The notes under the pieces were generated by a model. The model had not been told where the DNA came from and ran no database searches. It worked only from the letters and a program-made list of their open reading frames with translations. This document shows, piece after piece, positions 1-64,000 of a stretch of DNA of 64,000 nucleotides. Made by a program: the position numbers and the translations under genes. Location: positions 79,085 to 143,084 of the forward strand of contig JAGVIE010000006.1 in the NCBI GenBank assembly GCA_020056225.1, given 5' to 3'. Origin of the DNA: Bacteroidota bacterium (GTDB lineage: Bacteria; Bacteroidota; Ignavibacteria; UBA10030; SZUA-254). Each line of letters opens with the position of its first letter. Within the stretch, counting starts at the first letter, position 1.

Positions 1-1
1 G

Positions 2-1015
2 AAAGTAGCGAACTATCCGTTTACCACGATTGAGCCGCAAGCCGGGATCGTTGCAGTGCCGGATGTAAGAGTTGAAGCATTAGCAGATATCTTCAAGCCT
101 CCGAAAGTAATTCCCACAACGATTGAGTTTGTTGATATCGCCGGGCTTGTGAAGAATGCCAGCAAAGGGGAGGGACTCGGCAACCAGTTCCTCGCACATA
201 TTCGGGATGTTGACGCCATTGTTCATGTAATTCGTTGTTTCGTAAACGATGATGTTGCACATATAGAAAGTAATCTCAATCCTGTTAGAGATGTTGAAAT
301 TATCGAGGCTGAACTTCTATTGAAAGATTTGGAAACAATTGAGAAAAAACTTCATGAAACAGAAAAGAAGTCTAAGAGCGGCGAAAAGAAAATCAGACAG
401 GAAGTCGATTTTTATTCAAAAATAAGAGATCATATCGGTGCAGCGAAACCCGCTAACACATTCGTAGTCCATGAAGAAGAGAAGCAGTATTTCAACACTC
501 TTCATTTACTCTCAATAAAACCGGTAATGTTTGTCGCTAATGTTGACGAGGACGGATTACTAAGAGAAAATGAATATATTGGTAAAGTCAAAGAACTTGC
601 CAAGAATAGAAACGCAAAGCTTGTTGTAGTTAATGCAGGCATGGAAGCTGAACTTGCAACGATGGCTTACCGGGATCGGGAAGATTTTTTGAAAGACCTC
701 GGCATCCCTGAATCAGGACTCGATAAAATGATACATGAAGGGTATGCTCTTCTGAATCTCATCACGTTTTATACACACAACGAGAAAGAACTTCGTGCAT
801 GGACAATCACCCGCGGCACTAAAGCACCTCAAGCTGCGGGTATAATTCATACCGATTTTGAAAAGGGGTTTATTAGGGCTGAAGTTATTAAATACACCGA
901 CTTAATACAGTTTGGTTCAGAGCACGCAGCTAGAGAAAAGGGTCACTTCGCTGTGCATGGACATGATTATGTGGTCGAAGATGGCGATGTGATTTTCTTT
1001 AGGTTTAATGTTTAG
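2..1015 (+). CDS. ychF: Redox-regulated ATPase YchF, 5'-truncated by window edge
   Basis: Obg-family P-loop ATPase associated with ribosomes. The reading frame is open from base 2, so the ORF-track start at 56 (an internal GTG) is not the real start; about 25 residues including the Walker A loop lie outside the window. Visible are the switch region (TIEPQAGIV), the G3 motif DIAGL, the coiled-coil insertion (residues rich in E/K) and NVDE in place of NKxD, the feature that makes YchF prefer ATP over GTP. The C-terminal TGS domain is intact (FEKGFIRAEVI). Ends with TAG, so TAG is used as a normal stop here. Family length is about 363 aa, consistent with the missing N-terminus. Confidence 0.95.
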   Translation, partial: KVANYPFTTIEPQAGIVAVPDVRVEALADIFKPPKVIPTTIEFVDIAGLVKNASKGEGLGNQFLAHIRDVDAIVHVIRCFVNDDVAHIESNLNPVRDVEIIEAELLLKDLETIEKKLHETEKKSKSGEKKIRQEVDFYSKIRDHIGAAKPANTFVVHEEEKQYFNTLHLLSIKPVMFVANVDEDGLLRENEYIGKVKELAKNRNAKLVVVNAGMEAELATMAYRDREDFLKDLGIPESGLDKMIHEGYALLNLITFYTHNEKELRAWTITRGTKAPQAAGIIHTDFEKGFIRAEVIKYTDLIQFGSEHAAREKGHFAVHGHDYVVEDGDVIFFRFNV

Positions 1016-1071
1016 TATGCAATATATGATTTATTGATAATGAGAGGTGCACTTAGGTTGAGGCATTTATC

Positions 1072-1404
1072 TTACTTCATACCCAATCTCTTCTTTCCTT
1101 CTTCTGTCATCATCGACGGGTTCCATTGCGGTTCCCATATAATTTTTACCTCAGCTTCATGGACACCGGGGATTGTTAGTAATTTCTCCCGTACATCGTT
1201 GGCAATATAACCGCCCATGCCGCATCCGGGGGTTGTCAGCGTCATTGTTATTCCAACACAATCACCTTTTATTTTTATCTGGTAAATTAGTCCAAGATCC
1301 ACTATGTTCACCGGAATCTCAGGATCGTTGCATTGTCTTAAAACATCGTAAATGCGCTCGACTGTTATATCATTTTTATTGTCAGTAGGATTTTGGCTGT
1401 CCAT
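1072..1404 (-). CDS. SufT/MIP18-like iron-sulfur assembly protein (DUF59)
   Basis: A 110-aa protein of the DUF59/MIP18 family, which helps mature or deliver Fe-S clusters. Family hallmarks are visible: DPEIPVNIVDLGLIY near residues 28-42, the conserved cysteine in TTPGCGMGG, and the C-terminal WEPQWNP followed by KKRLGM. The last segment matches SufT/PaaD-like proteins of Bacteroidota better than PaaD proper. It stands alone, convergent with ychF and divergent from the SDR gene, with no suf genes nearby. The start is preceded by a purine-rich AAAGGAGAG on the reverse strand. Confidence 0.85.
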   Translation of the reverse strand: MDSQNPTDNKNDITVERIYDVLRQCNDPEIPVNIVDLGLIYQIKIKGDCVGITMTLTTPGCGMGGYIANDVREKLLTIPGVHEAEVKIIWEPQWNPSMMTEEGKKRLGMK

Positions 1405-1551
1405 TTAGGCTCTCCTTTTGTGTTAAGATAAGAGTTTTAAATATCGATTGCAATAAAGTGGGTGAAAATACAGAAAAATACTTGGATTATTACTCTCTTT
1501 CTTATACATTTATCGTGTATTTGTTATATCAATAATTTAACAGGAGATGGT

Positions 1552-2310
1552 ATGATCAATCTATTAAACCAGGTGGCATTGATAACAGGCGGTTCGCGTG
1601 GAATTGGGGCTGCAACAGCGACTATGTTAGCCAAAGCCGGTGCAGATGTCGCTATAGTTTATAGGGAAGATTATAAATCGGCAGTAGAAGTCATTAGGTC
1701 GATTGAACAAAGTGGGCGTTCTGGATTCGCGTTAAGAGGGAATATTGTCAAATACACCGATTGTAGGAATATTGCAAACAAAGTGATAAAAAAATTTGGG
1801 CAGATAGATATACTTGTCAATAATGCGGGAGTTTGGGAATACGGCGAAATCGGGAAAATGACAGAGAAGAATTGGAAAAAAACAATCGATATCAATCTGA
1901 CGGGCACATTCAACATGTGTAATATTATTGTTCCAATCATGAAAAGACAAAAATATGGGCGTATTATTAATATATCAAGCACAGCGGGGCAAAGAGGAGA
2001 AGCATTCCACTCACACTATGCTGCATCGAAGGGCGGTATAATAGCATTTACAAAATCTCTTGGACCTGAATTGATAAAAGACGGCATCTGGGTAAATTGC
2101 GTAGCCCCCGGATGGGTAGATACTGATATGGTTGCTGCCGAAATAAAAAATCCATCGACAAAAAAAGAAATTTCTCAATCAATACCAAGAGGGAAAGTCG
2201 GAAAACCGGAAGAAATCGCAGGACCGATTGTTTTCCTGGCTTCGTCTCTAGCAAATCATATTGTCGGTGAAATTCTCAATGTTAATGGAGGAAGCACTCT
2301 TTGCGGGTAA
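1552..2310 (+). CDS. Short-chain dehydrogenase/reductase (FabG-like)
   Basis: A 252-aa NAD(P)-dependent SDR. The Rossmann motif TGGSRGIG, the NNAG motif, the catalytic serine (NISSTAG) and the YAASK catalytic pair are all present, and the C-terminus ends in the usual VNGG. I chose ATG 1552 because it follows CAGGAGATGG at good spacing and begins right at the normal SDR N-terminus (MINLLNQVALITGG). The ORF-track start at 1462 would add 30 hydrophobic residues not found in SDRs. It could be a 3-oxoacyl-ACP reductase, but no fatty-acid genes are adjacent, so the substrate is unknown. Confidence 0.9.
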   Translation: MINLLNQVALITGGSRGIGAATATMLAKAGADVAIVYREDYKSAVEVIRSIEQSGRSGFALRGNIVKYTDCRNIANKVIKKFGQIDILVNNAGVWEYGEIGKMTEKNWKKTIDINLTGTFNMCNIIVPIMKRQKYGRIINISSTAGQRGEAFHSHYAASKGGIIAFTKSLGPELIKDGIWVNCVAPGWVDTDMVAAEIKNPSTKKEISQSIPRGKVGKPEEIAGPIVFLASSLANHIVGEILNVNGGSTLCG

Positions 2311-2423
2311 AAATATCCCCCAAAATTCATCAATTTCAAGGCATTTTTATCTTCCTTTAAATTCTTTCGTTTTTTGAAGATTTTTCTTGCTTAATTCTTT
2401 AAAAATTGTATATTTTAGCCATC

Positions 2424-3545
2424 ATGAAACGGCAAAAAAATAATCTTCTTACCGGCAACCAAATCCTATCGAAACCGATTCCGAAGAATATAACAGTTAA
2501 GCAACTAATTGACGAATATTTCCAGGCATACAATTCAGGAAGATTACGAGAAGCCGCGCACTTGTTTACAGAGAAAATGCTTGAACCAGATGTTACGATA
2601 GGATTAAGCTTAACTGGCGCGTTAACTCCCGCAGGCATTGGCGGATCTTGTATTGTTCCATTAATAAAAGCCGGTTTCATTGATTGGATTGTAAGTACCG
2701 GCGCAAATTTATATCACGATACACATTTTTCCATCGGAAAAACACTTCATCGTGGTTCTCCATTTCTCGATGATCGTCAATTGAGAGATGAAGGAATCGT
2801 TCGAATCTATGATATTTTATTCGAATACGATGTATTATTATCAACCGATGCTTTTTTTAAGAAGATACTGAGGTTACCTGAATTCCAGCAGGAAATGGGT
2901 ACCGCAGAATTGCATAACCGGTTAGGAAAATATATTGCACAGCGGGAAAAAGTTCTTGGAATTCAACACAGCAGTATACTTGCAACTGCATATCGTTGCG
3001 GTGTTCCGATTTACACATCTTCACCGGGCGATAGCTCAATCGGAATGAATATTGCCGAAGCTGTGTTAGACGGTTTTAAAATTAAATTGGACGTTTTACT
3101 CGATGTAAATGAAACTGCCGCCATAGTACTCAATACGAAACGCACTGGCGGAAAGAGCGGCGTTTTTATAGTCGGAGGCGGCTCACCTAAAAACTTCATG
3201 CTTCAAACTGAACCACAAATTCAGGAAGTATTAGGTATCGATGAAAAAGGTCACGATTATTTTATTCAGATTACCGATGCGCGACCCGATACCGGCGGAC
3301 TTTCGGGGGCAACACCATCTGAAGCCGTAACCTGGGGCAAAATCGATCCGAATATGCTGCCTAGCACCGTTGTGGCATATGTTGATTATACAATAGCTCT
3401 GCCTTTGCTGACTTCATACGCACTCGGGAAAGTTAAACCTCGGCATCTGAAAAGATTGTATGATCGGCGAGAAGCTTTATTAGGGAAATTATTCAAAGAG
3501 TATATAAAAGCTAAACAAAAGAATATTAAACCAAAGAATAAATAA
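2424..3545 (+). CDS. Deoxyhypusine synthase-family protein (possible homospermidine synthase)
   Basis: A 373-aa member of the deoxyhypusine synthase family. The C-terminal block [14 protein letters not shown] aligns with the eukaryotic active-site block, including the catalytic lysine in WGKI, and the NAD-binding type segment [11 protein letters not shown] and STGANLYHD are present. Bacteria lack eIF5A, and characterised bacterial homologues (for example in Anabaena) act in homospermidine synthesis, so a polyamine role is the better guess. Start chosen at ATG 2424; the track start at 2406 is a TTG with no ribosome site. No other polyamine genes are in the window. Confidence 0.88.
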
Positions 3546-3575
3546 TCCATAATCACAACCACATGGAGGAGTACT

Positions 3576-3785
3576 ATGAGTAGATTCACAGAAATAAAAG
3601 ACTTGTTAGTTAGTTTTGAAAAGGACTTTATTAAGTTCTACGAAAAAGGAAACAAGTCGGCTGGTACCCGCGTTCGCAAAGAGATGAACGAACTAAAGAA
3701 AAAAGCCCAGGAAATCCGCAAGGAAATCCAGGACATTAAGTTAAAAGCGAAAGAAGCTGAAGGCGGAGCTACCCCCACGATGTAG
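3576..3785 (+). CDS. Histone H1-like small basic protein
   Basis: A 69-aa lysine-rich helical protein. The sequence FYEKGNKSAGTRVRKEM followed by a KKKAQEIRKEI segment matches the small histone H1/Hc1-like proteins common in Bacteroidota, thought to bind and compact DNA. A strong GGAGGA ribosome site lies 6-7 bases before the ATG, consistent with high expression. It is followed by a hairpin terminator, so it ends a transcription unit that may start with the deoxyhypusine-synthase-like gene 30 bases upstream. The C-terminal GGATPTM tail is short and unstructured. Confidence 0.88.
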   Translation: MSRFTEIKDLLVSFEKDFIKFYEKGNKSAGTRVRKEMNELKKKAQEIRKEIQDIKLKAKEAEGGATPTM

Positions 3786-3810
3786 TTTATTGCAACACTT
3801 GTTACAACCG

Positions 3811-3856
3811 GAGACTCCTGTGTTATATGAATACACACGGAGTCTCTTGTATTAAT
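3811..3856 (+). terminator. Rho-independent terminator after histone H1-like gene
   Basis: Near-perfect hairpin: GAGACTCC-TGTGT pairs with ACACA-C-GGAGTCTC across a TATGAAT-type loop, with one bulged base, followed by the T-rich TTGTATTAATT. It sits 26 bases after the histone-like stop codon. Confidence 0.75.
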
Positions 3857-3883
3857 TACTGAATTTAAAATATTACGCGTAAT

Positions 3884-5080
3884 ATGACATTCGGCAGACA
3901 ATTCGTTTTCAGGGTAATCACCACAGTGAGCATTATGTTTATTGGCTTCACAACTGGGAATGATTATAAAAAAATTCACTTCGAAGCGATTGTCATAGAC
4001 GCTCACAACGATGTAACAGGGAGGATGGTCGATGGTGCAGACATCTCATGCCGCACATCTCAAGGGCATTCCGATCTGCCACGATTCCGCGAAGGCGGCA
4101 TCGACGCAGAATTTTTTTCAATCTGGGTGCCGCCTAAGAAAGTTACACAATCCTATTATAAACAAGCAAATATTCAGATCGATTCGGTATTAAGCTTTGT
4201 CAATCATAATTTATCAGAGGTCGGTTTAGCAACTTCGGTTTCTGATATACATAGATTTGTAGGCGAAAAGAAGTTTGCTGTCATGCTCGGTTTAGAAGGA
4301 GGTCATCCGCTAGAAAATAATCTAAAGAATATTGAGCATTTTTACCGGCGAGGTGTTCGTTATATTACTCTAACCTGGAATAACAGCACCAATTGGGCTA
4401 CATCAGCGAAGGATGAAGGTGATAATTCCAAAAAATTGGAAAGGAAGGGGCTTTCCGCGCTTGGCAAACGGATGATTCGCGAAATGAATAAACTTGGGAT
4501 GATGATTGATGTATCACATGTAGGTGAAAAAACTTTTTGGGATGTGATAAAAACCTCCCGTAAACCGGTGATTGCTTCGCATTCTTCTGTATGGGCGATA
4601 TGTAACAATCGACGGAATTTGAAGGATGACCAAATTCGCGCAATTGCGAAAAGCGGCGGAATCGTATGTATTAATTTTGCTCCTTTTTTCATCGACAGTA
4701 CTTTTGCAGAGAAAGAGAAATTAGTACGCAATCAAACCAAGGCGCAGATCGATTCAATTAATGTATTGTTCAAAGCTGATGATCGGGCAAGGGATTCTGT
4801 TACTGCTGAGTTTTTAAAAGGTAAGTATTTGAAAATTCGGCCCACTCTTCAGAAACTTGTCGATCACTTCGATTATGTGGCGAAACTTGTTGGTGTTGAT
4901 TATGTCGGTATCGGATCGGATTTTGACGGCATTAGTGTTACTCCGCTCGATATGGATGATGTCTCATTCCTCCCAAACCTAACGAACGAATTGATGAAAA
5001 GGGGCTATTCTGATAAGGATGTGAAGAAAATTCTGGGACAAAACTTTTTGAGGGTTCTGAAGGAAATAGAAGTTATATAG
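3884..5080 (+). CDS. Membrane dipeptidase, M19 (renal dipeptidase) family
   Basis: A 398-aa zinc dipeptidase. All metal-ligand landmarks of family M19 are present: DAHND near residue 39, GLEGGHPL, DVSHVGE, ASHSSVW and the C-terminal GIGSDFDGI. The first ~25 residues are hydrophobic (VITTVSIMFIGFTTG), suggesting export to the periplasm or membrane attachment. Likely cleaves dipeptides, with some members also acting on D-amino-acid dipeptides. ATG 3884 has no clear ribosome site. It stands between a terminator and a T9SS protein gene 83 bases downstream. Confidence 0.92.
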   Translation: MTFGRQFVFRVITTVSIMFIGFTTGNDYKKIHFEAIVIDAHNDVTGRMVDGADISCRTSQGHSDLPRFREGGIDAEFFSIWVPPKKVTQSYYKQANIQIDSVLSFVNHNLSEVGLATSVSDIHRFVGEKKFAVMLGLEGGHPLENNLKNIEHFYRRGVRYITLTWNNSTNWATSAKDEGDNSKKLERKGLSALGKRMIREMNKLGMMIDVSHVGEKTFWDVIKTSRKPVIASHSSVWAICNNRRNLKDDQIRAIAKSGGIVCINFAPFFIDSTFAEKEKLVRNQTKAQIDSINVLFKADDRARDSVTAEFLKGKYLKIRPTLQKLVDHFDYVAKLVGVDYVGIGSDFDGISVTPLDMDDVSFLPNLTNELMKRGYSDKDVKKILGQNFLRVLKEIEVI

Positions 5081-5162
5081 ATCACATAGAAGGTAGGATA
5101 TAATTGTCAAACTTTGTATCTTAAACGTGAAATTTTTTACAATCATTTGAAAGGATTTATCA

Positions 5163-7370
5163 ATGAGGTTATTTGTTATCATATTGTTATGTTGCCTATT
5201 CTTCACGGTTACGGAAGCAGGCAGCCCCGGGAAGATTTTCCCTACTTTAAAGCATGATAATACAAAAGTTACTACCGGAACAGGAGATATTACTTATCTA
5301 AAATTTTCTAAATCGGTCAACGGTCCATTTACATCGCCGGCAACACTATATAACGGTGATTCGTTATTTGTGCAAGTCGACGTTTCTCCATTGGGAACTG
5401 TGTATCTTGTTTTCAATCTCGATCTCAATGGAAATGGTATTCTCGATACATCAGACTTGTCGATTGGGGACGCGAATCTGATAGATAATGGGGGCACCGG
5501 TAAAGATGTAGATTTAGATCCCAATGCAGGTATAATTGTAGTTTATCTCGAGACAGGAGAAACACCTCAGATGGATGTGGTTGCAGTTGGAACCGAAGGC
5601 GTCACATCAGCCAGTGGTATTCTTCATTTCCGAAATACACCATTGACTTATACATTAAGCGGGCATGTTTATACATCGGGTGGTGATCCGATTGGCGGAG
5701 CTATGGTTTTTGTGCAAGATTCATCTCTGAAGATGATTGGTACTGTCTCAGATTTAACCGGATATTTTTCTGTTCCTATAGAAGCGGGTACACATGGTGT
5801 TCATATTCAAGATTGGGCGAGTCGTTACAGTTCGTTCGATACGATGATGACATTCACCGGCAACACAGTTCAAGATTTCACTCTAAAAGTTCTCTCATCA
5901 TATATTCGCGGGTATGTAAGAGATGAATTGGCAAATCCGCTTCCCAATATTCAAGTTTGGGCTGGCAGAAATGGCGGTGCCATGACCGATTCAAGTGGTA
6001 TGTATAAAGTCATGGTATCTCCCGGTAGCGAAAATGTTGGTGTAGAATGGTCGAGTGTTCTTCCAAATTACATGCAGCCTAATTCGCATTACTATACAAT
6101 CGCAGATAACGATTCCATAGTAGATAATTCAGTTTCAAATTTTATTTGTTATACAACAAATGCTACAATTACAGGTAAGGTTACTGAGAACGGCGGTGCT
6201 GCAACGCGCCAGTATATGACGAATGGATGGTGTAGTTCCCTTGAATCATCTACATATGCATTGACCGATGTAAATGGTGATTATACTTTGCCCATTTATA
6301 GCTCTGTCGCGATGGAACAATACGGTGTGAATTTGACAGATTGGGGAGGCAATTATCCAATGCCCCCCGGTATGTATTCCGATACCAGTTATTGGGGATT
6401 AACAGCCGGAGCTGTTGCTAATTTTAATCTTATAGGCGCGCTTACATCATACGAAGATCATTTTACAGGGAATGGTGGTTTCCCAAATTCAATGTGGAAT
6501 ACATATAATTACGGAAATCCATGGGGAATAAATTCAACGGTTATTTTGGAAAACGATAGATTGAAAGTTGAGTGCAACAGCAACGATGTTCTCTCAGGTT
6601 TGGGGGTAATCTCAATGAAGCCGTTTAGTTTGAGTAACCGAGAATTCAGAATTTACGCCGATCCAACGAGTATGATGAATTCTAACAATACAATTAAAAT
6701 TGTTCTAACAGATGTATCGTGGAACTGGCAGCATCCGCAGAACTTTGAAAATTCTTTGCAGTTAATTTGGGAAAAGAACGCGCTCGGTTACAGGCAATGG
6801 CGGTTGGTGAAATCACAGAACGGTATCTTCACCGATCTTTGCACCTCAGATGACAGCACAGGCCAACATATACTTTTCCAATTCATCGACCCGGATACCT
6901 TAAGATTGAAAATTCACGGCGTGGTCTATTTCAACGGACAATGGGGCAATATGATCTCGATGGCATATGTTTACCTGACACAGTTCAACCTTGATCCCGA
7001 AGAATCAAATCCTGTTTACTTCGATGAATTTGTTTGGGATCAGTTAGGTACAACTGGTGTAAAAGAGATCGGTGGAGCGTTGCCGACAGCTTTTATACTT
7101 GATCAGAATTATCCGAATCCTTTCAATCCATCAACATCAATCCGGTATCATATTCCGGTGAGCAGTCAGGTTATGTTGAAGGTGTTTAATACACTCGGGC
7201 AGGAAGTGTCGACACTTGTCAATGGCATTCAAGGTCCCGGGAATTATGAGGTTACTTTGCTTGCAAATAATTTAACAAGCGGTGTTTATTATTACCGTCT
7301 CTCTACAGTCGATATTGTATCGGGCAAACAAATAACGAACACTTTACGGAAAGCATTGCTGCTTAAGTAA
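5163..7370 (+). CDS. T9SS-sorted secreted protein with carboxypeptidase-regulatory-like domains
   Basis: A 735-aa exported protein. It has a signal peptide (LFVIILLCCLFFTVTEAG) and then an N-terminal beta domain with aspartate-rich DLNGNGILDTSDL. Two or three carboxypeptidase-regulatory-like/prealbumin folds follow (residues ~160-420, each with TLSGHVY, YIRGYVRD or TITGKV openings). Next is a concanavalin-like region (~430-630) and a classical type IX sorting tail (NYPNPFNPSTSIRYHIP, LGQEVSTLVNG, SGVYYYRL, KALLLK). Such proteins cross the outer membrane and are anchored or released. No catalytic motif is recognised, so its target is unknown. A bidirectional-looking terminator follows. Confidence 0.88.
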   Translation: MRLFVIILLCCLFFTVTEAGSPGKIFPTLKHDNTKVTTGTGDITYLKFSKSVNGPFTSPATLYNGDSLFVQVDVSPLGTVYLVFNLDLNGNGILDTSDLSIGDANLIDNGGTGKDVDLDPNAGIIVVYLETGETPQMDVVAVGTEGVTSASGILHFRNTPLTYTLSGHVYTSGGDPIGGAMVFVQDSSLKMIGTVSDLTGYFSVPIEAGTHGVHIQDWASRYSSFDTMMTFTGNTVQDFTLKVLSSYIRGYVRDELANPLPNIQVWAGRNGGAMTDSSGMYKVMVSPGSENVGVEWSSVLPNYMQPNSHYYTIADNDSIVDNSVSNFICYTTNATITGKVTENGGAATRQYMTNGWCSSLESSTYALTDVNGDYTLPIYSSVAMEQYGVNLTDWGGNYPMPPGMYSDTSYWGLTAGAVANFNLIGALTSYEDHFTGNGGFPNSMWNTYNYGNPWGINSTVILENDRLKVECNSNDVLSGLGVISMKPFSLSNREFRIYADPTSMMNSNNTIKIVLTDVSWNWQHPQNFENSLQLIWEKNALGYRQWRLVKSQNGIFTDLCTSDDSTGQHILFQFIDPDTLRLKIHGVVYFNGQWGNMISMAYVYLTQFNLDPEESNPVYFDEFVWDQLGTTGVKEIGGALPTAFILDQNYPNPFNPSTSIRYHIPVSSQVMLKVFNTLGQEVSTLVNGIQGPGNYEVTLLANNLTSGVYYYRLSTVDIVSGKQITNTLRKALLLK

Positions 7371-7387
7371 ACATTTCTTTCAAACCA

Positions 7388-7425
7388 AAAACCCATCCTG
7401 ATAATTTCGGGATGGGTTTTTTATT
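7388..7425 (+). terminator. Rho-independent terminator after T9SS protein
   Basis: Stem AACCCATCC pairs with GGATGGGTT around a short loop (TGATAATTTCG), followed by a run of T. The A-rich stretch before it means it could also work for the reverse-strand methyltransferase gene that ends at 7437. Confidence 0.85.
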
Positions 7426-7436
7426 TCTATTCAGAA

Positions 7437-7934
7437 TTAATAGATAAACGGAATCAGTTTGCGGACACGTTTTTGGTAATCGTTGTAATTAGAGAATCTT
7501 TCTTTTAGCCATATTTCTTCACGACGCGACTTGAAGTCGAGAAAAATAAATAGGATCACTGCGTAGCCGATGGTTAACCAGCTGTGAATACAGAATGCCC
7601 ACCCAAACGCCGCAATAATTCCGCCGCAGTACACGGGATGTCGCACTAATTTATATGGACCTGTTTCAATTAATGTCGCCTGCTCCTTAGGATAGGGCAG
7701 GGGTGTGAGATTCGCTCCCAACTTGAAAAGACCAGCCAGGAATAAAATAACACCAACCAAAAGAAATATACCGCCAACGATGGAAGCGAGCAGAGAATAA
7801 GGATACGTCTATTCCGGCAACCCTGAACATGTCCGCGGTCCCAAAAACACAAGTACGATTAATGCAACCTGGATGACAACGTACCATTCGCCGCGTTTGG
7901 CTTTCCACCAGGGGGTTTGAGATGTTATCGCCAT
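7437..7934 (-). pseudogene. Isoprenylcysteine/phospholipid methyltransferase-family gene with in-frame TAG
   Basis: The ORF track lists only 7437..7760, but the same frame continues upstream to an ATG at 7934 (MAITSQTPWWKAKRGEWYVV) with exactly one stop, TAG at 7811-7809, codon 42, between GLPE and TYPYSLL. Rejoined, it gives a ~165-aa membrane protein with three or four TM segments and the family motif GPYKLVRHPVYCGG plus the C-terminal REEIWLKERF-YQKRV, typical of ICMT/NnrU-like methyltransferases. A CAG-to-TAG change would explain the stop. It could be a real nonsense mutation, a sequencing error, or translation restarting at TTG 7760. The neighbouring epimerase gene is also broken. Confidence 0.8.
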
Positions 7935-7976
7935 AGTGATGTGAGAGTGGGATTTTTCTTTGATCTTTTATAGATG

Positions 7977-8402
7977 TTAGGTACTGCTCTCGGATTTGGT
8001 TCTGGCAAGTTTCGTAATATCTGTATTTTCCAGAACCTGTTTTGCATAACCCTGCTTGACCGATTGAATCATCGCAATACCCAGTTCCTGTAAAGTGCAT
8101 ACAAACTTCGGGAAAAGAAATTTCCATAATGGATACATCGAGCCAAGCGCCTTGATGATTGTTTTTACATTCCTCTGACCCTTGATCGGTTTCATCAATC
8201 CCGGTCTGAACAAATACACAGCTTTAAAAGGCAGTTTCATCAGATGATTTTCAGTTTTACCTTTTATTCGTGCACACATGGTACGACCGTTTTCTGTGCT
8301 GTCGGTTCCGGTTCCGGATACATAGCAAAAGGTCATGTTGGGATTGAGTCGGGATAATGAAGTCCGGAAATGCAACATTACCTTCAAAATTAGAATCGCA
8401 TT
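7977..8402 (-). pseudogene. NAD-dependent epimerase-like gene, N-terminal core deleted
   Basis: The 136-aa ORF begins inside a Rossmann-type epimerase (HTATIP2/YwnB-like family): LSRLNPNMTFCYVSGTGTDS and KGKTENHLMKLPFKAVYLFRPG are typical of the second half. The first ~90 residues, including the nucleotide-binding GATGMVG loop, are missing. Just upstream in the same frame the codons read NAILIL, which resembles the family's first strand (AILIFGATG), so the gene looks as if an internal segment was deleted, joining strand 1 to the middle. There is no proper start codon, and the kinase stop codon lies directly before it. Non-functional is the most likely reading. Confidence 0.75.
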
Positions 8403-8404
8403 TT

Positions 8405-11400
8405 TTATTCAGTTATCGCTCTATTGAGTGTTCCTAACAATTTCTCCGCAGTATACGGCTTTAGCAGGGATAATTTTAAATCAGGTATCAGTGATTTTAC
8501 CGTTTCGATCTCGGATGGGAGACCGCTTGTGGGAATGATAAGTACTTGCGGATTCATTTTCTTCAACACTTTGATTGTAGCATACCCTCCCATAATCGGC
8601 ATCATCATATCCATTAAAACAATGGAAATATCATTTTTCTTCTCGGCATATATCGATAATGCTTCCATACCATCAGAAGCCGCTATCACTTTGTAGCCAT
8701 ATGTTTCAAGCGTATTTCTCGACATCTCGCGTACAGATGCTTCATCATCAACAACAAGAATTGTTTCCCCGTGTCCCACTGGCATCTCAACTCGGATTTC
8801 CTCTTTTGGAGAAACTTCATGTTTCATGCTGGCAGGCAAATAGATCTTGAATGTGGTTCCCTTGCCGACTTCACTGTTTACATGGATAAATCCTCCATGG
8901 TTCTTCACAATAGTATGTGTCGTCGAGAGACCAAGCCCTGTGCCTTTTCCGACCTCTTTTGTCGTAAAGAAGGGTTCAAATATCTTGTTGAGGATCTTAG
9001 GGGATATACCGATACCAGTGTCTGTTATGGCAATAACCACATATTGACCGGGCTTCGCATCAATATCCATACAGGCATATTGTTCGTCGATAATAATATT
9101 CTCTGCTTTTATCGTGAGTTTACCTCCCTTGGGCATTGCATCACGGGCGTTAACACACACATTCAACAATACTTGGTGTATCTGTGTTGGATCCGCCAAA
9201 AGCGCCCATAAATTTCTAGGAACATCTGCTTGTATCTCAATTGATCTGGGAAAAGTTTCTTTTGCTATCTTAACTATTTCGTCAATCAGATGCTTTGGTT
9301 GGAGCAGTACCCGTTCACCCTCGGCGCCGCGGCTAAATGTGAGGACCTGCTTTACTATATCCGATCCACGCTTAGCGCTCGACTCGATTGTTTCAAGCAT
9401 TCTCTTACCTGTTTCGTCAGTGGTTCTCTTGCGGAGAACTTCAATTGATAGCATTATAGGTGCGAGAACATTATTAAGATCATGGGCAATTCCACTAGCA
9501 AGTGTGCCGATGCTTTCCATTCGCTGTGACCTTAAGAATTGTGACTCAAGCAATTTTTTCTCAGTGATGTCTTCCTTCACGGCGAGATAATGAGTAGTCT
9601 TGCCCGATGCATCCTTTATCGGAGAGATTGATGCGGATTCCCAATAAAGAGCACCGTTCTTTTTCTTATTGTGAAATTCCCCACGCCATTCTTTACCTGA
9701 AGTGATTGTTTCCCATAGTTGCTTGTAGTCTTCGGACGGTTTTTCACCCGACTTCAGTAAGCTTGGCTTCTGACCAAGTGCCTCAGCGTAAGCGTAACCG
9801 GTAACTTGTGTAAACTTAGGATTAACATATTCTATCTTTCCCTCAAGATCGGTTATGACAATGGATGCAGGGCTTTGTTCCATAGCACTGGAAAGCATCC
9901 GGATGTTTTCTTCTGCACGTTTTCGCTGGATGGCTTTCGCTACCTGCGATGAGACATATTCAAACATCAGTAATTCACGCTTACTATACGCTTTCGAATC
10001 AGTATAATGTTGAATAACCATAACGCCTATTGTTTTGTTCTCAACGATTAGTGGAACTCCGAGCCAGATCGCAGAAGTTGCTCCAACAACTTCAACTTCT
10101 CCTCGCCGACGTAATTCCATATCGGTTGCTTCATCACAGAGCAGTGGTTTGCCAGTGCAGAGGACATATTCTGTCAGACCTTTTCCGGGCTTAACTGGTG
10201 AAGGAGGGCTTTCGACCTCATCAACAAAGTAAGAATAATTGATTAAATCTTTCTCTTTATCATATAACGCAATGTAAAAATTCTTTGCCGACATTACAGT
10301 ACCGATAATTTCATGAACTGACTTATACAATTCACCAAGATTTGCAGCTTTATCTGATGCCTGCGAAATTCGGTAAACAGCATTTTGTAAAAGCTCTGCC
10401 CGCTTACGCTCTGTGATGTCCATGGCAATTCCGGTCATAGCATATGGCTTACCCTCCTTGTTTTTCAATACGGTCGTTGTCATTAAAGTCGGAAACGGTT
10501 TCCCGTCTCTGGTTATATGCCCAACTTCCCCGCTGAAAGCACCGAGCTCAATGGCCTTTTCGTTAAATGGCTTTACCTCATTTTCCATCTGTTCTTGATT
10601 GTGGAAAATGGCAAGGTTCTTACCAAGAAGCTCCTTGGAGCTTTCGTAACCGTGCATTTTGCACCATGCCTCGTTGATAAAAGTGAGATTACCACCTAAG
10701 TTGGCAATAGCAATGCCTTCTGTTGACTGCTCGACCACAGTTGAAAGCATTTTGATTTCTTCTTCAGCCTGCTTGCGTTCGGTAATATCTTTAAGGATAC
10801 CAAGATACTCGTTTAACCCTTTTATAGGTGTGTGAGAAACAAGGCAATCAACGATGGAACCGTCTGCCTTGATAACTTGCGTTTCATACACACTACTCAC
10901 TCCTCGCTGGATTTCCAACCACTTTTCCTGCATAACAGAATGGAACTTTTTGGGGATAAACTCGAGAAAATGCCTGTTTTGTATATCTTCAAACTTATAG
11001 CCCAGAATATCAAATAGTTTCTTGTTTGCATATCCAAACGTGCCATCCATTTTTACAGTGAAGATCAAATCCAAAGAACTATCCATGATAGTCTCGAGAT
11101 ATGTTTTACGTTCTAGGATTTCCTCCTCCGCCCGCTTGCGTTCAGTGATGTCTCTCAAAATTCCCAGAGACATTCTCTTACCCTTTAACATTAAAGTAGA
11201 AAGGGATAATTCAACTGGAAATTCGTCTCCATTTTTTTTAATGGCAGCTAATTCTAAAACTTTCCCGACAGCTGACCCTTCGCCTGTCTCTAAATATTTT
11301 GCAAAACCTTTTTCGTAATCGTCGTGAAAACGTTTTGGCATGATTAACGCATGAACCACTTTGCCCGTGATTTCTGAACTTTTATACTGGAATAGTTTTT

Positions 11401-13825
11401 CGAACGCCTCATTCCAGTAGAAGAATTTTTCTTCGTCGTCCATCATAATAATCGAATCTTGAGCTGATGAAGCGAGGTTCTTAAATTTTTCCTCACTCGC
11501 GAGCAGCGCTTCCTCCATCTCATCCCGTTTTGCCCGCATCCGTAGCGTGGTGATACCAAATGCCAGATCGCTCGCCAGCTCTTTTAGAATTTCTACTTCC
11601 TTAGTATCGAATGCATACACCTCATTGGAATATATGCCTAACGCTCCAAGAGTCAGATCTTCGCTTATCAACGGCAGAGCAATAACAGATTTATATCCAT
11701 GTTGAATTGCTGCCTCACGCCATGGAGCGAAAGTAGGATCCATTGGAATGTTACGCACTATACATGGTTTCCCTGTTCGGATTGCAGTGCCGCCGGGACC
11801 ACGGCCGCGCTCATTGTCTCCCCAGGTAACCTTTGCTGATTCAACATAACCTGACTCGAATCCTGCATGGGCTATAGGTCGCAAGGCCTTATCTTCATCA
11901 TGTTCAGCGAAACCGACCCATGCCATGCGATAACCGCCTACATCGACAGCGATTTGGCAGACCTCGTTCAGCAATGTCACTTCATCAGTAGTGCGGATAA
12001 GAGCCTGATTCGTATCGCTGAGCATAAGGAGAGTTCGGTTCACATGGGCAATCTCCATTTCTGCCAGTTTGCGTTCCGTAATATCTTGGACTGTTCCTAT
12101 GGAGAGGAGTGGTTTGTCATCAGCATCATAGAAAGTTTCGCACTCTTCGTGGACGTATTTTATCCGTCCATCTGCAAAACGAAGGCGATGATCTATAGCG
12201 TAGGGAGTTCGGGTTTTTATGGAGTTAGTATAGGCAAAATTTACAGCATCCCGGTCATCGGGATGGATGGCATCCAAAAAAGACTCGTAGGAGGCGCCGA
12301 ACCTCTTGGGATCGATCTCGAACATCTGGTAGATTTCGTCGGACCACGTTAGAATGTTGTTGACAATATCCAACTCCCAACTGCCGATATGAGCGATACG
12401 CTGGGCTTCATTGAGTCGGCTTACGCTTTTCTTTAAAGCTTCTTCAGTTCGTTTGCGCTCAGTGATATCTATAAAAGCACCCACGATACCTGCTACCTGA
12501 TCGTTTTCATCACGAAAGACATCCTTAGAATAGATGACCGGGCGTTCCAATCCATCTTTATCTCGTACTTTGAATTCATAAATTTGCCGCGCAGGGTTTC
12601 TCATTAATTCCAAATCTTTGATATGGTAAACTTTCGCGTGTTCGCTTGGCCATAGTTCATATACAGTTTTCCCCTTTATCTGATCAGAGGTAACGCCCAT
12701 GAACTCGGAGAAAGCGCGGTTGCAACCTAGATACCGACCTTCCTCGTCCTTATAAAATACAGGCGTGGGAGTTGCCGAAAGCAATGCCTCGTTGAATCTC
12801 AATGTCCGTTGTAGGTCTTCGTGAGCCTTTTGTAACGCTTCCTCTGCCTGCTTGCGCTCGGTAATGTCTTGAGCAAACACAACCACTCCTATGACGCTGC
12901 CATCTTCCCCAAAAACAGAATTGTGCGATATTTCAAAATACAACCGTGACAACTTTTCCTCACCGGAATAAGACGCCTCAATATGACTCTCTCCAGCCAG
13001 CGCACGATCAATGTTTCGTTTGGCTTTTTCTCGATCCTCCATTACGGTCATGTAATCCAAGAGACTGTGGTTTATTTCGATTTCCGCGCCGTAGATTGCT
13101 TTCATGACGGCGGCATGTCCTTTGTTGAAACTCGTGTAACAGTATTGTCGGTCCACAGAAAAGACCAGAGCATCTGTGCTATCGATGATGCTGTGTAATG
13201 TCGAGTATTGTACTTTCAACGCCTCCTCGGCGTGACGTTGCTTGATGATTTTCTGCAGTTCATTAGCAACGAGTTGGATGTGAATGACATCATGCTTATC
13301 ATACTCCTCAATCTTGTTTCCCACGCCGAAGATGATCCTGACTTTGTCACCCTCCATCACAGGGATACTCATGAACCGACGTACAGGCGAGTGTCCCTCG
13401 GGTAATCCTTTCCGGTTGGGAGAATTTGCAAAATCGTTATAGATCACCGGACGCTTAAGACGCACACAGTCAACCCAGTTGCCTGCACTATCGATAGGAT
13501 AGTGCGTGTCATACACTGCTGTGCAGTTCTTCAATGCCTCACTATTCCACGTTGTGAGAATGATATTTTTCTGATCATCTGAAACGAGATGGAAAAAACC
13601 AATAGCACTGTCTGTAAGCTTAACAACATGCTCAAGAGTATAGTCGTAGAGTTGTTTCTCTGTCAATTGAGGGGCTTTCTCGTAAAGCTCCAGAAGTAGA
13701 TTTCCGCGCTCCGCTTCTTTGTGCAGATATTCCTCTGCCTTCTTACGCTCGGTTTTGTCGCTCAAATTATTGGAAAGAGATGCTGGTTTACGGATGGATT
13801 GCCTGGATCTTTTTTTCTGATTCAT
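8405..13825 (-). CDS. Giant hybrid sensor histidine kinase (3 GAF, 7 PAS, HisKA, HATPase, receiver)
   Basis: An 1806-aa soluble sensor kinase. Reading order: GAF (~45-195), PAS (~200-325), PAS (~345-460), PAS (~470-590), GAF (~600-760), PAS x3 (~770-1150), GAF (~1155-1310), PAS (~1315-1435), HisKA with phospho-acceptor histidine in ASGIAHDLNN, HATPase_c with NARDAM, DTGIGI and GKGTGLGLS, and a C-terminal receiver with VVDDEAS and DMMMP (phospho-acceptor D). Seven PAC signatures (six DITERK, one DITEKK) mark the PAS domains. No TM segment is visible. It starts with ATG after AGGAGA. There is no separate output regulator nearby, so phosphate must pass to a distant partner. Ligands unknown; GAF/PAS arrays often sense redox, gases or small molecules. 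Confidence 0.93.
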   Translation of the reverse strand: MNQKKRSRQSIRKPASLSNNLSDKTERKKAEEYLHKEAERGNLLLELYEKAPQLTEKQLYDYTLEHVVKLTDSAIGFFHLVSDDQKNIILTTWNSEALKNCTAVYDTHYPIDSAGNWVDCVRLKRPVIYNDFANSPNRKGLPEGHSPVRRFMSIPVMEGDKVRIIFGVGNKIEEYDKHDVIHIQLVANELQKIIKQRHAEEALKVQYSTLHSIIDSTDALVFSVDRQYCYTSFNKGHAAVMKAIYGAEIEINHSLLDYMTVMEDREKAKRNIDRALAGESHIEASYSGEEKLSRLYFEISHNSVFGEDGSVIGVVVFAQDITERKQAEEALQKAHEDLQRTLRFNEALLSATPTPVFYKDEEGRYLGCNRAFSEFMGVTSDQIKGKTVYELWPSEHAKVYHIKDLELMRNPARQIYEFKVRDKDGLERPVIYSKDVFRDENDQVAGIVGAFIDITERKRTEEALKKSVSRLNEAQRIAHIGSWELDIVNNILTWSDEIYQMFEIDPKRFGASYESFLDAIHPDDRDAVNFAYTNSIKTRTPYAIDHRLRFADGRIKYVHEECETFYDADDKPLLSIGTVQDITERKLAEMEIAHVNRTLLMLSDTNQALIRTTDEVTLLNEVCQIAVDVGGYRMAWVGFAEHDEDKALRPIAHAGFESGYVESAKVTWGDNERGRGPGGTAIRTGKPCIVRNIPMDPTFAPWREAAIQHGYKSVIALPLISEDLTLGALGIYSNEVYAFDTKEVEILKELASDLAFGITTLRMRAKRDEMEEALLASEEKFKNLASSAQDSIIMMDDEEKFFYWNEAFEKLFQYKSSEITGKVVHALIMPKRFHDDYEKGFAKYLETGEGSAVGKVLELAAIKKNGDEFPVELSLSTLMLKGKRMSLGILRDITERKRAEEEILERKTYLETIMDSSLDLIFTVKMDGTFGYANKKLFDILGYKFEDIQNRHFLEFIPKKFHSVMQEKWLEIQRGVSSVYETQVIKADGSIVDCLVSHTPIKGLNEYLGILKDITERKQAEEEIKMLSTVVEQSTEGIAIANLGGNLTFINEAWCKMHGYESSKELLGKNLAIFHNQEQMENEVKPFNEKAIELGAFSGEVGHITRDGKPFPTLMTTTVLKNKEGKPYAMTGIAMDITERKRAELLQNAVYRISQASDKAANLGELYKSVHEIIGTVMSAKNFYIALYDKEKDLINYSYFVDEVESPPSPVKPGKGLTEYVLCTGKPLLCDEATDMELRRRGEVEVVGATSAIWLGVPLIVENKTIGVMVIQHYTDSKAYSKRELLMFEYVSSQVAKAIQRKRAEENIRMLSSAMEQSPASIVITDLEGKIEYVNPKFTQVTGYAYAEALGQKPSLLKSGEKPSEDYKQLWETITSGKEWRGEFHNKKKNGALYWESASISPIKDASGKTTHYLAVKEDITEKKLLESQFLRSQRMESIGTLASGIAHDLNNVLAPIMLSIEVLRKRTTDETGKRMLETIESSAKRGSDIVKQVLTFSRGAEGERVLLQPKHLIDEIVKIAKETFPRSIEIQADVPRNLWALLADPTQIHQVLLNVCVNARDAMPKGGKLTIKAENIIIDEQYACMDIDAKPGQYVVIAITDTGIGISPKILNKIFEPFFTTKEVGKGTGLGLSTTHTIVKNHGGFIHVNSEVGKGTTFKIYLPASMKHEVSPKEEIRVEMPVGHGETILVVDDEASVREMSRNTLETYGYKVIAASDGMEALSIYAEKKNDISIVLMDMMMPIMGGYATIKVLKKMNPQVLIIPTSGLPSEIETVKSLIPDLKLSLLKPYTAEKLLGTLNRAITE

Positions 13826-14057
13826 AGTGATTCTCCTGAAACATTCTACCTACAAAAGGTTTTCAACTTTGCTACTCGGCTATGACAAAAAAAACAGCAC
13901 AACGATGCCATGTACCCACAGTGATGCGTGTGAATATTCTTCCAAGAGATCAATTACCGCGATTGGATGTCATCGTAATGCCTCAAAGTCTGTGCAATTT
14001 TGCACAACTTTTGTAATTACGTATTGCGTTTCTACTTCCAATAATGGTGTAATGACG

Positions 14058-14105
14058 CAATATTGTCCCGCCGTTGGCGGGGTAAACTATTTTTATTCTT
14101 TTTGT
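14058..14105 (+). repeat. Hairpin followed by TAAACT-ATTTTTATTCTTTTT tail (copy 1)
   Basis: CCCGCC-GTT-GGCGGG stem followed by GTAAACTATTTTTATTC and more T. The same arrangement recurs at 33711-33757 with a different stem sequence but the same tail, and in weaker form near 33968 and 34215, so it is a dispersed element rather than a one-off terminator. Confidence 0.55.
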
Positions 14106-14334
14106 CTGTATTGATCATAAGTCAGTATCTCTTCAAATAACGATGGGTTGAACTCTACCCTCTTACAAAATCCATCCTTCACTGCAAAGATATTAAATGT
14201 TAATCTAATTGTCAATACAAAATACCATCCTCATCGAAATACAACAAAAGGGGAATATTTAAATCAGTTTAGTGGGATTAGTTTCTTGGATGTCATGAAC
14301 TATTTCGTGATACGAGGGAAGATACCTTAGTCAG

Positions 14335-14475
14335 TGTCATGGTGTGTACCATGACACCCAGGTCTGGTTCGACGGAGTCTATCCCGTCGTCGACTTCGAC
14401 TCCGCTTAGCATGACGACGGGACTCACCATGACGGGGATTGTTTGACTACAGGACTCACAATGACGAGGTTGATT
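14335..14475. repeat. Palindrome and CATGACG repeat cluster
   Basis: Starts with a perfect 9-bp palindrome (TGTCATGGT / ACCATGACA, loop GTGT) and continues with several ATGACGACGGGACTC-like units in both orientations. This matches the class of intergenic 'non-coding debris' repeats seen again at 28497-28616 and 32037-32125, built around (C)ATGAC(A/G) ends. Confidence 0.6.
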
Positions 14476-14668
14476 GATGGAACTCATATTTGCAAATAAT
14501 CGTTATAGCTCCTGAATTTCGGTTGCATACGAGTTATTTTTTTCGTAATATCCCTAAACTAAAATCACCCTTTTAAGTCCGATAATTGATTCCTCCACAA
14601 GAATATAGAGGAACGTTTTGCCAAAGATGTTGTTTGTTAATGATACGTTGATATAAGCTTCGCATAGT

Positions 14669-15238
14669 ATGAAGAAATCGCTTTTAGATTATACGCTCCG
14701 CATTCGGCTTCCGATTGTTCTCTTCGTTGCTGTTATAGCATCTATTATTACATATTTTGTTTCGCGTGCCGAGCGCGACGGTGTTGGTTACGCGCCAGTT
14801 CAGCCGATCGCTTTCTCGCATAAACTTCATGCCGGAACAATGCAGATCGATTGTAAATATTGTCATACCGGAGTAACATCTTCTCCCCATGCCATGGTGC
14901 CGCCCGTGAGCACATGTATGAATTGCCACAGCGTTGCGCGCAAAAACAAACCCGAAATTATAAAGCTTACTAAATTTTATCAGGACAGCACTGCAATCCC
15001 CTGGAAACGCGTGCATAAAGTACCGGATTACGCTTACTTCAATCACAGCGTGCATGTGAATAAAGGAATCGATTGCGCTAACTGTCACGGAAAAGTTGAA
15101 AACATGGATGTCGTTCAGCAAGTATCTGAATTTACCATGGCGGCATGTTTGAATTGCCACCGCAACGCAACGACTCAACTGGCGAATGTTCCGAATATTA
15201 AAAATGGTCCTACAAACTGCTCAGCATGTCATAGATGA
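14669..15238 (+). CDS. actA: Alternative complex III subunit A, pentahaem cytochrome c
   Basis: A 189-aa membrane-anchored periplasmic cytochrome with one N-terminal TM helix (LPIVLFVAVIASIITYFV) and five CxxCH haem sites: CKYCH, CMNCH, CANCH, CLNCH and CSACH. Five haems, this length and the position directly before a molybdopterin-type/ferredoxin protein identify ActA of ACIII, the quinol:cytochrome c oxidoreductase that replaces bc1. It passes electrons toward the cytochrome c domain of ActE. First gene of the respiratory operon; its stop overlaps the next start (ATGATT). Confidence 0.93.
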   Translation: MKKSLLDYTLRIRLPIVLFVAVIASIITYFVSRAERDGVGYAPVQPIAFSHKLHAGTMQIDCKYCHTGVTSSPHAMVPPVSTCMNCHSVARKNKPEIIKLTKFYQDSTAIPWKRVHKVPDYAYFNHSVHVNKGIDCANCHGKVENMDVVQQVSEFTMAACLNCHRNATTQLANVPNIKNGPTNCSACHR

Positions 15239-15426
15239 TTGTGAAGAATGAAATAAAGCGGCGTAATTTTTTCGGTTATATCCTCGGCGGTATTACTTCA
15301 GGGTTTTTAATCTCTAATCCAACAAGACTGATCGCACGCGCTAAAAGAATATTCAAAACAGAAAAAAAGATCGTGGTGAAACAAAATCCGTTAGCGGTTC
15401 CTCGAATGAAAGATAATCCTTTTTAA
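15235..15426 (+). CDS. Small basic protein between actA and actB
   Basis: A 63-aa ORF coupled to actA by a 4-base ATGA overlap and ending one base before the actB start, so it is very probably translated. It opens with KRRNFFGYILGGITSGFLI, a twin-arginine-like signal with a single hydrophobic segment, and the rest is lysine-rich with PRMKDNPF at the end. I do not recognise a named family. It may be a membrane-anchored accessory or assembly factor of ACIII, or the stranded leader of a lost Tat substrate. Confidence 0.65.
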   Translation: MIVKNEIKRRNFFGYILGGITSGFLISNPTRLIARAKRIFKTEKKIVVKQNPLAVPRMKDNPF

Positions 15427-15427
15427 G

Positions 15428-18400
15428 ATGGCTTACGATAAAAAATACTGGAAGAGTTTGAGCGAATATCAGGATGAGAAAACATCACGACAGATGAAGG
15501 AGAAAGAATTCATCGATGGTGTAACTGAAGGTTTTGGACTTACAAATCTTTCTCCAATATCCAGAAAAAAATTCCTTGCGCTTATTTCTGCTTCTACGGC
15601 TTTTGCCATGGCAGGATGCAGCAATTACAAAGACCGTGGAGAAATTGTTCCTTACAGTAAAAAGCCGGAAGATGTAACACCGGGCGTGGCAAATTTTTAT
15701 GCTTCAACGTGCAACAGTTGTAGTCAATCATGCGGAATATTGATAAAGACGCGCGAAGGCAGGCCAATTAAAGTCGACGGCAATCCGGATCATCCAATTA
15801 ATCAAGGTAAGATTTGTGCCAAAGGACAGGCGAATGTTCTTAATTTATACGATCCTTATCGTTTGAGGGCTCCTCAGTATGGAACAGCATCGGGGAGAAT
15901 GGGAGAATTGATATGGCAGAATGCCGATGCCGAGGTGATACCGAAATTAGAAGAATCGGTAAAGACCGGAAAAGAAATTTCGATTATCACTCATTCGATC
16001 CACTCACCAACCACAAAGAAGGTGTTAGACGATTTTACTGCGAAATTCCCAGTGACCAAAATTTACACATACGATTTATTCAATGATGAAAACCGGAAAC
16101 GTGCGTGGAATAAATGTTACGGAACAAATAACTTGCCAGTGATAGAATGGGAAAAAGCAAAAGTTATTTTAGCGCTCGAAGCAGATTTTTTGGGAACAGA
16201 CGGGATGACGGTTGAGCAAACGCGCAAGTTTGCCGATGGGCGAGACATCATGAAGTCGAAAGAGTTCAGAAAACTTTATTGTGTTGAAGGAACAATGTCG
16301 CTGACCGGCGCGAATGCCGATTATCGATTACGTCTTCGTCCCGGCGCACAGCTTGAATTTGTCCTCGGTCTTATTAATGAAATTTCTAATAAGCTAGGTG
16401 TAATTAATGCTCTTCCCCAAAGCGTATCTTTGAAATCTATCTTGAATAAATATTCGCTGGATGAAAATATCATCAATCATCTCATCGACGATTTGTTGAA
16501 GAATAGAAGTCAGTCTATTATCTATGCCGGGAATATTTTATCCGAAGAGATTCACGTTGCGGTTAATTATCTGAATGAAATTCTCGGTAATACAAAATTA
16601 TATCAATCAAACCGAATGTTAACATCTTTAACGACCTTAACGGAACCAAAAGGTTTTGAGGAACTTGTCGGCAAAATGAAATCCGGGGATGTGAGTGTCG
16701 TTATTCATTTTGATTCGAACCCTGTTTATCATCTTCCGAAAGATTTCGGCTACGAGCAGGGCATGAAATCTATTCCGCTGACGCTAAGTTTAGTTGAATC
16801 TTATAATGAAACTTCGGGATTGTCTACATTTGTTCTTCCCATCAATCACGCATTCGAATCGTGGGGAGATTTTCAGGTGCGGACCGGCATTTACTCGCTT
16901 CAACAGCCTGTCATTGCCCCTCTATATAATACCCGTCAGAAGGAAGCGATTCTTCTAACCTGGATTAATGGCAAAGATTCTTATAAAGATACGATCTATC
17001 ATGAATATTTGATGAACAGGTGGCAAAAGGAATTGTTCCCGTCGCTCGATAGAAGAGTAGATTTTAAATCGTTCTGGTATTCATCGCTTCATGACGGAGT
17101 TGTTAAGTATGATGAAACGGCGAAAAATGATTACAGCTTCAACAAAGGATCGCTTACTTCCATCGCACCAACGCAGAGTACGTCGGGGTTCAGTGTTGCA
17201 TTAACCGAAAATTATTTTATAGGTGATGGACGATTTGCGAATAACGGATGGCTTCAGGAGCTTCCGCATCCTGTTTCGAAAATAGTTTGGGATAATTATG
17301 CGGCAATTTCTCCTAAGAGCGCTGAGGAATTAAATCTTGAAAATAATGATCTGATTGAGATAATACTTGCTGACAGAAAAATAGTTTTACCGGTATTTCT
17401 ACAACCCGGGCAAGCGAATGATTTTATTTCTGTCGCGCTTGGTTATGGTAGATCAAACGCCGGACCAATCGGGACAGACGTTGGTGTAAATGCAAATCTT
17501 TTACTCTCAAAGGAATCAATTATTGCTTCTCGCGTTTTTCAAAACGCAGTAGTCAAAAAATTAGAAGGGAAGCGTGAACTTGTTTCCACGCAGGAACATC
17601 ATTCGCTTGATGATGAGTTTGTCAAAGATCTCCACATCAAAAGGAAGATTATTCAAGAAGGAACGCTTGAAGAATACGAAAAGAATCCGAACTTCCTGCA
17701 TGAAGAAAAACATGAATTATTCAACATTGCCAAGACTGTAGAATATAACGGTGTTAAGTGGGCAATGGCAATCGACCTCAACAAATGCACTGGCTGCAAT
17801 GTTTGTGTGGCGGGATGCAATGTTGAAAATAATATTCCTGTCGTTGGCAAAGAGCAGGTAGGCAAAGGGCGAGAGATGCAATGGATTCGGATTGACCGAT
17901 ATTATTCTGGTACGAATGAAAATCCTTCGCTCAGTCATCAGCCGATGCTTTGCCAGCATTGCGATAACGCGCCGTGCGAAAATGTTTGTCCTGTTGTTGC
18001 CACAAACCACAGTCCTGATGGATTGAACCAGATGGTTTACAACCGTTGTGTCGGTACGAAATATTGTTCGAATAACTGTCCGTATAAAGTGCGCCGTTTT
18101 AACTTCTTTAACTGGCGGGATAATTTAGCGGACGGATATTATGAAGGCGAGCCTATAAGTTTATTGCACAATCCCGAAGTAACAGTTCGCTCACGCGGAG
18201 TGATGGAAAAGTGCACATTTTGTTTGCAACGAATCATGGAAGCACGTCAGCACGCGACTGAGCAGGGAAAGGTATTGGTTGGAACAGATGTTCGAACTGC
18301 ATGTGAAGAAGCATGTCCTGCATCTGCAATAATTTTTGGAGATATGAACGATCCGAATTCGGAAATATCAAAATACCGGAAGCATGAACTTGGTTATCGT

Positions 18401-18481
18401 GTATTGGAAGAAGTAAATGCCAAACCCAACGTAACATACCTTGCCCGGCTGAGGAATGTGAATGAGGAGAAAACTGCATGA
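15428..18481 (+). CDS. actB: Alternative complex III subunit B (molybdopterin-like plus Fe-S domain)
   Basis: A 1017-aa fusion as usual for ActB. After a Tat-type leader ([22 protein letters not shown] instead of RR, with a possible lipobox cysteine) comes a molybdopterin-oxidoreductase-like domain (~75-730) with a CNSCSQSC...C cluster site; in ACIII this domain holds no Mo cofactor. The C-terminal ferredoxin domain (~775-1000) carries [35 protein letters not shown] and CTFC...CEEAC, enough cysteines for four Fe-S clusters. Exported with ActA and docked on ActC. Overlaps actC by 4 bases. Confidence 0.95.
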
Positions 18482-19845
18482 GCACGACGGTTATCGATTA
18501 CACTAAAGAACTTCCCGTCGTTGAAGGCAGACCGCCTGCATCTCAGATAGATGCAGTTGTGTCGGCGCCGCTCGATCAATTCCCGCCGCGAAAATGGTGG
18601 TATGCATTCGCCGTTACATTATCAATGCTCTCCATCGGCGGATTTTGTATCGGTATGTCGCTTTATAAGGGGTTGGGAATCTGGGGTGTAAATCAACCGG
18701 TTGGATGGGGATTTGATATTGTTAATTTTGTTTTTTGGGTAGGAATAGGTCATGCGGGAACTTTGATATCAGCAATTTTATTTTTACTTCGGCAAAGATG
18801 GCGGACAGGCATCGCGCGTTTCGCGGAAGCTATGACTATCTTTGCAGTTATGTGTGCCGGATTATTTCCGTTAATGCACACCGGACGACAGTGGCTGCCG
18901 ATGTATTTAACTCCATATCCAAATCAGCACGGATTGTGGGTGAACTTCACATCGCCGTTATTGTGGGATGTGTTTGCAGTCTCAACTTATTTTACTGTGT
19001 CGTTAGTGTTTTGGTATTTAGGATTGATTCCAGATCTAGCGACGCTCCGAGATCGAACTACAAACAAAATAAAGAAAACCATTTATTCTATTTTCAGTTT
19101 GGGCTGGCGTCATTCGAATCGTCATTGGCAGCATTATGAACGCGCGTATTTAATACTTGCGGGTTTTGCAACTCCACTTGTCCTTTCTGTTCATACAATC
19201 GTAAGTTTCGATTTTGCCGTATCGGTGATACCGGGGTGGCATACAACAATTTTTCCGCCATACTTTGTAGCGGGCGCGGTTTTCTCCGGCTTTGCGATGG
19301 TGCAGAATGTTTTAATTTTTGTGAGACAATATTTCAATCTCAAACATATCATCACGTTAGATCATCTTGAAAAGATGAACAAAGTAATGGTGCTCACAGG
19401 CAGCATGGTCGGATATGCTTACGCGATGGAATTTTTCATTGCATGGTACAGCGGAAGTCAGTTTGAAACGTTTGTCTTTTTAAATCGTGCACTTGGTCCC
19501 TATTCTTGGGCGTACTGGACAATGGTTAGCTGTAATGTGATTTTCCCTCAGTTATTCTGGATTAAAAAAATCAGACGTTCTATACCGGCGATGTTCCTAA
19601 TAGGAATTACAGTCAACATCGGCATGTGGTTCGAAAGATTTGTCATTGTTGTAACATCGCTCTCGAGAGATTTTCTGCCATCAAGTTGGGGGCATTATAC
19701 GCCGACGCTTTACGATGCCGGAATTTTTCTCGGTAGTTTCGGTTTATTTTTTACACTAATATTAATCTTTGTCCGTGTACTACCGGTCGTTTCAATTTCT
19801 GAAGTGAAAGCAGTTGTTGAAGGCGCGCAACCGAGTCATCATTAA
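18478..19845 (+). CDS. actC: Alternative complex III subunit C, NrfD-like quinol-oxidising membrane protein
   Basis: A 455-aa polytopic protein of the NrfD/PsrC family with about ten TM helices (for example [54 protein letters not shown]). In ACIII, ActC binds menaquinol and provides a proposed proton path. Landmark blocks [10 protein letters not shown] and [20 protein letters not shown] are typical of ActC. ATGA overlap with actB indicates translational coupling; the gene ends six bases before the actDE fusion. Confidence 0.95.
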
Positions 19846-19851
19846 AAAAGT

Positions 19852-20991
19852 ATGAGCAAAAAACAATTATATTCTATAACAGCGCTCTTCGATTCACCCG
19901 ACGCAATTATCAATGCGGCGTCAGAGACGAGCAAAGCCGGTTATACAAAGTATGACGTGAATACGCCTTATCCGGTTCACGGAATGGATGGAGCAATGCA
20001 GTTGAAGCCGTCGCGCCTCGGATATTTTGCGATGGCATTCGGATTGCTTGGCGCTGTTTCAGCTATCGGCTTTATGACGTGGGTAACTCTTGTAGAGTAT
20101 CCACTCGTTATCGGTGGTAAACCATTCTGGTCATGGCCCGCATTCGTTCCGGTTTCTTTTGAATTAACAGTACTTCTTGCCTCAGTTCTTTCAATTGTAG
20201 CGATGATTGTTATCTATTTTAAATTTCCGAATAATGCTCACCCGCTTCATGATACAAAATACATGAAGGCAGTTTCGTCTGATAAATTCGGAATAAACAT
20301 TCAGGCGAACGATCCGAAGTTTGATGAGAAAGTTATTACAGAGTTTTTCAAATCGCTTGGCAGTAAAGATATTGCTCCGATTTATTTCGACGATGAAGAA
20401 CTTCAGCACGGTCAGAAATTATTCGATCCTAAATTTATCGGTATTCTGTTGCTGGTGGCGATTATTTCTTCAGGGGCGACGTACCTTATATTCAATCAAT
20501 TAATGTTCATGCCGCCTTTTAATTGGATGATGACACAGGAAAAATTGAAGGCGCAAAAACCAAGTGAATTATTTGCCGATGGTATCGGAATGCGTAAACC
20601 TGTTGAGGGAACTGTTGCACGGGGCATTCTACCTTATCCGTTTAAAGGTCAACCGGATTCTGCCGGAAAATATTTAGTTAATCCGTCGCTGCCAACAAAA
20701 GAAGTTCTGGAAACCGGGAAACAGAAATATCTCACATTTTGCAGTCCATGCCATGGAAATTTTGGTCAGGGTGATAGCCGGCTACGCGGTCAATTCCCGA
20801 ATCCGCCTACGCTTCATTCCGATAAAGTAAGAAATTGGCCCGACGGGAATATCTATCATGTAATTACAGAAGGACAAAATGTAATGCCGAGTTACGCGCC
20901 ACAGATTGCACGCGATGACCGCTGGGCAATTATTCATTATCTCCGGGCATTACAACGCGCACAGAATGCAAAGGAATCCGATTTAAAGTGA
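19852..20991 (+). CDS. ActD-ActE fusion of alternative complex III
   Basis: A 379-aa protein joining two ACIII subunits that are separate genes in well-studied systems. Residues ~1-175 are ActD (DUF3341: YSITALFDSPDAIINAA, YPVHGMDGAM, two TM helices). Residues ~195-379 are ActE: a TM anchor (FIGILLLVAIISSGATYLIF), the EGTVARGILPYPF segment and a mono-haem cytochrome c with CSPCH and a distal methionine in GQNVMPSY. The join has no stop or frameshift. Fusing them would fix ActE next to the membrane core. Followed by a GTGA overlap with actF. Confidence 0.9.
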   Translation: MSKKQLYSITALFDSPDAIINAASETSKAGYTKYDVNTPYPVHGMDGAMQLKPSRLGYFAMAFGLLGAVSAIGFMTWVTLVEYPLVIGGKPFWSWPAFVPVSFELTVLLASVLSIVAMIVIYFKFPNNAHPLHDTKYMKAVSSDKFGINIQANDPKFDEKVITEFFKSLGSKDIAPIYFDDEELQHGQKLFDPKFIGILLLVAIISSGATYLIFNQLMFMPPFNWMMTQEKLKAQKPSELFADGIGMRKPVEGTVARGILPYPFKGQPDSAGKYLVNPSLPTKEVLETGKQKYLTFCSPCHGNFGQGDSRLRGQFPNPPTLHSDKVRNWPDGNIYHVITEGQNVMPSYAPQIARDDRWAIIHYLRALQRAQNAKESDLK

Positions 20992-22172
20992 GCGATACAC
21001 ATTTCCATATTGAACCAATGAAAAAAGAACTTCCTTCCAAAGTCAAAAATCTCGGATGGGCATTATTATTTGTCGGTATTGTTATTTATGCAATCGGATA
21101 TACGGTAAATCCAAGAGAAGCGGCATTCAACAACATAATTGGATTTTTATTTATTACGAGCATTGCTGTTGGTTCAATATTTCTGATTGCGCTTGAATAT
21201 ATAGCAGGTGCAGTTTGGAGTGTTCCAATGCGCAGGGTGAATGAGTTCATGGGCGGACTTATACTGGTTGCTCCAATTGTCGCTGTTCCAATGTTCTTTC
21301 ATCTACACGATATTTTTCATTGGACGGATTTAGGAGCGATTGGAACAGATGAACTGCTTAAAGGTAAACAGCCGTATCTCAATTTGAATTTCTTTATCAT
21401 TCGCTTCGTTGTCGTGTTTGCTCTCTGGAATTTGTTCTACAGGCTGTTCACGCGCAATTCCTTGAAGCAGGATCTATCAAAAGATCAAAAGCTAACGACA
21501 ATCAACATACGATTGGCAGCAGTATTCCTGCCGGTATTCGCGATAACTCTTACAGTTACAGCAGTCGATTGGGCGATGAGTTTGGAGCCGCACTGGTTCT
21601 CAACTATTCTTGGTGTTTACTATTTTTCTGGAACGGTTTTGGCAGCCGTAGCCACCGCAACTTATATCATAGTTAAATTTCATGAGAACGGTTATTTGCA
21701 AAATCTTAAGCGTGATCATTTTTATAGTCTCGGCGCACTTCTATTTGCATTCATAAATTTTTGGGCGTATATCGCTTTCAGTCAGTTTCTTTTGATTTGG
21801 TACGCGAATCTTCCTGAGGAAACAATCTGGTTTATGAAGCGGTGGGAAGGTGGAATGCAATTCGTTTCCGTTCTTCTCATCATCGTTCATTTTGCAGTAC
21901 CATACTTTTTATTGCTGCCGCAGGAAGCAAAAATGAATTTAAAGCGGCTGAAGTTTATGGCAATATGGATTTTATTTGCGCATCTTTTTGATCTTTACTG
22001 GCTCGTCATGCCGACTTACGCAAATGGTGTAACTATTGGATGGATGGAAATCGGCTTCCCGGTTTTGATTATCGGATTAATAATTGTTGTGCTTGGATAT
22101 AAAATGAAGCGGCATAACCTGATGCCGGTTGGCGATCCAAAATTGGAACGGGGATTGAAATTCAGATTATGA
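20988..22172 (+). CDS. actF: Alternative complex III subunit F (quinol-oxidising membrane subunit)
   Basis: A 394-aa integral membrane protein with about ten TM helices, paralogous to ActC by fold. Recognisable by order in the operon and by segments such as VDWAMSLEPHWFSTILGVYYF and AFINFWAYIAFSQFLLIWYAN, which are strongly conserved in the 'quinol:cytochrome c oxidoreductase quinone-binding subunit 2' family. Start is GTG inside the stop of the preceding gene (GTGA). Ends with an ATGA overlap with the next cytochrome gene. Confidence 0.93.
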   Translation: MSDTHFHIEPMKKELPSKVKNLGWALLFVGIVIYAIGYTVNPREAAFNNIIGFLFITSIAVGSIFLIALEYIAGAVWSVPMRRVNEFMGGLILVAPIVAVPMFFHLHDIFHWTDLGAIGTDELLKGKQPYLNLNFFIIRFVVVFALWNLFYRLFTRNSLKQDLSKDQKLTTINIRLAAVFLPVFAITLTVTAVDWAMSLEPHWFSTILGVYYFSGTVLAAVATATYIIVKFHENGYLQNLKRDHFYSLGALLFAFINFWAYIAFSQFLLIWYANLPEETIWFMKRWEGGMQFVSVLLIIVHFAVPYFLLLPQEAKMNLKRLKFMAIWILFAHLFDLYWLVMPTYANGVTIGWMEIGFPVLIIGLIIVVLGYKMKRHNLMPVGDPKLERGLKFRL

Positions 22173-23119
22173 TGGAAAACAATCCTAAATATAAAGCCGA
22201 GATGGATTGGAGTGATCTGCTGAAAAAGCCGGCGAAGCTTTTTGGTTATTCTTATTTTTATTTCGTTCTTATTCTTGGCGCGCTAGGTTATCTTTATATT
22301 TCGAATCTCACTAACATTGGAAAGAACTCGATTGCACCGGCTGTGCTTAGCGATTCAACAGCTTTCGTCCAGGATATTCCGATGCAAAGCGCACGAGTAA
22401 TTCCGCCAGTGGATGTTATGAAAGTCGGAATTTCATCCCCCGATCTTATTGCCAAAGGAAAAGAATTATTCAAAGCTAATTGTTCTTCGTGCCATGGTGA
22501 TAACGGTCAGGGTGACGGACCAACAGCTTTGAGGTTAAATCCCAAGCCGAAAAACTTTCATTTGCTCGATGCATGGAAAAATGGATCGAAAGTTTCTCAA
22601 ATTTATAAAACCCTTCAGGAAGGAATTACCGGAAGCGGAATGGCATCATACAATTATCTTTCACCAGAAGATCGGTTTGGATTGATTCATTATGTGAGAT
22701 CATTCGCCACGGGTCATCCGGTCGATTCTTCTGAAGAGCTTAAACAGCTTGATGCAGCTTACCAGCTTTCAAAGGGGATGAATGTTGCCGGTCAGATTCC
22801 TGTAAAGAAAGCTATGCAGATCATTGTAAATGAATCAAAACTAAATCATATTAAAATTTCCGATGAACTAAAAGCGGCGTTAGCTGAAGATAATTCTGGC
22901 GCGAATATTTTCTGGCGATCTGTGCGGAATGCATCTATAGTATTTACGAGTTTCGGCAATAGCCGGAGTCTTCCAACAGGAATCGACCAATTTATTAAAA
23001 CCATAACTGCCGATCCGATTCAATTCGGTTTCAAGTCGAGCGTTGCCCAGCTTTCGGCAGACGAATGGCACCAAATGTATAAATATATTATGAGTATTGT
23101 TGAGCGGAAGGAGAAATAG
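22169..23119 (+). CDS. Membrane-anchored mono-haem cytochrome c
   Basis: A 316-aa protein with one N-terminal TM helix (YFYFVLILGALGYLYI) and a class I cytochrome c domain: CSSCHGDNGQGDGP at ~110 and a likely methionine ligand in GSGMASYNYL. The C-terminal ~120 residues are helical, without a second CxxCH. It lies between actF and sco in the same overlapping operon, so it probably carries electrons from ACIII to the oxidase CuA site, beside the ActE-type haem of the fusion. Start may be either of two adjacent ATGs. Confidence 0.88.
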   Translation: MMENNPKYKAEMDWSDLLKKPAKLFGYSYFYFVLILGALGYLYISNLTNIGKNSIAPAVLSDSTAFVQDIPMQSARVIPPVDVMKVGISSPDLIAKGKELFKANCSSCHGDNGQGDGPTALRLNPKPKNFHLLDAWKNGSKVSQIYKTLQEGITGSGMASYNYLSPEDRFGLIHYVRSFATGHPVDSSEELKQLDAAYQLSKGMNVAGQIPVKKAMQIIVNESKLNHIKISDELKAALAEDNSGANIFWRSVRNASIVFTSFGNSRSLPTGIDQFIKTITADPIQFGFKSSVAQLSADEWHQMYKYIMSIVERKEK

Positions 23120-23120
23120 T

Positions 23121-23909
23121 TTGAAAAATCTAATCATTATAATATTTCTAATCATTATCGTATCGGGATTAGGATATTCAAATCAGGAACAACCAAAGCC
23201 GCCTGTCGGGATTGTCGAAAAGTTGGGACAAACAATTCCTATGGATGAAGAATTTTATGATGAAAGCGGGAATTTAGTTTCGCTAAAATCGATAATCGAC
23301 AAACCGACTATTGTAACTTTTGTCTATTATAGGTGTGCAGGCATTTGCAATCCACTTCTAAAAGAGATGACGGATATTGTCAGCAAGATGGATTTAACAT
23401 TGGGCAAAGACTATCAGGTCCTAACATTGAGTTTTGATCATAGTGAAAAACCAGAGTTGGGGAAAGAGAAAAAAGGAAATTATTTAGCCGAAATAAAAAA
23501 ATCAGTCGATCCGAATGGATGGCATTTCTTTACGGGCGATAGCGCGAATATTTACCGCATGACTGATGCCGCCGGTTTCTATTTTCAACGCGACGGAAGA
23601 GATTGGATTCACGCGGCTTCGCTGATTGTTCTTTCTCCGCAGGGAAAAATTACACGTTATCTTTACGGTATTCAGCATCTGCCGTTCGATGTGAAGATGG
23701 CAGTCATCGAAGCATCTGAAGGAAAAGCAACGCCAACAATAGCGAAGGTATTGAAATTCTGTTATAGTTACGATCCGGACGGAAAGAGGTATGCTTTTAA
23801 CTACACACGCATTGGATTCGCGGCAACGATTCTATTTGTTCTAATTTTTATCGCCATATTTCTTATTAAACCAAAGAAGAAAGATCCCGGAAAGGCATTG
23901 AAGATATGA
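23121..23909 (+). CDS. SCO1/SenC copper chaperone for cytochrome oxidase
   Basis: A 262-aa thioredoxin-fold protein that helps assemble the CuA centre. The copper ligands are visible: CAGIC (CxxxC) and the later histidine in WIHAASLIVL. It has an N-terminal signal/TM (IIIIFLIIIVSGLG) and, less usual, a C-terminal TM helix (ILFVLIFIAIFLI) followed by KPKKK. Start chosen at TTG 23121, which follows GGAAGGAGAAATAG right after the preceding stop; the ORF-track start at 23097 lies in the previous gene. Its stop overlaps ctaD (ATGA). Confidence 0.92.
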   Translation: MKNLIIIIFLIIIVSGLGYSNQEQPKPPVGIVEKLGQTIPMDEEFYDESGNLVSLKSIIDKPTIVTFVYYRCAGICNPLLKEMTDIVSKMDLTLGKDYQVLTLSFDHSEKPELGKEKKGNYLAEIKKSVDPNGWHFFTGDSANIYRMTDAAGFYFQRDGRDWIHAASLIVLSPQGKITRYLYGIQHLPFDVKMAVIEASEGKATPTIAKVLKFCYSYDPDGKRYAFNYTRIGFAATILFVLIFIAIFLIKPKKKDPGKALKI

Positions 23910-25543
23910 CGACTGTAGCTCGGACACCGGAACCCGATTATCTACACGCGCAAACAAACCGCAAAGGAATCGGCGCATGGATATTCAGCACCGACCACAA
24001 AAGAATCGGTATCCTCTACCTTGTGTCGATGCTTGTGTTTTTTATTGCTGCGGTTACATTCGGTGTGCTCATGCGTCTTGAGATGCTGACCCCCGGTAAA
24101 ACTATCATGCAGCCGCAGACATACAACACATTCTTCACGCTTCACGGAATAATGATGATTTTCCTTTTCATTATACCGGGATTACCCGCCGTGTTCGGGA
24201 ATTTTCTTCTGCCGTTAATGATCGGCGCGAAGGATGTATTCTTCCCGCGGCTCAATCTTTTCTCCTGGTGGCTGTTCATAACCGGAGGATTGCTGGCTCT
24301 TGTATCGCTTTTCCTGCCGGGTGGTCCTGCCGATACAGGGTGGACGTTCTACGTTCCGTACAGCATCCGTACCACAACAAATGTTATTCCCGCTCTGATG
24401 GCGGCATTTATACTGGGATTCTCTTCTATACTTACCGGATTAAATTTTATAACGACAATTCATAGAATGAGAGCGCCGGGAATGGACTGGTTCAAAATGC
24501 CGCTGTTCATATGGTCGCTTTATTCAACCGCATGGATTCAAATTTTGGCAACTCCGATTATAGGTATAACACTTCTCCTTGTTACAATCGAGCGGTTGTT
24601 TGGTGTTGGGATTTTCGATCCCACATTGGGCGGCGACCCGGTTCTCTATCAGCATTTGTTCTGGATATATTCGCATCCGGCAGTTTATATTGTTATTCTT
24701 CCAGGACTTGGCGTAGTCTCCGAAATTCTTCCGGTATTCGCGCGGCGGACAATTTTTGGCTACAAGGTTATCGCGTATTCGAGTCTCTCGATCGCTTTTA
24801 TCGGATCGCTTGTCTGGGCGCACCACATGTTTACAGTCGGGATGAGCAACACGGGAATGTTTATTTTTTCTCTTCTAACATTTCTTGTCTCAATTCCAAG
24901 CGCGATAAAAGTTTTCAATTGGATTGCCACTCTCTATAAAGGATCGATTAAAATTGAAGTTCCGTTTCTTTTTGTTTTGGCATTCATCTTCCAGTTTTCA
25001 ATCGGCGGACTGACAGGTTTGATGCTTGGCGTTCTTTCAGTTAATATTCATGTGCAGGATACATATTTTGTTGTGGGGCATTTTCATTACGTAATGTTCG
25101 GCGGGACCGGCTTCGGTCTCTTCGCGGCGATGCATTACTGGTTTCCAAAAATATTCGGCAGGATGTACAAAAATGTTCCGGCATTTGTCGGCTGGCTGTT
25201 GATGACTATCGGACTTAATTTACTCTACTTCCCGTTTCTCATCATGGGATATATGGGAATGCCGCGCCGGTACTACGACTACCTGCCGCAGTTTCAAACA
25301 TATCATGTTATATCGACCGTCGGCTCATGGGTATTGGTACTTGGGATCATCATCATATTCGTGAATTTAATTCTGTCACTGAAGAAAGGTGCAAAAGCAC
25401 CGATGAATCCATGGGGTGGAAAAACGCTTGAATGGACTGTTGCATCACCGCCACCTGTTGAGAATTTTCATGAAATACCCATTGTGGAAAAAGGTCCGTA
25501 CGATTATTCTGAGTATGAGATTAAACCGGAGATAGCAAAGTGA
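23906..25543 (+). CDS. ctaD: Cytochrome c oxidase subunit I
   Basis: A 545-aa haem-copper oxidase catalytic subunit with 12 TM helices. Ligands and channel residues are visible: low-spin haem histidine in FTLHGIMMIF, the cross-linked His-Tyr in SHPAVYIVILPG, CuB histidines in WAHHMFTVG, and haem histidines in GHFHYVMFGG. The D-channel aspartate in GAKDVFFPRLN and the tyrosine of HPAVY indicate an A-type oxidase. It reduces oxygen to water and pumps protons. GTGA overlap with subunit III. Confidence 0.97.
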   Translation: MTTVARTPEPDYLHAQTNRKGIGAWIFSTDHKRIGILYLVSMLVFFIAAVTFGVLMRLEMLTPGKTIMQPQTYNTFFTLHGIMMIFLFIIPGLPAVFGNFLLPLMIGAKDVFFPRLNLFSWWLFITGGLLALVSLFLPGGPADTGWTFYVPYSIRTTTNVIPALMAAFILGFSSILTGLNFITTIHRMRAPGMDWFKMPLFIWSLYSTAWIQILATPIIGITLLLVTIERLFGVGIFDPTLGGDPVLYQHLFWIYSHPAVYIVILPGLGVVSEILPVFARRTIFGYKVIAYSSLSIAFIGSLVWAHHMFTVGMSNTGMFIFSLLTFLVSIPSAIKVFNWIATLYKGSIKIEVPFLFVLAFIFQFSIGGLTGLMLGVLSVNIHVQDTYFVVGHFHYVMFGGTGFGLFAAMHYWFPKIFGRMYKNVPAFVGWLLMTIGLNLLYFPFLIMGYMGMPRRYYDYLPQFQTYHVISTVGSWVLVLGIIIIFVNLILSLKKGAKAPMNPWGGKTLEWTVASPPPVENFHEIPIVEKGPYDYSEYEIKPEIAK

Positions 25544-26154
25544 CCACGGCAGCAGCGACACATACGCACCGCGACGATGTCGGTTCAAGAATGGGAATGT
25601 GGCTTTTCCTGTTCACAGAGCTGATTCTTTTCGGCGGGTTGTTTATTGTTTATGCCGTATATCGTTTTAAATTTCCGGAACAATTCCAGCTCGCGGCAAG
25701 AGAATTAGATACTCTTGTGGGAACCGTAAACACGATTATTCTGCTCACGAGCAGTTTAACTGTGGCAATGTCGATTACGGCGATTCAGCAAGGGAAAAAA
25801 CATCTATCGATGATGCTGATAGGGATAACGATAATCTTCGCGTTAGCTTTTTTAGTGAATAAGTATTTCGAGTGGAGCCATAAAATTTCCATCGGCATCT
25901 ATCCTCAATCACCTGAACTTCTTAATAAACCTCCGGGTGAAATTTTATACTTTGGTTTATATTATGTGATGACCGGGCTTCATGCGCTTCATGTTATTAT
26001 CGGCATGGTAGTGCTGGCGTTCAGCATGGTTTTCATCGCAACCGGAAAAATTAATCAGCAATCATATGTAAAGCTTGAAGCCGGCGGACTCTACTGGCAT
26101 CTTGTCGATATAATCTGGATTTTCCTATTCCCATTATTTTATTTGATCAGTTAA
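25540..26154 (+). CDS. ctaE: Cytochrome c oxidase subunit III
   Basis: A 204-aa membrane protein with five TM helices, the short bacterial form of subunit III. SRMGMWLFLFTELILFGGLF at the N-terminus and LHALHVIIGMVVLAF plus YWHLVDIIWIFLFPLFYL at the C-terminus are diagnostic. It stabilises subunit I during turnover. Start is GTG in a GTGA overlap with ctaD. Confidence 0.95.
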   Translation: MTTAAATHTHRDDVGSRMGMWLFLFTELILFGGLFIVYAVYRFKFPEQFQLAARELDTLVGTVNTIILLTSSLTVAMSITAIQQGKKHLSMMLIGITIIFALAFLVNKYFEWSHKISIGIYPQSPELLNKPPGEILYFGLYYVMTGLHALHVIIGMVVLAFSMVFIATGKINQQSYVKLEAGGLYWHLVDIIWIFLFPLFYLIS

Positions 26155-26157
26155 TTT

Positions 26158-26454
26158 ATGTCACAGCCCGAAGAGCAACATACGCAGCATTCAATCAGTT
26201 ACGGCAGATATATTTTGATCTGGCTCGGTCTGCTCGCGTTTACCGGCATAACGGTAACGCTCGCTGGGATTGATCTCGGGCGATGGGTGATCATCACATC
26301 GTTGGTGATTGCCTCAGTTAAATCGCTGCTTGTCCTGAATATCTTCATGCACTTAAAGTTTGAAGACAAGATGTTTAAGATTTTCGCGCTTGTTGCAGTT
26401 GCAACTCTGACAATTTTCATCACGCTAACATTCTTTGACTATGCGTTCTATTAA
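26158..26454 (+). CDS. ctaF: Cytochrome c oxidase subunit IV (bacterial)
   Basis: A 98-aa protein with three TM helices matching the bacterial COX4/caa3-type subunit IV family (IVIASVKSLLVLNIFMHLKFE is the conserved segment). It follows subunit III by three bases and probably aids assembly of the oxidase. The cytoplasmic N-terminus is short (SQPEEQHTQHS). Confidence 0.9.
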   Translation: MSQPEEQHTQHSISYGRYILIWLGLLAFTGITVTLAGIDLGRWVIITSLVIASVKSLLVLNIFMHLKFEDKMFKIFALVAVATLTIFITLTFFDYAFY

Positions 26455-26462
26455 GGTTTGAT

Positions 26463-27122
26463 ATGTTACAGGATACTTCACCTTTTTCGGATTATGTCGA
26501 TACAACGTTTCTAATCGTTGTTGGAATCTCATCTCTTGTGCTGTTGGGATTGATGATTGCGATGATATATTTCATTATCCGATACAGCCGTAAAAGAAAT
26601 CCAAATCCAACAAACATCGAAGGAAACGTACCGCTTGAAATTACCTGGACGGTAATTCCATTAGCGCTCTTTATGGGAATGTTCTATCTTGGCTGGCACG
26701 GTTATCTAAAACAAATCACCGTTCCTGAAGGTGCACATGTAATTAAAGTTACCGCCCGAATGTGGGCATGGTCGTTCGAGTATCCCAACGGCGTTAAAAC
26801 CGATACGCTTTATGTCCCGGTCAACACGCCAATCAAACTGTCGCTTCATTCATTGGATGTGAACCATTCTCTTTACATTCCTGAATTTCGTATCAAGAAA
26901 GATGTAATTCCTAACCGCGAAAACGTCATGTGGTTCCAAACGCCAAGAGTGGCATCGTACGATATTGCCTGTGCCGAGTACTGCGGGTTACAGCATTCTT
27001 ACATGTACACGAAAGTTGTTGCGAAAGACTCGTCCGATTTTGAACGGTGGTACAAAGAAGTTTCGCTGAAACAATCGAAGCCGTACCTGCCGATGCTGAA
27101 GGAAGAAAAGGTGAAGGAATAG
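26463..27122 (+). CDS. ctaC: Cytochrome c oxidase subunit II (CuA)
   Basis: A 219-aa subunit with two N-terminal TM helices and a periplasmic cupredoxin domain. The CuA site is complete: histidine in DVNHSLYIP, then CAEYCGLQHSYM (two Cys, His, Met). The WAWSFEYPNG electron-entry aromatic segment is present. Unlike many caa3 oxidases there is no C-terminal haem domain; the next gene supplies one. The gene order I-III-IV-II is less common than II-I-III-IV. Confidence 0.95.
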   Translation: MLQDTSPFSDYVDTTFLIVVGISSLVLLGLMIAMIYFIIRYSRKRNPNPTNIEGNVPLEITWTVIPLALFMGMFYLGWHGYLKQITVPEGAHVIKVTARMWAWSFEYPNGVKTDTLYVPVNTPIKLSLHSLDVNHSLYIPEFRIKKDVIPNRENVMWFQTPRVASYDIACAEYCGLQHSYMYTKVVAKDSSDFERWYKEVSLKQSKPYLPMLKEEKVKE

Positions 27123-27124
27123 AT

Positions 27125-28456
27125 ATGGATTTCTTAAAAGATGCGGCGCTTCCGCAATCGTTAGAACATTTTCATCTAATCGTGCTGATCGCGGCGATCA
27201 ATTCACTTCTGTTCGTGCCATTTCTGACATTCTTGCTTGGCTCATCTGTTCTTTCTTACCTTTTCGATAGAAAAGAGAAGAAGGATAACAATCCGTCATA
27301 CAATAAATTAGCGAAGGCAGTAATTGATGTTGCCTTATACAACAAAAGTGTGATTGCGTTTCTTGGAATAATTCCCGGCATGTCGCTCGTGTTTATATAT
27401 GCGCAGATGCTTCAGTCCACCGGTTCCATATCTGTAGGATTGGCGGGATTCGGTTTTTTATCTCTCGTTGTCGCTCTCGTTCTTTTGTACACGTATAAAT
27501 ATACATTCAGAGTTCAGGGATTGCTCGATGTTGTAGGAGATAACAAGGCAAACGGTGATGTTGACGATTACCGCAGAACAAATACCAGTGTCCATATTCG
27601 CACAGGCAAATGGGGATTGTTCTTTCTCATTGTTGCTGTATTTCTCTACTCATCGGCGATGAGTGTAACAACGAATCCTTCAAGCTGGACTGATATCGGT
27701 TCGATATTCGATGTTTTGATCTCGGCTGATGTTTGGTTGAAGTTCATTAGCTTCTTGGTATTTTCTCTGGGTATTACCGGGGTTGGTATTCTTTATTTCT
27801 TCTTCGCATATAAGGATCGGAAACCGGATATGGATGAACAATTAACGGCTCTTGTTCATAAAATTGCCAAACGATTCGTAGTCATCTCTATGCTGGTACT
27901 GCCGGCGCTGGTTCTTCTGAATGTTTTCACTCTTTCGATTGATGTCCTTTCCGGGACGATTTATCTTCTTGCCGGGTTAACCCTTGTGTTTCTATTTCTT
28001 GCGGCGCATTTCCTTTATGGTTATTTCAAACAAGGAGAGGTGAAAGCAGTCGGATACGGATTTTTCTTCTTCCTTTGTGCGGCAGCATCGCTCATCATTA
28101 ACGATCATGTTATGATCGGAAATGCTACTAAAGAACATGCCGCTCTGCTCGGTTTGAAATATGAGAAAACAACCGAGGAATTAAAATTGAAATTGGGTGT
28201 TGCGATGGTGGTTATGACTGGGGAGGATATTTACAATGCGAAGTGTTCTGCGTGTCATGTATTCGATCAGAAAAAAGTCGGTCCACCTTACAATGAAACA
28301 ATTCCAAAGTACAACGGAGATAAAGCGAAGATCATCGCCTTTGTTTTGAACCCATCCAAGATAAATCCGGCATATCCGCCGATGCCGAACCAAGGATTAA
28401 AACCAGCCGAAGCCGACTCGATTGTGAGTTATTTACTTAATAGGATAGGAAAGTAA
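27125..28456 (+). CDS. Eight-TM membrane protein with C-terminal cytochrome c domain
   Basis: A 443-aa protein: about eight TM helices (residues ~15-345; for example HLIVLIAAINSLLFVPFLTF and FISFLVFSLGITGVGILYFF), then a class I cytochrome c domain with CSACHVFDQKKVGPPYN and a likely methionine in PPMPNQ. Start chosen at ATG 27125, three bases after the subunit II stop; the ORF-track start at 27047 is inside that gene. It ends the operon and may be the direct electron donor to CuA. Similar cytochrome-tailed membrane proteins occur beside cox genes in related bacteria, but I cannot give it a gene name. Confidence 0.82.
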   Translation: MDFLKDAALPQSLEHFHLIVLIAAINSLLFVPFLTFLLGSSVLSYLFDRKEKKDNNPSYNKLAKAVIDVALYNKSVIAFLGIIPGMSLVFIYAQMLQSTGSISVGLAGFGFLSLVVALVLLYTYKYTFRVQGLLDVVGDNKANGDVDDYRRTNTSVHIRTGKWGLFFLIVAVFLYSSAMSVTTNPSSWTDIGSIFDVLISADVWLKFISFLVFSLGITGVGILYFFFAYKDRKPDMDEQLTALVHKIAKRFVVISMLVLPALVLLNVFTLSIDVLSGTIYLLAGLTLVFLFLAAHFLYGYFKQGEVKAVGYGFFFFLCAAASLIINDHVMIGNATKEHAALLGLKYEKTTEELKLKLGVAMVVMTGEDIYNAKCSACHVFDQKKVGPPYNETIPKYNGDKAKIIAFVLNPSKINPAYPPMPNQGLKPAEADSIVSYLLNRIGK

Positions 28457-28496
28457 TTTTCACAGTTTGTTATATTGAACCAGCTTCAATTTTTGT

Positions 28497-28616
28497 CATT
28501 TCGAAGAAGTCCCGAAGGGACGACTGAGAAATCTATCTCGGATTGCACTGTTAAGATTTCTCTCCCGACTTCGTCGGGATCGAAATGACAAATAGACCAT
28601 GTGGGAATCGGAATGA
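28497..28616. repeat. Intergenic inverted-repeat element (TCATTTCGA ... TCGAAATGA)
   Basis: Outer inverted ends TCATTTCGA and TCGAAATGA, with inner units AGTCCCGAAGGGACGACT and CTCCCGACTTCGTCGGGAT, each a small palindrome, plus GGAATCGGAATGACAAG at the right. This is the repeat class commonly found between genes in Bacteroidota and related draft genomes. It lies between the oxidase operon and a GIY-YIG gene, a usual pairing. Confidence 0.65.
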
Positions 28617-28665
28617 CAAGGGTTTTCATAAAAAAATATGGAACGTGTTTGAGGAAGTATACTCT

Positions 28666-28959
28666 GTGAGAGATTACAACTTTTTTATTTATCTCATGAC
28701 AAACTGGAATAATAAAGTTCTGTATACCGGGATGACAAATAATTTAGAACGAAGAGTCTATGAACATAAACATAAGATAGTAAGAGAATTCACTCAGAAG
28801 TACAATATCGATAAATTGGTTTATTATGAGCATACAACAGATGTCCACTCAGCAATCGATAGAGAGAAGGAAATCAAAAAATGGAGAAGAGAAAAGAAAA
28901 ACAAGTTGATTAATTTAGTGAATCCTGAATGGAAAGATTTGTCGGAGGAATGGCGCTAA
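28666..28959 (+). CDS. GIY-YIG domain small nuclease
   Basis: A ~97-aa single-domain GIY-YIG protein: FFIYLMTN and VLYTGMTNNLERRVYEHK form the two motif halves, followed by YYEHTTDVHSAIDREKEIKKWRREKK and the terminal NPEWKDLSEEW, the classic small bacterial family. Start chosen at GTG 28666 after GAGGAAG; the upstream part of the track ORF (28585) is repeat sequence. Function of this family is unsettled; it is scattered in genomes next to intergenic repeats, as here. Confidence 0.85.
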   Translation: MRDYNFFIYLMTNWNNKVLYTGMTNNLERRVYEHKHKIVREFTQKYNIDKLVYYEHTTDVHSAIDREKEIKKWRREKKNKLINLVNPEWKDLSEEWR

Positions 28960-28989
28960 AAAGAATTACTATTTTGCCATGATACCCCA

Positions 28990-29853
28990 ATGACACAACG
29001 ACTCTCAAATTACGTCGCCCTCACCAAACCGGGTTTAACATTTGTTTCGGTGAGTACCGCAGTCGGCAGTGCATACCTTGCATCGGTTGGGACGGACAAT
29101 TTGTATTTGCTGTGGCATCTATTCATCGGCGCATTCATGGCTGGAGGCGGGGCGGGTGCGCTAAATCAGTATCTTGAGCGTGACTTCGACGCACGCATGA
29201 CAAGAACAGGCCTAAGACCGCTTCCGGCAAATAGATTACCTGCCAATAATGTTTTCCTGTTTGGAATTATACTCTCTCTTATCGGATGCATCTATCTGGC
29301 GATTTTTACGACTATCGTTGCGGCGGTTCTAACTGCTGCAACGTTAATTATCTATTTACTTTTATACACGCCGATGAAACGACGAACACCGTTCGCAACT
29401 GTTATCGGCGGCATTGCCGGCGCTCTTCCTCCCCTCATCGGTTGGACGGCAATGACGGGAAATATTTCAATACAGGACTTATCACTTTTCTTTATTTTGT
29501 TTTTTTGGCAAACGCCCCATTTTCTTGCGATCGCCTGGATTCACCGTGAAGATTATGAACGTGCCGGTTACAAAGTTATCACCGTTGTTGATCCTACCGG
29601 AATTTCTGCGGCTCGACAAGTTATAATTTATTGCATCGCTCTTGTTCCCGCTTCGCTCATGCCTGCGATTGTCGGTCTTGCCGGTATGATTTATTTTACC
29701 GGCGCTCTGTTATTTTCGCTCGTATATTTATCGGTTGGATTGGTGCTCTTCCGTGATCGCACGAATGCAAAGGCACGATTGCTGTTCATTACTTCAGTGG
29801 TGTATCTGCCCGCTTTGTTTATTCTTATGATTATGGATAGATTGTTACATTGA
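28990..29853 (+). CDS. ctaB: Protohaem IX farnesyltransferase (haem O synthase)
   Basis: A 287-aa UbiA-type prenyltransferase with about eight or nine TM helices. Motif I NQYLERDFDARMTRTGLRPL contains the Asp-rich prenyl-diphosphate/Mg site, and YTPMKRRTPFATVIGG is the haem O synthase signature; the second loop HREDYERAGYKVI is also typical. It converts haem B to haem O, which A-type oxidases then need (directly or via haem A; no ctaA is seen here). It follows the oxidase operon, separated only by the repeat and GIY-YIG gene. Confidence 0.95.
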   Translation: MTQRLSNYVALTKPGLTFVSVSTAVGSAYLASVGTDNLYLLWHLFIGAFMAGGGAGALNQYLERDFDARMTRTGLRPLPANRLPANNVFLFGIILSLIGCIYLAIFTTIVAAVLTAATLIIYLLLYTPMKRRTPFATVIGGIAGALPPLIGWTAMTGNISIQDLSLFFILFFWQTPHFLAIAWIHREDYERAGYKVITVVDPTGISAARQVIIYCIALVPASLMPAIVGLAGMIYFTGALLFSLVYLSVGLVLFRDRTNAKARLLFITSVVYLPALFILMIMDRLLH

Positions 29854-29878
29854 ACCGGTTCAAATCTAACGAGGTTTT

Positions 29879-31375
29879 ATGTATAGATACTCAATATCAT
29901 TTCTGCTAACTTTATTTGTAGTTACCAATGTCTCACTATCCCAGACATCGCCTTCAACAGGGTTAGTGCAAGAAACTCAGGATTCAAATTTCCAGCAATT
30001 CATTAACCGTGTCATTTCCGCTCCCTCGCAGGATCGAAGCGCAATTGTCGATAGCTTCATGCTGGCGGTTCCTGCCTTTCCATTCATTGAAGACCCTGTT
30101 GCTCATTTTATTTATCGCGGCAATGTAACAAGCGTAAATGTTCCCGGCGACGCCAACGGATGGAACAGCGCCGGCTATCCAATGACAAAACTCTCCACAA
30201 CAGATTTCTGGTATTCTTCTCAGGTGTTCGAGAGCGATGCACGTCTCGATTATAAATTCATCCTCAATGGCTCATCGTGGATTCTCGATCCTCGCAACCC
30301 GATTACTGTATCGGGCGGATTTGGTCCCAACTCCGAGCTTGCAATGCCGCAGTATATTCAGCCGTGGGAAATCCAATACCGCGCAACAATCTTGCACGGC
30401 CGTACTGAAGCAAAAACCATTTACAGCAATTTCAGGTCAGTTACTTACAACGTAACAATCTATCTGCCTCCGGGATATGACGCCGCAAGTGAATTCTATC
30501 CAACCGTATATTTTCAGGATGGAAGCGAATACATCAGTTTGGGAAGCGCGGTCAATGTAATTGATAATCTTATCGACAGTTTAAAAATTCGACCAGTGAT
30601 TGGCGTGTTCGTAACACCTATAAACCGTAATGAAGAATATGCCGGCACAACCCGCACACAGTACCAGCAATTTTTTGCTTATGAACTTGTTCACTTCATC
30701 GACAGCGTTTACCGGACGCTCACTTCACCGCAATACAGGGCGGTGATCGGTGATTCATACGGCGGGAATATTTCCGCTCTCATAAGTTACAATCATCCCG
30801 ATCTGTTCGGTAACTGCGGATTGCACTCGGGCGCTTTCCAGCCCAACAGTTACGAGGCGTATAATCTGGTAGTAAACGGTGCGGTGAAGAAAGATTCTAT
30901 AAAGTATTGTTCGGTGTGGGGAACGTACGAAAGCCCGCTCACACAAAACATGCGCTCTTTCAGAGACTCGCTCTTAAACAAGGGATATAATTTCACATGG
31001 CAGGAACGGCACGAGGGGCACAGTTGGGGACTTTGGCGTGCGACAACCGATTTCATTCTTCAGAATTTCTTCCCGCTTCTAACGGGTGTAGAGGATAGGG
31101 GAGAGTTGCCTGTGCGGTTTCAGCTTTACCAGAATTATCCGAATCCTTTTAATCCCACGACAATTATCAATTACCGATTGGCATCTGACGGTTGGATTAC
31201 CCTGAAGGTATATGATATGCTCGGGCGTGAAGTGGCAACTTTAGTTAACGAAACGAAGCGGGTCGGTGAGTACAAGGTGAAGTGGAATGCAGAAGGAGTG
31301 CCGAGTGGAGTGTATTTGTACCGACTGAAAACCGGAAGCTTCTCGCTGACGAAGAAGTTGTTGTTGGTAAGGTAA
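29879..31375 (+). CDS. T9SS-sorted esterase (enterochelin esterase-like)
   Basis: A 498-aa exported protein. Signal peptide (ISFLLTLFVVTNVSLSQ), then an E-set/CBM48-like domain (~75-160: VAHFIYRGNVTSVNVPGD, LDYKFILNGSSW), an alpha/beta-hydrolase esterase domain (~165-400) with nucleophile serine in IGDSYGGN and a histidine in EGHSWGLW, and a type IX sorting tail (NYPNPFNPTTIINYRL, SGVYLYRL). Similar to putative D1-type esterases acting on acylated polysaccharide or siderophores. Substrate unknown. The coding sequence of its tail has a diverged partial copy at 32160-32237. Confidence 0.9.
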   Translation: MYRYSISFLLTLFVVTNVSLSQTSPSTGLVQETQDSNFQQFINRVISAPSQDRSAIVDSFMLAVPAFPFIEDPVAHFIYRGNVTSVNVPGDANGWNSAGYPMTKLSTTDFWYSSQVFESDARLDYKFILNGSSWILDPRNPITVSGGFGPNSELAMPQYIQPWEIQYRATILHGRTEAKTIYSNFRSVTYNVTIYLPPGYDAASEFYPTVYFQDGSEYISLGSAVNVIDNLIDSLKIRPVIGVFVTPINRNEEYAGTTRTQYQQFFAYELVHFIDSVYRTLTSPQYRAVIGDSYGGNISALISYNHPDLFGNCGLHSGAFQPNSYEAYNLVVNGAVKKDSIKYCSVWGTYESPLTQNMRSFRDSLLNKGYNFTWQERHEGHSWGLWRATTDFILQNFFPLLTGVEDRGELPVRFQLYQNYPNPFNPTTIINYRLASDGWITLKVYDMLGREVATLVNETKRVGEYKVKWNAEGVPSGVYLYRLKTGSFSLTKKLLLVR

Positions 31376-31438
31376 TGCCCTGAGTTGACTTTCTCAGTTA
31401 AATGATATTATATTGATAGTAATAAATTGGAGCATCTA

Positions 31439-31711
31439 ATGCCAGTAATAAGACCCATTTCCGATTTGAGGAATAAAGCCAACAAAATCTCGGAGCTTGC
31501 CCACAAATCGGGTGAGCCGATTTTCATCACGAAAAATGGTGAAGGAGATATGGTTGTAATGTCCATGGCTCAATACAGTAAAATACAACTCAAACTTGAT
31601 CTGTTCAGCAAACTTGCAGTCGCCCAAGTTCAGCGTGCGAGCGGCGACAAAGGTCGAAGTTTATCAGCCGTTATGAAAGACATCCGCCGGCGGATACATG
31701 AGTCGGAATAA
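31439..31711 (+). CDS. Type II antitoxin, Phd/YefM family
   Basis: A 90-aa protein beginning MPVIRPISDLRNKANKISEL, the standard Phd/YefM DNA-binding start, with EPIFITKNGEGDMVVMSM as the second strand and a C-terminal toxin-binding helix (DIRRRIHES). Start at ATG 31439 after TTGGAGC; the track's TTG at 31427 includes the ribosome site. Overlaps the toxin gene by 14 bases, the normal antitoxin-first arrangement, and probably represses its own promoter. Confidence 0.92.
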   Translation: MPVIRPISDLRNKANKISELAHKSGEPIFITKNGEGDMVVMSMAQYSKIQLKLDLFSKLAVAQVQRASGDKGRSLSAVMKDIRRRIHESE

Positions 31712-32006
31712 GTATACTGTTCGATTTCTCCGGATTGCCGAGGACGATTTTGCGGAAATCATAACTTATATCTCAGCCGACCGTCCATCAGCCGGCGAAG
31801 CCCTTGCCACGAAGATTGAAAAAAACCTTCAACTCTTATCCAAAAATCCACATTTGGGTCGGGTGCCGAAAGAAGATGAGCTTGCTCAACTCCATTATCG
31901 ATACCTCGTTGTGGAGAATTATCTCATCTTTTATACCGTAGAAAGGCAATCGATTTACATTCATCGAATACTCCACGGCGCACGCGACTATCTAAGTTTG
32001 TTCTGA
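31698..32006 (+). CDS. Type II toxin, RelE/ParE superfamily
   Basis: A 102-aa RelE/ParE-fold toxin: YTVRFLRIAEDDFAEIITYI opening helix, LGRVPKEDEL, then YLVVENYLIFYTVERQSIYIHRILHGARDYLSLF, the standard C-terminal strands with the HRILHGARD motif. Members either cleave mRNA on the ribosome (RelE) or poison gyrase (ParE); the sequence alone does not settle which. Paired with the upstream Phd-type antitoxin in an accessory region. Confidence 0.92.
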   Translation: MSRNKYTVRFLRIAEDDFAEIITYISADRPSAGEALATKIEKNLQLLSKNPHLGRVPKEDELAQLHYRYLVVENYLIFYTVERQSIYIHRILHGARDYLSLF

Positions 32007-32036
32007 CCAGAGGTTGGCTAAAAAGTAAAAAAAGCA

Positions 32037-32125
32037 ATGTCATTCCCGAATGTTTCTATCGGGAATCCAGAATTCTGATAAAATCAGAGCACTGGACTCC
32101 CGCTTAAAACACGCGGGAGTGACAT
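32037..32125. repeat. Intergenic inverted-repeat element (AATGTCATTCCCG ... CGGGAGTGACATT)
   Basis: Ends AATGTCATTCCCG and CGGGAGTGACATT are imperfect inverted repeats. Inside are TCCCGAATGTTTCTATCGGGA and the unit ACTCCCGCTTAAAACACGCGGGAGT, each a hairpin. This is a known sort of dispersed non-coding repeat in many environmental bacterial genomes. It separates the toxin gene from the decayed T9SS tail. Confidence 0.7.
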
Positions 32126-32159
32126 TAAAGAACATTTTGGTCAGCCTCGTGGCTCAATG

Positions 32160-32237
32160 CTGCCGAGCGGAGTGTATTTATACCGACTGCAAACCGGAAG
32201 CTTATTGGAGACAAAAAAGTTATTATTGGTGAGATAG
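32160..32237 (+). pseudogene. Orphan fragment of a T9SS sorting-domain gene (last 25 codons)
   Basis: In one frame the sequence reads LPSGVYLYRLQTGSLLETKK followed by LLLVR and TAG. This is exactly the end of a type IX sorting domain, matching SGVYLYRLKTGSFSLTKK...LLLVR of the esterase at 29879-31375. By eye about 63 of 78 bases agree, most differences silent, so it comes from a related gene rather than a recent copy. The rest of that gene is absent; upstream is repeat and toxin-antitoxin DNA. Confidence 0.8.
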
Positions 32238-32312
32238 CGTACGGCAAATGTATTGAGCGAGGCTTTATTCTCACTGGGCTTTATTTTCCAGCGTCGTTAT
32301 TTTGCTTGCTAT
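32234..32312. repeat. attC-like palindromic repeat, site A
   Basis: Arms ATAGC...GCAAAT and ATTTTGC..GCTAT face each other around a centre with AGCGAGGCTTT and CCAGCGTCG. The right-hand 60 bases are collinear with site B (32823-32953): TATT(G/A)AGCGAGGCTTT, GGCTTT, AGCGTCG and TTTTGC occur at the same spacing with one single-base gap. It lies just past the stop of the zinc-ribbon gene. The outer boxes have drifted from the RYYYAAC/GTTRRRY consensus. Confidence 0.5.
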
Positions 32313-32332
32313 GCGAAAATAGATCATCATTA

Positions 32333-32797
32333 TCAATAGAGGTCTTTGCCACAAGCACAGCAATTGTCATCAGATGGATAGTTCATAGTGTAGCAGTGTG
32401 GGCAACGTACATCTCTAAACTGTTGAACCCTTTTTGTCTTTGGTAAAGTGTGTTCAACTTGTTCGGGTGAGGGTGAAGTGCTCTCCGATGTTTTCGTCTC
32501 ATGTGGGCTTTCTAATTCGTCGAAGCGCTTACCACAAAAGCGACAAACCTTTGCTTCGACTTTGATTTCTTCTGCACAGTCAGGACACTTCTTAGTATCT
32601 TTGATTGATGGTATATACGCAGGTTCTTCAACGACTTCTTCTACGAGAAGTGCAGCAATGAATCCAAATACACCGAAGAGAAATCCGATCAAAAACCAAT
32701 CGACTGGATCACGGTTCTTCCGTTTTGCTGCGAGGGAGCTTATTGTCCCAAATGCAGTTCCATATACGACTATGACTGCTATCCAGAAGGCTAACAT
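32333..32797 (-). CDS. Two-TM membrane protein with two zinc ribbons
   Basis: A 154-aa protein. Residues ~1-50 hold two hydrophobic segments (FWIAVIVVYGTAFGTIS and WFLIGFLFGVFGFIAALLV). Then come two zinc-ribbon modules, CPDCAEEIKVEAKVCRFCGK (~78-97) and CPHCYTMNYPSDDNCCACGK at the C-terminus, joined by a Ser/Pro/Glu linker. Proteins of this layout are common and uncharacterised. It is bracketed by the two attC-like repeats, has the layout of a single-gene cassette, and starts 25 bases from site B. Confidence 0.75.
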   Translation of the reverse strand: MLAFWIAVIVVYGTAFGTISSLAAKRKNRDPVDWFLIGFLFGVFGFIAALLVEEVVEEPAYIPSIKDTKKCPDCAEEIKVEAKVCRFCGKRFDELESPHETKTSESTSPSPEQVEHTLPKTKRVQQFRDVRCPHCYTMNYPSDDNCCACGKDLY

Positions 32798-32822
32798 AGA
32801 AATTCTCTTTCGCTTAGTTTTC

Positions 32823-32953
32823 GGCTAACGTCTCGCAAAACATCACAGTATTTTTGTGAACACATAAATCTCATTTGAGCAAACAAAAGATATTAAGCGA
32901 GGCTTTTAAATCTATGGCTTTGCATTCGAGCGTCGGTGTTTTGCGTGTTAAAC
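32823..32953. repeat. attC-like palindromic repeat, site B
   Basis: Read on the reverse strand: GTTTAAC (fits RYYYAAC), then CGCAAAAC, about 90 bases with further internal pairing, then GTTTTGCG (8-bp complement of the inner arm) and GTTAGCC (one mismatch to GTTRRRY). Total 131 bases, inside the size range of integron attC sites. The zinc-ribbon gene begins 25 bases after it and the HEPN-like gene ends 17 bases before it, the normal place for attC at a cassette's 3' end. Homologous to site A. Confidence 0.6.
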
Positions 32954-32970
32954 GCCGGGAGTGGCATCGA

Positions 32971-33663
32971 CTACCTTTTTTCTGGATCGTGTGAATCAGG
33001 ATCAATTCCATGAGTAGTGAACCACCTTAGAACTTCCTCTATTTCGATTTTTCGGAAGTTTGACGCTATTCCTTCAATCATCTTCTTGTAATCGAACTCA
33101 ACGAATGAAACGAGATGATGAACAATAGCGCACGCGGTATTATTGGCCCAACGAATACCTTCTGAGCAACTTAGCTTGTCTGGCCATAGATAATCACTCC
33201 CATCCACTTTGGCACTTGGCGCAACCAGAATGATATCTTTTTGTCCAAGGTCTGCAATATACTTGGGGACGTTGTTTGGCATCTTGTAGTGAATGAGATC
33301 ATTCCTTACTCGGATCAAAAGCATCATGTCTTGATATGGTTGCTCCCCACGTGCAAAGGTTTTCCCGAACAATAATTGTGGAACAAGTACCAGCTTGACG
33401 CTCAATTCAGTTTTTTCAAGCCAATCGTCAGGTAGATTCCACGCGGATGAATTCTTTAATGCGAAACGTGGAAGCATACTCAAAAATGCCTCGTTCATGA
33501 ATGCCTCTACACTTGCAACAGCCATTACATAAGCGGGTAGCCCATCAACAGCTACACCATTGATACCGTGTCGCACTCCTTTCTTGGTTAAAAGGTAGTC
33601 GAGCGATGCAAAGTAGAGACGATGAACGTGACCTATGAAATCACCCGAAACAGTTATTGACAT
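32971..33663 (-). CDS. HEPN-like protein of unknown function
   Basis: A 230-aa largely helical soluble protein. It contains RVRNDLIHYKM (~115-125), an Rx4H motif as in HEPN-domain RNases, preceded by helices typical of the fold (VMAVASVEAFMNEAFLSML). No partner nucleotidyltransferase (MNT) lies beside it. Candidate roles are a defence or toxin RNase, or a structural relative without activity. Its 3' end abuts attC-like site B, which suggests it arrived as a cassette. The family assignment rests on the motif and helix pattern only. Confidence 0.6.
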   Translation of the reverse strand: MSITVSGDFIGHVHRLYFASLDYLLTKKGVRHGINGVAVDGLPAYVMAVASVEAFMNEAFLSMLPRFALKNSSAWNLPDDWLEKTELSVKLVLVPQLLFGKTFARGEQPYQDMMLLIRVRNDLIHYKMPNNVPKYIADLGQKDIILVAPSAKVDGSDYLWPDKLSCSEGIRWANNTACAIVHHLVSFVEFDYKKMIEGIASNFRKIEIEEVLRWFTTHGIDPDSHDPEKR

Positions 33664-33710
33664 TCTTTGAACTCCTTGTCACGCCTGGCACTGAACATCT
33701 GTAAAAACAC

Positions 33711-33757
33711 AATATCTCCCGCACTTTGTGCGGGATAAACTGTTTTTATTCTTTTTA
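33711..33757 (+). repeat. Hairpin followed by TAAACTGTTTTTATTCTTTTT tail (copy 2)
   Basis: TCCCGCAC-TTT-GTGCGGGA stem then TAAACTGTTTTTATTC and a T-rich run. Shares its flank (CACAATAT) and tail with copy 1 at 14058-14105, while the stem differs by compensatory changes. A third partial copy, GGATAAACTGTTTATATTTATTTTT, lies at 34226-34250. Confidence 0.6.
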
Positions 33758-33802
33758 TTTTTCATTGTAATTAAGGAATTTCTATGTTTTCTGTTGTAGA
33801 AA

Positions 33803-33919
33803 ATGTTCGTTTTTCCATCACGCCAATTTCAATCCGTAGGTTCTTCCTCAGCTAATCCTCATCCATCATGTCTTTTTAGTTCCAAGAATTTACGCAATCT
33901 TATGTGAAGTGTCAAGTTT
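33803..33919. repeat. 117-base direct repeat flanking the GT87-like gene, left copy
   Basis: From ATGTTCGT to GTCAAGTTT. The last 38 bases (CCAAGAATTTACGCAATCTT onwards) match the right copy at 35477-35593 with one difference; the first ~80 bases match at roughly two-thirds of positions, without net length change. Same orientation in both. Confidence 0.7.
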
Positions 33920-34005
33920 TGCCGGAACAAACGACATCTAAAATATTATTATACGGCAGATCCTGAAACTGTGAAACAGTTTATATTCATCTCTTTTTAT
34001 CAGTT

Positions 34006-34126
34006 AGGGGCTGTCAAAAAAGAATCAGTTACTGTCTGCCTGAGCTTGTCGAAGGCTCAATGTCGCTCAATTTCACATTTCGACAAGCTCAATGTGACAC
34101 TCTCTCGGACTTATTAGACAGCCCCT
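34006..34126. repeat. 121-base element with terminal inverted repeats AGGGGCTGTC / GACAGCCCCT
   Basis: Perfect 10-base terminal inverted repeats, and inside them a second inverted pair TGAGCTTGTCGAA / TTCGACAAGCTCA. No coding capacity. The layout suggests a small non-autonomous (MITE-like) element or an extragenic palindromic repeat; no flanking target duplication is evident to me. Confidence 0.7.
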
Positions 34127-34254
34127 TAACAAAAACCTTTTTACCATGTAACCATTTCAATGGTTTATAAATAAATTATCACAGGTCTCTATGCAGTATT
34201 GTTTGCTGCCCAGAGTATTGGGACCGGATAAACTGTTTATATTTATTTTTAATA

Positions 34255-35436
34255 TTATTGAAAAAGCGCATTCTGCTTACCAGTAATCTTCATCCACAAT
34301 TGATTGCCGGAAAAAAGATACAGAACCGAAGAAATAATTAATAGGTTGCTTACACCGAGAAGTCCCCAAGAATCCGGAGTTATATCACCGCATAGAACAA
34401 TAAGCAAAATGAATAAAGAAAGATAGAAATATTTTCTGAATGAATTCAGAAAGAATATTAATAAACCGATGAACGGTACGGCATACATAAAATGCTCTGT
34501 GTCCGTTATTAATAAGCTGGGAATAATTGCAATCATCAAAAAATATTGGATAATAAAGGATTGATTAGTTGGAGCAGTTGTTTTCTGAATCATTCTTTCT
34601 ATTCTAGAATTTAATAAAAAATAAAATATGGAAATTACAACAAAAAAGATCAGTATATAAATAGATAGAATATTTGAGGAAGATTGCCAAATGTAATGTT
34701 TGATTAAAGATGAAATTGTTTGACTGCTGGATAAATACTCGTTATGCTGAGACATTACAGTTATCCAATCTTTCACAAGGGGAAAATTTTTCGATATCCC
34801 AAGAAAAACAGCAGGGATCAACAAAAATATAAACGTGGAGACGGCGGTAATGAGTAAAACTTTTATTTTTCGGTGCAGAAACAAAGGTATAAGCAACAGC
34901 AGAAAATAGGGTTTACAAAGAAAAACCAAACTAAGTAAGATTCCGGCTGGCATTGTTCTTTGTTCTAAAATTAACCATAGTACTGTACACATTATAAAAA
35001 GAAGGATAGCATTAAGGTTGCCTAAATGCAGATCGCGAAAAAAATGAGGCATTACGGATAATAAAATAGCGATTAATAATAAATGTAACCGTCTAACTTC
35101 TACGAACTTGAAATACTTCACATAAAGTTTACTCAATAGAATCAACAATCCGGTAATAGCACCGGCAATAGTAAAAAAATGAATACTGCTTGCAACGGGG
35201 TAAGAAAGCAGGCATAAAGGAGTGAACAAAAGTAAAGTAAATGGAGAGTATTTGTAAAAACCTGTACCCAAACCAAATGGAATACCATATATTTGCTCCC
35301 CGTGAATTAATGCTTTTGCGGCAAAATAATACACTTTAAAATCATTCAACCAGAAACGATGGTTTATATTTTCGAGTAAAAATATTGCGATATATATTAG
35401 CAGGCTAATAAAAATGAACTTTGTTGTATTTTTCAT
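34255..35436 (-). CDS. Polytopic membrane glycosyltransferase, GT87/DUF2029-like
   Basis: A 393-aa protein with about ten TM helices. The first extracytoplasmic loop, NHRFWLNDFKVYYFAAKALI followed by GxxxYKYSPFTLLLFTP, is the signature of the GT87 polyprenol-phosphate-mannose alpha-mannosyltransferase family, with the acidic D in NDFKVYY as the probable catalytic base. Likely transfers a sugar from a lipid carrier to a glycolipid or glycoprotein outside the membrane. It stands alone, is AT-rich, and is bracketed by 117-base direct repeats, which suggests horizontal origin. Confidence 0.78.
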   Translation of the reverse strand: MKNTTKFIFISLLIYIAIFLLENINHRFWLNDFKVYYFAAKALIHGEQIYGIPFGLGTGFYKYSPFTLLLFTPLCLLSYPVASSIHFFTIAGAITGLLILLSKLYVKYFKFVEVRRLHLLLIAILLSVMPHFFRDLHLGNLNAILLFIMCTVLWLILEQRTMPAGILLSLVFLCKPYFLLLLIPLFLHRKIKVLLITAVSTFIFLLIPAVFLGISKNFPLVKDWITVMSQHNEYLSSSQTISSLIKHYIWQSSSNILSIYILIFFVVISIFYFLLNSRIERMIQKTTAPTNQSFIIQYFLMIAIIPSLLITDTEHFMYAVPFIGLLIFFLNSFRKYFYLSLFILLIVLCGDITPDSWGLLGVSNLLIISSVLYLFSGNQLWMKITGKQNALFQ

Positions 35437-35476
35437 ATTGTTCTAAAATATTAGGATGCTCGAAATTGTTTTGCCC

Positions 35477-35593
35477 ATGTTCGTCTTTGCATCGCATCAA
35501 TATCAAACGTATGTTCATCACTATGCGAATCTTCACCCATAACGCCTTTTCATTGCCAAGAATTTATGCAATCTTATGTGAAGTGTCAAGTTT
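35477..35593. repeat. 117-base direct repeat flanking the GT87-like gene, right copy
   Basis: Right-hand partner of 33803-33919, same strand and same length. It starts 41 bases upstream of the glycosyltransferase ATG and ends shortly before the duplicated chalcone-isomerase fragment. Confidence 0.7.
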
Positions 35594-35628
35594 GCCTGGG
35601 CGTAGCGAAGTGAAGAATCTGACATAAT

Positions 35629-35700
35629 CCAGAGTGTTCGCGCGAATAATTCATTCGTAATCGCGGGCTTCTCCTTGCCTTGAAGTATCGCCACCACCGT
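35629..35700 (-). pseudogene. Duplicated fragment of the CHI-like gene C-terminus
   Basis: 72 bases matching 36267-36338 with three differences. Translated on the reverse strand it gives VVAILQGKEKPAITNELFAR and TLW, the end of the chalcone-isomerase-like protein encoded next door (ILQGEEKPAITNELFART). It begins right at the stop codon of the small lipoprotein gene. The 95-aa ORF in the track (35651..35938) is a product of this junction and not a gene. Confidence 0.82.
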
Positions 35701-36095
35701 TATGGAATTTGCACACTATTACTCCACACACTAACAGTGTTTGCAAAGTATGCGCGAACACGATAGTAATGCTTGAACCATCGAGAGGGATACCCAAGAT
35801 TATACCTCGTCGATGTACCTTTGTAAACAGTGGAGCTGCTAATAAAATATTCATTAATAGATACCTCCAACTCATAATAAATGGCATCATCAAAAGCCGT
35901 CCAATAAAATCCAATCTCGCCCGTTTCAATTCCCACACCGTAGTGTAAATCTATCTTTTTCGTTGAATCAACTGGCAGGGTAGAAAGATTAATAGAATTG
36001 GATGAAGAGGAGGGAACAGTTATTTCATTGCTACAAGAAGCAAGTAAAATAGTACCCAGGATGATAATGAAATATTTCAGTCTTATACAAATCAT
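35700..36095 (-). CDS. Small lipoprotein with fibronectin-III-like domain
   Basis: A 131-aa protein with a lipoprotein signal: FIIILGTILLASC, lipobox LLASC with cysteine at residue 21. The mature part has an Ig/FnIII-like beta pattern (IGFYWTAFDDAIYYELEVSI, YRVRAYFANTVSVWSNSVQI). Probably an outer- or inner-membrane-attached lipoprotein of unknown role. Its stop codon coincides with the edge of the duplicated CHI fragment, so the reading frame could have been trimmed by that rearrangement. Confidence 0.7.
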   Translation of the reverse strand: MICIRLKYFIIILGTILLASCSNEITVPSSSSNSINLSTLPVDSTKKIDLHYGVGIETGEIGFYWTAFDDAIYYELEVSINEYFISSSTVYKGTSTRYNLGYPSRWFKHYYRVRAYFANTVSVWSNSVQIP

Positions 36096-36134
36096 AAACT
36101 AACTGTCACGCAAAGCAAAGCCGCCTGATATTTG

Positions 36135-36158
36135 TAATAACGACATATGTCGTTATTA
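36135..36158. repeat. Perfect 24-base palindrome upstream of the lipoprotein gene
   Basis: TAATAACGACAT followed by its exact complement ATGTCGTTATTA, then TTCTTTTAAG. Between the stop of the CHI-like gene (36198) and the start of the lipoprotein gene (36095) on the reverse strand. It may be a terminator-like hairpin or an operator; the T-rich side faces the plus strand, like the hairpin elements at 14058 and 33711. Confidence 0.6.
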
Positions 36159-36197
36159 TTCTTTTAAGTTCATTTTATTTTTAGAAATTTGGTTTCG

Positions 36198-36812
36198 TTA
36201 CTTTCCCACAATTCTCTCTACCAAATCATCTCTATCAACAATTGAGCTTTTAGCAAACCAAATCGACCAGAGTGTTCGCGCGAATAATTCATTCGTAATC
36301 GCGGGCTTCTCCTCGCCTTGAAGTATCGCCATTACCGTGCCGCCGGGCAGCCATCGGAGTATGAACTGCTCGTTCTCTTTTACCTCCTTCGTAAAATATC
36401 CGATGAACTTATCGATCATCGGCTGTATCTTTTGCAGTTCTTCTTTCGAGGCATGTTCTTTGAAGCCGTCGGTGTACGCGCCTTTTATTTTTTCCGCGTC
36501 AACATCGCGGGCAAAATCCATCGTGATTTGTTTTGCTTTCCCGTCGGTCAGCACTTGCTTGAACGCATCCGCTTCATTGCCCATTTTGGCGGCATCCTGC
36601 ATGTAATGCGCCATGCCGTAAACTTTGAAGAACAATTTCTTTCGCACTGTGAGTCCGGTGAGCGTAATCGAGTAATCTTTATCTGCGTACTTGAATTTAA
36701 CTTCCGCCGGAAAAGATTTCTCCGTCGAAGGTTCCTTTACAGTTTGCTGTGCGGCGGCGAGAAACGGCACCGCAATGATTAAGAGACTGATGTAAAGAAT
36801 TATCTTTTTCAT
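36198..36812 (-). CDS. Chalcone isomerase-like secreted protein
   Basis: A 204-aa protein with a signal peptide (IILYISLLIIAVPFLAAAQ) and a chalcone-isomerase-like fold: EVKFKYADKDYSITLTGLTV, KVYGMAHYMQD, and the terminal NELFARTLWSIWFAKSSIVD. Bacterial members lack flavonoid substrates; their role is unknown, possibly fatty-acid or lipid binding in the periplasm. Start at ATG 36812 after GAGAGGATAAC; the track start at 36920 adds a non-signal extension. A 72-base piece of its 3' part is duplicated at 35629-35700. Confidence 0.85.
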   Translation of the reverse strand: MKKIILYISLLIIAVPFLAAAQQTVKEPSTEKSFPAEVKFKYADKDYSITLTGLTVRKKLFFKVYGMAHYMQDAAKMGNEADAFKQVLTDGKAKQITMDFARDVDAEKIKGAYTDGFKEHASKEELQKIQPMIDKFIGYFTKEVKENEQFILRWLPGGTVMAILQGEEKPAITNELFARTLWSIWFAKSSIVDRDDLVERIVGK

Positions 36813-37040
36813 GTTATCCTCTCGGTTAATATGGTTTATGTGTCTGACTGTTTTTCGTGTTACGCCATGGCAAGAAATATAGGTGTTGGTGGGATGAAAG
36901 TCAAACCAAACCTCCAACATCGTTTTGTCCCGCTCGCTAGCGTGATTTATGCGGAGCTGACTAAGTATAGATGCTTAACCATTCCGAGATAAATTCGGGA
37001 CAAGATGTTCAGCATGACGACATTTAGCGGTTATGCTTAC

Positions 37041-37703
37041 TCACAATTTCTCAAAGGTCTCGCGCTTCGCTTTGCACGCCGGGCAATCGTCGGTCTGCTC
37101 AGTGGTTATCAGATAACCGCATTCCTTGCAAACCGAATATTGCAGTGCCGGCATCTCCTTGCCTTTGTATACTGCGTAGCGGAGAAGCTCGGCGTGCTTG
37201 CTTTCAGCATCCTGAATCGCCTTTAGAACTTTGACGCAATCTTCATGATGTTCAACCTCGGCACAGCGTATCATGTTCTTATACATCGTTCCATATTCGA
37301 TGTCTTCCATGCTGAGCGCCATCTTCAATGTTTGAGGCGTTGTTCCAACCGTTATGTACTCGTCCTTTGGTAGTTTTGGATCCACTCCGAGGTTGTGCAG
37401 GAGTTTGAGATTGCATAAGCTGTGTATTTCTTCGGAGCGTGCGATAGCCCGGTACAAGAGCGCGATTTGTTTCATCTTGTCTTTTTCGGCACGGGCGGAG
37501 AATGCCTCGTACATCTTATGCCTGTTCACTTCTTTCGAATATGCTGTCTGAAGGTTCTCTGCGGTTATGGTTGATTTAACTCCGTTTTTCTCATCGGCAG
37601 TTTTCTGGCAACTGAACAGCACGACAATCGCAAGGAATAAAGCTATAGGAATGATGGAAAGCAGTTTGCTTTTCACAACCGAAGTGATTTTTTTGTTGTT
37701 CAT
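37041..37703 (-). CDS. Exported rubrerythrin lipoprotein
   Basis: A 220-aa rubrerythrin-family protein with an N-terminal lipoprotein signal (PIALFLAIVVLFSC, lipobox cysteine ~32). The ferritin-like di-iron domain (~45-180) shows glutamates and histidines in YSKEVNRHKMYEAF, ARSEEIHSL, MIRCAEVEHHEDC and QDAESKHAELL. The C-terminal rubredoxin-like knuckle CKECGY...CPAC is present. Rubrerythrins reduce peroxide and are normally cytoplasmic, so the export signal is notable. Its position beside cydAB fits an oxygen/peroxide-defence role. Confidence 0.85.
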   Translation of the reverse strand: MNNKKITSVVKSKLLSIIPIALFLAIVVLFSCQKTADEKNGVKSTITAENLQTAYSKEVNRHKMYEAFSARAEKDKMKQIALLYRAIARSEEIHSLCNLKLLHNLGVDPKLPKDEYITVGTTPQTLKMALSMEDIEYGTMYKNMIRCAEVEHHEDCVKVLKAIQDAESKHAELLRYAVYKGKEMPALQYSVCKECGYLITTEQTDDCPACKAKRETFEKL

Positions 37704-37873
37704 ACTTTTCTCCTCCTTTCAGAAAAAATGTATGATAAAAAATCCTGCTTAGTTGTAATTACGGTCTGATATGAGACCAATAGTAACTTAAGAATTGGCT
37801 GGACAAATGTCAATCTTCCTCTCTCACAGTATCGATCCTCCAAAATCAGAACATGGGGATTATAGACTGAGGG

Positions 37874-38926
37874 TCAATACCCCGCATCCTCGCTTGAAAC
37901 GCTGACTTTTCCCCTAAATGAGCGGTAAACGTAAACGAAGTATCCTGTCGTAAGAACTAAACCTAACATCCACCAGACTATTCCAACACTGAGGCCATAC
38001 TCAGGCGCGATGGCATTGAAGACAGTGATAGAATAGTTAGGATCGGTTGAAGCTGTGAGGAGATTCGGGTAAAGTCCGAACGCTGTAGCAGACAGCATCG
38101 AGGCAATAAAGATCGATTACGAAATAAATGCCCGTGCATCCCTTCCGGATTTTGAATAGAAGAACATTCCCGCCAGACTGACGAATCCTGCGATGGGGAA
38201 AATATTTCCCCATGGATAGTCGGCATAATTTCGCCATATATCCGTATGAATTGTGGTTGTTGCCATAATTGAGCCTACGGAAAGGAGCAACACTGCCCAC
38301 CAGGAAATTTGCGCTACGTTCCGGGCACGTTTTTGCAGATCACCATCGGTTTTCATCGCGATGTAATTCGCTCCGTGAGATGTTAGTGTAGAGAACGTAA
38401 CAAGTCCTATGATGACTGTGAACCAATCGAGAATACCGGATTCGGGAACGACGGTGAATGTTGTCCACAACGGTTCGAAGAAATATCCATCCTGATTTAG
38501 CGGAACGCCACGGATGACATTGCCAAGCGCTGCGCCTAAGAAAATGGAAAGCAAAATGCTCGCAAACGAAAAAACAGTATCCCAAAAAGATTTCCACATG
38601 GGGTTATGGATCAGATGGCGGAATTCAATCCCTATTCCTCTCATCATCAACAACCATAGAACGATTATTAGCGGCAGGTAAAATCCGCTGAAGCTGGAGG
38701 CGTAAAGTTTTGGGAATGCGAAGTAAAGTGTCCCGCCTGCAGCTAAGAGCCAAACTTCATTTCCATCCCATACCGGACCGATTGCTTTGATGAGAATACT
38801 TCTTTCGGATTCTGTTCTACCGATAATGCGGTGAATTATTCCAACACCCAAATCGAATCCGTCGAGCACGACGTACATTGCAAGCATAAAAGCAACGATG
38901 CAAAACCATAATATTTCCATATTCAT
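37874..38926 (-). pseudogene. cydB: Cytochrome bd oxidase subunit II with in-frame TAA
   Basis: The track's two ORFs (38117..38926 and 37874..38098) are in the same frame and together make a normal-length CydB (~350 codons). The only break is TAA at 38119-38117, codon 270, between GRDARAFIS and SIFIASMLSATAFGLYPNLL. The N-terminus (VLDGFDLGVGI, GPVWDGNEVWL) and the C-terminal helices are otherwise typical. Family members have a serine or similar residue there, so TCA-to-TAA is one possible change. Either a nonsense mutation, a sequence error, or a subunit made as two pieces. cydA upstream is intact, 7 bases away. Confidence 0.88.
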
Positions 38927-38933
38927 ATCCTCT

Positions 38934-40265
38934 CTAATGCGATTCGGTGGTTAATGATGGACCATGATTGATCGTGCGGACGACAAGGAAAAGGAATAAT
39001 ACTCCGAGTACGAAGTACATTCCTATAAAACCGAGCAGAGTGAAAAGTCCGTTGCCTGCTGATACTGTCGGTGAAATTCCATCCGCTGTTTGCATCAATC
39101 CGTATACAAGCCATGGCTGTCTGCCGACTTCTGCTGTCATCCATCCGGCAGTGTTCGCGATGTAGGGAAATGGGAAACTCAAAAGTAAAATCCATAATGC
39201 CCAGCGTGATTCGAATAATTTTTTCTTCCATAAAAGGAATGCTGAAAGGAGCATCGCGGCTATGAATATCGTTCCCAACCCGACCATTATATGGTAACCA
39301 TAGTATAGGAGCGGGATGTTATCGGGCCAATGATCTTTCGGGTATGCATCCAAACCTTTTATCTCCGCGTTCCACCGATTGTATGTAAGGAAGCTGAGAA
39401 GTTTTGGAACATGAAGCGGATTATCGAGTCTCAATTTCTCCATGTCTGGTTGTCCGATGAGGACAAGCTCGGCGCCTTGTTTCGTTTCGAACAATCCTTC
39501 CATTGCCGCAAACTTTTCACCTTGATTGTAGGCAACATTCTTCGATTCCCAGTCACCGGTTGGAAAAGCAACAAGAAGTGAAGCTATCAATCCGACTATT
39601 GTACCGATGCGGACAAATGTTTTTCCGTACTCGATCTCACGTTTTGCTAAGAGATAGTAAGCGCCGATTGAAATCATGACAAAAGCGCCTGTAACTACGG
39701 CGCCAATCATATTGTGAGCGTATTGTGAAAGCGCCCACGGATTCAAGAGCAATGCCCAGAAACTTGTAAGATGAACCGAGCCATCGGGCGAGAGGGCGTA
39801 ACCGACCGGATGCTGCATCCACGCGTTAGTTGCGACTATGAAATAACCGGAAAGCCATGAGCCGAGGAAAACGAGAATTGCTGTTATAAAATGTCCGGTC
39901 TGCCCAAGTTTTTTTTCACCGTACAGGAAAAGTCCGAGGAAACTGGATTCAAGAAAGAAGGCGAACATCCCTTCCATGGCAAGTGTTTGTCCGATAACGC
40001 CGCCCGCGAATGTGGAGAACTGCGCCCAGTTTGTTCCGAACTGGAATTCCATCGGGATACCTGTAACCACACCCACGGCAAAATTGATTCCGAATATCTT
40101 TGCCCAGAAGCGTGCGGCATTGTTGTAATGCTCGCTTTTCTTTTTTATGGCGAGATATTTCAGAATTACGATGAGAAGAGCAAGCCCCATCGTGAGCTGG
40201 GGGAACAAGTAATGGAATGAAATCGTAAAAGCGAATTGGAGCCTGTCAATAAAAAGAGCATCCAT
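38934..40265 (-). CDS. cydA: Cytochrome bd ubiquinol/menaquinol oxidase subunit I
   Basis: A 443-aa membrane protein with about nine TM helices. Haem ligands: His in FHYLFPQLTMG (~19), His in SQYAHNMIGAV, and Met in GRQPWLVYGLMQTADG. The Q-loop is of the short type. It oxidises quinol and reduces oxygen with high affinity and does not pump protons. Followed by cydB, which is interrupted, so a functional bd oxidase depends on whether that stop is real. No cydX-like ORF was recognised. Confidence 0.95.
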   Translation of the reverse strand: MDALFIDRLQFAFTISFHYLFPQLTMGLALLIVILKYLAIKKKSEHYNNAARFWAKIFGINFAVGVVTGIPMEFQFGTNWAQFSTFAGGVIGQTLAMEGMFAFFLESSFLGLFLYGEKKLGQTGHFITAILVFLGSWLSGYFIVATNAWMQHPVGYALSPDGSVHLTSFWALLLNPWALSQYAHNMIGAVVTGAFVMISIGAYYLLAKREIEYGKTFVRIGTIVGLIASLLVAFPTGDWESKNVAYNQGEKFAAMEGLFETKQGAELVLIGQPDMEKLRLDNPLHVPKLLSFLTYNRWNAEIKGLDAYPKDHWPDNIPLLYYGYHIMVGLGTIFIAAMLLSAFLLWKKKLFESRWALWILLLSFPFPYIANTAGWMTAEVGRQPWLVYGLMQTADGISPTVSAGNGLFTLLGFIGMYFVLGVLFLFLVVRTINHGPSLTTESH

Positions 40266-40328
40266 ATAAATTACCTTCTATTTGTCGGCAACACAATAAT
40301 TTGACTATAATATCACAATATTGTTTTT

Positions 40329-41357
40329 TTAATGCAAATAGTTTACAAGTTGATAATTCTCAATCACAGGGGACAGCTCAGAATGCTGAAGTAGGATATT
40401 TGTTTGCGATGGTTGTGTAGCGGATTTCACATTTCGATTGTTGATGTAATCCATTGCACTCAAAGCAGCGATCGTGCCGTCGGCAACGGCGGTTGTAATT
40501 TGCCTGTACCGCTTCGTTATCGAATCACCTGCGGCATAGACTCCGGCGATGTTTGTTTGCAGTTGTTGATCGACTATGATTTCATTTCTCTCGTTCAGCG
40601 CGACAATTCCTCTGAGCTTTTGAGTACTTGGTTCATACCCAATGAGGACGAACACGCCTTCCACTGCCATTGTGGTGATCTCTTTTGTCATCTGATGCTG
40701 AATCTGAACCATTGCTAATTTTTCCGTGCCATTGAACTCAGTAATTTTTGATTCCATGAGAAACCTGATCTTCGGGTTGTTCTTCGCTTCTACAATTGCG
40801 TGAGGGAATGCCTGGAAGTGATCGAACTGATGTACTATCGTTACGGACTTCGCATACTTCGTCAGCGACACAGCTTCTTCGAACGCGGAATTGCCGCCTC
40901 CTACCACGATGATATTTTTATCTTGAAAGAAATCACCATCGCATGTTGCGCAATAAGAAACCCCTTTGCCTTTAAATTCTTCTTCGCCCGGAACGTTAAG
41001 CGTACGGGATTTGCCGCCTGTAGCGAGAATAATCGCATCCCCAGTGTATGTGTCCTTCCCGTTGACTTCAACAGATTTGATACTTTTTTCAAATTCGAGT
41101 TTGGTGATACGAATATTCGATTTGATTGTACAGCCGAAGCTGAGCGCTTGCGCCTTTATCGTCCGTGCAAGCTGAAACCCGCTTATCTTTTCTATGCCGG
41201 GATAATTTGCAATCTCGTGGGTTAGTACCATCTGCCCGCCTACGGTTCCCTCATTCAGTATAAGCGTCTTCATTTTACCTCGGGCAAGGTAAATGCCGGC
41301 GGTTAAGCCGGCAGGTCCTGCACCGATCACGATAACATCATAATGATTGTCGTTCAT
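40329..41357 (-). CDS. trxB: Thioredoxin reductase
   Basis: A 342-aa FAD/NAD(P)-binding protein: GAGPAGLTAGIYLARG at the N-terminus, redox-active CATCDGDFF (CxxC), GGGNSAFEEA for NADPH binding, and GVYAAGDS for the flavin. It reduces thioredoxin-like partners. The C-terminus is about 20 residues longer than in E. coli TrxB. The adjacent upstream gene encodes a thioredoxin-like protein 13 bases away, its likely partner. Confidence 0.92.
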   Translation of the reverse strand: MNDNHYDVIVIGAGPAGLTAGIYLARGKMKTLILNEGTVGGQMVLTHEIANYPGIEKISGFQLARTIKAQALSFGCTIKSNIRITKLEFEKSIKSVEVNGKDTYTGDAIILATGGKSRTLNVPGEEEFKGKGVSYCATCDGDFFQDKNIIVVGGGNSAFEEAVSLTKYAKSVTIVHQFDHFQAFPHAIVEAKNNPKIRFLMESKITEFNGTEKLAMVQIQHQMTKEITTMAVEGVFVLIGYEPSTQKLRGIVALNERNEIIVDQQLQTNIAGVYAAGDSITKRYRQITTAVADGTIAALSAMDYINNRNVKSATQPSQTNILLQHSELSPVIENYQLVNYLH

Positions 41358-41370
41358 ATGTAATCAACGC

Positions 41371-41715
41371 TTACTTTGCAAAATTCGAATCTAATATTTT
41401 GGTTATCTGATCCATCGATTGGATACTACTCGTTGCTTTTACTACTTTTCCATTTTTAAAATAAACTGTAAAAGGCAAACCATTGAAGTTTTTGGTCTCC
41501 GGCAAACTGCGAATTACGTTTCCTGTGGGAGAATCAAATTCCATGTCGGCGAATTTGATGTGCTTGTAAGCCGGTTCGAGTTCTTCCATCGATTCGTAAA
41601 CGGGGATACACATAGGTCCCATCCTGCCGCAGCAGACCATAACGTTTTCGTTCTCTTTTAATGTTTGGTTGAATTTTTCTTCGGATGTTAAATGGGTGAG
41701 ATTTGTTTGAATCAT
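41371..41715 (-). CDS. Thioredoxin-fold protein with atypical CGRMGPMC site
   Basis: A 114-aa thioredoxin-like protein. In place of the WCGPC site it has VCCGRMGPMCIPVYESM, so cysteines are six residues apart (CGRMGPMC), or CC if the first pair is used. The rest follows the fold: KFADMEFDSPTGNVI, the cis-proline turn GLPFTVYFKNGKVV. It is followed closely by thioredoxin reductase and should be reduced by it. Ribosome site GAGGAAAG precedes ATG. Function beyond a disulfide carrier is unknown. Confidence 0.82.
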   Translation of the reverse strand: MIQTNLTHLTSEEKFNQTLKENENVMVCCGRMGPMCIPVYESMEELEPAYKHIKFADMEFDSPTGNVIRSLPETKNFNGLPFTVYFKNGKVVKATSSIQSMDQITKILDSNFAK

Positions 41716-41890
41716 ATAATGTCTTTCCTCAATAAATAATAAAATCTAAGAATATTTGAGTAATCTGTTGATTTGATGCAGGAAATTACGGGAAGGATTC
41801 AATCAGATGATAACTATGACTGTTTTCTGAGACAAATGAAAGCTGTAAGTTGAATCTCTAGCGCTCCTAACATTTATTGAGGTAATTGAG

Positions 41891-42241
41891 TTAGACTTTC
41901 TGCTGAGTATCATTGATTTCGGGTTGCCATCTTTGTTTATAGCATTTAGGGCACTTTAAGTATTTCGAATTTGGAGTGTGTGGGCTAAAGAAATCAGCAA
42001 GGGCAGAAATATTAAATTCATTACTACATTCAACACAGCGATAAACGGAGTTTCGCGCGTGTTGCCGAACAATAAAAAACAACATACCTCCAACCCCGAT
42101 AATTAACCATGCGATAAATCCGATGGGCCAGAAAATTAGTGCCATTAAATATGCGCTTATCGCTAATGTTGTAGTAACCAACAATATTCGGACAGTTACG
42201 TTAGTCCAATTGGCTTTAGTATCTTCCGTTTGCGAGTACAT
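41891..42241 (-). CDS. Small two-TM protein with cysteine pairs
   Basis: A 116-aa protein with two adjacent TM helices (~18-60: ILLVTTTLAISAYLMALIFW, GFIAWLIIGVGGMLFFIV) and a C-terminal cytoplasmic domain with CVEC and CPKC 33 residues apart, a probable zinc ribbon. Preceded by GAGAGGATTG. I do not recognise the family. It sits between the thioredoxin pair and the trans-sulfuration enzyme on the same strand, so it could belong to a redox or sulfur operon. Confidence 0.7.
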   Translation of the reverse strand: MYSQTEDTKANWTNVTVRILLVTTTLAISAYLMALIFWPIGFIAWLIIGVGGMLFFIVRQHARNSVYRCVECSNEFNISALADFFSPHTPNSKYLKCPKCYKQRWQPEINDTQQKV

Positions 42242-42291
42242 ATCAATCCTCTCATTTCAAAAGTTGTTCGATTAATTGTTGTGTACATCAA

Positions 42292-43482
42292 TTATGGGAT
42301 CTTATTCAACGCCTGATCGAGATCGTCACGAAGGTCTTCATAATCTTCACAGCCAACTGCAATGCGAACTAACTCATCGGAGATGCCGGCTTTTATTTTT
42401 TCTTCTTTCGACACAGAAGCGTGAGTCATCGATGCAGGATGTTCGATCAATGATTCTACGCCGCCCAATGAAACCGCTAAAGTGAATATCTCAACATTGT
42501 TCATTACTATCTTGCCGCCTTCTAAACCGTTCTTTACACCGATAGCAATCATTGCGCCGAAACCATCCATCTGTTTCTTGGCAATCTCGTATTGGGGATG
42601 TTCGGGTAAACCTGGATATGTAACCCAAAGAACTTTTGGGTGAGTTTTAAGGAATTGCGCAAGCTTCGCCGCGTTTTCCTGACTTTTCTCTACTCTCAAT
42701 CCTAATGTTCGTATGCCGCGCAAGACGAGCCATGCCTGATGAGGATCCATGGTTCCTCCGAAGGAGGTAAATGTCGGACGAATCATTTTGTAATAATTTT
42801 CATCTTTCACCACAATCATTCCACCGACCACGTCGCTGTGACCGTTGAGGAATTTCGTCAAACTATGTACGATGATATCCGCTCCGAACTCAAACGGACG
42901 TTGAAGGTACGGGCTTGCAAACGTATTATCAACAACAAGCGGAAGTTTATGCTGATGTGCAACCTCTGCCGCGCCTTTAAGGTCGGTGATTTTCATTGTA
43001 GGATTTGCCGGTGTTTCTATGAAGATCATTTTCGTGTTTGGCTTAATTGCTTTTTTAATGTTATCAAGATTTGATGTATCGACGAAGGAAGATTCGACAC
43101 CGTATTTAGCGTAGATCGTTTCTAGCACAACGCGCGATGGTCCGTAAACGGTTTCTGAGCTAACGACATGCGCGCCTTGATGAAGCAGGGCAGTGTACAC
43201 GGTAGTTATTGCCGCCATGCCTGTAGCTGATGCAAAACCTTTGAAGCCGCCTTCGAGTTCGGTAACATTCTCTTCAAGTGCGTTAATGGTTGGATTCCCC
43301 AATCGTGTGTAAATGTATCCTTGCTTTGTGCCTGCAAAGCGCGCGGCGCCATCATCGGCGTTGGGGAATGCGAATGTTGAGCTTTGGAAAATCGGCATTG
43401 AGACTTCGCCTATTTCGGAAAGATGTGAATTGCCGGCGTGAATTGCTTTTGTTGATTTACCTATTTTTTTTGTCGATTTCAT
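42292..43482 (-). CDS. Trans-sulfuration PLP enzyme (methionine gamma-lyase/cystathionine gamma-synthase family)
   Basis: A 396-aa Cys/Met-metabolism PLP enzyme, fold type I. Landmarks: RLGNPTINALE, SATGMAAITT, IFIETPANPTMKITDL, VVDNTFASPYLQRP, the PLP lysine in HSLTKFLNGHSDVVGG, and GGVESLIEHPASMTH. In the position where methionine gamma-lyases carry a reactive Cys (YGCT) this has YGPSR, so the reaction cannot be fixed from motifs. Start is ATG 43482, not the preceding TTG. A close paralogue is at 51651-52838. Confidence 0.88.
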   Translation of the reverse strand: MKSTKKIGKSTKAIHAGNSHLSEIGEVSMPIFQSSTFAFPNADDGAARFAGTKQGYIYTRLGNPTINALEENVTELEGGFKGFASATGMAAITTVYTALLHQGAHVVSSETVYGPSRVVLETIYAKYGVESSFVDTSNLDNIKKAIKPNTKMIFIETPANPTMKITDLKGAAEVAHQHKLPLVVDNTFASPYLQRPFEFGADIIVHSLTKFLNGHSDVVGGMIVVKDENYYKMIRPTFTSFGGTMDPHQAWLVLRGIRTLGLRVEKSQENAAKLAQFLKTHPKVLWVTYPGLPEHPQYEIAKKQMDGFGAMIAIGVKNGLEGGKIVMNNVEIFTLAVSLGGVESLIEHPASMTHASVSKEEKIKAGISDELVRIAVGCEDYEDLRDDLDQALNKIP

Positions 43483-43729
43483 CAAATTATCCTCTGTATT
43501 ATCGCCACGGAGTGGACTGGTTGATACTGTATGTATTGATTATTTAACTTGACGCGTTTAAAAATCCGCGTTACAATTTAAGTAAACTTAAACTTTCTCC
43601 CTAATTTCTGCATGTCTCTTTCTCGCAGTTCCGAAAGGTTATTATCCTAACAGTTGTGTCCGATAATATTTTTTTCAATGCAGCAAAATAATAAAAGTCA
43701 TCTACAAATAAAAACTCGTGTCCAAGAAT

Positions 43730-43766
43730 GAAAAACCCCGTCTGTTGAGGCAAACGGGGTTTTAAC
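43730..43766 (-). terminator. Rho-independent terminator for the subtilase gene
   Basis: Stem AACCCCGT...ACGGGGTT with a short loop; on the reverse strand the hairpin is followed by TTTTTC. It lies about 50 bases after the stop of the subtilisin-like gene and could act in both directions. Confidence 0.8.
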
Positions 43767-43811
43767 GGAGTGACAGTATTTATAATTTACAACTTTCTAT
43801 AATTTGTAGGA

Positions 43812-45221
43812 TTAAAAACCACTTACATTTAAACGTCCACCGGTTGCGCACTTGCCTGATAATGAGGTAGTCGGGACTACACTGGCAAGAACCGCAGCTT
43901 TAATAGTGGCGGCAGTTGACCCTGGATGATATGCCGCATAAAGTGCAACGCCACCAGTAACGTGTGGGCATGCCATTGATGTACCGCTATAAGATGCATA
44001 GGTTGCTGCGCCTGATCTGCTTGGAATAGTGGAATAGATTGCCGAGCCGGGTGCACCCAAATCAACGGTTGTTAAACCGTAATTTGAAAAACTCGATATT
44101 GCACCGAGCGATGTTATTGAAGCAACAGCGATAATGTTAGCATTGGGGTAACATGATGGATAACTTGCCGTAACATCTGTGTTAAGAGTTGAATTACCCG
44201 CTGCTGCTACGAACAAAATATTTGCCTGATTAGAGCGTTCAATTGCGTCTTGCAGTGCCTGAGAAAATGCGCCGCCGCCCCATGAATTATTTGTTGCAAC
44301 AATATTTAATCCATGACGCGATTTAAGATCTGTAAAATAGTCGAGAGCTAAAATCGCATTAGTAGTAGTGCCACCGGCTCTACCAAGGAACTTACCGGAA
44401 ATAATTTGGATATTCCAGCAAACACCAACAACACCCAAAGCATTACCACCTTTGGCTCCTATAGTACCGGCAACATGTGATCCATGATCGTCCGCCGAAC
44501 CATCATAAATAGTATTGTTATTTCCATCGAAATCCCAACCGTGTATATCATCGATGTAACCGTTGCCATCGTTGTCGATACCATCAACTAAATCATAGGG
44601 ATTAGTCCATATTTGTCCGGCGAGATCGGGATGAGTAAACATAATACCCTCATCAATTTCGCCAACCATTACTGTGGTTAATCCGGTATGACCCGCTGCC
44701 CATGCTTCGCCTGCCTGGCAACCATATTGGTTAGCAGGAGTAGTTGCATCGCCGTACATTCCCCAAAGCAAATTACCCGTATAATATGGATCGTTGGAGG
44801 TTGCATTGTGATAGTAGTAATAGTTTGGTTCAGCAAACTCGATATCGGCAGAGTTTTTTAATGCACTGATAGCTTCACGCACTGCCATTGTAGTATGCAC
44901 AACCGTGATGCCTTCGTTATCGCCGGCTTTTTTCATCGCCGAGGTAACAATTTTTTGGCCGACTTTACCAATTACTGCACTAAGAGCAGAATTGCGTTTG
45001 ACGTCGGTAACACCTGATTTGAATTTTACGATCAGTTCGCCAGGAACATATTCAAGGCGTATGCCATCGTAACCGACTTTTGCTAAAGTTGTGGTTTCTT
45101 GTACGCTCCCTGACTGGGTTGGTTGATCGGTATTTTGGCAACCTGCAATCACCAGTATCGCAATGACCACAAATATTCCAAGCAAAATAAATTTGCTGGA
45201 TATTGTGTTTGGTTTATTCAT
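43812..45221 (-). CDS. Subtilisin-like serine protease lipoprotein (S8)
   Basis: A 469-aa exported protease. Lipoprotein signal (LLGIFVVIAILVIAGC), then a fervidolysin-like propeptide (~55-130: YVPGELIVKFKSG, AEPNYYY). The S8 catalytic domain (~140-469) has Asp in GEIDEGIMFTHPDL, His in DHGSHVAGTIG, the oxyanion Asn in NNSWGGG, and Ser in SGTSMACPHVTGG. The Asp motif reads DEG where DTG/DSG is usual. DNDGNGYIDDIHGWDF is a typical Ca-binding insertion. Single unit with its own terminator. Probably membrane-anchored, degrading proteins in the periplasm or outside. Confidence 0.92.
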   Translation of the reverse strand: MNKPNTISSKFILLGIFVVIAILVIAGCQNTDQPTQSGSVQETTTLAKVGYDGIRLEYVPGELIVKFKSGVTDVKRNSALSAVIGKVGQKIVTSAMKKAGDNEGITVVHTTMAVREAISALKNSADIEFAEPNYYYYHNATSNDPYYTGNLLWGMYGDATTPANQYGCQAGEAWAAGHTGLTTVMVGEIDEGIMFTHPDLAGQIWTNPYDLVDGIDNDGNGYIDDIHGWDFDGNNNTIYDGSADDHGSHVAGTIGAKGGNALGVVGVCWNIQIISGKFLGRAGGTTTNAILALDYFTDLKSRHGLNIVATNNSWGGGAFSQALQDAIERSNQANILFVAAAGNSTLNTDVTASYPSCYPNANIIAVASITSLGAISSFSNYGLTTVDLGAPGSAIYSTIPSRSGAATYASYSGTSMACPHVTGGVALYAAYHPGSTAATIKAAVLASVVPTTSLSGKCATGGRLNVSGF

Positions 45222-45473
45222 AAAAACTCCTATGGATTAGGAATGGTTAATGGATGATATGCGGGCAAGCTTATTATATTGAATTCTTTTTACGATGTCA
45301 AGTCTTTTTTTAAAGAAGATTTTGAAAACAATAGTCCATCAAGCATGTCTCGGGCAATAACCAGAGCTATACAGTCTCTATTTATATGATTGCCCTAATT
45401 CAATCAGAAATGGCACATTTCTAAGGCATTATGAAAGGGCAGAGTCTGTGGTAGGTTAAGATAAAATCAAACT

Positions 45474-47501
45474 CTAAGTACCTGCCGGAAATGAAATCAC
45501 GAAGATCGTTCCTTTTCCCTCTTCGCTCTTGATACTGATATTGCCTCCGTGTTGTGTAATGATTTGCTGGGTTATAGCTAAGCCCATTCCTGTTCCATCA
45601 TGCTTAGTTGTGTAGTAGAGATTGAATATTTTTTCTAACTCATCTTTTGAAATCCCCTTGCCAGTATCCGATACTGCAATTCTGATTTCATTCTCGTGGT
45701 CTATGCAAGAGAGTGAAATGATACCGCCGGCAGACGTAACGTCGAGTGCGTTTTGTAAAAGATTGAGAATGGCTTGCGTAAACTGCTCCCGGTCTATAGA
45801 AATATCGTTAACGCATTGTAACTCAATTTTAAAACTCACTCCTTTTGCTGATGCTTGACCGGCGAACAGCGAAGATAAATGTTGGAAAAATTGATTTGGA
45901 TTGATTTTCTCTATGTTCAATTTCGGCGGCCGGGCGAAATTTAAAAATTGCTTGATGATGTTGTTAATCCGCTTCGTCTCCGATTTTATTACAGATGTTA
46001 GTTCCAGAAATTCTTGCTCCTCAGTTTTTGGTTTGAATTCTTTTTCAAACCGCTGTGCTATCATGCTTATCGCATTGATAGGATTTCGTATCTCGTGGGC
46101 AACGCCCGACGCAAGTTCGCCCATCGCTGTAAGTTTATCTTTACGCTGAAGTTCTCGTTCAAGCTGTCGGGCGTTTGTCATATCTTTGATTACGGCCGTA
46201 CGACTTTCGATTGATCCGTCGGTTTTTCTTGAATCGGAGATGGTGGCGAGGATTATCCGCTGTCCTCCATCGGCGCAGGTAATTGCCTGTTCACTAATTG
46301 ATTCAAGTGTACCGAAAATATTTAAGAGGCAAATTCTCGCAATCTGTGGTAATTCGCTGAAGCGTTTTCCAACCACCTCTTTATCTTTTAAATTAAAAAG
46401 AGTTTCCGCCTGTTTATTAAAAATTGTAATTCTACTGTCAGCATCCACGGTTATTACGGCATCCTGCATCTGCTCTAATACATTCCCTGTAAAAGTTTGA
46501 ATCGCTGAGTATTTTTTCTCTGAGATGCGGTAATTTTGTGTTGCAACTATTGCCATAACGATTAGAATACTTAATATTCCTAACACAATCGACATGATTA
46601 TTATGCGGCGCAGCATACGGTCATCGATGGTGCGAATCTCATTCATTGAAAAACCAATTCTAAATATACCGACCGTAACAGAGTTGATCACAAACGGTTT
46701 TATAACCTCATAAACCTCATGGTTTAAAAAAATCGAAGTACGTGTTAAGGTATTATTATTATCAAAAGCATTGGTGAGAAGCGAGTCGTCTTCAATTGCA
46801 CTTAACTCAACTACTGATCGGCTCGCAGCTACAATTCCTCTATCATCTTGCAGTGCCACGTACTCGATGCCACCGTTGTCTCCGATATCTTTAATCAATT
46901 TTCCGATTCCGATTTGTTTCCGGAATTCGAGCAGGTCGGCTGCGTCGATGTTTAACACAATAGCTCCGCCGCTTTTGTGTGTGCGGCTGATGGCGACTGC
47001 ATATCGTTGTCCTGTTTCATAACGCGCATCTTTTAAGCCGATTGTAAGCCGGTTAACTTGACCATCTAAGATCGGTTTGATAAATTGAATAGGTGAGTAT
47101 TTCTCAGGCAGCAGTTCGTGTTCGATATCAATTTTGTGACTCCCGAGTATCCGCCTACCCGTTTTATCGAAAATATTAATGCGGAAAATATTATTTTGAC
47201 CGCAGAATTCCTGTAAAGTTTTTTGATTCAGCGCTCCCAGACTATCGAACCGTGCGATATAGTTTGCATTATTGAACAATCGATCAGCTATTGATTTTTC
47301 AAGCTCCTGCGTTGCTAATATGTTATTCATCCCGCTATGGTCGATTGTTTCGGCTATCGAATTAGCTTCCTCCTGGAGCAAGTGAAAGATTTCTTCACGA
47401 CTTTGATTCAGCTCGATGAATGCGGAAATTACCATCACGAGCATAACAGTAACGGCAATAGCGACAATATATCGCGGCTGAATATTAAATAAAAATTTCA
47501 T
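45474..47501 (-). CDS. Membrane sensor histidine kinase with Cache-like and PAS domains
   Basis: A 675-aa sensor kinase. TM1 ~11-30, an extracytoplasmic Cache-like sensor (~31-295, with GRRILGSHKID and GIVAASRSVVE), TM2 ~300-322 (IIMSIVLGILSILIVMAIVA), a PAS domain (~335-445: DAVITVDADSRITIFNKQAE), HisKA with phospho-histidine in ASGVAHEIRNPINA, and HATPase_c with NALDVTSAGG, DTGKGIS and GTGMGLAIT. The HEIRNP type resembles NtrB/AtoS-like kinases that pair with sigma-54 activators, but no response regulator is in the neighbourhood. Divergent from the zinc-operon start, 316 bases apart. Confidence 0.92.
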   Translation of the reverse strand: MKFLFNIQPRYIVAIAVTVMLVMVISAFIELNQSREEIFHLLQEEANSIAETIDHSGMNNILATQELEKSIADRLFNNANYIARFDSLGALNQKTLQEFCGQNNIFRINIFDKTGRRILGSHKIDIEHELLPEKYSPIQFIKPILDGQVNRLTIGLKDARYETGQRYAVAISRTHKSGGAIVLNIDAADLLEFRKQIGIGKLIKDIGDNGGIEYVALQDDRGIVAASRSVVELSAIEDDSLLTNAFDNNNTLTRTSIFLNHEVYEVIKPFVINSVTVGIFRIGFSMNEIRTIDDRMLRRIIIMSIVLGILSILIVMAIVATQNYRISEKKYSAIQTFTGNVLEQMQDAVITVDADSRITIFNKQAETLFNLKDKEVVGKRFSELPQIARICLLNIFGTLESISEQAITCADGGQRIILATISDSRKTDGSIESRTAVIKDMTNARQLERELQRKDKLTAMGELASGVAHEIRNPINAISMIAQRFEKEFKPKTEEQEFLELTSVIKSETKRINNIIKQFLNFARPPKLNIEKINPNQFFQHLSSLFAGQASAKGVSFKIELQCVNDISIDREQFTQAILNLLQNALDVTSAGGIISLSCIDHENEIRIAVSDTGKGISKDELEKIFNLYYTTKHDGTGMGLAITQQIITQHGGNISIKSEEGKGTIFVISFPAGT

Positions 47502-47817
47502 TACTACAAATGTAAGAAATATTTCGGAAAATTATATAATCAATATAAACTAAGTTTTCCTTGATCCTAACCGATACTATAGCTATATTATATTGTGTAT
47601 ATAAACACTACCAACATGATCCTTCTTTCACATATAAGCATTAAATCAAACTACGGAAGAATCGTTCTATTTAAAATAGCGCTGGTATTTTTTATTGCGG
47701 TATTACTTCTCGCTGAATCCGGATAGATTTAGAAGTTTGGACACAAATCCTTATATATGCTTCCGACATAATTGAAATTTTATTGCAATTTAGGGATGTA
47801 ATATGTATCTTTAAGCA
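47502..47817. promoter_or_regulatory. 316-base divergent intergenic region between kinase and zinc operon
   Basis: AT-rich region between two diverging transcription units, so it should contain both promoters. I see no clear Zur/Fur-type palindrome or riboswitch fold by eye. Several TATA-rich stretches occur (TATATTATATTGTGTATATA near 47582), none assignable with confidence. Confidence 0.45.
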
Positions 47818-48099
47818 ATGAAAAAGTTTCTTCTAAGCTTACTAGTTTTATATCTTATAGTTTTAATAGCTGGGTTATCTACTCATGTTCATGCAGATAA
47901 TTTAAATGGACATGAAGATAACTGTCCCGCCTGCCTTTTAGTACGAACAATTCATAATGCTTTGGTTCTTCAGCAGACAATTATTTTTATTCTGCAAATT
48001 CTATTCGGTGTATCTTGCACCATCCTTATATTTTTCACCCCCCCATCAATACGCCTCTCACGCGAAAGAGCGCCACCATTCCTAACCCGTTACATTTAA
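47818..48099 (+). CDS. Small exported His/Cys-rich protein at the head of the zinc operon
   Basis: A 93-aa protein: signal/TM helix (LLSLLVLYLIVLIAGLST), then HVHADNLNGHEDNCPACLL, a cluster of three histidines and two cysteines suited to metal binding, then a second TM helix (IIFILQILFGVSCTILIFF) and a basic tail. Resembles the small DUF2946-type proteins placed before metal-transport genes. It precedes an outer-membrane protein and ZnuAB, so a role in metal sensing or handling is plausible. Confidence 0.7.
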   Translation: MKKFLLSLLVLYLIVLIAGLSTHVHADNLNGHEDNCPACLLVRTIHNALVLQQTIIFILQILFGVSCTILIFFTPPSIRLSRERAPPFLTRYI

Positions 48100-48204
48100 T
48101 TTAGATCATTATAAAATTTTTGTTGGATCTTGACGAGGAATTATATTCTCGCAATCCGACATCTTTCATTACTTAAATAAATTTTTTATAAAGGGGAAAC
48201 AAAT

Positions 48205-49485
48205 ATGAATAAGTTACCTTTTGTACTTATTGCTTTTAGTATTTTAATAAATGTAAATCTATCGGCTCAAACAGAACAGCAATCGGGCGACGACCCGTTT
48301 TCACAATCTAAATTCGTCCCGGATATATCATTCATTCTCGATGTATCATATTTGTATCGTGATATAAAGAATGATGACTACAATCTATTTGAGGTGCCGG
48401 GTTTGATTCAATCGACTCTAGAAGAATCTGCTCATGGTCATGAGCACGCAGAAATGAATTCAAGATCCGGATTTAATCTTAATTATGGTGAATTGGTCGT
48501 TGCCTCAACCGTGGATCCGTATTTTGATTTATTCGGAATATTCCATTTATCTTCTGAAGGATTTGGAATAGAAGAGGGTTATTTTTTAACCCGAAGTTTA
48601 CCTCTCGGATTTCAGATTAAAGGCGGAAAGTTTTTAAGCAGCTTCGGACGAATCAACGAACAGCACGCGCATTATTGGGCGTTTGCAAATATGCCTCTCG
48701 TTTATAAATCTTTCTTTGGTTCTCACGGACTTAGTGAGATAGGTATGCAAATAAATTGGGTTGCGCCAACTGATTTTTATTTGATGTTCGGTGGTGAACT
48801 GCTTCAAGGTAATAATGAGACAAGCTTTGGTGCAGACGGTTTTCAGGATCTTTCAGGTTCTATCAAAGTAAGCAGCAGCAATGCTCCGAATCTTTATACA
48901 GGTTTCATGAGGACATCGTTTGATGTCGACAACCTTACAGTCCTTGCCGGCATATCAGGTGCTTTTGGAAAAAGCCGTTTGAATCACGGCATTGATACGG
49001 ATGCACCCGATGGTCATGCGGTTTATGAAGATGCGAAAATCCTGAATGCTAATCTTACTTTGAAATATATTATTGAATCATACAGAGATATTACTTTTCA
49101 GACTGAGTTTCTTAATAAAATAACAAAAGGAGATTTATACTATAAAGATTCTATAGGAACCACCATGAAAGGAGACATTAGTAAGGATCAATCCGGCTTG
49201 TATTCACAGTTGGTTTATAAATTTTCACAATACTGGAGAATCGGTTTTCGCTACGATCTTTTAATGAAAAATGAAATCGTTAGAAACAGCAGTACGCTCG
49301 ACCTTCCGGATTTTATGCCTCAATTATCGAGTATGATAGAATACAACCCAACCGAGTTTTCCCGCATCAGATTGCAGTATAATCATGATCGGACTAAATA
49401 TTTCGAAGATAATCTAAAAATAAATAACGAAATTTTGCTGCAAATCAATTTGTCAATCGGCGCCCACGGCGCACACTCGTTTTAA
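48205..49485 (+). CDS. Outer-membrane beta-barrel protein linked to zinc uptake
   Basis: A 426-aa protein with signal peptide (LIAFSILINVNLSAQ) and a beta-barrel pattern ending in a C-terminal amphipathic strand (LLQINLSIGAHGAHSF). Near residues 75-85 is SAHGHEHAEMNSR, a His-rich loop fit for metal binding. GGKFLSSFGRINEQHAHYWA is a recognisable conserved block of zinc-associated outer-membrane proteins found beside znuA in Bacteroidota and other phyla. Probably a pore or receptor for zinc. Followed by znuA at 16 bases. Confidence 0.72.
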   Translation: MNKLPFVLIAFSILINVNLSAQTEQQSGDDPFSQSKFVPDISFILDVSYLYRDIKNDDYNLFEVPGLIQSTLEESAHGHEHAEMNSRSGFNLNYGELVVASTVDPYFDLFGIFHLSSEGFGIEEGYFLTRSLPLGFQIKGGKFLSSFGRINEQHAHYWAFANMPLVYKSFFGSHGLSEIGMQINWVAPTDFYLMFGGELLQGNNETSFGADGFQDLSGSIKVSSSNAPNLYTGFMRTSFDVDNLTVLAGISGAFGKSRLNHGIDTDAPDGHAVYEDAKILNANLTLKYIIESYRDITFQTEFLNKITKGDLYYKDSIGTTMKGDISKDQSGLYSQLVYKFSQYWRIGFRYDLLMKNEIVRNSSTLDLPDFMPQLSSMIEYNPTEFSRIRLQYNHDRTKYFEDNLKINNEILLQINLSIGAHGAHSF

Positions 49486-49501
49486 TTTGAAGGAGAAAAA
49501 A

Positions 49502-50395
49502 ATGAAAAACATCATAATCATATTAATAAGCATAATTCTTACAGGTTCAGTATTTGCAGATGAACTAAATGTTGTAACAACGTATCCGTATATCGCAAGT
49601 ATCGTAGAGCAAGTCGGTAAAGATAAGGTGAATGTTTTTGCTTTGGCGAAAGGCGAATGGGATCCACATACTATAATACCCAAGCCATCGTTCATAGCCA
49701 AACTTCGTAAGGCGGATATCCTGATATTAAATGGCGCGCAACTTGAAATCGGTTGGTTGCCGCCATTGATGCGGCAGGCGAATAATTCTAAAATTCAAGT
49801 AGGCACACCGGGAATACTCGATTTGTCGAAACATGTCGAGTTAATAGAGGTTCCTACTGCCATCTCCCGTGCGCAAGGCGATGTTCATCCCGATGGAAAT
49901 CCACATTTCCATCTGGATTTTAAAAACATTCCCAAAATTTCTACAGCTATTGCACATAAATTATCGGAAATCGATCCGGTTAATAAAGCAACCTATGAGC
50001 AAAATAACAACGCATTTCTCGAAAATTATTATCAGAAAGAAAAGGAATGGACTGCGGCGCTGGAAAAACTCAGGGGTACGAAAGTAATAGAATATCATAA
50101 GATTTATGATTACTTACTTCGAAGAGTCGGTCTCCAACTTGTGGGAACAATCGAACCCGTGCCGGGAATTTCTCCAACCTCGCGTCATATTGAATCGTTG
50201 GAGAAAATCATTTCTTCAAACGATGTAAAATATATTTTGCAAGATGTTTATCACCCGGATGATGCTTCAAAATATCTTTCATCGAAACACAACATTAAAT
50301 TGAAAATTATACCCCATGATATTGGAGCTGTGAGTAATACAAATAATATCTTTGAATTATTTAATGAAATTGTAAGGAGATTAATCGGTGACTGA
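49502..50395 (+). CDS. Zinc/manganese ABC transporter substrate-binding protein (ZnuA-like)
   Basis: A 297-aa periplasmic cluster A-I binding protein. Signal peptide (IIIILISIILTGSVFA). Metal ligands in expected places: His in GEWDPHTIIPKPS, His in GNPHFHLDFKN, His in EYHKIYDYL, Asp in LQDVYHPDDASKY. A short His/Asp stretch (GDVHPDGNPHFH) replaces the long His loop of E. coli ZnuA. Start is ATG 49502, after AAGGAG; the track start at 49487 is a TTG inside that ribosome site. Overlaps the permease gene by 8 bases. Confidence 0.9.
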   Translation: MKNIIIILISIILTGSVFADELNVVTTYPYIASIVEQVGKDKVNVFALAKGEWDPHTIIPKPSFIAKLRKADILILNGAQLEIGWLPPLMRQANNSKIQVGTPGILDLSKHVELIEVPTAISRAQGDVHPDGNPHFHLDFKNIPKISTAIAHKLSEIDPVNKATYEQNNNAFLENYYQKEKEWTAALEKLRGTKVIEYHKIYDYLLRRVGLQLVGTIEPVPGISPTSRHIESLEKIISSNDVKYILQDVYHPDDASKYLSSKHNIKLKIIPHDIGAVSNTNNIFELFNEIVRRLIGD

Positions 50396-51143
50396 TATTC
50401 TATTCTCTGCATTTATTCTCTCCGTTGTTCTCGTCGGGATACATTCATATTTTGGATTAGAGATTATCCGGCGCGGGATAATTTTTACCGACCTTGCTAT
50501 CGGACAGATGTCGGCGGTTGGTGCCGCTGTTTCTCTTTTATTTTTCGATGGTAATTATCTTTACCCCATTTCTCTTGCCTTTGCTCTCGTTGGCGGATAC
50601 TTAATCGCTTACGTGACGAAAAAGGCAAATAATGTTGAAGCATTTATCGGTCTGATGTATGCGTTGGGTGTTTCGGCTGTTTATATTATATTGTCAAAGA
50701 CTCAACATGGAATGGAAGAATTCCAAAAACTTATGGCGGCAGACATATTATTTACACCCCTTGAAGAGATTGGAAAGGTTGCTGTAATCTATTCCATTCT
50801 TGGTGTATTTATTTTGTATTTTCACCACAAGACAAAAGGTTTTATCAGAGACTTGCTTTTTTTTGTAACCTTTTCGATTACTGTTACAAGCTCGGTAAAA
50901 CTTGCAGGAGTTTTAGTTGTCTTTGCAATTCTGGTTTCACCTGCTCTCATATCGTTATATATTGGAAAGAAAATGCTGCTCGCAAAAGCGTGGTTAATCG
51001 GAACAATAATAAATCTCATAGCGATAATATTATCGTATAATCTTGATTTTCCAACAGGTTATGCTATAGTATTTTGCAACGCATTTACGGCAGTTGCCGT
51101 TGCTTTGACGTCTAAGAAAATGAAAACCATCGAAGTGTCCTAA
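50388..51143 (+). CDS. Metal ABC transporter permease (ZnuB-like)
   Basis: A 251-aa permease of the ABC-3 family with about seven or eight TM helices. YFGLEIIRRGIIFTDLAIGQMSA is the standard N-terminal block and SVKLAGVLVVFAILVSPAL is the coupling-helix region that contacts the ATPase. It starts with GTG inside the end of the znuA-like gene. No ATP-binding subunit (ZnuC) lies in this operon or elsewhere in the window, so the ATPase must come from another locus. Confidence 0.9.
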   Translation: MTDILFSAFILSVVLVGIHSYFGLEIIRRGIIFTDLAIGQMSAVGAAVSLLFFDGNYLYPISLAFALVGGYLIAYVTKKANNVEAFIGLMYALGVSAVYIILSKTQHGMEEFQKLMAADILFTPLEEIGKVAVIYSILGVFILYFHHKTKGFIRDLLFFVTFSITVTSSVKLAGVLVVFAILVSPALISLYIGKKMLLAKAWLIGTIINLIAIILSYNLDFPTGYAIVFCNAFTAVAVALTSKKMKTIEVS

Positions 51144-51208
51144 AAGAAAATAGAAAGAGTAATACATTTTTTCATTATTAAATTATATTATAACATAAAG
51201 GAATAACA

Positions 51209-51622
51209 ATGGAAACAAAAAATTTAAAGGTCGCTTTCGTCACAGACGATGGTAACGAGATCAGTCAACATTTTGGTCGTGCACAGTATTACGAAATCGT
51301 AACGATTGAGAACGGAGTAATGACACATCGTGAACGGCGAGAGAAAGCAGGACATCACACGTTCCACAAACAGGAGGAACACGGAGAACATCATGGTCCC
51401 GGTCACGGTTTTGACGAACATTCTCAAGGAAAACACCGCGTGATGACAGCGACCATCGTGGATTGCCAGATATTGGTTGCACGAGGTATGGGTAATGGTG
51501 CGTACCAACACATGGTAACTGCAAACATCAAACCCATTATTACACACAATATAACGATCTATGATGCTGTTCAGGAAATTATTAAAGGTACGATCGTCAA
51601 TCATGTAGAAAATTTGCACTGA
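51209..51622 (+). CDS. His-rich NifX/NafY-like (FeMo-cofactor family) protein
   Basis: A 137-aa protein of the dinitrogenase iron-molybdenum cofactor family: LKVAFVTDDGNEISQHFGRA at the start and ARGMGNGAYQHMVTANIKPI later. Between them is an inserted loop with many histidines (GHHTFHKQEEHGEHHGPGHG), unlike NifX proper, suggesting metal binding. No nitrogenase genes are in the window; stand-alone members are widespread and poorly understood. Its place directly after ZnuAB hints at zinc or other metal storage or delivery. Confidence 0.85.
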   Translation: METKNLKVAFVTDDGNEISQHFGRAQYYEIVTIENGVMTHRERREKAGHHTFHKQEEHGEHHGPGHGFDEHSQGKHRVMTATIVDCQILVARGMGNGAYQHMVTANIKPIITHNITIYDAVQEIIKGTIVNHVENLH

Positions 51623-51650
51623 TAATAAACAACTAAAGAGGAAAATTTAA

Positions 51651-52838
51651 ATGAAAACTGACAAAGCAGGATTTAATACCAAGTTAATTCACGCAGGTGA
51701 GATACACGATCAATTTCACAGCGCAACAACACCAATATATCAGACTTCAACTTTCGGCTTTCCAAGCGCTGAAGAAGGTGCCAAATGTTTTGCGGGCGAA
51801 AGCGATGGCTACATCTACACACGAATTGGCAATCCGACAATTAATGCGCTTGAACAACAAATTGCAACGCTTGAAAACGGATACGGAGGCATTGCTGTTA
51901 GTTCGGGGATGGCGGCAGTAACTACTATATATTTAGCATTGATGAGCAGTGGAGATCATATCGTTAGCACTGATGCAATTTACGGACCCGCACGCGGCGT
52001 TATGGAAAAACAATTCATACGGTTCGGTTTTCAATCTACATATATCAACACAACCAATATTGATAACATTAAAAAAGCGATTCGTCCGAACACAAAAATT
52101 CTGTACATCGAAACCCCGGCAAATCCTACAATGGACATAACCGATCTTGCCGCCTGTGCCAAAATTGCACATGAGCATGGTATTTTATTAGTTGTAGATA
52201 ATACATTCTGCAGTCCGTATTTGCAGAACCCGTTAGATCTCGGAGCCGATATCGTTTTTCATTCCATGACTAAATCTATTAATGGCCATGCAGATATTGT
52301 AGCCGGAATTATAATTGCAAAAGAAAAAAATATCTATACTCAACTGCGAAGTATGATGATTAATCTCGGCTGTAATATGGACCCACATCAAGCATATCTG
52401 GTTTTACGTGGTCTGAAAACATTGGGTATCCGTATCGAGAGGGCGCAACAAAGCGCTCATCAGGTTGCACTATTTCTTGAACAACATCCCAAAGTAGCAT
52501 GGATAAAGTATCCGGGGTTGGAATCTCACCCGCAATTTCAACTTGGGAAAAAACAAATGCACGGCAGTGGTTCTATCATCAGCTTCGGATTAAAAGGCGG
52601 TTTCGATGCAGCCAAAATATTAATGAATAATGTGCATTTAGCATTACTCGCTGTTTCACTGGGTGGTGTGGAAACGTTAATCCAGCATCCGGCATCTATG
52701 ACACATTCAAAAGTATCGAAAGAAGACAAACTTAAAGCCGGTATTACCGATGATTTAATAAGATTATCGGTCGGTATCGAAGATGTTGAAGATATAATTC
52801 AAGATTTAAAAGCAGGGCTAAATACAGTAACGGTATAA
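51651..52838 (+). CDS. Second trans-sulfuration PLP enzyme
   Basis: A 395-aa Cys/Met-metabolism enzyme, clearly paralogous to 42292-43482. Same landmarks: RIGNPTINALE, SSGMAAVTT, YIETPANPTMDITDL, PLP lysine in HSMTKSINGHADIVAG, GGVETLIQHPASMTH, and C-terminal GITDDLIRLSVGIEDVEDII. YGPAR occupies the substrate-specificity position. It follows the NifX-like gene by 28 bases and may be co-transcribed. A decayed tail of a third copy lies at 54545-54700. Could be a methionine gamma-lyase or cystathionine gamma-synthase/lyase. Confidence 0.88.
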   Translation: MKTDKAGFNTKLIHAGEIHDQFHSATTPIYQTSTFGFPSAEEGAKCFAGESDGYIYTRIGNPTINALEQQIATLENGYGGIAVSSGMAAVTTIYLALMSSGDHIVSTDAIYGPARGVMEKQFIRFGFQSTYINTTNIDNIKKAIRPNTKILYIETPANPTMDITDLAACAKIAHEHGILLVVDNTFCSPYLQNPLDLGADIVFHSMTKSINGHADIVAGIIIAKEKNIYTQLRSMMINLGCNMDPHQAYLVLRGLKTLGIRIERAQQSAHQVALFLEQHPKVAWIKYPGLESHPQFQLGKKQMHGSGSIISFGLKGGFDAAKILMNNVHLALLAVSLGGVETLIQHPASMTHSKVSKEDKLKAGITDDLIRLSVGIEDVEDIIQDLKAGLNTVTV

Positions 52839-52938
52839 AAATGGAAATTGTACTAAACTATCTGGATTTATATAGCAGTTCTCTAATTAAATAATTCATT
52901 AATACTCACATTCACAAACAAAAGAAAGGATGGAACTT

Positions 52939-54354
52939 ATGCAAACATTGAGACTATTTTTTATCATAACTCTCTGTTTTGTTATAAGTGAGCTTGTTTT
53001 TTCACAATCAGATTTTAATACAAGCTTACACAAAACTCGCGCAGGCAAAAACTACTGGTATGGTAAAGCAAATGGTGGATTTGAGCAACTGACCAACGTC
53101 GCTGTTGACAGCGGAGGTATGGGTTGCACAAAGTGCCACGGACCGCTAAACGCAGACGGAGTTGCTTACACAGCAGACTATACTCCCGGATGCGTCGATT
53201 GTCATCCAACAAACTCTGCATTCAATCCAGACTCTATTAAAACCGACCAATGTCTCGGTTGCCACAGCCGCCAAAAGACCGAAGCGGTTACGCTTGGATA
53301 TACTGATGTACATCGCACACGCGGTTTTAAATGTTGGGATTGCCACACATCAGCCGATATGCACGGAACTTCCACAGTTTACAGTTCAATGCTTGAACCG
53401 GGAGCAATGACTACCGATTGCGAAGATTGCCATAATTCACCAGCCACTCTTCCTGACCATTCTGCTCTTGATCCTCATGCAGGCAAGTTGCATTGCACCA
53501 CGTGTCACGCGAAAACAGTGGAAACATGCTATAGCTGCCATCTCGAAAGCCAGATTGTTGGCAAGAAACGCGCAAAACAAACTCTTCATGATTTCGTTAT
53601 GCTCGTTAATAGAACGGAAGATAACAAAGTTTACCCGGCATCATTCCAGTCACTTACATTTCAGGGAAATGCATGGGTAGCATTCGGACCATTTACATCG
53701 CATACAATCGATTCAGCCGGACGCGTATGCACGGACTGTCATCTAAACTTTGGCGGTAACATTCCAGCAATAGCAGAGTATAATGCTACAGGTGAAATCT
53801 ACTTTGCAAAGTGGAATGCATCCGACAGCACGGTCACGTCCAAAACAGGAATAGTTCCGATTCCTGCAGATTATCAACGTTCTCTTAAGATGGACTTTCT
53901 AACGTATAACGGCGCTCCGACAGATCCAGTTGTTGCATCAAAAAATTGGTCGCCGATTGGTAAGAACACACCAGATGGTCATCAGATGTTTTTCGCTACA
54001 CCTCTAACAAAATACCAGATGTCAAAGTTAGGATTCGATACAACATTAACAACTGATGTTCAATTAAAACAGGGAAATCATATCCCTGAAAAATTTGAAC
54101 TTCTCCAAAATTATCCGAATCCATTTAATCCATCGACATCAATTGAATTTCATTTGCCAAAAACATCACTTGTTACCTTAACAGTGTATGATGTAATCGG
54201 GCATGAAGTGGAAAAAATATTAAAAAATCAATCGCTCCCCGCCGGAATTCACACTGCAACATTTTCACCGGAAAATTTACCGAGCGGTTTATATTTCTAC
54301 AAACTCGAGACCAACAATATGACTTTCTCTAGAAAAATGTTATTGATGAAATAG
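52939..54354 (+). CDS. Octahaem cytochrome c with T9SS sorting tail
   Basis: A 471-aa exported protein with signal peptide (LRLFFIITLCFVISELVFS) and eight CxxCH sites: CTKCH, CVDCH, CLGCH, CWDCH, CEDCH, CTTCH, CYSCH, CTDCH (residues ~55-275). After a haem-free region comes a full type IX sorting tail (NYPNPFNPSTSIEFHLPKT, SGLYFYKLE). So haem would be attached in the periplasm and the holoprotein moved across the outer membrane, making a surface electron carrier. Start at ATG 52939, ten bases after AAAGGA; ATG 52930 is too near it. Confidence 0.88.
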   Translation: MQTLRLFFIITLCFVISELVFSQSDFNTSLHKTRAGKNYWYGKANGGFEQLTNVAVDSGGMGCTKCHGPLNADGVAYTADYTPGCVDCHPTNSAFNPDSIKTDQCLGCHSRQKTEAVTLGYTDVHRTRGFKCWDCHTSADMHGTSTVYSSMLEPGAMTTDCEDCHNSPATLPDHSALDPHAGKLHCTTCHAKTVETCYSCHLESQIVGKKRAKQTLHDFVMLVNRTEDNKVYPASFQSLTFQGNAWVAFGPFTSHTIDSAGRVCTDCHLNFGGNIPAIAEYNATGEIYFAKWNASDSTVTSKTGIVPIPADYQRSLKMDFLTYNGAPTDPVVASKNWSPIGKNTPDGHQMFFATPLTKYQMSKLGFDTTLTTDVQLKQGNHIPEKFELLQNYPNPFNPSTSIEFHLPKTSLVTLTVYDVIGHEVEKILKNQSLPAGIHTATFSPENLPSGLYFYKLETNNMTFSRKMLLMK

Positions 54355-54544
54355 TAATCCGCTGTGGCACCTAAGAAAGGATTAGAATACTGATATTACG
54401 TGCCAGATAGATGAATAGAAAGTGGGGGAGTATGTCGTATCTGCAAATTCGCTACGACCTCTCCCCCAGATTTGGTCAGGAAACCCATTTCAATGTAACG
54501 AGCATTGGGTGAAAAGATATCCTTTGCGAGAATAAATGAAAGAA

Positions 54545-54700
54545 CTAATCAAACATCAATGCGAGATATTACCACACTGTTAAATTCTATTTCCTCAACT
54601 GAACGCCGATATCACCGATGGCTTGATCAGATTATCAGTCGGTATAGAAGATGTTTAAAATATCATTTCGGATTTGAAAAACGGATTAGAAAGGATATAA
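54545..54700 (+). pseudogene. Decayed C-terminus of a third trans-sulfuration enzyme
   Basis: Read in one frame: LIKHQ..., then ADITDGLIRLSVGIEDV, stop (TAA), NIISDLKNGLER, stop. This aligns without gaps to LIQHPASMTH...AGITDDLIRLSVGIEDVEDIIQDLKAGL of the gene ending at 52838, with two in-frame stops. Only about 50 codons remain. The track ORF 54505..54714 is a different frame over this remnant and is not a gene. Confidence 0.82.
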
Positions 54701-54706
54701 CTACAG

Positions 54707-55189
54707 ATGAATGAACAAATTTGTTTCAAACCAATCGGAATAATTCATTCACCCTTTGCCGAAATATCGGGTGTTCTAATTCAGCCATTGAGTGCTAAAG
54801 GCATCAAAGGTACAATCGAATTAATTACTGACTTTACCGAAGGATTGAAAGATATTAATGGATTTTCACATATAATATTAATTTATTACTTCCATCTAGT
54901 AAATAAATTCTCTTTACAAGTAGTGCCTTTTATGGATAATGAATTGCATGGAATCTTTGCAACGCGAGCACCTTCTCGCCCCAACGCTATTGGTATTTCA
55001 ACTGTTCGCCTAATAAGCGTTAAGCAAAACATATTGCACATCGAAGAAGTTGATATCATCGATGAAACACCGTTGTTGGACATAAAGCCCTTTTATCCAC
55101 AATTTGATAATCGAAGTACTGATAAAGTAGGATGGTTGAAAGGTAAAGAAATTTTAGATGGGATTCGATCGGATAATAGATTTAAATAA
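54707..55189 (+). CDS. TrmO-family tRNA N6-threonylcarbamoyladenosine methyltransferase
   Basis: A 160-aa UPF0066/YaeB/TrmO-type protein: FKPIGIIHSPF at the start, INGFSHIILIYYFH, and the signature FATRAPSRPNAIGISTVRL, followed by DIIDETPLLDIKPFYPQFD. TrmO methylates t6A37 in tRNA-Thr using SAM. Length matches the short single-domain form; E. coli TrmO has an added C-terminal domain. It overlaps the end of the PLP-enzyme remnant region. Confidence 0.88.
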   Translation: MNEQICFKPIGIIHSPFAEISGVLIQPLSAKGIKGTIELITDFTEGLKDINGFSHIILIYYFHLVNKFSLQVVPFMDNELHGIFATRAPSRPNAIGISTVRLISVKQNILHIEEVDIIDETPLLDIKPFYPQFDNRSTDKVGWLKGKEILDGIRSDNRFK

Positions 55190-55205
55190 AATGTAGTAAA
55201 CCAAA

Positions 55206-55826
55206 ATGCAAGATTTTTCTAAGTTAATCGCGTCTATTTCTCTTACTGATAGCGACAAGTTATTACAAGGTTGGAGATACAACTTAGCTGCTGAGTATTT
55301 TGAAATCCTCAGTCATGCCACATTAGATACCCACCAGCCGATACTAGAATTGGCTACAGGAACAGGAAGAATGTCGGCTGTGCTAACTCGGCTCGGTTAC
55401 GATGTAATCACAGGCGATGTTTCAACCGAAGACAGAAAAAATGCCGGGCTGCGTATTACAACAGAGTATCTTCATAAGGTAAAGCTGCTTACAATCGACA
55501 TGGAATCGTTGTCCTTTGACGATGGTAATTTTCCATCAGTAATATCGATGAATACTTTTCATCATCTTGAGCACCCGGAGGTTTGTCTAAGAGAGTTAAT
55601 TCGCGTACACTCCGGGAAGAATTCCCTGATAATTGGCGACTTCAATAAAACGGGTTTTGCCGAGCTTCAAAAAATTCATCGTATCCTTTATGGAAAAGAT
55701 CATACGCGTGGTAATTTAAGTATGGATAAATTAAAACCGCTTCTGGAAACACAATATCACGAAGTTAAAGAAATTCATACACAATTAAATGTTACAATCA
55801 TTGTATCTGCAAAGAAGAAAAAGTAA
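55206..55826 (+). CDS. Class I SAM-dependent methyltransferase
   Basis: A 206-aa methyltransferase: motif I ILELATGTGRM, acidic end of strand 2 in ITGDVST, motif II region SLSFDDGNFPSVISMNTFHH (NTFHH in place of the usual aliphatic run). Substrate unknown. Lies 16 bases after trmO and 13 before a DUF6125-like gene, so probably the middle of a short operon. Confidence 0.82.
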   Translation: MQDFSKLIASISLTDSDKLLQGWRYNLAAEYFEILSHATLDTHQPILELATGTGRMSAVLTRLGYDVITGDVSTEDRKNAGLRITTEYLHKVKLLTIDMESLSFDDGNFPSVISMNTFHHLEHPEVCLRELIRVHSGKNSLIIGDFNKTGFAELQKIHRILYGKDHTRGNLSMDKLKPLLETQYHEVKEIHTQLNVTIIVSAKKKK

Positions 55827-55839
55827 ATCGGAGAATTAA

Positions 55840-56358
55840 ATGGAACACATCGAAAAGTTGAGTAAGGATGAATTAATTAAACTACTTAAAGTATATGCAA
55901 AAAATTGGTTGGCTCACGATGGTTGTTGGTTTTTAGCGGCAGAAGATAAATATGGAATAGAAGCAGCCATTGAACTTGATACGAAATCGTGGAACAGGTT
56001 CGCCGTTGCGGAAGCTCGACGGATTATGAAGGAATTTAATATTTTCGAAAACGGCGGTCTGAAAGCGCTCGAACAGGCGTTCGGTTACCGTCTGTATGCT
56101 GCAATCAATAAACAAGAAATTGAATGGGTAAATGATCAGACAATGGTATTTAGGATGGTGGAATGCCGAGTTCAGAAAACCAGAGCGGAGAAAAATCTTT
56201 CACCATTCCCCTGTAAACCAGTAGGTATGGTTGAGTTTAGTCAGTTTGCAAAAACGATTGACCCTCGCATCCAAACCCGCTGCCGCACATGCCCGCCCGA
56301 TTCGATTACAGACGTTTATTGTGAGTGGGAATTCACTGTTCAAAATACAATGGAATGA
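55840..56358 (+). CDS. DUF6125-like cytoplasmic protein
   Basis: A 172-aa protein matching the pattern of the DUF6125 family: LLKVYAKNWLAHDGCWFLAA, ELDTKSWNRFAVAEARRIM and the C-terminal cysteines of RCRTCPPDS and VYCEWEF. The cysteines (GCW, ECRV, FPCK, RCRTC, VYC) could bind a metal or haem-like cofactor. Function unknown; often beside methyltransferases. Ribosome site GGAGAAT precedes the ATG. Confidence 0.75.
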   Translation: MEHIEKLSKDELIKLLKVYAKNWLAHDGCWFLAAEDKYGIEAAIELDTKSWNRFAVAEARRIMKEFNIFENGGLKALEQAFGYRLYAAINKQEIEWVNDQTMVFRMVECRVQKTRAEKNLSPFPCKPVGMVEFSQFAKTIDPRIQTRCRTCPPDSITDVYCEWEFTVQNTME

Positions 56359-56393
56359 AATTTTATCTTGTAAAACTAATTAAAGGAAAAATT

Positions 56394-56876
56394 ATGCGAA
56401 CACGACAAATTGCAATCATCATCTTATTAATCGAGATGACTTTTACTCCAGTGGATGCACAATGGAAACATATCGGCAGAGACTTGAAAATAGAAGAAAC
56501 AACACACATCACCGAGTTGACGGAGCATCCAGAAAAATATTTCAACCGCGATGTGAAGATCGAAGGAATCATTGCATCGGCTTGTACCAACGAAGGATGT
56601 TTCATCGAAGTTGTTTCAAAAGATGGAACAGGAGAAGGTATAGTTGTGAACTTCCCTGAGTTGGTTCACAAGTTCCCAACCGACTGTGCCGGATACGAAG
56701 TGGTAGTTGAAGGAATGTTTTACCAGAAAATTTATCCCGAGTCGCGCGTTCTCCACTGGCAAGGACATTCATTCAGAAAGGGGATAAAAGTCCCGGAGTT
56801 TTCATTGATTAAGTGCATCCATGCAAAGGGGGTAAGCATCGGTGAGGTAAAGGCAACTGCACCTAAGCCAGGTTAA
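56394..56876 (+). CDS. Exported OB-fold protein (DUF4920-like)
   Basis: A 160-aa protein with signal peptide (IAIIILLIEMTFTPVDA) and an OB-like beta domain: YFNRDVKIEGIIASACTNEG with two cysteines (CTNEGC), VVNFPELVHKFPTDCAGYEV, HWQGHSFRKG. Fits the DUF4920 pattern of Bacteroidota periplasmic proteins. Start at ATG 56394 after AAAGGAAAA; the track start at 56325 lies inside the previous gene. Role unknown, perhaps metal or redox related because of the cysteines. Confidence 0.7.
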   Translation: MRTRQIAIIILLIEMTFTPVDAQWKHIGRDLKIEETTHITELTEHPEKYFNRDVKIEGIIASACTNEGCFIEVVSKDGTGEGIVVNFPELVHKFPTDCAGYEVVVEGMFYQKIYPESRVLHWQGHSFRKGIKVPEFSLIKCIHAKGVSIGEVKATAPKPG

Positions 56877-56915
56877 ATCATTCCTGCATCAGTAGACCGG
56901 ATTAATCTCAACGTT

Positions 56916-57203
56916 ATGGAGTTCGAAGCCGAAGGTTTTGGTGCTGGCAAAAAATGGTTTCTCCCTGGAGATAGCACTGAAAAACATAACTCAGGAAATT
57001 ATAGGGAAATTGTTTATTGTCTGGATGGAACGATTACCGTATTCAAGGAAGGTATTTTACCAATAACACTTGTTTCAGGAGAAATTACATACATTCCACC
57101 TGAGACCAAGCACGAAATAAAAAATCTTTCAGATAAACCTGCCAAGTACTTCTTTGTGTTCTCAAAAATGATTGAAAGTGAAAAGAAACCGCATCAGCAT
57201 TAA
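56916..57203 (+). CDS. Small cupin-domain protein
   Basis: A 95-aa single-domain cupin: HNSGNYREIVYCLDGTITVF is motif 1 and YIPPETKHEIKNLSDKPAKY is motif 2, with His/Glu positions suited to a metal. Ends EKKPHQH. Start ATG 56916 lacks a strong ribosome site. Role unknown; small cupins often bind sugars or metals or regulate enzymes nearby. Confidence 0.8.
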   Translation: MEFEAEGFGAGKKWFLPGDSTEKHNSGNYREIVYCLDGTITVFKEGILPITLVSGEITYIPPETKHEIKNLSDKPAKYFFVFSKMIESEKKPHQH

Positions 57204-57262
57204 CGTAGAACGACTTCATCGAGCTATACTACATAATAACTTTAACTCAACATCGAATTTGC

Positions 57263-57300
57263 AAAAAAAACATCCTAAGAACATGAAGTTCTCAGGATGT
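57263..57300 (-). terminator. Rho-independent terminator for the DUF4382 gene (reverse strand)
   Basis: On the reverse strand: ACATCCTGAGAAC hairpins with GTTCTTAGGATGT (one mismatch), followed by eight T. It lies 27 bases after the DUF4382 stop. Confidence 0.85.
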
Positions 57301-57326
57301 ACACTGCAATAATTATTCAACGAACC

Positions 57327-58112
57327 TTAATTCGATAGTAGTGTTATTGTACCAATATTGCTGTCTTGTTGTCTGACGACAGCTACACCTGCGATAGTAG
57401 AATCTCTGTATGCTGTGTTCGCAGGAATGATTTTCAGTGTGTATGTTCCTTCGGGCAGCGCCATTAGCTTAAAATTTCCAGATGTATCCGGGATAGTTGA
57501 TACCGTGTCGAGACCGACTGTGGTTTGCACTAAAGCATTCGCAACGGTTGGAAGAATTTTCCCTGAAATCGTTCCAGATATGACGTTAGAAACGACTCGA
57601 ATTGTAGGTTGCAGTTTGTATGTATTGCTTCCGAGCAATTTGATCGATTCATCCGCATCAAAGTCGAGCGTTAATTCATACAATTTGTCGGCTTCGATTG
57701 TGAACGCATGTGTGAGTTTGATGCCGCTTTCCATTCCGCTTGGTATTACGAGATCATATTTAATACCATTCACAACAACATTACTTCCGCTATCGATCAT
57801 GAGGCGGAGTTGTGTGTAATGTTCGGGAGTAAGTTTTGCTGTCCCGAGTATTGAACTTGCACCGTTCCTAAGTGTGAGTAAATCGTAGGTAGCCGGCGTG
57901 TTGTTTATTGTAGACCAACCTGTAGTAGTATCGGTATCTGAATTATGAACTTCGACTCGGTTAACTACGATGTTCACTTCGTCGTAATCTCCCGGAGAAT
58001 CTACGAGATATAACTTCAATTCACCAGGTCCGGGTGTCGCTTCAACAGCCGATTTTTCGCATCCAGTTATTATCAGGAAGCTGGCAATAAGAAAAAGTAA
58101 TGTGTATTTCAT
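57327..58112 (-). CDS. DUF4382 lipoprotein with carboxypeptidase-regulatory-like domain
   Basis: A 261-aa lipoprotein: signal LLFLIASFLIITGC with lipobox cysteine at 18. The DUF4382 domain (~30-165) has ELKLYLVDSPGDYDEVNIVV and the TPEHYTQLRLMID motif. The C-terminal ~70 residues are a regulatory-like beta domain (GTISGKILPTVANALVQTTV, LPEGTYTLKIIPA). Such proteins sit at the cell surface in Bacteroidota; function unknown. Last gene of the reverse-strand cluster. Confidence 0.85.
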   Translation of the reverse strand: MKYTLLFLIASFLIITGCEKSAVEATPGPGELKLYLVDSPGDYDEVNIVVNRVEVHNSDTDTTTGWSTINNTPATYDLLTLRNGASSILGTAKLTPEHYTQLRLMIDSGSNVVVNGIKYDLVIPSGMESGIKLTHAFTIEADKLYELTLDFDADESIKLLGSNTYKLQPTIRVVSNVISGTISGKILPTVANALVQTTVGLDTVSTIPDTSGNFKLMALPEGTYTLKIIPANTAYRDSTIAGVAVVRQQDSNIGTITLLSN

Positions 58113-58158
58113 AATGTTTCTCCTATATTGTTAATGATTCAGTTAATTATTTTTCTTG

Positions 58159-59301
58159 TTAATACTGATAAGTCAAATTTATACCAAAGATATTATTGCT
58201 GTATTTAAAGTACTCATCGTTTGATGAGTTTTGGAGATATTCGTACGATAAACCGAAAGAAAGTCCTAATTCCTCAAAATTTTTTTCCGCAGATATGTAG
58301 ATATTTTTACGTGTGTCAATTCTTTTTTCGGCAATTTCATTCCCAATAAGATCGTATGCCGGTCGAAGAAGGTAATTGCGGTTCTGTATTCCCGAAGTCA
58401 TCTTGAGTACGACTTGAGCCGGCAATAACTGTGTTAGCGTAATATTTGCTGATGGTCCTTCGTATGAATATTGATCGTCAAAGATATCGTCACCCGATAC
58501 AATTCCATCGTACGACAATATATAACGTGATTCGCTTTGGAGATTTAAAATGTATTGTCCTGATAAGCTTAAGCCTGTTCCATCAACTATTGCCTGACCG
58601 ATCCGCATCATCCCAATTAATTGTGTTACACTGGGATATGAAGATGTGCTTGCAGAATTTTTTTCTCCCCATCTTCCACTACCCATAGTGGAGGTTGTAT
58701 CGATATTTGGCGTCGTATACATCTTATATCCAAAATCAGTTTGTAAAATGATTGTCGTTCGAGTCGGTAAGAAGCTTTTTAATTGAAAAAAAGCTGCATG
58801 TTCGATGTAATTAAAATCAGGAACTTCTTGCATTTTCAAATAAGTGAACGAATAGCCGGACATTCCGGTAAGCCGTTCAGAGATCGGGAATTTTATAGTC
58901 CCGAATAAATTCAATTGGTTATGGTCGTATAGGGTGTAATCATTCCTGTTGATTCTTGTACTATATGAAGCGCCAAGATTAAGATATGTATCCTGCTCTT
59001 CACCGTAGAGATGATTATAATCAATGCCGATTGAATGATAGTGGAATGTTCTATCTATTGTAGTGCTGTAATAATTCAGAGAACCTGAGTAGAACATCTC
59101 TGTTGCACTATTATCGGTTTCCCACGTGTACGATCCGGTAAGTGAAAGCGATGTAATCTTATCTTTCATCTGGAGGTAATTATTATTGATATTGTCGTCG
59201 TACTTACCGCTCAAACCTGTTTGCAGACTCCATTGACTTAATCCGCTGGAAGTAAGTAAAATAAAAGTAAAAAACGCGTTATATATTCGAACTAATTTCA
59301 T
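58159..59301 (-). CDS. Outer-membrane beta-barrel protein
   Basis: A 380-aa protein with signal peptide (YNAFFTFILLTSSGLSQ) and alternating beta strands through the whole mature part (SLQTGLSGKYDDNINNNYL, LNLGASYSTRINRNDYTLYD), ending with a C-terminal aromatic strand (IFGINLTYQY), as in outer-membrane barrels. Start at ATG 59301 in an ATGA overlap with the preceding gene; the track start at 59394 lies inside that gene. Coupled to the small Asp-rich protein. No known family recognised. Confidence 0.78.
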   Translation of the reverse strand: MKLVRIYNAFFTFILLTSSGLSQWSLQTGLSGKYDDNINNNYLQMKDKITSLSLTGSYTWETDNSATEMFYSGSLNYYSTTIDRTFHYHSIGIDYNHLYGEEQDTYLNLGASYSTRINRNDYTLYDHNQLNLFGTIKFPISERLTGMSGYSFTYLKMQEVPDFNYIEHAAFFQLKSFLPTRTTIILQTDFGYKMYTTPNIDTTSTMGSGRWGEKNSASTSSYPSVTQLIGMMRIGQAIVDGTGLSLSGQYILNLQSESRYILSYDGIVSGDDIFDDQYSYEGPSANITLTQLLPAQVVLKMTSGIQNRNYLLRPAYDLIGNEIAEKRIDTRKNIYISAEKNFEELGLSFGLSYEYLQNSSNDEYFKYSNNIFGINLTYQY

Positions 59302-59624
59302 TGCCGTCCTCTGGGACCTTTCTTTTGTCCACCTTGTTTCATTGAATTTTTTCCACCTAATCGCCAGCCTAATCCGCTTGCACGGTCGTCGCAAATTCCA
59401 TCACCGTCCCGATCGATGAATTTATCTTTTTTGTTTTTAAACTTCTTTCCTTTTTGCTGTTGTGCATCATCGATTCCGTCGGCGTTTTCATCAACTATCT
59501 GCCGTTGTTGTAATTGCTTCTCTGCCTGGTTCTTTTTTACAGTAGCGGAATCCTGGACAGCTTGCGCAGTTGATTCACCGACCGTTAAGATTACGATCGC
59601 CAATATTATCCAAATTGTTTTCAT
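59298..59624 (-). CDS. Small exported Asp-rich (TSP3/EF-hand-like) protein
   Basis: A 108-aa exported protein: signal IIWIILAIVILTVGEST-like (IWIILAIVILTVG), a Gln/Lys-rich helical stretch, then two calcium-binding-type repeats DENADGIDDAQ and DRDGDGICDDRAS, as in thrombospondin type 3 repeats, and a basic Gly-rich end (KQGGQKKGPRGRQ). Start at ATG 59624 after GGAGAA. Related in design to the protein at 60204-60587. Coupled to the barrel gene downstream. Confidence 0.7.
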   Translation of the reverse strand: MKTIWIILAIVILTVGESTAQAVQDSATVKKNQAEKQLQQRQIVDENADGIDDAQQQKGKKFKNKKDKFIDRDGDGICDDRASGLGWRLGGKNSMKQGGQKKGPRGRQ

Positions 59625-59690
59625 TAAGTTATTCTCCAATATTAAAATTAATAATTACCAATATAGTAATATGAATTTTAAAATATTTAG

Positions 59691-60131
59691 TCATTTCCAG
59701 CGATTGCTCCGTCCTTGTCCTTTACCCTGCATCTTGCTTGCTTTATTTTTTACCCCTGCCCATTTTGGGATGCCATTTTCATCGGCAAGCGAGATCGATT
59801 TACCGTCTTGAGAAATTTCCCAGGGATAAAAATGGTACTGCCCGTTTACATTTTCAACTTCACCGCGGACTCTGGCTTTAATGTTCTTTTTCAACTCAAA
59901 CTTTTCACGATGCCAATACCAATATGGTCCTAAGTGTATCTCGTATTCTCTTCCATTCTCATCTTTCAATGTGGCGCAGGAGTGATTGACTTTTATTATT
60001 ATACCGCTAACCGACATTACGCCATTCTTATCTGTGTTCATAGAGCCGCTTGATTTTCCAGTCTGTGCAAAAGCCGGCAACAGAAAAAACAGCATAAGGA
60101 CTGTAAACATTATCGTATTTGTTAGCTTCAT
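59691..60131 (-). CDS. Exported protein, OB-fold-like, unknown function
   Basis: A 146-aa protein with signal peptide (MFTVLMLFFLLPAFAQ). The mature part has beta-rich sequence (SGIIIKVNHSCATLKDENGR, YEIHLGPYWYWH, IKARVRGEVENVNGQYHFYP) resembling MamS/DUF-type OB domains, with a basic Gly-rich tail (KMQGKGQGRSNRWK). A single cysteine and the YWYWH cluster could bind a ligand or metal. Between two Asp/Gly-rich exported proteins on the same strand. Confidence 0.7.
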   Translation of the reverse strand: MKLTNTIMFTVLMLFFLLPAFAQTGKSSGSMNTDKNGVMSVSGIIIKVNHSCATLKDENGREYEIHLGPYWYWHREKFELKKNIKARVRGEVENVNGQYHFYPWEISQDGKSISLADENGIPKWAGVKNKASKMQGKGQGRSNRWK

Positions 60132-60155
60132 AATTTTATTCCTTTCATCTTCAAA

Positions 60156-60191
60156 ATAAAAAAAAGCTGGAGTTGTTGAGACCCCAGCTTG
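60156..60191 (-). terminator. Rho-independent terminator after the Gly-rich gene (reverse strand)
   Basis: On the reverse strand AAGCTGGGG...CCAGCTT forms a 7-bp stem with a short loop and is followed by a long T run. It ends the 60204-60587 gene and lies 25 bases before the start of the next gene, so expression of the downstream genes may be attenuated. Confidence 0.85.
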
Positions 60192-60203
60192 ATGTTTGCT
60201 CTC

Positions 60204-60587
60204 TTATCCACGACCTTTTGGACCTGTGCCATCGCAAGCGCCAGTTCCAACACCTGTTTTACGGCCGTTTCCGGTGCCGTCCTTCGGACCAACACCACTC
60301 TTACCTGTGCCGTTACCTGAGCCATAACCGCTCCCTTTGCCGCTCATGGAAGATGTGCCTTTGTTGGCTTGCCCGAATTTCTTTCCGGTTCCGTCTTTCG
60401 GTTTTACATAATCGGGATCTTTACCGTTCGGTATTCCATCACCGTCGTCATCCCGCGGTCCATATTGTTCCATATTCTTTTTGCCAAACTGATTGCCGAC
60501 TTGCTGTGAGAATGCGCTGTCGAGAGTTAACAAACTAAAAACTCCGAGCATCAGAAGTACGAGTGAGAAAGATATTGTGCGTTTCAT
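60204..60587 (-). CDS. Exported Gly-rich, TSP3-like small protein
   Basis: A 127-aa protein: signal peptide (SLVLLMLGVFSLLTLDSAFS), one calcium-binding-type repeat DDDGDGIPNGKDPDY, then a low-complexity tail of K-DGTGKK, GSGYGSGNGTG and GPKDGTGNG units. The tail looks like tandem G/T/K repeats and is probably disordered or structural at the surface. First gene of the reverse-strand group ending at 57327. Function unknown. Confidence 0.72.
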   Translation of the reverse strand: MKRTISFSLVLLMLGVFSLLTLDSAFSQQVGNQFGKKNMEQYGPRDDDGDGIPNGKDPDYVKPKDGTGKKFGQANKGTSSMSGKGSGYGSGNGTGKSGVGPKDGTGNGRKTGVGTGACDGTGPKGRG

Positions 60588-60932
60588 TGTTTATTCCTTT
60601 TAGTTGTATTGATGAATTAGTTTGAATTATTTTTTCTTCTGTTCGTATTCATTACAAGTGATGTGCCAATCATTAAATTATCCTAATTAGCGCGGAAAGA
60701 TTGATTTATCTTTTAGCAATCATTTGTTGTCGACACTATTGTCGAAAGTCTTCGGCAGAATCGTCGATATGTCTCATTGCGGTTCTGTAATACCATTATT
60801 ATTTGGCAGGAAACCACTAATTATATATTGGCACGTGTATTGAACCAGTATTAAAGCTGTTTGTATCTTTTCACGTTTATAATCATCTAACAAATAACAT
60901 AAATTATATTAATGTCGGATCGGATAATTTCC
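60588..60932. promoter_or_regulatory. 345-base divergent region between Gly-rich gene and TonB receptor
   Basis: No ORF of note. It separates two diverging units and should contain both promoters. One imperfect inverted stretch (GTCGACACTATTGTCGAAAG and TCGTCGATATG near 60728-60772) may be an operator; this is weak. Confidence 0.4.
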
Positions 60933-63166
60933 ATGCAAAAAATATTTCAACAAAACATAATTTATATTTTATCTCTCATCATAATTGTCATGAGTGTTAA
61001 CCGTGCATACTCGGAAGAGAAATTCGGAAGCATTTCGGGTGAAGTGCGCGATGCAGTAACGAAGCAACCACTGCCAGCGGCAAATGCCATGCTTGTGGGA
61101 ACTAACTCCGGTGCATCAACTAACGACAATGGATATTTTGTTATAAAAAATATTCCGATCGGTGTCTATCAATTAAAAGTGTCGTATATCGGTTACAACA
61201 ATTTCATCAATGATGATGTTCAAGTTGTATTAAACCGAAACACGAATATGTAGTAGTAACCGGAGGATATTTTCAGAAACCTACGGAAAGCACTGTTAGC
61301 TATCGAACGCTTTCGTCACAAGAGATTCGACGCTCTCCCGGCTCGGCAGAAGATATATTTCGGGTGATGCAATCGTTGCCGGGTGTTGCAACTGCTGGCG
61401 GTAAAAGCGCTCAGTTGATTGTTCGCGGCGGAAGTCCTGACGAAAATCTAACACTGCTCGATAATATCGAAATCTATAACCCAATACATTTTGCACGCAC
61501 AGGTGAATCGATGGGAATCATAAGCATAATAAATCCTTCGTTGTTGAAAGAAGTAAATTTTATGACGGGCGGTTTTCCGGCTAAGTATGGTGATAAAATG
61601 TCGTCTGTGTTCGATATGACTATGGTCGATGGTAATAAGGAATTACACAATATCGATGTCAATGCAAATGTAGCCGGCTTCGGATTGATGGTAGATGGAC
61701 CGGTGATGGATAACGGCACAATGGTTTTTTCTGCACGACGCGGTTTATTTGATATGCTGACATCAATTCTCAATCGACCCGCGGCCCCAAGTTATTATGA
61801 TGCTGTAGGAAAGTTTACATACGATTTAAATGCCAAAAATCGATTGAGTCTTGTCGGTTTTTATTATCTCGATCAGATAGAGCGTGAAGGGACTGTAAGA
61901 ATGAAAAGTTCTACCGATACCGGTAAGTATAATTATTTAACGCGCGATGATTATGGAACTGCATTCGGTGTTAATTGGCGTTATCTCTTATCGCCGAAAG
62001 CTTATAGTTTAACTACTCTGTCATTTTCGGGTAACGGCTGGAATACTCTTCGAGGCACCGAAACTCAAAGAGATTTAATAGGTGAAGATATTCTTGAGAA
62101 CAGCTATACCTTGAAAAATGAAATCACTTATCAAATAAAATCTAATCTTGATATTAAAAGCGGAGTTCATGTTCGATTTATCGAATCGGAACATATAACA
62201 TGGAAACCCGCCGACACTACTCGGCTTGGGCAAATTATTCCTGCGTCGTCAATTTCTTATCTACCCGATTTAAGTAATAAAACATCCGTATTTATGCAAA
62301 GCACATGGAGCCCATGGGTGCGATTATCTTTAACTGCCGGCGGACGTTATGATTATTTCTCCTTCACAAAAGAAGAAACATTTAGTCCGCGCTTGTCAGC
62401 TTCTTATCATCTGACAGATAGAACATCTTTCAACATGGCGTATGGCAAATATTATCAAACCCCTGCATCATACCAGATTGCCCTCGATCCACTCAATCAA
62501 CAGCTTCGCAGCAGCAGTGCGATCCATTATATTATTGGTGTAGAACAACTCCTCCGCGATGACATCCGTGCAACGCTTGAAGTGTATCATAAAGATTTAT
62601 CGAATGTTATCGTAGGAAACGACACAACCGATATTCTATACAATACTGGAAGCGGTTACGCGAGAGGAATTGAATTATCTCTCCAGAAAAAATTTACAGA
62701 TGGATTTGTTGGAACGGCATCGTATACTTTTTCCGAGTCGAAGCGGCAAGATGCTGATGGACTTGCCGAGTATTATTTCGAATTCGATAGACCCCATATC
62801 CTGAATCTGATTGCAGGCATTGAGCTTGGCGAGGGTTGGCAGCTTGGTGCAAAATTCCAATATTCATCCGGTAATCCCTTTACACCCGTTGCGGGCGTAA
62901 CGGAAAAGAACGGTACTTTTTATGTGGTCGACGGCGATTACAATTCAGACCGGCTTCCCGCTTATCACAAACTTGATGTCCGTTTCGATAAGAAGTTTGT
63001 TTTTAACGCTTGGACTTTGACCGCATATCTCGACCTTTGGAATGTGTACAACCGAGAAAATATATTAGATTATTCTTACAAAGTCGATTCTAACGGTCTC
63101 ATCACAGAAACGCCGAGGTACGATTTTGGAATATTACCGATTATTGGGTTAACGGCGCAGTTTTAA
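60933..63166 (+). pseudogene. TonB-dependent receptor, frameshifted near the plug
   Basis: Two ORFs (60912..61253, 61364..63166) in different frames make one receptor. The first holds a signal peptide and a carboxypeptidase-regulatory-like domain (ISGEVRDAVTKQPLPAANAM, GVYQLKVSYIGY) and stops at NRNTNM. The second frame is open from about 61249 and continues EYVVVTGGYFQKPTESTVSY, a plug domain (VMQSLPGVATAGGKSAQLIV) and a 22-strand-type barrel ending LPIIGLTAQF. About ten residues usual at the join are missing, so a small out-of-frame deletion is likely. Probably inactive, unless it is a sequence error. Substrate unknown. Confidence 0.85.
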
Positions 63167-63336
63167 ATATCAGATCAATATATTTATTAAACATCGTAGC
63201 TTTTCAATGAATTCAAACAACAAAAAGAAATTTCAATCGAGTCGAAGATTCGTAGAAGGGATGAGTCCGAAACAAGTTTGACTTTAACATGAGCTTTTCG
63301 TAATATTTGCGGTGATAGATTCTTAGGCTTATTAGA

Positions 63337-63399
63337 GTCTAACATTCACACTGCCTGCATGTTAGCTCGATTTATTGGCAGTATAATTAATAGTTAGGC
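63337..63399 (+). repeat. attC-like site before the last ORF
   Basis: GTCTAAC (RYYYAAC) at the left and GTTAGGC (GTTRRRY) at the right are complementary at six of seven positions; inside them ACTGCC and GGCAGT pair. Length 63 bases and box order R''-L''-L'-R' fit integron attC sites. Spacers are unequal (6 and 10), which is untypical. The next gene begins 18 bases after the right box, as in a cassette. Confidence 0.5.
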
Positions 63400-63416
63400 G
63401 GGCGAAAATCATTATT

Positions 63417-64000
63417 ATGAAAATTAAAGCATCCATTATCCTATTCCTTGCATTTACTGCAAATTCATTTGCACAGTCCATAAATTCGGACAATCAAACA
63501 TTGCAGATTGACATTTCATCAATAAAGGAACTTAATAATATTAAAGTGTTATATGATATTCCCAATCTTTTGCACCCAACTATATATTATAGAAATGACA
63601 CAATCGATATTTCAAAATATGTAATAATTACTCCTAGAAACCGTTATATCCTTGGTGAAACTGAGAATCATCCCGAAAATTATATTCATTCAAAAAAAGT
63701 TGTAAATATTAATAACCATATAAGTTATAATGGTTACATAATTTGTCTTTCCGACGAAGTTTATGGTAAAGACGTTTTAATATGGAAAAAGAAAAATCAA
63801 GGATATTCTTTAATTGCAATCTATCCAAGCGAAATAGGCATTTGTTTGTATTGCAGCCCTGATTTCTATACATCCAATGTAGATACATTCTCAATTGGGT
63901 CCATTGATCTTCCCCCTAATTTTCGGACAGAGAGAAAAGCCAGTATATTAGAGAAAAGGAGAAGTCCGAAATGGAAGCAGAACAAGTCAGAAGAAGAAGA
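63417..64000 (+). CDS. Secreted protein of unknown function, cut by window end
   Basis: An ORF missing from the supplied track because it has no stop before the window ends. ATG 63417 opens MKIKASIILFLAFTANSFAQ, a clear signal peptide, then 174 more codons without a stop: YYRNDTIDISKYVIITPRNR, YIICLSDEVYGKDVLIWKKK, LYCSPDFYTS, and a Lys/Arg/Glu-rich end. AT-rich codon use and placement straight after an attC-like site suggest a cassette gene. No family recognised. Confidence 0.75.
   Translation, partial: MKIKASIILFLAFTANSFAQSINSDNQTLQIDISSIKELNNIKVLYDIPNLLHPTIYYRNDTIDISKYVIITPRNRYILGETENHPENYIHSKKVVNINNHISYNGYIICLSDEVYGKDVLIWKKKNQGYSLIAIYPSEIGICLYCSPDFYTSNVDTFSIGSIDLPPNFRTERKASILEKRRSPKWKQNKSEEE

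What the first reader, a model, noticed from the sequence alone, without database searches (positions are those of the whole stretch)
52939..54354. Octahaem cytochrome c carrying a type IX secretion tail
Eight CxxCH sites and a NYPNPFNPST-type sorting domain in one protein imply that a haem-loaded cytochrome crosses the outer membrane through T9SS. This would be a route to surface-exposed electron transfer different from porin-cytochrome conduits. It lies alone, not beside other cytochrome genes.
Basis: partly seen in the sequence, partly recalled or inferred. Interest (0 to 1): 0.7.

Follow-up and report, generated by a model that had tools for sequence, protein, structure and literature searches.

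The report
Octahaem cytochrome exported by T9SS
A bacterial protein built to carry eight haems ends in the address tag that sends proteins out through the type IX secretion system, and this pairing is kept in at least 30 related genes, so these bacteria probably place electron-carrying cytochromes on the cell surface by a different exporter than the well-studied metal-reducing bacteria use.

Summary
Window 52939-54354 (+) encodes 471 aa: signal peptide, eight CxxCH sites, a beta-rich domain, a flexible linker and a T9SS type A tail above both the Pfam and NCBIfam cut-offs. The genome has the T9SS pore SprA and the sortase PorU. All 30 related loci from about ten families of the class keep both eight haem sites and the tail; a sister clade of five genes keeps the haem module but has no tail. 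The tail is therefore an inherited localisation tag, not a chance match. Some relatives carry two or three octahaem modules (up to 24 haems) before one tail.

This genome encodes a porin-cytochrome trio elsewhere; in three relatives that trio lies a few genes upstream; and 33 of 35 genomes with the octahaem module have the conduit barrel, against 199 of 356 without. The genome has two further T9SS-tailed multihaem cytochromes. Best reading: a T9SS-exported surface cytochrome that receives electrons from a conduit and passes them outward, in place of MtrC/OmcA exported by T2SS. Localisation and haem loading are inferred, not shown. The open library held no paper describing this.

The parts
52939..54354 (+). 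T9SS-tailed octahaem c-type cytochrome, 471 aa (an alternative in-frame start at 52930 gives 474 aa)
   Evidence: ORF and domains; family alignment A1
52939..53007 (+). Sec signal peptide MQTLRLFFIITLCFVISELVFSQ, no lipobox cysteine
   Evidence: Sequence; homologues start with a similar hydrophobic stretch, mostly ending in Q
53125..53541 (+). Haem-binding motifs 1-7 (CxxCH at 53125, 53191, 53251, 53332, 53419, 53494, 53527), c7/c3-like haem region
   Evidence: PF14522 and PF14537 hits; all seven invariant in 27 sequences, allowing a CxxxCH/CxxxxCH form of one site in some
53569..54033 (+). Beta-rich domain carrying haem motif 8 (53728-53742) and invariant H255, K230, D319, Y323, W337, K363
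   Evidence: AF2 models, pLDDT about 85-97 over most of this part; alignment
54034..54108 (+). Flexible linker in front of the sorting domain (pLDDT below 50 at aa 372-382)
   Evidence: length and sequence vary in the alignment
54109..54351 (+). T9SS type A C-terminal sorting domain (NYPNPFNPST...), predicted Ig-like beta-sandwich
   Evidence: PF18962, TIGR04183; fold search of the full-length model lists the T9SS C-terminal domain of mirolase, 8qb1

Best explanation
The gene encodes a surface electron-transfer cytochrome. It crosses the inner membrane unfolded through Sec, receives eight haems in the periplasm, folds, and is then moved through the outer-membrane pore SprA because of its C-terminal tag; the sortase PorU would cut the tag and anchor the protein on the outside. 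There it acts as the outermost haem wire: it takes electrons from a porin-cytochrome conduit in the outer membrane and hands them to minerals, shuttles, electrodes or neighbouring cells. It would do the job of MtrC/OmcA in Shewanella, with T9SS replacing T2SS. Shown by sequence: gene, haem sites, tail, conservation of the pairing, presence of SprA, PorU and a conduit trio, operon linkage in some relatives. Inferred: haem loading, passage in folded form, surface location, direct contact with the conduit, and the final acceptor.
For: Tail above curated cut-offs. Eight haem sites and tail kept together in 30 of 30 related loci and in one genome of the same phylum outside the class. In the module tree the tailed sequences form one side of a 100/100 branch, implying a single gain or loss of the tail. 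SprA over cut-off in the own genome and in all 35 tested genomes with the module; PorU over cut-off in the own genome. Conduit trio at C30 in the own genome, homologous to trios upstream of the cytochrome in G289, G347 and G228. Co-occurrence of module and conduit barrel 33/35 against 199/356, Fisher p=2e-6, not corrected for kinship. Two separate lineages multiplied the haem module (2 and 3 modules) in front of a single tail. A second T9SS-tailed cytochrome family lies next to or in one cluster with the conduit genes in G066, G047, G043, G229 and G197, and on the same contig in G340.
Against: No localisation, haem-stain or activity data. In the window the gene stands away from the conduit and has no conserved regulatory neighbour. 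A sister clade without tail shows that the haem module can work without T9SS export. Some members have only seven non-proximal histidines for eight haems, so at least one haem probably lacks a histidine distal ligand and could be catalytic. Genome-level co-occurrence is not corrected for shared ancestry.
Confidence: 0.62

Rival explanations
1. It is a secreted or surface enzyme: an octahaem reductase for a soluble anion or metal-oxide species, with haem 8 or another haem of incomplete ligation as the active site, rather than a passive wire.
For: Best sequence matches among solved structures are octahaem tetrathionate reductase 1sp3 (E=1e-6) and MccA 4rkm (E=4e-6; an octahaem sulfite reductase, own knowledge). 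An elaborate conserved beta domain carries haem 8 and invariant K230, D319, Y323, W337, K363. Some members have too few histidines to ligate all eight haems twice.
Against: The PDB matches cover short haem-motif stretches only. The module model gave no PDB fold match better than E=1.6. All eight sites are ordinary CxxCH in the window protein; there is no CxxCK or CX15CH catalytic motif. Multiplication of the whole module in two lineages fits a wire better than an enzyme.
Confidence: 0.2
2. It is exported as the reader proposed but works without any conduit, for example as a released or biofilm-matrix cytochrome charged by soluble shuttles.
For: In the window and in most relatives the gene is not in an operon with conduit genes. 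Not every T9SS type A cargo stays cell-bound (own knowledge).
Against: The conduit barrel is in 33 of 35 genomes with the module, and in G289, G347 and G228 the trio lies directly upstream.
Confidence: 0.1
3. The tail is not used: the cytochrome stays periplasmic and the tail is a remnant acquired by recombination with one of the many T9SS tails in the genome.
For: More than 40 other T9SS-like tails in this genome provide donors; a tail-less sister clade exists.
Against: The tail is present in every one of 31 tail-clade loci across about ten families and beyond the class, with N391, P393-P395, G421, G450, Y452 and K466 invariant in the 27-sequence alignment. A useless tail would be lost or decay.
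Confidence: 0.08

Closest known systems
MtrC/OmcA/MtrF family (Shewanella surface decahaem cytochromes)
   Same: Multihaem c-type cytochrome proposed as the outermost electron carrier next to a porin-cytochrome conduit
   Different: Eight haems not ten; no lipobox; T9SS tail instead of T2SS-exported lipoprotein; no full-length homology (only a sub-threshold PF22113 match); no PDB fold match for the module
Porin-cytochrome (Pcc) conduits, including the one reported in Ignavibacterium album (PMC4245776; PMC7399161)
   Same: A barrel, a periplasmic multihaem and a lipoprotein cytochrome trio is present in this genome and near the cytochrome in relatives
   Different: The cytochrome is an added extracellular part, not one of the three conduit proteins; neither paper mentions secretion in its text
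OmcZ (Geobacter octahaem extracellular cytochrome)
   Same: Eight haems, extracellular role expected, possible wire function
   Different: No detected sequence or fold relation; OmcZ carries no T9SS tail (own knowledge)
Octahaem tetrathionate reductase (1sp3) and MccA (4rkm)
   Same: Eight haems; weak partial profile match over haem motifs
   Different: No match over the beta domain, no catalytic haem motif, no fold match of the model
T9SS type A cargo proteins (gingipains, many Bacteroidota enzymes)
   Same: Signal peptide, linker and Ig-like sorting domain; SprA and PorU in the genome
   Different: The passenger is a multihaem cytochrome; I know of no characterised T9SS cargo of this kind (own knowledge; none found in the open library)

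Membership tests
T9SS type A cargo | C-terminal type A sorting domain (TIGR04183/PF18962) | tested here: met
   40.9 bits against cut-off 23 and 39.7 against 27
T9SS type A cargo | Sec signal peptide | tested here: met
   By inspection of residues 1-23 and of homologues; no predictor was available
T9SS type A cargo | T9SS pore and sortase in the same genome | tested here: met
   SprA 1030 bits, PorU 971 bits
T9SS type A cargo | Tail cleaved and protein found outside | not testable with these tools
   Needs a mutant and fractionation
Multihaem c-type cytochrome | Several CxxCH sites in an exported protein | tested here: met
   Eight sites against at most 3 in 20,000 shuffles
Multihaem c-type cytochrome | Covalently bound haem | not testable with these tools
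   Needs haem stain or mass spectrometry
MtrC/OmcA surface cytochromes | Homology over the MtrC/MtrF domains | tested here: not met
   PF22113 28.9 bits, below its cut-off of 30, best stretch within the haem-motif region; no PDB fold match
MtrC/OmcA surface cytochromes | Lipoprotein exported by T2SS | tested here: not met
   No lipobox; only a sub-cut-off GspD-like match in the genome
Porin-cytochrome conduit component | Part of the barrel-cytochrome-cytochrome gene unit | tested here: not met
   The trio is on another contig, C30:42114-45863; the cytochrome is near it only in three relatives
Octahaem tetrathionate/sulfite/nitrite reductases | Catalytic haem motif and full-length homology | tested here: not met
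   All sites CxxCH; partial matches only; no PDB fold match

The most novel reading that the evidence does not exclude
In one class of Bacteroidota the T9SS is the general exporter of extracellular haem wires: at least two multihaem families that share little beyond haem motifs carry the tail, lie with or co-occur with porin-cytochrome conduits, and in some species are lengthened into 16- and 24-haem arrays exported as single folded proteins.
Probability: 0.4. Interest if true: 0.8.

Novelty: new variant of a known kind. Interest (0 to 1): 0.63.

Why it matters
Extracellular electron transfer is described mainly from proteobacterial-type systems in which surface cytochromes are exported by T2SS. 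How Ignavibacteria-type Bacteroidota, which are rich in multihaem cytochromes and found on anodes (PMC7399161), get cytochromes to the surface is open. A conserved pairing of haem module and T9SS tag gives a testable answer, a sequence rule for finding such proteins, and a case of T9SS passing a cofactor-loaded, multi-module cargo.

Tried and rejected
Chance match: rejected by shuffling and by conservation. Separate route without conduits: weakened by co-occurrence and linkage. The full-length fold search only found Ig-like domains matching the tail; the module-only search found nothing convincing. Selenite/tellurite cytochrome ExtM: matches only short haem stretches, far below its cut-off. 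Second-tier homologues (E about 1e-11 to 1e-17) include a 10-haem lipoprotein sharing only the haem region and were not counted as family members. The named-genome search mostly picked up tails, with one useful module hit, L051. Searching the open paper library for T9SS with multihaem cytochromes gave nothing relevant. No promoter signal above chance was seen; no Rfam hit; no relative on plasmids.

Full report
What is there. The ORF at window 52939-54354 (+) encodes 471 aa. The order is: signal peptide (aa 1-23), seven CxxCH sites (aa 63-201), a beta-rich domain with the eighth site (aa 264), a linker of low model confidence (aa 372-382), and a C-terminal sorting domain from aa 391. The window coordinates of the eight sites and the shuffle control (mean 0.02, maximum 3 in 20,000) are. 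The tail passes the curated cut-offs of PF18962 and TIGR04183.

Secretion machinery. The genome holds SprA (1030 bits) and PorU (971 bits), and more than 40 other ORFs match the tail part of the PorU model. SprA is over its cut-off in all 35 genomes tested that have the octahaem module, with or without a tail.

Conservation. A search of 391 genomes of the class with the haem module gave about 35 genomes with a long match. All 30 loci read in full carry eight haem sites per module (in some, one is CxxxCH or CxxxxCH; one locus, L032, was cut at its N-terminal side and completed) and a C-terminal T9SS tail. In an alignment of 27 of them (A1) all haem ligands, five further histidines (H31, H125, H142, H180, H255) and the core of the tail are invariant. 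One genome of the same phylum but outside the class (G494) has the same architecture. Five more distant homologues (G117, G294, G066, G246, G222) keep the haem module but end without a tail; the G222 copy is truncated at its C-terminal side in the assembly. In a maximum-likelihood tree of the module, tailed and tail-less sequences fall on two sides of one branch with 100/100 support, so the tail was gained or lost once and has been kept since. That is the strongest argument that the tail matters.

Module multiplication. G289 and G347 have two complete modules and G228 has three (24 CxxCH, 1163 aa), each with one signal peptide and one tail. In the tree the G228 copies and the G289/G347 copies fall in two separate clades, so the multiplication happened at least twice. 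This fits a haem wire that can be lengthened; it is inference.

Neighbours. In the window the gene stands between a Met-gamma-lyase-like gene and trmO, with no conserved partner. In nine of 19 relatives compared it is preceded by a small TPR protein and in most of these by a PAS-AAA sigma-54 activator; in G013 and G385 by a MarR-like regulator (by inspection). In G013 it is followed by a HybA/HybB-like quinone module and a 13-haem cytochrome. In G289, G347 and G228 a barrel, a roughly 400-aa 13-haem cytochrome and a CxxxxCH lipoprotein cytochrome lie a few genes upstream. The window's own genome has the homologous trio on contig C30:42114-45863. The barrel is in 232 of 391 genomes, in 33 of 35 genomes with the octahaem module and in 199 of 356 without it (Fisher p=2e-6, not corrected for kinship).

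More T9SS-tailed cytochromes. The own genome has two others, side by side on contig C18: 60226-62961 (912 aa, 8+1 sites) and 63341-65224 (627 aa, 7 CxxCH plus one CxxxCH). The haem part of the first is found in 186 of 391 genomes. Seven of the eight best loci keep the tail in frame, and so do further examples. In G066 such a gene is directly next to the conduit barrel, and in G047, G043, G229 and G197 they share one multihaem cluster; in G340 the barrel is on the same contig about 17 kb away.

Structure. AlphaFold2 gives pLDDT 81 for the whole protein and 87 (pTM 0.85) for the module alone. The tail models as an Ig-like sandwich, and the fold search lists the T9SS C-terminal domain of mirolase among its matches (8qb1). 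The module has no convincing PDB fold match (best E=1.6), with the caution that haem proteins with little regular secondary structure are hard to match. By sequence profile the nearest solved proteins are octahaem tetrathionate reductase and MccA, over short haem stretches only.

Mechanism. Sec export, haem attachment in the periplasm and passage of a folded protein through SprA follow from what is known of c-type cytochromes and T9SS (own knowledge). With the conduit evidence the most likely role is the outermost carrier of an extracellular electron-transfer chain. A catalytic role is the main rival: some members have only seven non-proximal histidines for eight haems, so one haem may be open or otherwise ligated.

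Novelty. Porin-cytochrome clusters in Ignavibacteria are published (PMC4245776, PMC7399161). The papers checked in the open library do not discuss T9SS tails on multihaem cytochromes; subscription papers and database annotations could not be checked. Ignavibacteria-type Bacteroidota is an inference from the named relatives.

Noticed in passing
G000 C18:60226-62961 (L163:16226-18964) and C18:63341-65224 (L200:1342-3225): Two further T9SS-tailed multihaem cytochromes lie side by side at the end of a large cytochrome cluster; the first belongs to a family found in 186 of 391 class genomes.
   Followed up: partly
L142:9420-12908 (G228): A single 1163-aa protein with three octahaem modules, 24 CxxCH sites and one T9SS tail.
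   Followed up: partly
L051:7830-8960; L193-L197: A tail-less sister subfamily of the octahaem module in genomes that do have T9SS.
   Followed up: yes
G000 C18:11693-24736 and C44:90127-93473: Very haem-rich ORFs (13, 19, 20 and 22 CxxCH), some ending in apparent membrane-spanning stretches, in one genome; roles unknown.
   Followed up: no
window 14669-26154: Looks like an alternative complex III operon beginning with a pentahaem subunit (five CxxCH); assigned from gene order and haem count, no family search run.
   Followed up: no
window 49487-51143: ZnuA-like binding protein and ABC-3 permease overlap in one unit with no ATP-binding subunit ORF directly beside them.
   Followed up: no
window 8405-13825 (-): 1806-aa hybrid sensor kinase with many PAS and GAF domains.
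   Followed up: no
L142:6632-7612 and L142:8320-9345: Two rhodanese-like proteins with lipoprotein-like signal peptides and a 10-haem lipoprotein sit between the conduit trio and the 24-haem cytochrome in G228.
   Followed up: no

Follow-up and report, generated by a model that had tools for sequence, protein, structure and literature searches.

A probable attI-type platform among scattered, integrase-less cassette sites in an Ignavibacteria genome

Near the right end of the window (the whole 64,000-nucleotide stretch of DNA analysed here) a 63-base palindrome stands directly before a gene for a predicted secreted protein, and the question it raises is whether it is the attC of a gene cassette, as a first-pass annotation had proposed, or a platform at which cassettes are inserted. 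The boxes named in that annotation lie where it had placed them (GTCTAAC at 63337-63343, GTTAGGC at 63393-63399, with ACTGCC and GGCAGT between), the spacers between boxes measure 6 and 10 nt, and a two-box palindrome scan returned this site as its sole match in the window, against a mean of 0 in shuffled windows. Also as annotated, the open reading frame begins 18 bases after GTTAGGC and meets no stop before 64000. The layout is that of a conserved core, ATAATTAATAG^TTAGGC, preceded by a pair of interlocked inverted repeats (Table 1). We consider it probable that this is an attI-type platform, filled by an integron integrase (IntI), within a dispersed integrase-less integron, and that an insertion sequence (IS) later entered the cassette seen in the window.

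Table 1. Features of the site and its cassette, in window coordinates; C12 is another contig of the same assembly
Feature	Position	Strand	Support
Candidate cassette promoter: TTGAC 63278-63282 and TAATATTTG 63301-63309, 18 nt apart	63278..63309	+	judged by eye
Putative hairpin H1: CTAACAT 63339-63345 / ATGTTAG 63359-63365	63339..63365	+	per-site shuffle test; covariation
Putative helix H2: ACTGCC 63350-63355 (inside the H1 loop) / GGCAGT 63377-63382, the inner boxes of the first-pass annotation	63350..63382	+	swap test; covariation
Probable attI core ATAATTAATAG, with the crossover predicted after G63393	63383..63393	+	identical at other loci of this genome
Cassette start TTAGGC (with G63393, the right outer box GTTAGGC)	63394..63399	+	GTTAGGCGGGCG exactly complements CGCCCGCCTAAC on C12
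Cassette gene, 5' part, ~162 codons, predicted secreted protein	63417..63904	+	in-frame continuation on C12
CAT, 3-bp IS target duplication	63902..63904	+	CAT recurs past the other IS end on C12
IS3-like element, left end, TGATCTTCCCCCTAATTTTCGGAC...	63905..64000	+	same 96 bp at ~27 other contig ends

The same element is found beside intI in relatives. In genome G020, where its core is identical, it follows an intact IntI of 321 aa by 142 bp, and in Stygiobacter electus it lies 105 bp after a 338-aa IntI, with a near-identical core; in L104, a third relative, it follows a C-terminal remnant of IntI, and G005 carries a variant of it after its own IntI. The window copy has no intI nearby. The intact cases of G020 and Stygiobacter read (A/T)TAATTAATAG and then TTATAC, and the third array of G013, a genome of another genus, also ends G^TTATAC, which suggests a native attI whose right side is TTATAC. 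A G^TT crossover joins the platform to its first cassette: for the window cassette, the start is complementary to the R'' that the same cassette has on C12, and for the C6b copy, similarity to G013 stops at this junction. We searched 98 genomes of the order with the exact core followed by GTTRG and obtained 21 occurrences in 8 genomes, against 3 for the reversed control. A longer pattern, run over a collection of 85,000 species, retrieved 12 stretches, one from a Patescibacteria bin and nearly all of them carrying the label Ignavibacteria, Bacteroidetes or Chlorobiaceae. The core alone (GTNTAATTAATAG, one mismatch allowed) gave fewer matches than its reversed control and was discarded as a search key, being useless without the GTTAG end. 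Separately, attI-like cores were seen in pairs, 831 bp apart in G001 (contig C204, L129) and 3.2 kb apart in L099, in both with ORFs and no canonical attC between them.

Comparison with the rest of the genome showed that the window site is one of at least seven scattered attI-type copies at separate loci; cassettes spread through the genome, which the first-pass annotation expected if both of its proposed sites were real, are thereby confirmed. The core (ATAATTAATAGTTAG) occurs on contigs C6 (twice), C9 and C15, with variants on C4 (TATTAATAG) and C32 (ATGATTAATAG), and the 26-nt 3' half of the 63-bp site is repeated at positions 44096-44121 of C6. Each copy stands directly upstream of an accessory ORF. 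Downstream of these ORFs are canonical attC sites or their left halves (CTAACCNGNCNCTCAAGCTG), with cassette ends that pair with cassette starts; at six of the at least seven sites, the window's included, the cassettes have full attCs or halves of them. On C9 and C6 there are at least two attC with no intI nearby, which makes them CALINs, and the window locus alone falls short of that number. C15 is interrupted, before any attC is visible, by an IS of the kind found in the window; the array on C35 was considered as its continuation and rejected, no matching R'' being found. A longer series of small accessory ORFs, all on one strand, occupies C32 (L176, L163), with the variant GGCGGGATGATTAATAG^TTAAGG at its head, and one of its products resembles, by eye, a cassette product of C35. 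On C4, ~4.4 kb past the platform (L037:11594), a second copy of TTGAAACCATATATTAATAG, then TTATGTG, stands directly before another ORF.

Scattered sites with no neighbouring intI would also be expected if IntI had put cassettes into target-like spots of the genome (attG) that are not attI at all, an established insertion route (cited in PMC12901181 and PMC12444791). We regard this as unlikely, since the sites have in common an 11-bp core and hairpins, with leader sequence added in subsets, and since they match attI linked to intI. Further, attG sites have been described as strongly divergent in sequence and structure (PMC12901181), unlike the targets in this genome.

The 3' part of the cassette gene downstream of the site could be recovered. 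The assembly is a draft of 62 contigs, and contig C45 (143,084 bp) physically ends at position 64000 of the window, which stops there because an IS3-like element splits the cassette: host sequence ends at 63904, and what follows is the end of a repeat common to ~27 other contig ends. On the reverse strand of C12 the other IS end comes first, preceded by a frame reading RRHSAIGYQSPVQFE, and then CATTAACTATGAGG; in the window the sequence directly before the IS is ...GGGTCCAT. CAT thus flanks the element on both sides, a 3-bp target duplication. Once the flanks on C45 and C12 are joined, an uninterrupted 303-aa frame results. The first-pass annotation had proposed looking to the right for an attC past the ORF's stop, and half of one is present on C12 beyond the IS: the left half CGCCCGCCTAACCAGGCGCTAAAGCTG lies 453 bp from the IS end, past the stop, and there the cassette start GTTAGGCGGGCG has its exact reverse complement, CGCCCGCCTAAC. 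Inspection of C12 past this left half showed no recognisable right half; the gene that follows encodes an AHSA1-type protein. Searches for the cassette protein gave no match in Pfam or NCBIfam for the window part, none in Pfam for the C12 part and none among plasmids. The interrupting element, whose interior is unassembled, shows TG...CA ends, the CAT duplication and the frame reading RRHSAIGYQSPVQFE; it may belong to the IS3 family, and it probably inserted into the cassette gene after capture.

Genome G013 offers two of the loci with other contents. C6 of the present genome is syntenic with contig C3 of G013, the neighbouring genes being mostly 70-99% identical. At the first locus a left flank of 377 bp, 91% identical, stops at AATAATTAATAGTTAGG, and the cassettes beyond it differ. 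At the second the core is identical and the cassettes again differ, with a next gene that is 98.8% identical. The similarity between the C6b copy and G013 ends at the expected crossover point. Flanks are therefore conserved at two loci where cassettes are not. At a third locus of G013 the present genome has neither core nor cassettes; platforms have therefore been gained or lost. The TonB-type receptor gene upstream of the window site (61364-63166) encodes a protein 90% identical to one of G020, a genome of another family, with 84% DNA identity over 2.6 kb, so that horizontal transfer is possible. The neighbourhood of that gene in G020 (C47) was considered as an empty site and proved uninformative, the similarity ending at the gene.

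The inverted repeats upstream of the core appear to form a conserved fold. In many copies H2 abuts the core and has its 5' strand in the H1 loop, the layout of an H-type pseudoknot. Over 28 sites, complementarity of H2 was 12.8 within a site and 10.9 for swaps between sites (permutation p 0.0002). In six aligned homologues, which were picked for a visible fold and for which the controls correct only partly for relatedness, 90.5% of cells are paired overall (H1 95.8%, H2 83.3%). Four H1 pairs show double changes in these six; double changes number 8 in all, where shuffles give 2.8, and in slid controls pairing drops to 24-48%. The copies on C9, C4, C6a and C15 have no clear H1/H2 fold, C9 having H2 only. 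A covarying two-helix fold in what is probably an attI is surprising.

Such a fold raises another possibility, that the element is a promoter with a regulatory leader RNA which travels with accessory genes and whose link to attI is incidental. Promoter-like signals do lie upstream, in a 64-bp segment (63258-63321) that shares 84% identity with the leader of the C15 platform; TATAAT is present, the pseudoknot-like fold would fall in the presumed leader, and the tandem cores of G001 have no attC. The window had no Rfam match at gathering thresholds, with sub-threshold matches only at 60-64 kb. We regard this reading as unlikely too, slightly more so than insertion at attG: the end of the core coincides with the cassette crossover, and the core sits at the 3' ends of intI genes. 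A role as RNA may exist alongside the role as attI. A plain promoter, TATAAT being within the core, does not suffice on its own, given the association of the core with cassette junctions and with intI, and was rejected as a full account.

To return to the attC reading, we built a covariance model (R1) from seven attCs, those of C4 and C9 on this genome among the training set. It recovered C4 and C9 and also, from outside the training set, C6b (E 2e-4); C32 gave a weak match (E 0.26) and looks attC-like on inspection. The window site gave no match at E<=1, nor did it appear in a genome search at E<=5, which was the outcome of the covariance search that the first-pass annotation had suggested. 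The least probable of the alternatives is that the palindrome serves as attC to a cassette upstream of it: it does have an R''-like GTCTAAC, an R'-like GTTAGGC and a 6-bp inner stem, but R1 fails on it, its R'' and the R''/R' pairing are unconserved in homologues, one spacer has 10 nt, the homologues adjoin intI, and upstream there is no cassette ORF, only the end of the TonB-type receptor gene. What stands of the first-pass interpretation is integron DNA, a cassette gene in the ORF and dispersed cassettes; the attC identity gives way to an attI-type one. The unequal spacers, which the annotation had counted against itself, were a clue, because the conserved feature is the attI core with its hairpins and not an attC. 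The other site proposed there, at 32 kb (32820-32960, minus strand, GTTTAAC-ac-GCAAAACA...TGTTTTGC-gagac-GTTAGCC), lies between two minus-strand ORFs and has an attC-like look; R1 gave no match to it, and inspection of the upstream sequence by eye revealed no attI core.

Searching for the integrase, we found no protein over the cut-off of TIGR02249 in this assembly, only Xer-like proteins below it, an absence that applies to a draft, and drafts can miss plasmids. The two best matches exceed the cut-off of the XerA-type model NF040815, and all four recombinases of the genome lack the IntI-specific insert. Two XerA/IntI-like tyrosine recombinases of ~300 aa lie at contig ends, in the first ~1.1 kb of C59 and C52 (L017, L018); they were considered as divergent IntI and rejected, since they lack that insert. 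Among the genomes that carry the core, IntI over the cut-off is found only in G020 and Stygiobacter; G047 and G071 have multicopy cores, yet only weak Xer-like matches.

The attI-type reading may be put together as follows. Positions 63337-63393 would be the left part of an attI from an integron family of this order, Ignavibacteria-like by the named records that were matched. An integron integrase, either working in trans or now missing from the assembly, would have inserted a circular cassette between G63393 and T63394 by recombination at its folded attC, leaving the cassette gene ~24 bp past attI, where it could be transcribed from a promoter upstream of the site. At least seven promoter-plus-attI platforms would then exist at separate loci, most of them filled with one to several cassettes, and an IS3-like element would later have entered the window cassette gene and broken the assembly. 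We infer that IntI made the insertions, in trans or before its loss, and that the promoter works. Counting against the reading are the lack of an IntI over the cut-off here and in most genomes with the core, the copies that have no clear H1/H2 fold, the tandem cores of G001 and a promoter judged by eye. A bolder proposal, which we put forward tentatively and think more doubtful than not, is a split integron, in which integrase-less promoter-attI sites at fixed loci across genera are served by one integrase in trans and attI is recognised or controlled through the pseudoknot-like fold rather than through sequence alone.

Normally there is one attI per integron, beside intI (PMC9024848, PMC3607928), and recognition of attI, as double-stranded DNA, depends on its sequence (PMC8946536). 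It is surprising to find integrase-less attI platforms in multiple copies and retained across genera, and a functional fold would call into question the view of attI as read only as double-stranded sequence. Complete integrons have already been reported in Chlorobi and Ignavibacteriae (PMC9024848). The literature searched, which excludes most subscription journals, gave us no description of attI platforms that are dispersed, conserved and integrase-less and have a covarying fold. Outside class 1 integrons attI is poorly described, and IntegronFinder does not detect it there (PMC9024848); the sites described here provide a signature by which attI can be searched for in one bacterial order, and they indicate that a genome can have several copies of attI, away from intI. 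Genus pairs with the same site and different cassettes are a record of cassette exchange at dispersed sites.

Like class 1 attI1 and Treponema attI, these sites meet their first cassette at a G^TT crossover, lie next to intI in relatives and have promoter-like signals upstream, with intI pointing toward attI, as it is transcribed in Treponema integrons (PMC3607928). They differ from the attI of chromosomal integrons in reaching at least seven copies in one genome without intI and in their covarying two-helix fold. The arrays on C9, C6 and C32 resemble CALINs in that their attC cassettes have no integrase next to them; attC is the sole defining feature of a CALIN, whereas the arrays here are headed by a common attI-type site. 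Several of the platforms have one recognisable attC, under the default CALIN threshold of two (PMC9024848). Cassettes in such genomes would be reported at best as CALINs, and single ones would be missed at default settings. Delta-attI-type gene cassettes of mobile integrons carry partial attI copies at cassette ends (PMC12901181). They too place pieces of attI away from the usual position; here it is a promoter-attI module that heads dispersed chromosomal cassettes. Loot et al. (2024, Nat Microbiol 9:228) have reportedly described attG sites, with cassettes inserted at many genomic places. The likeness lies in those many places; attG sites are described as divergent from classical att sites, whereas the sites in this genome match intI-linked attI.
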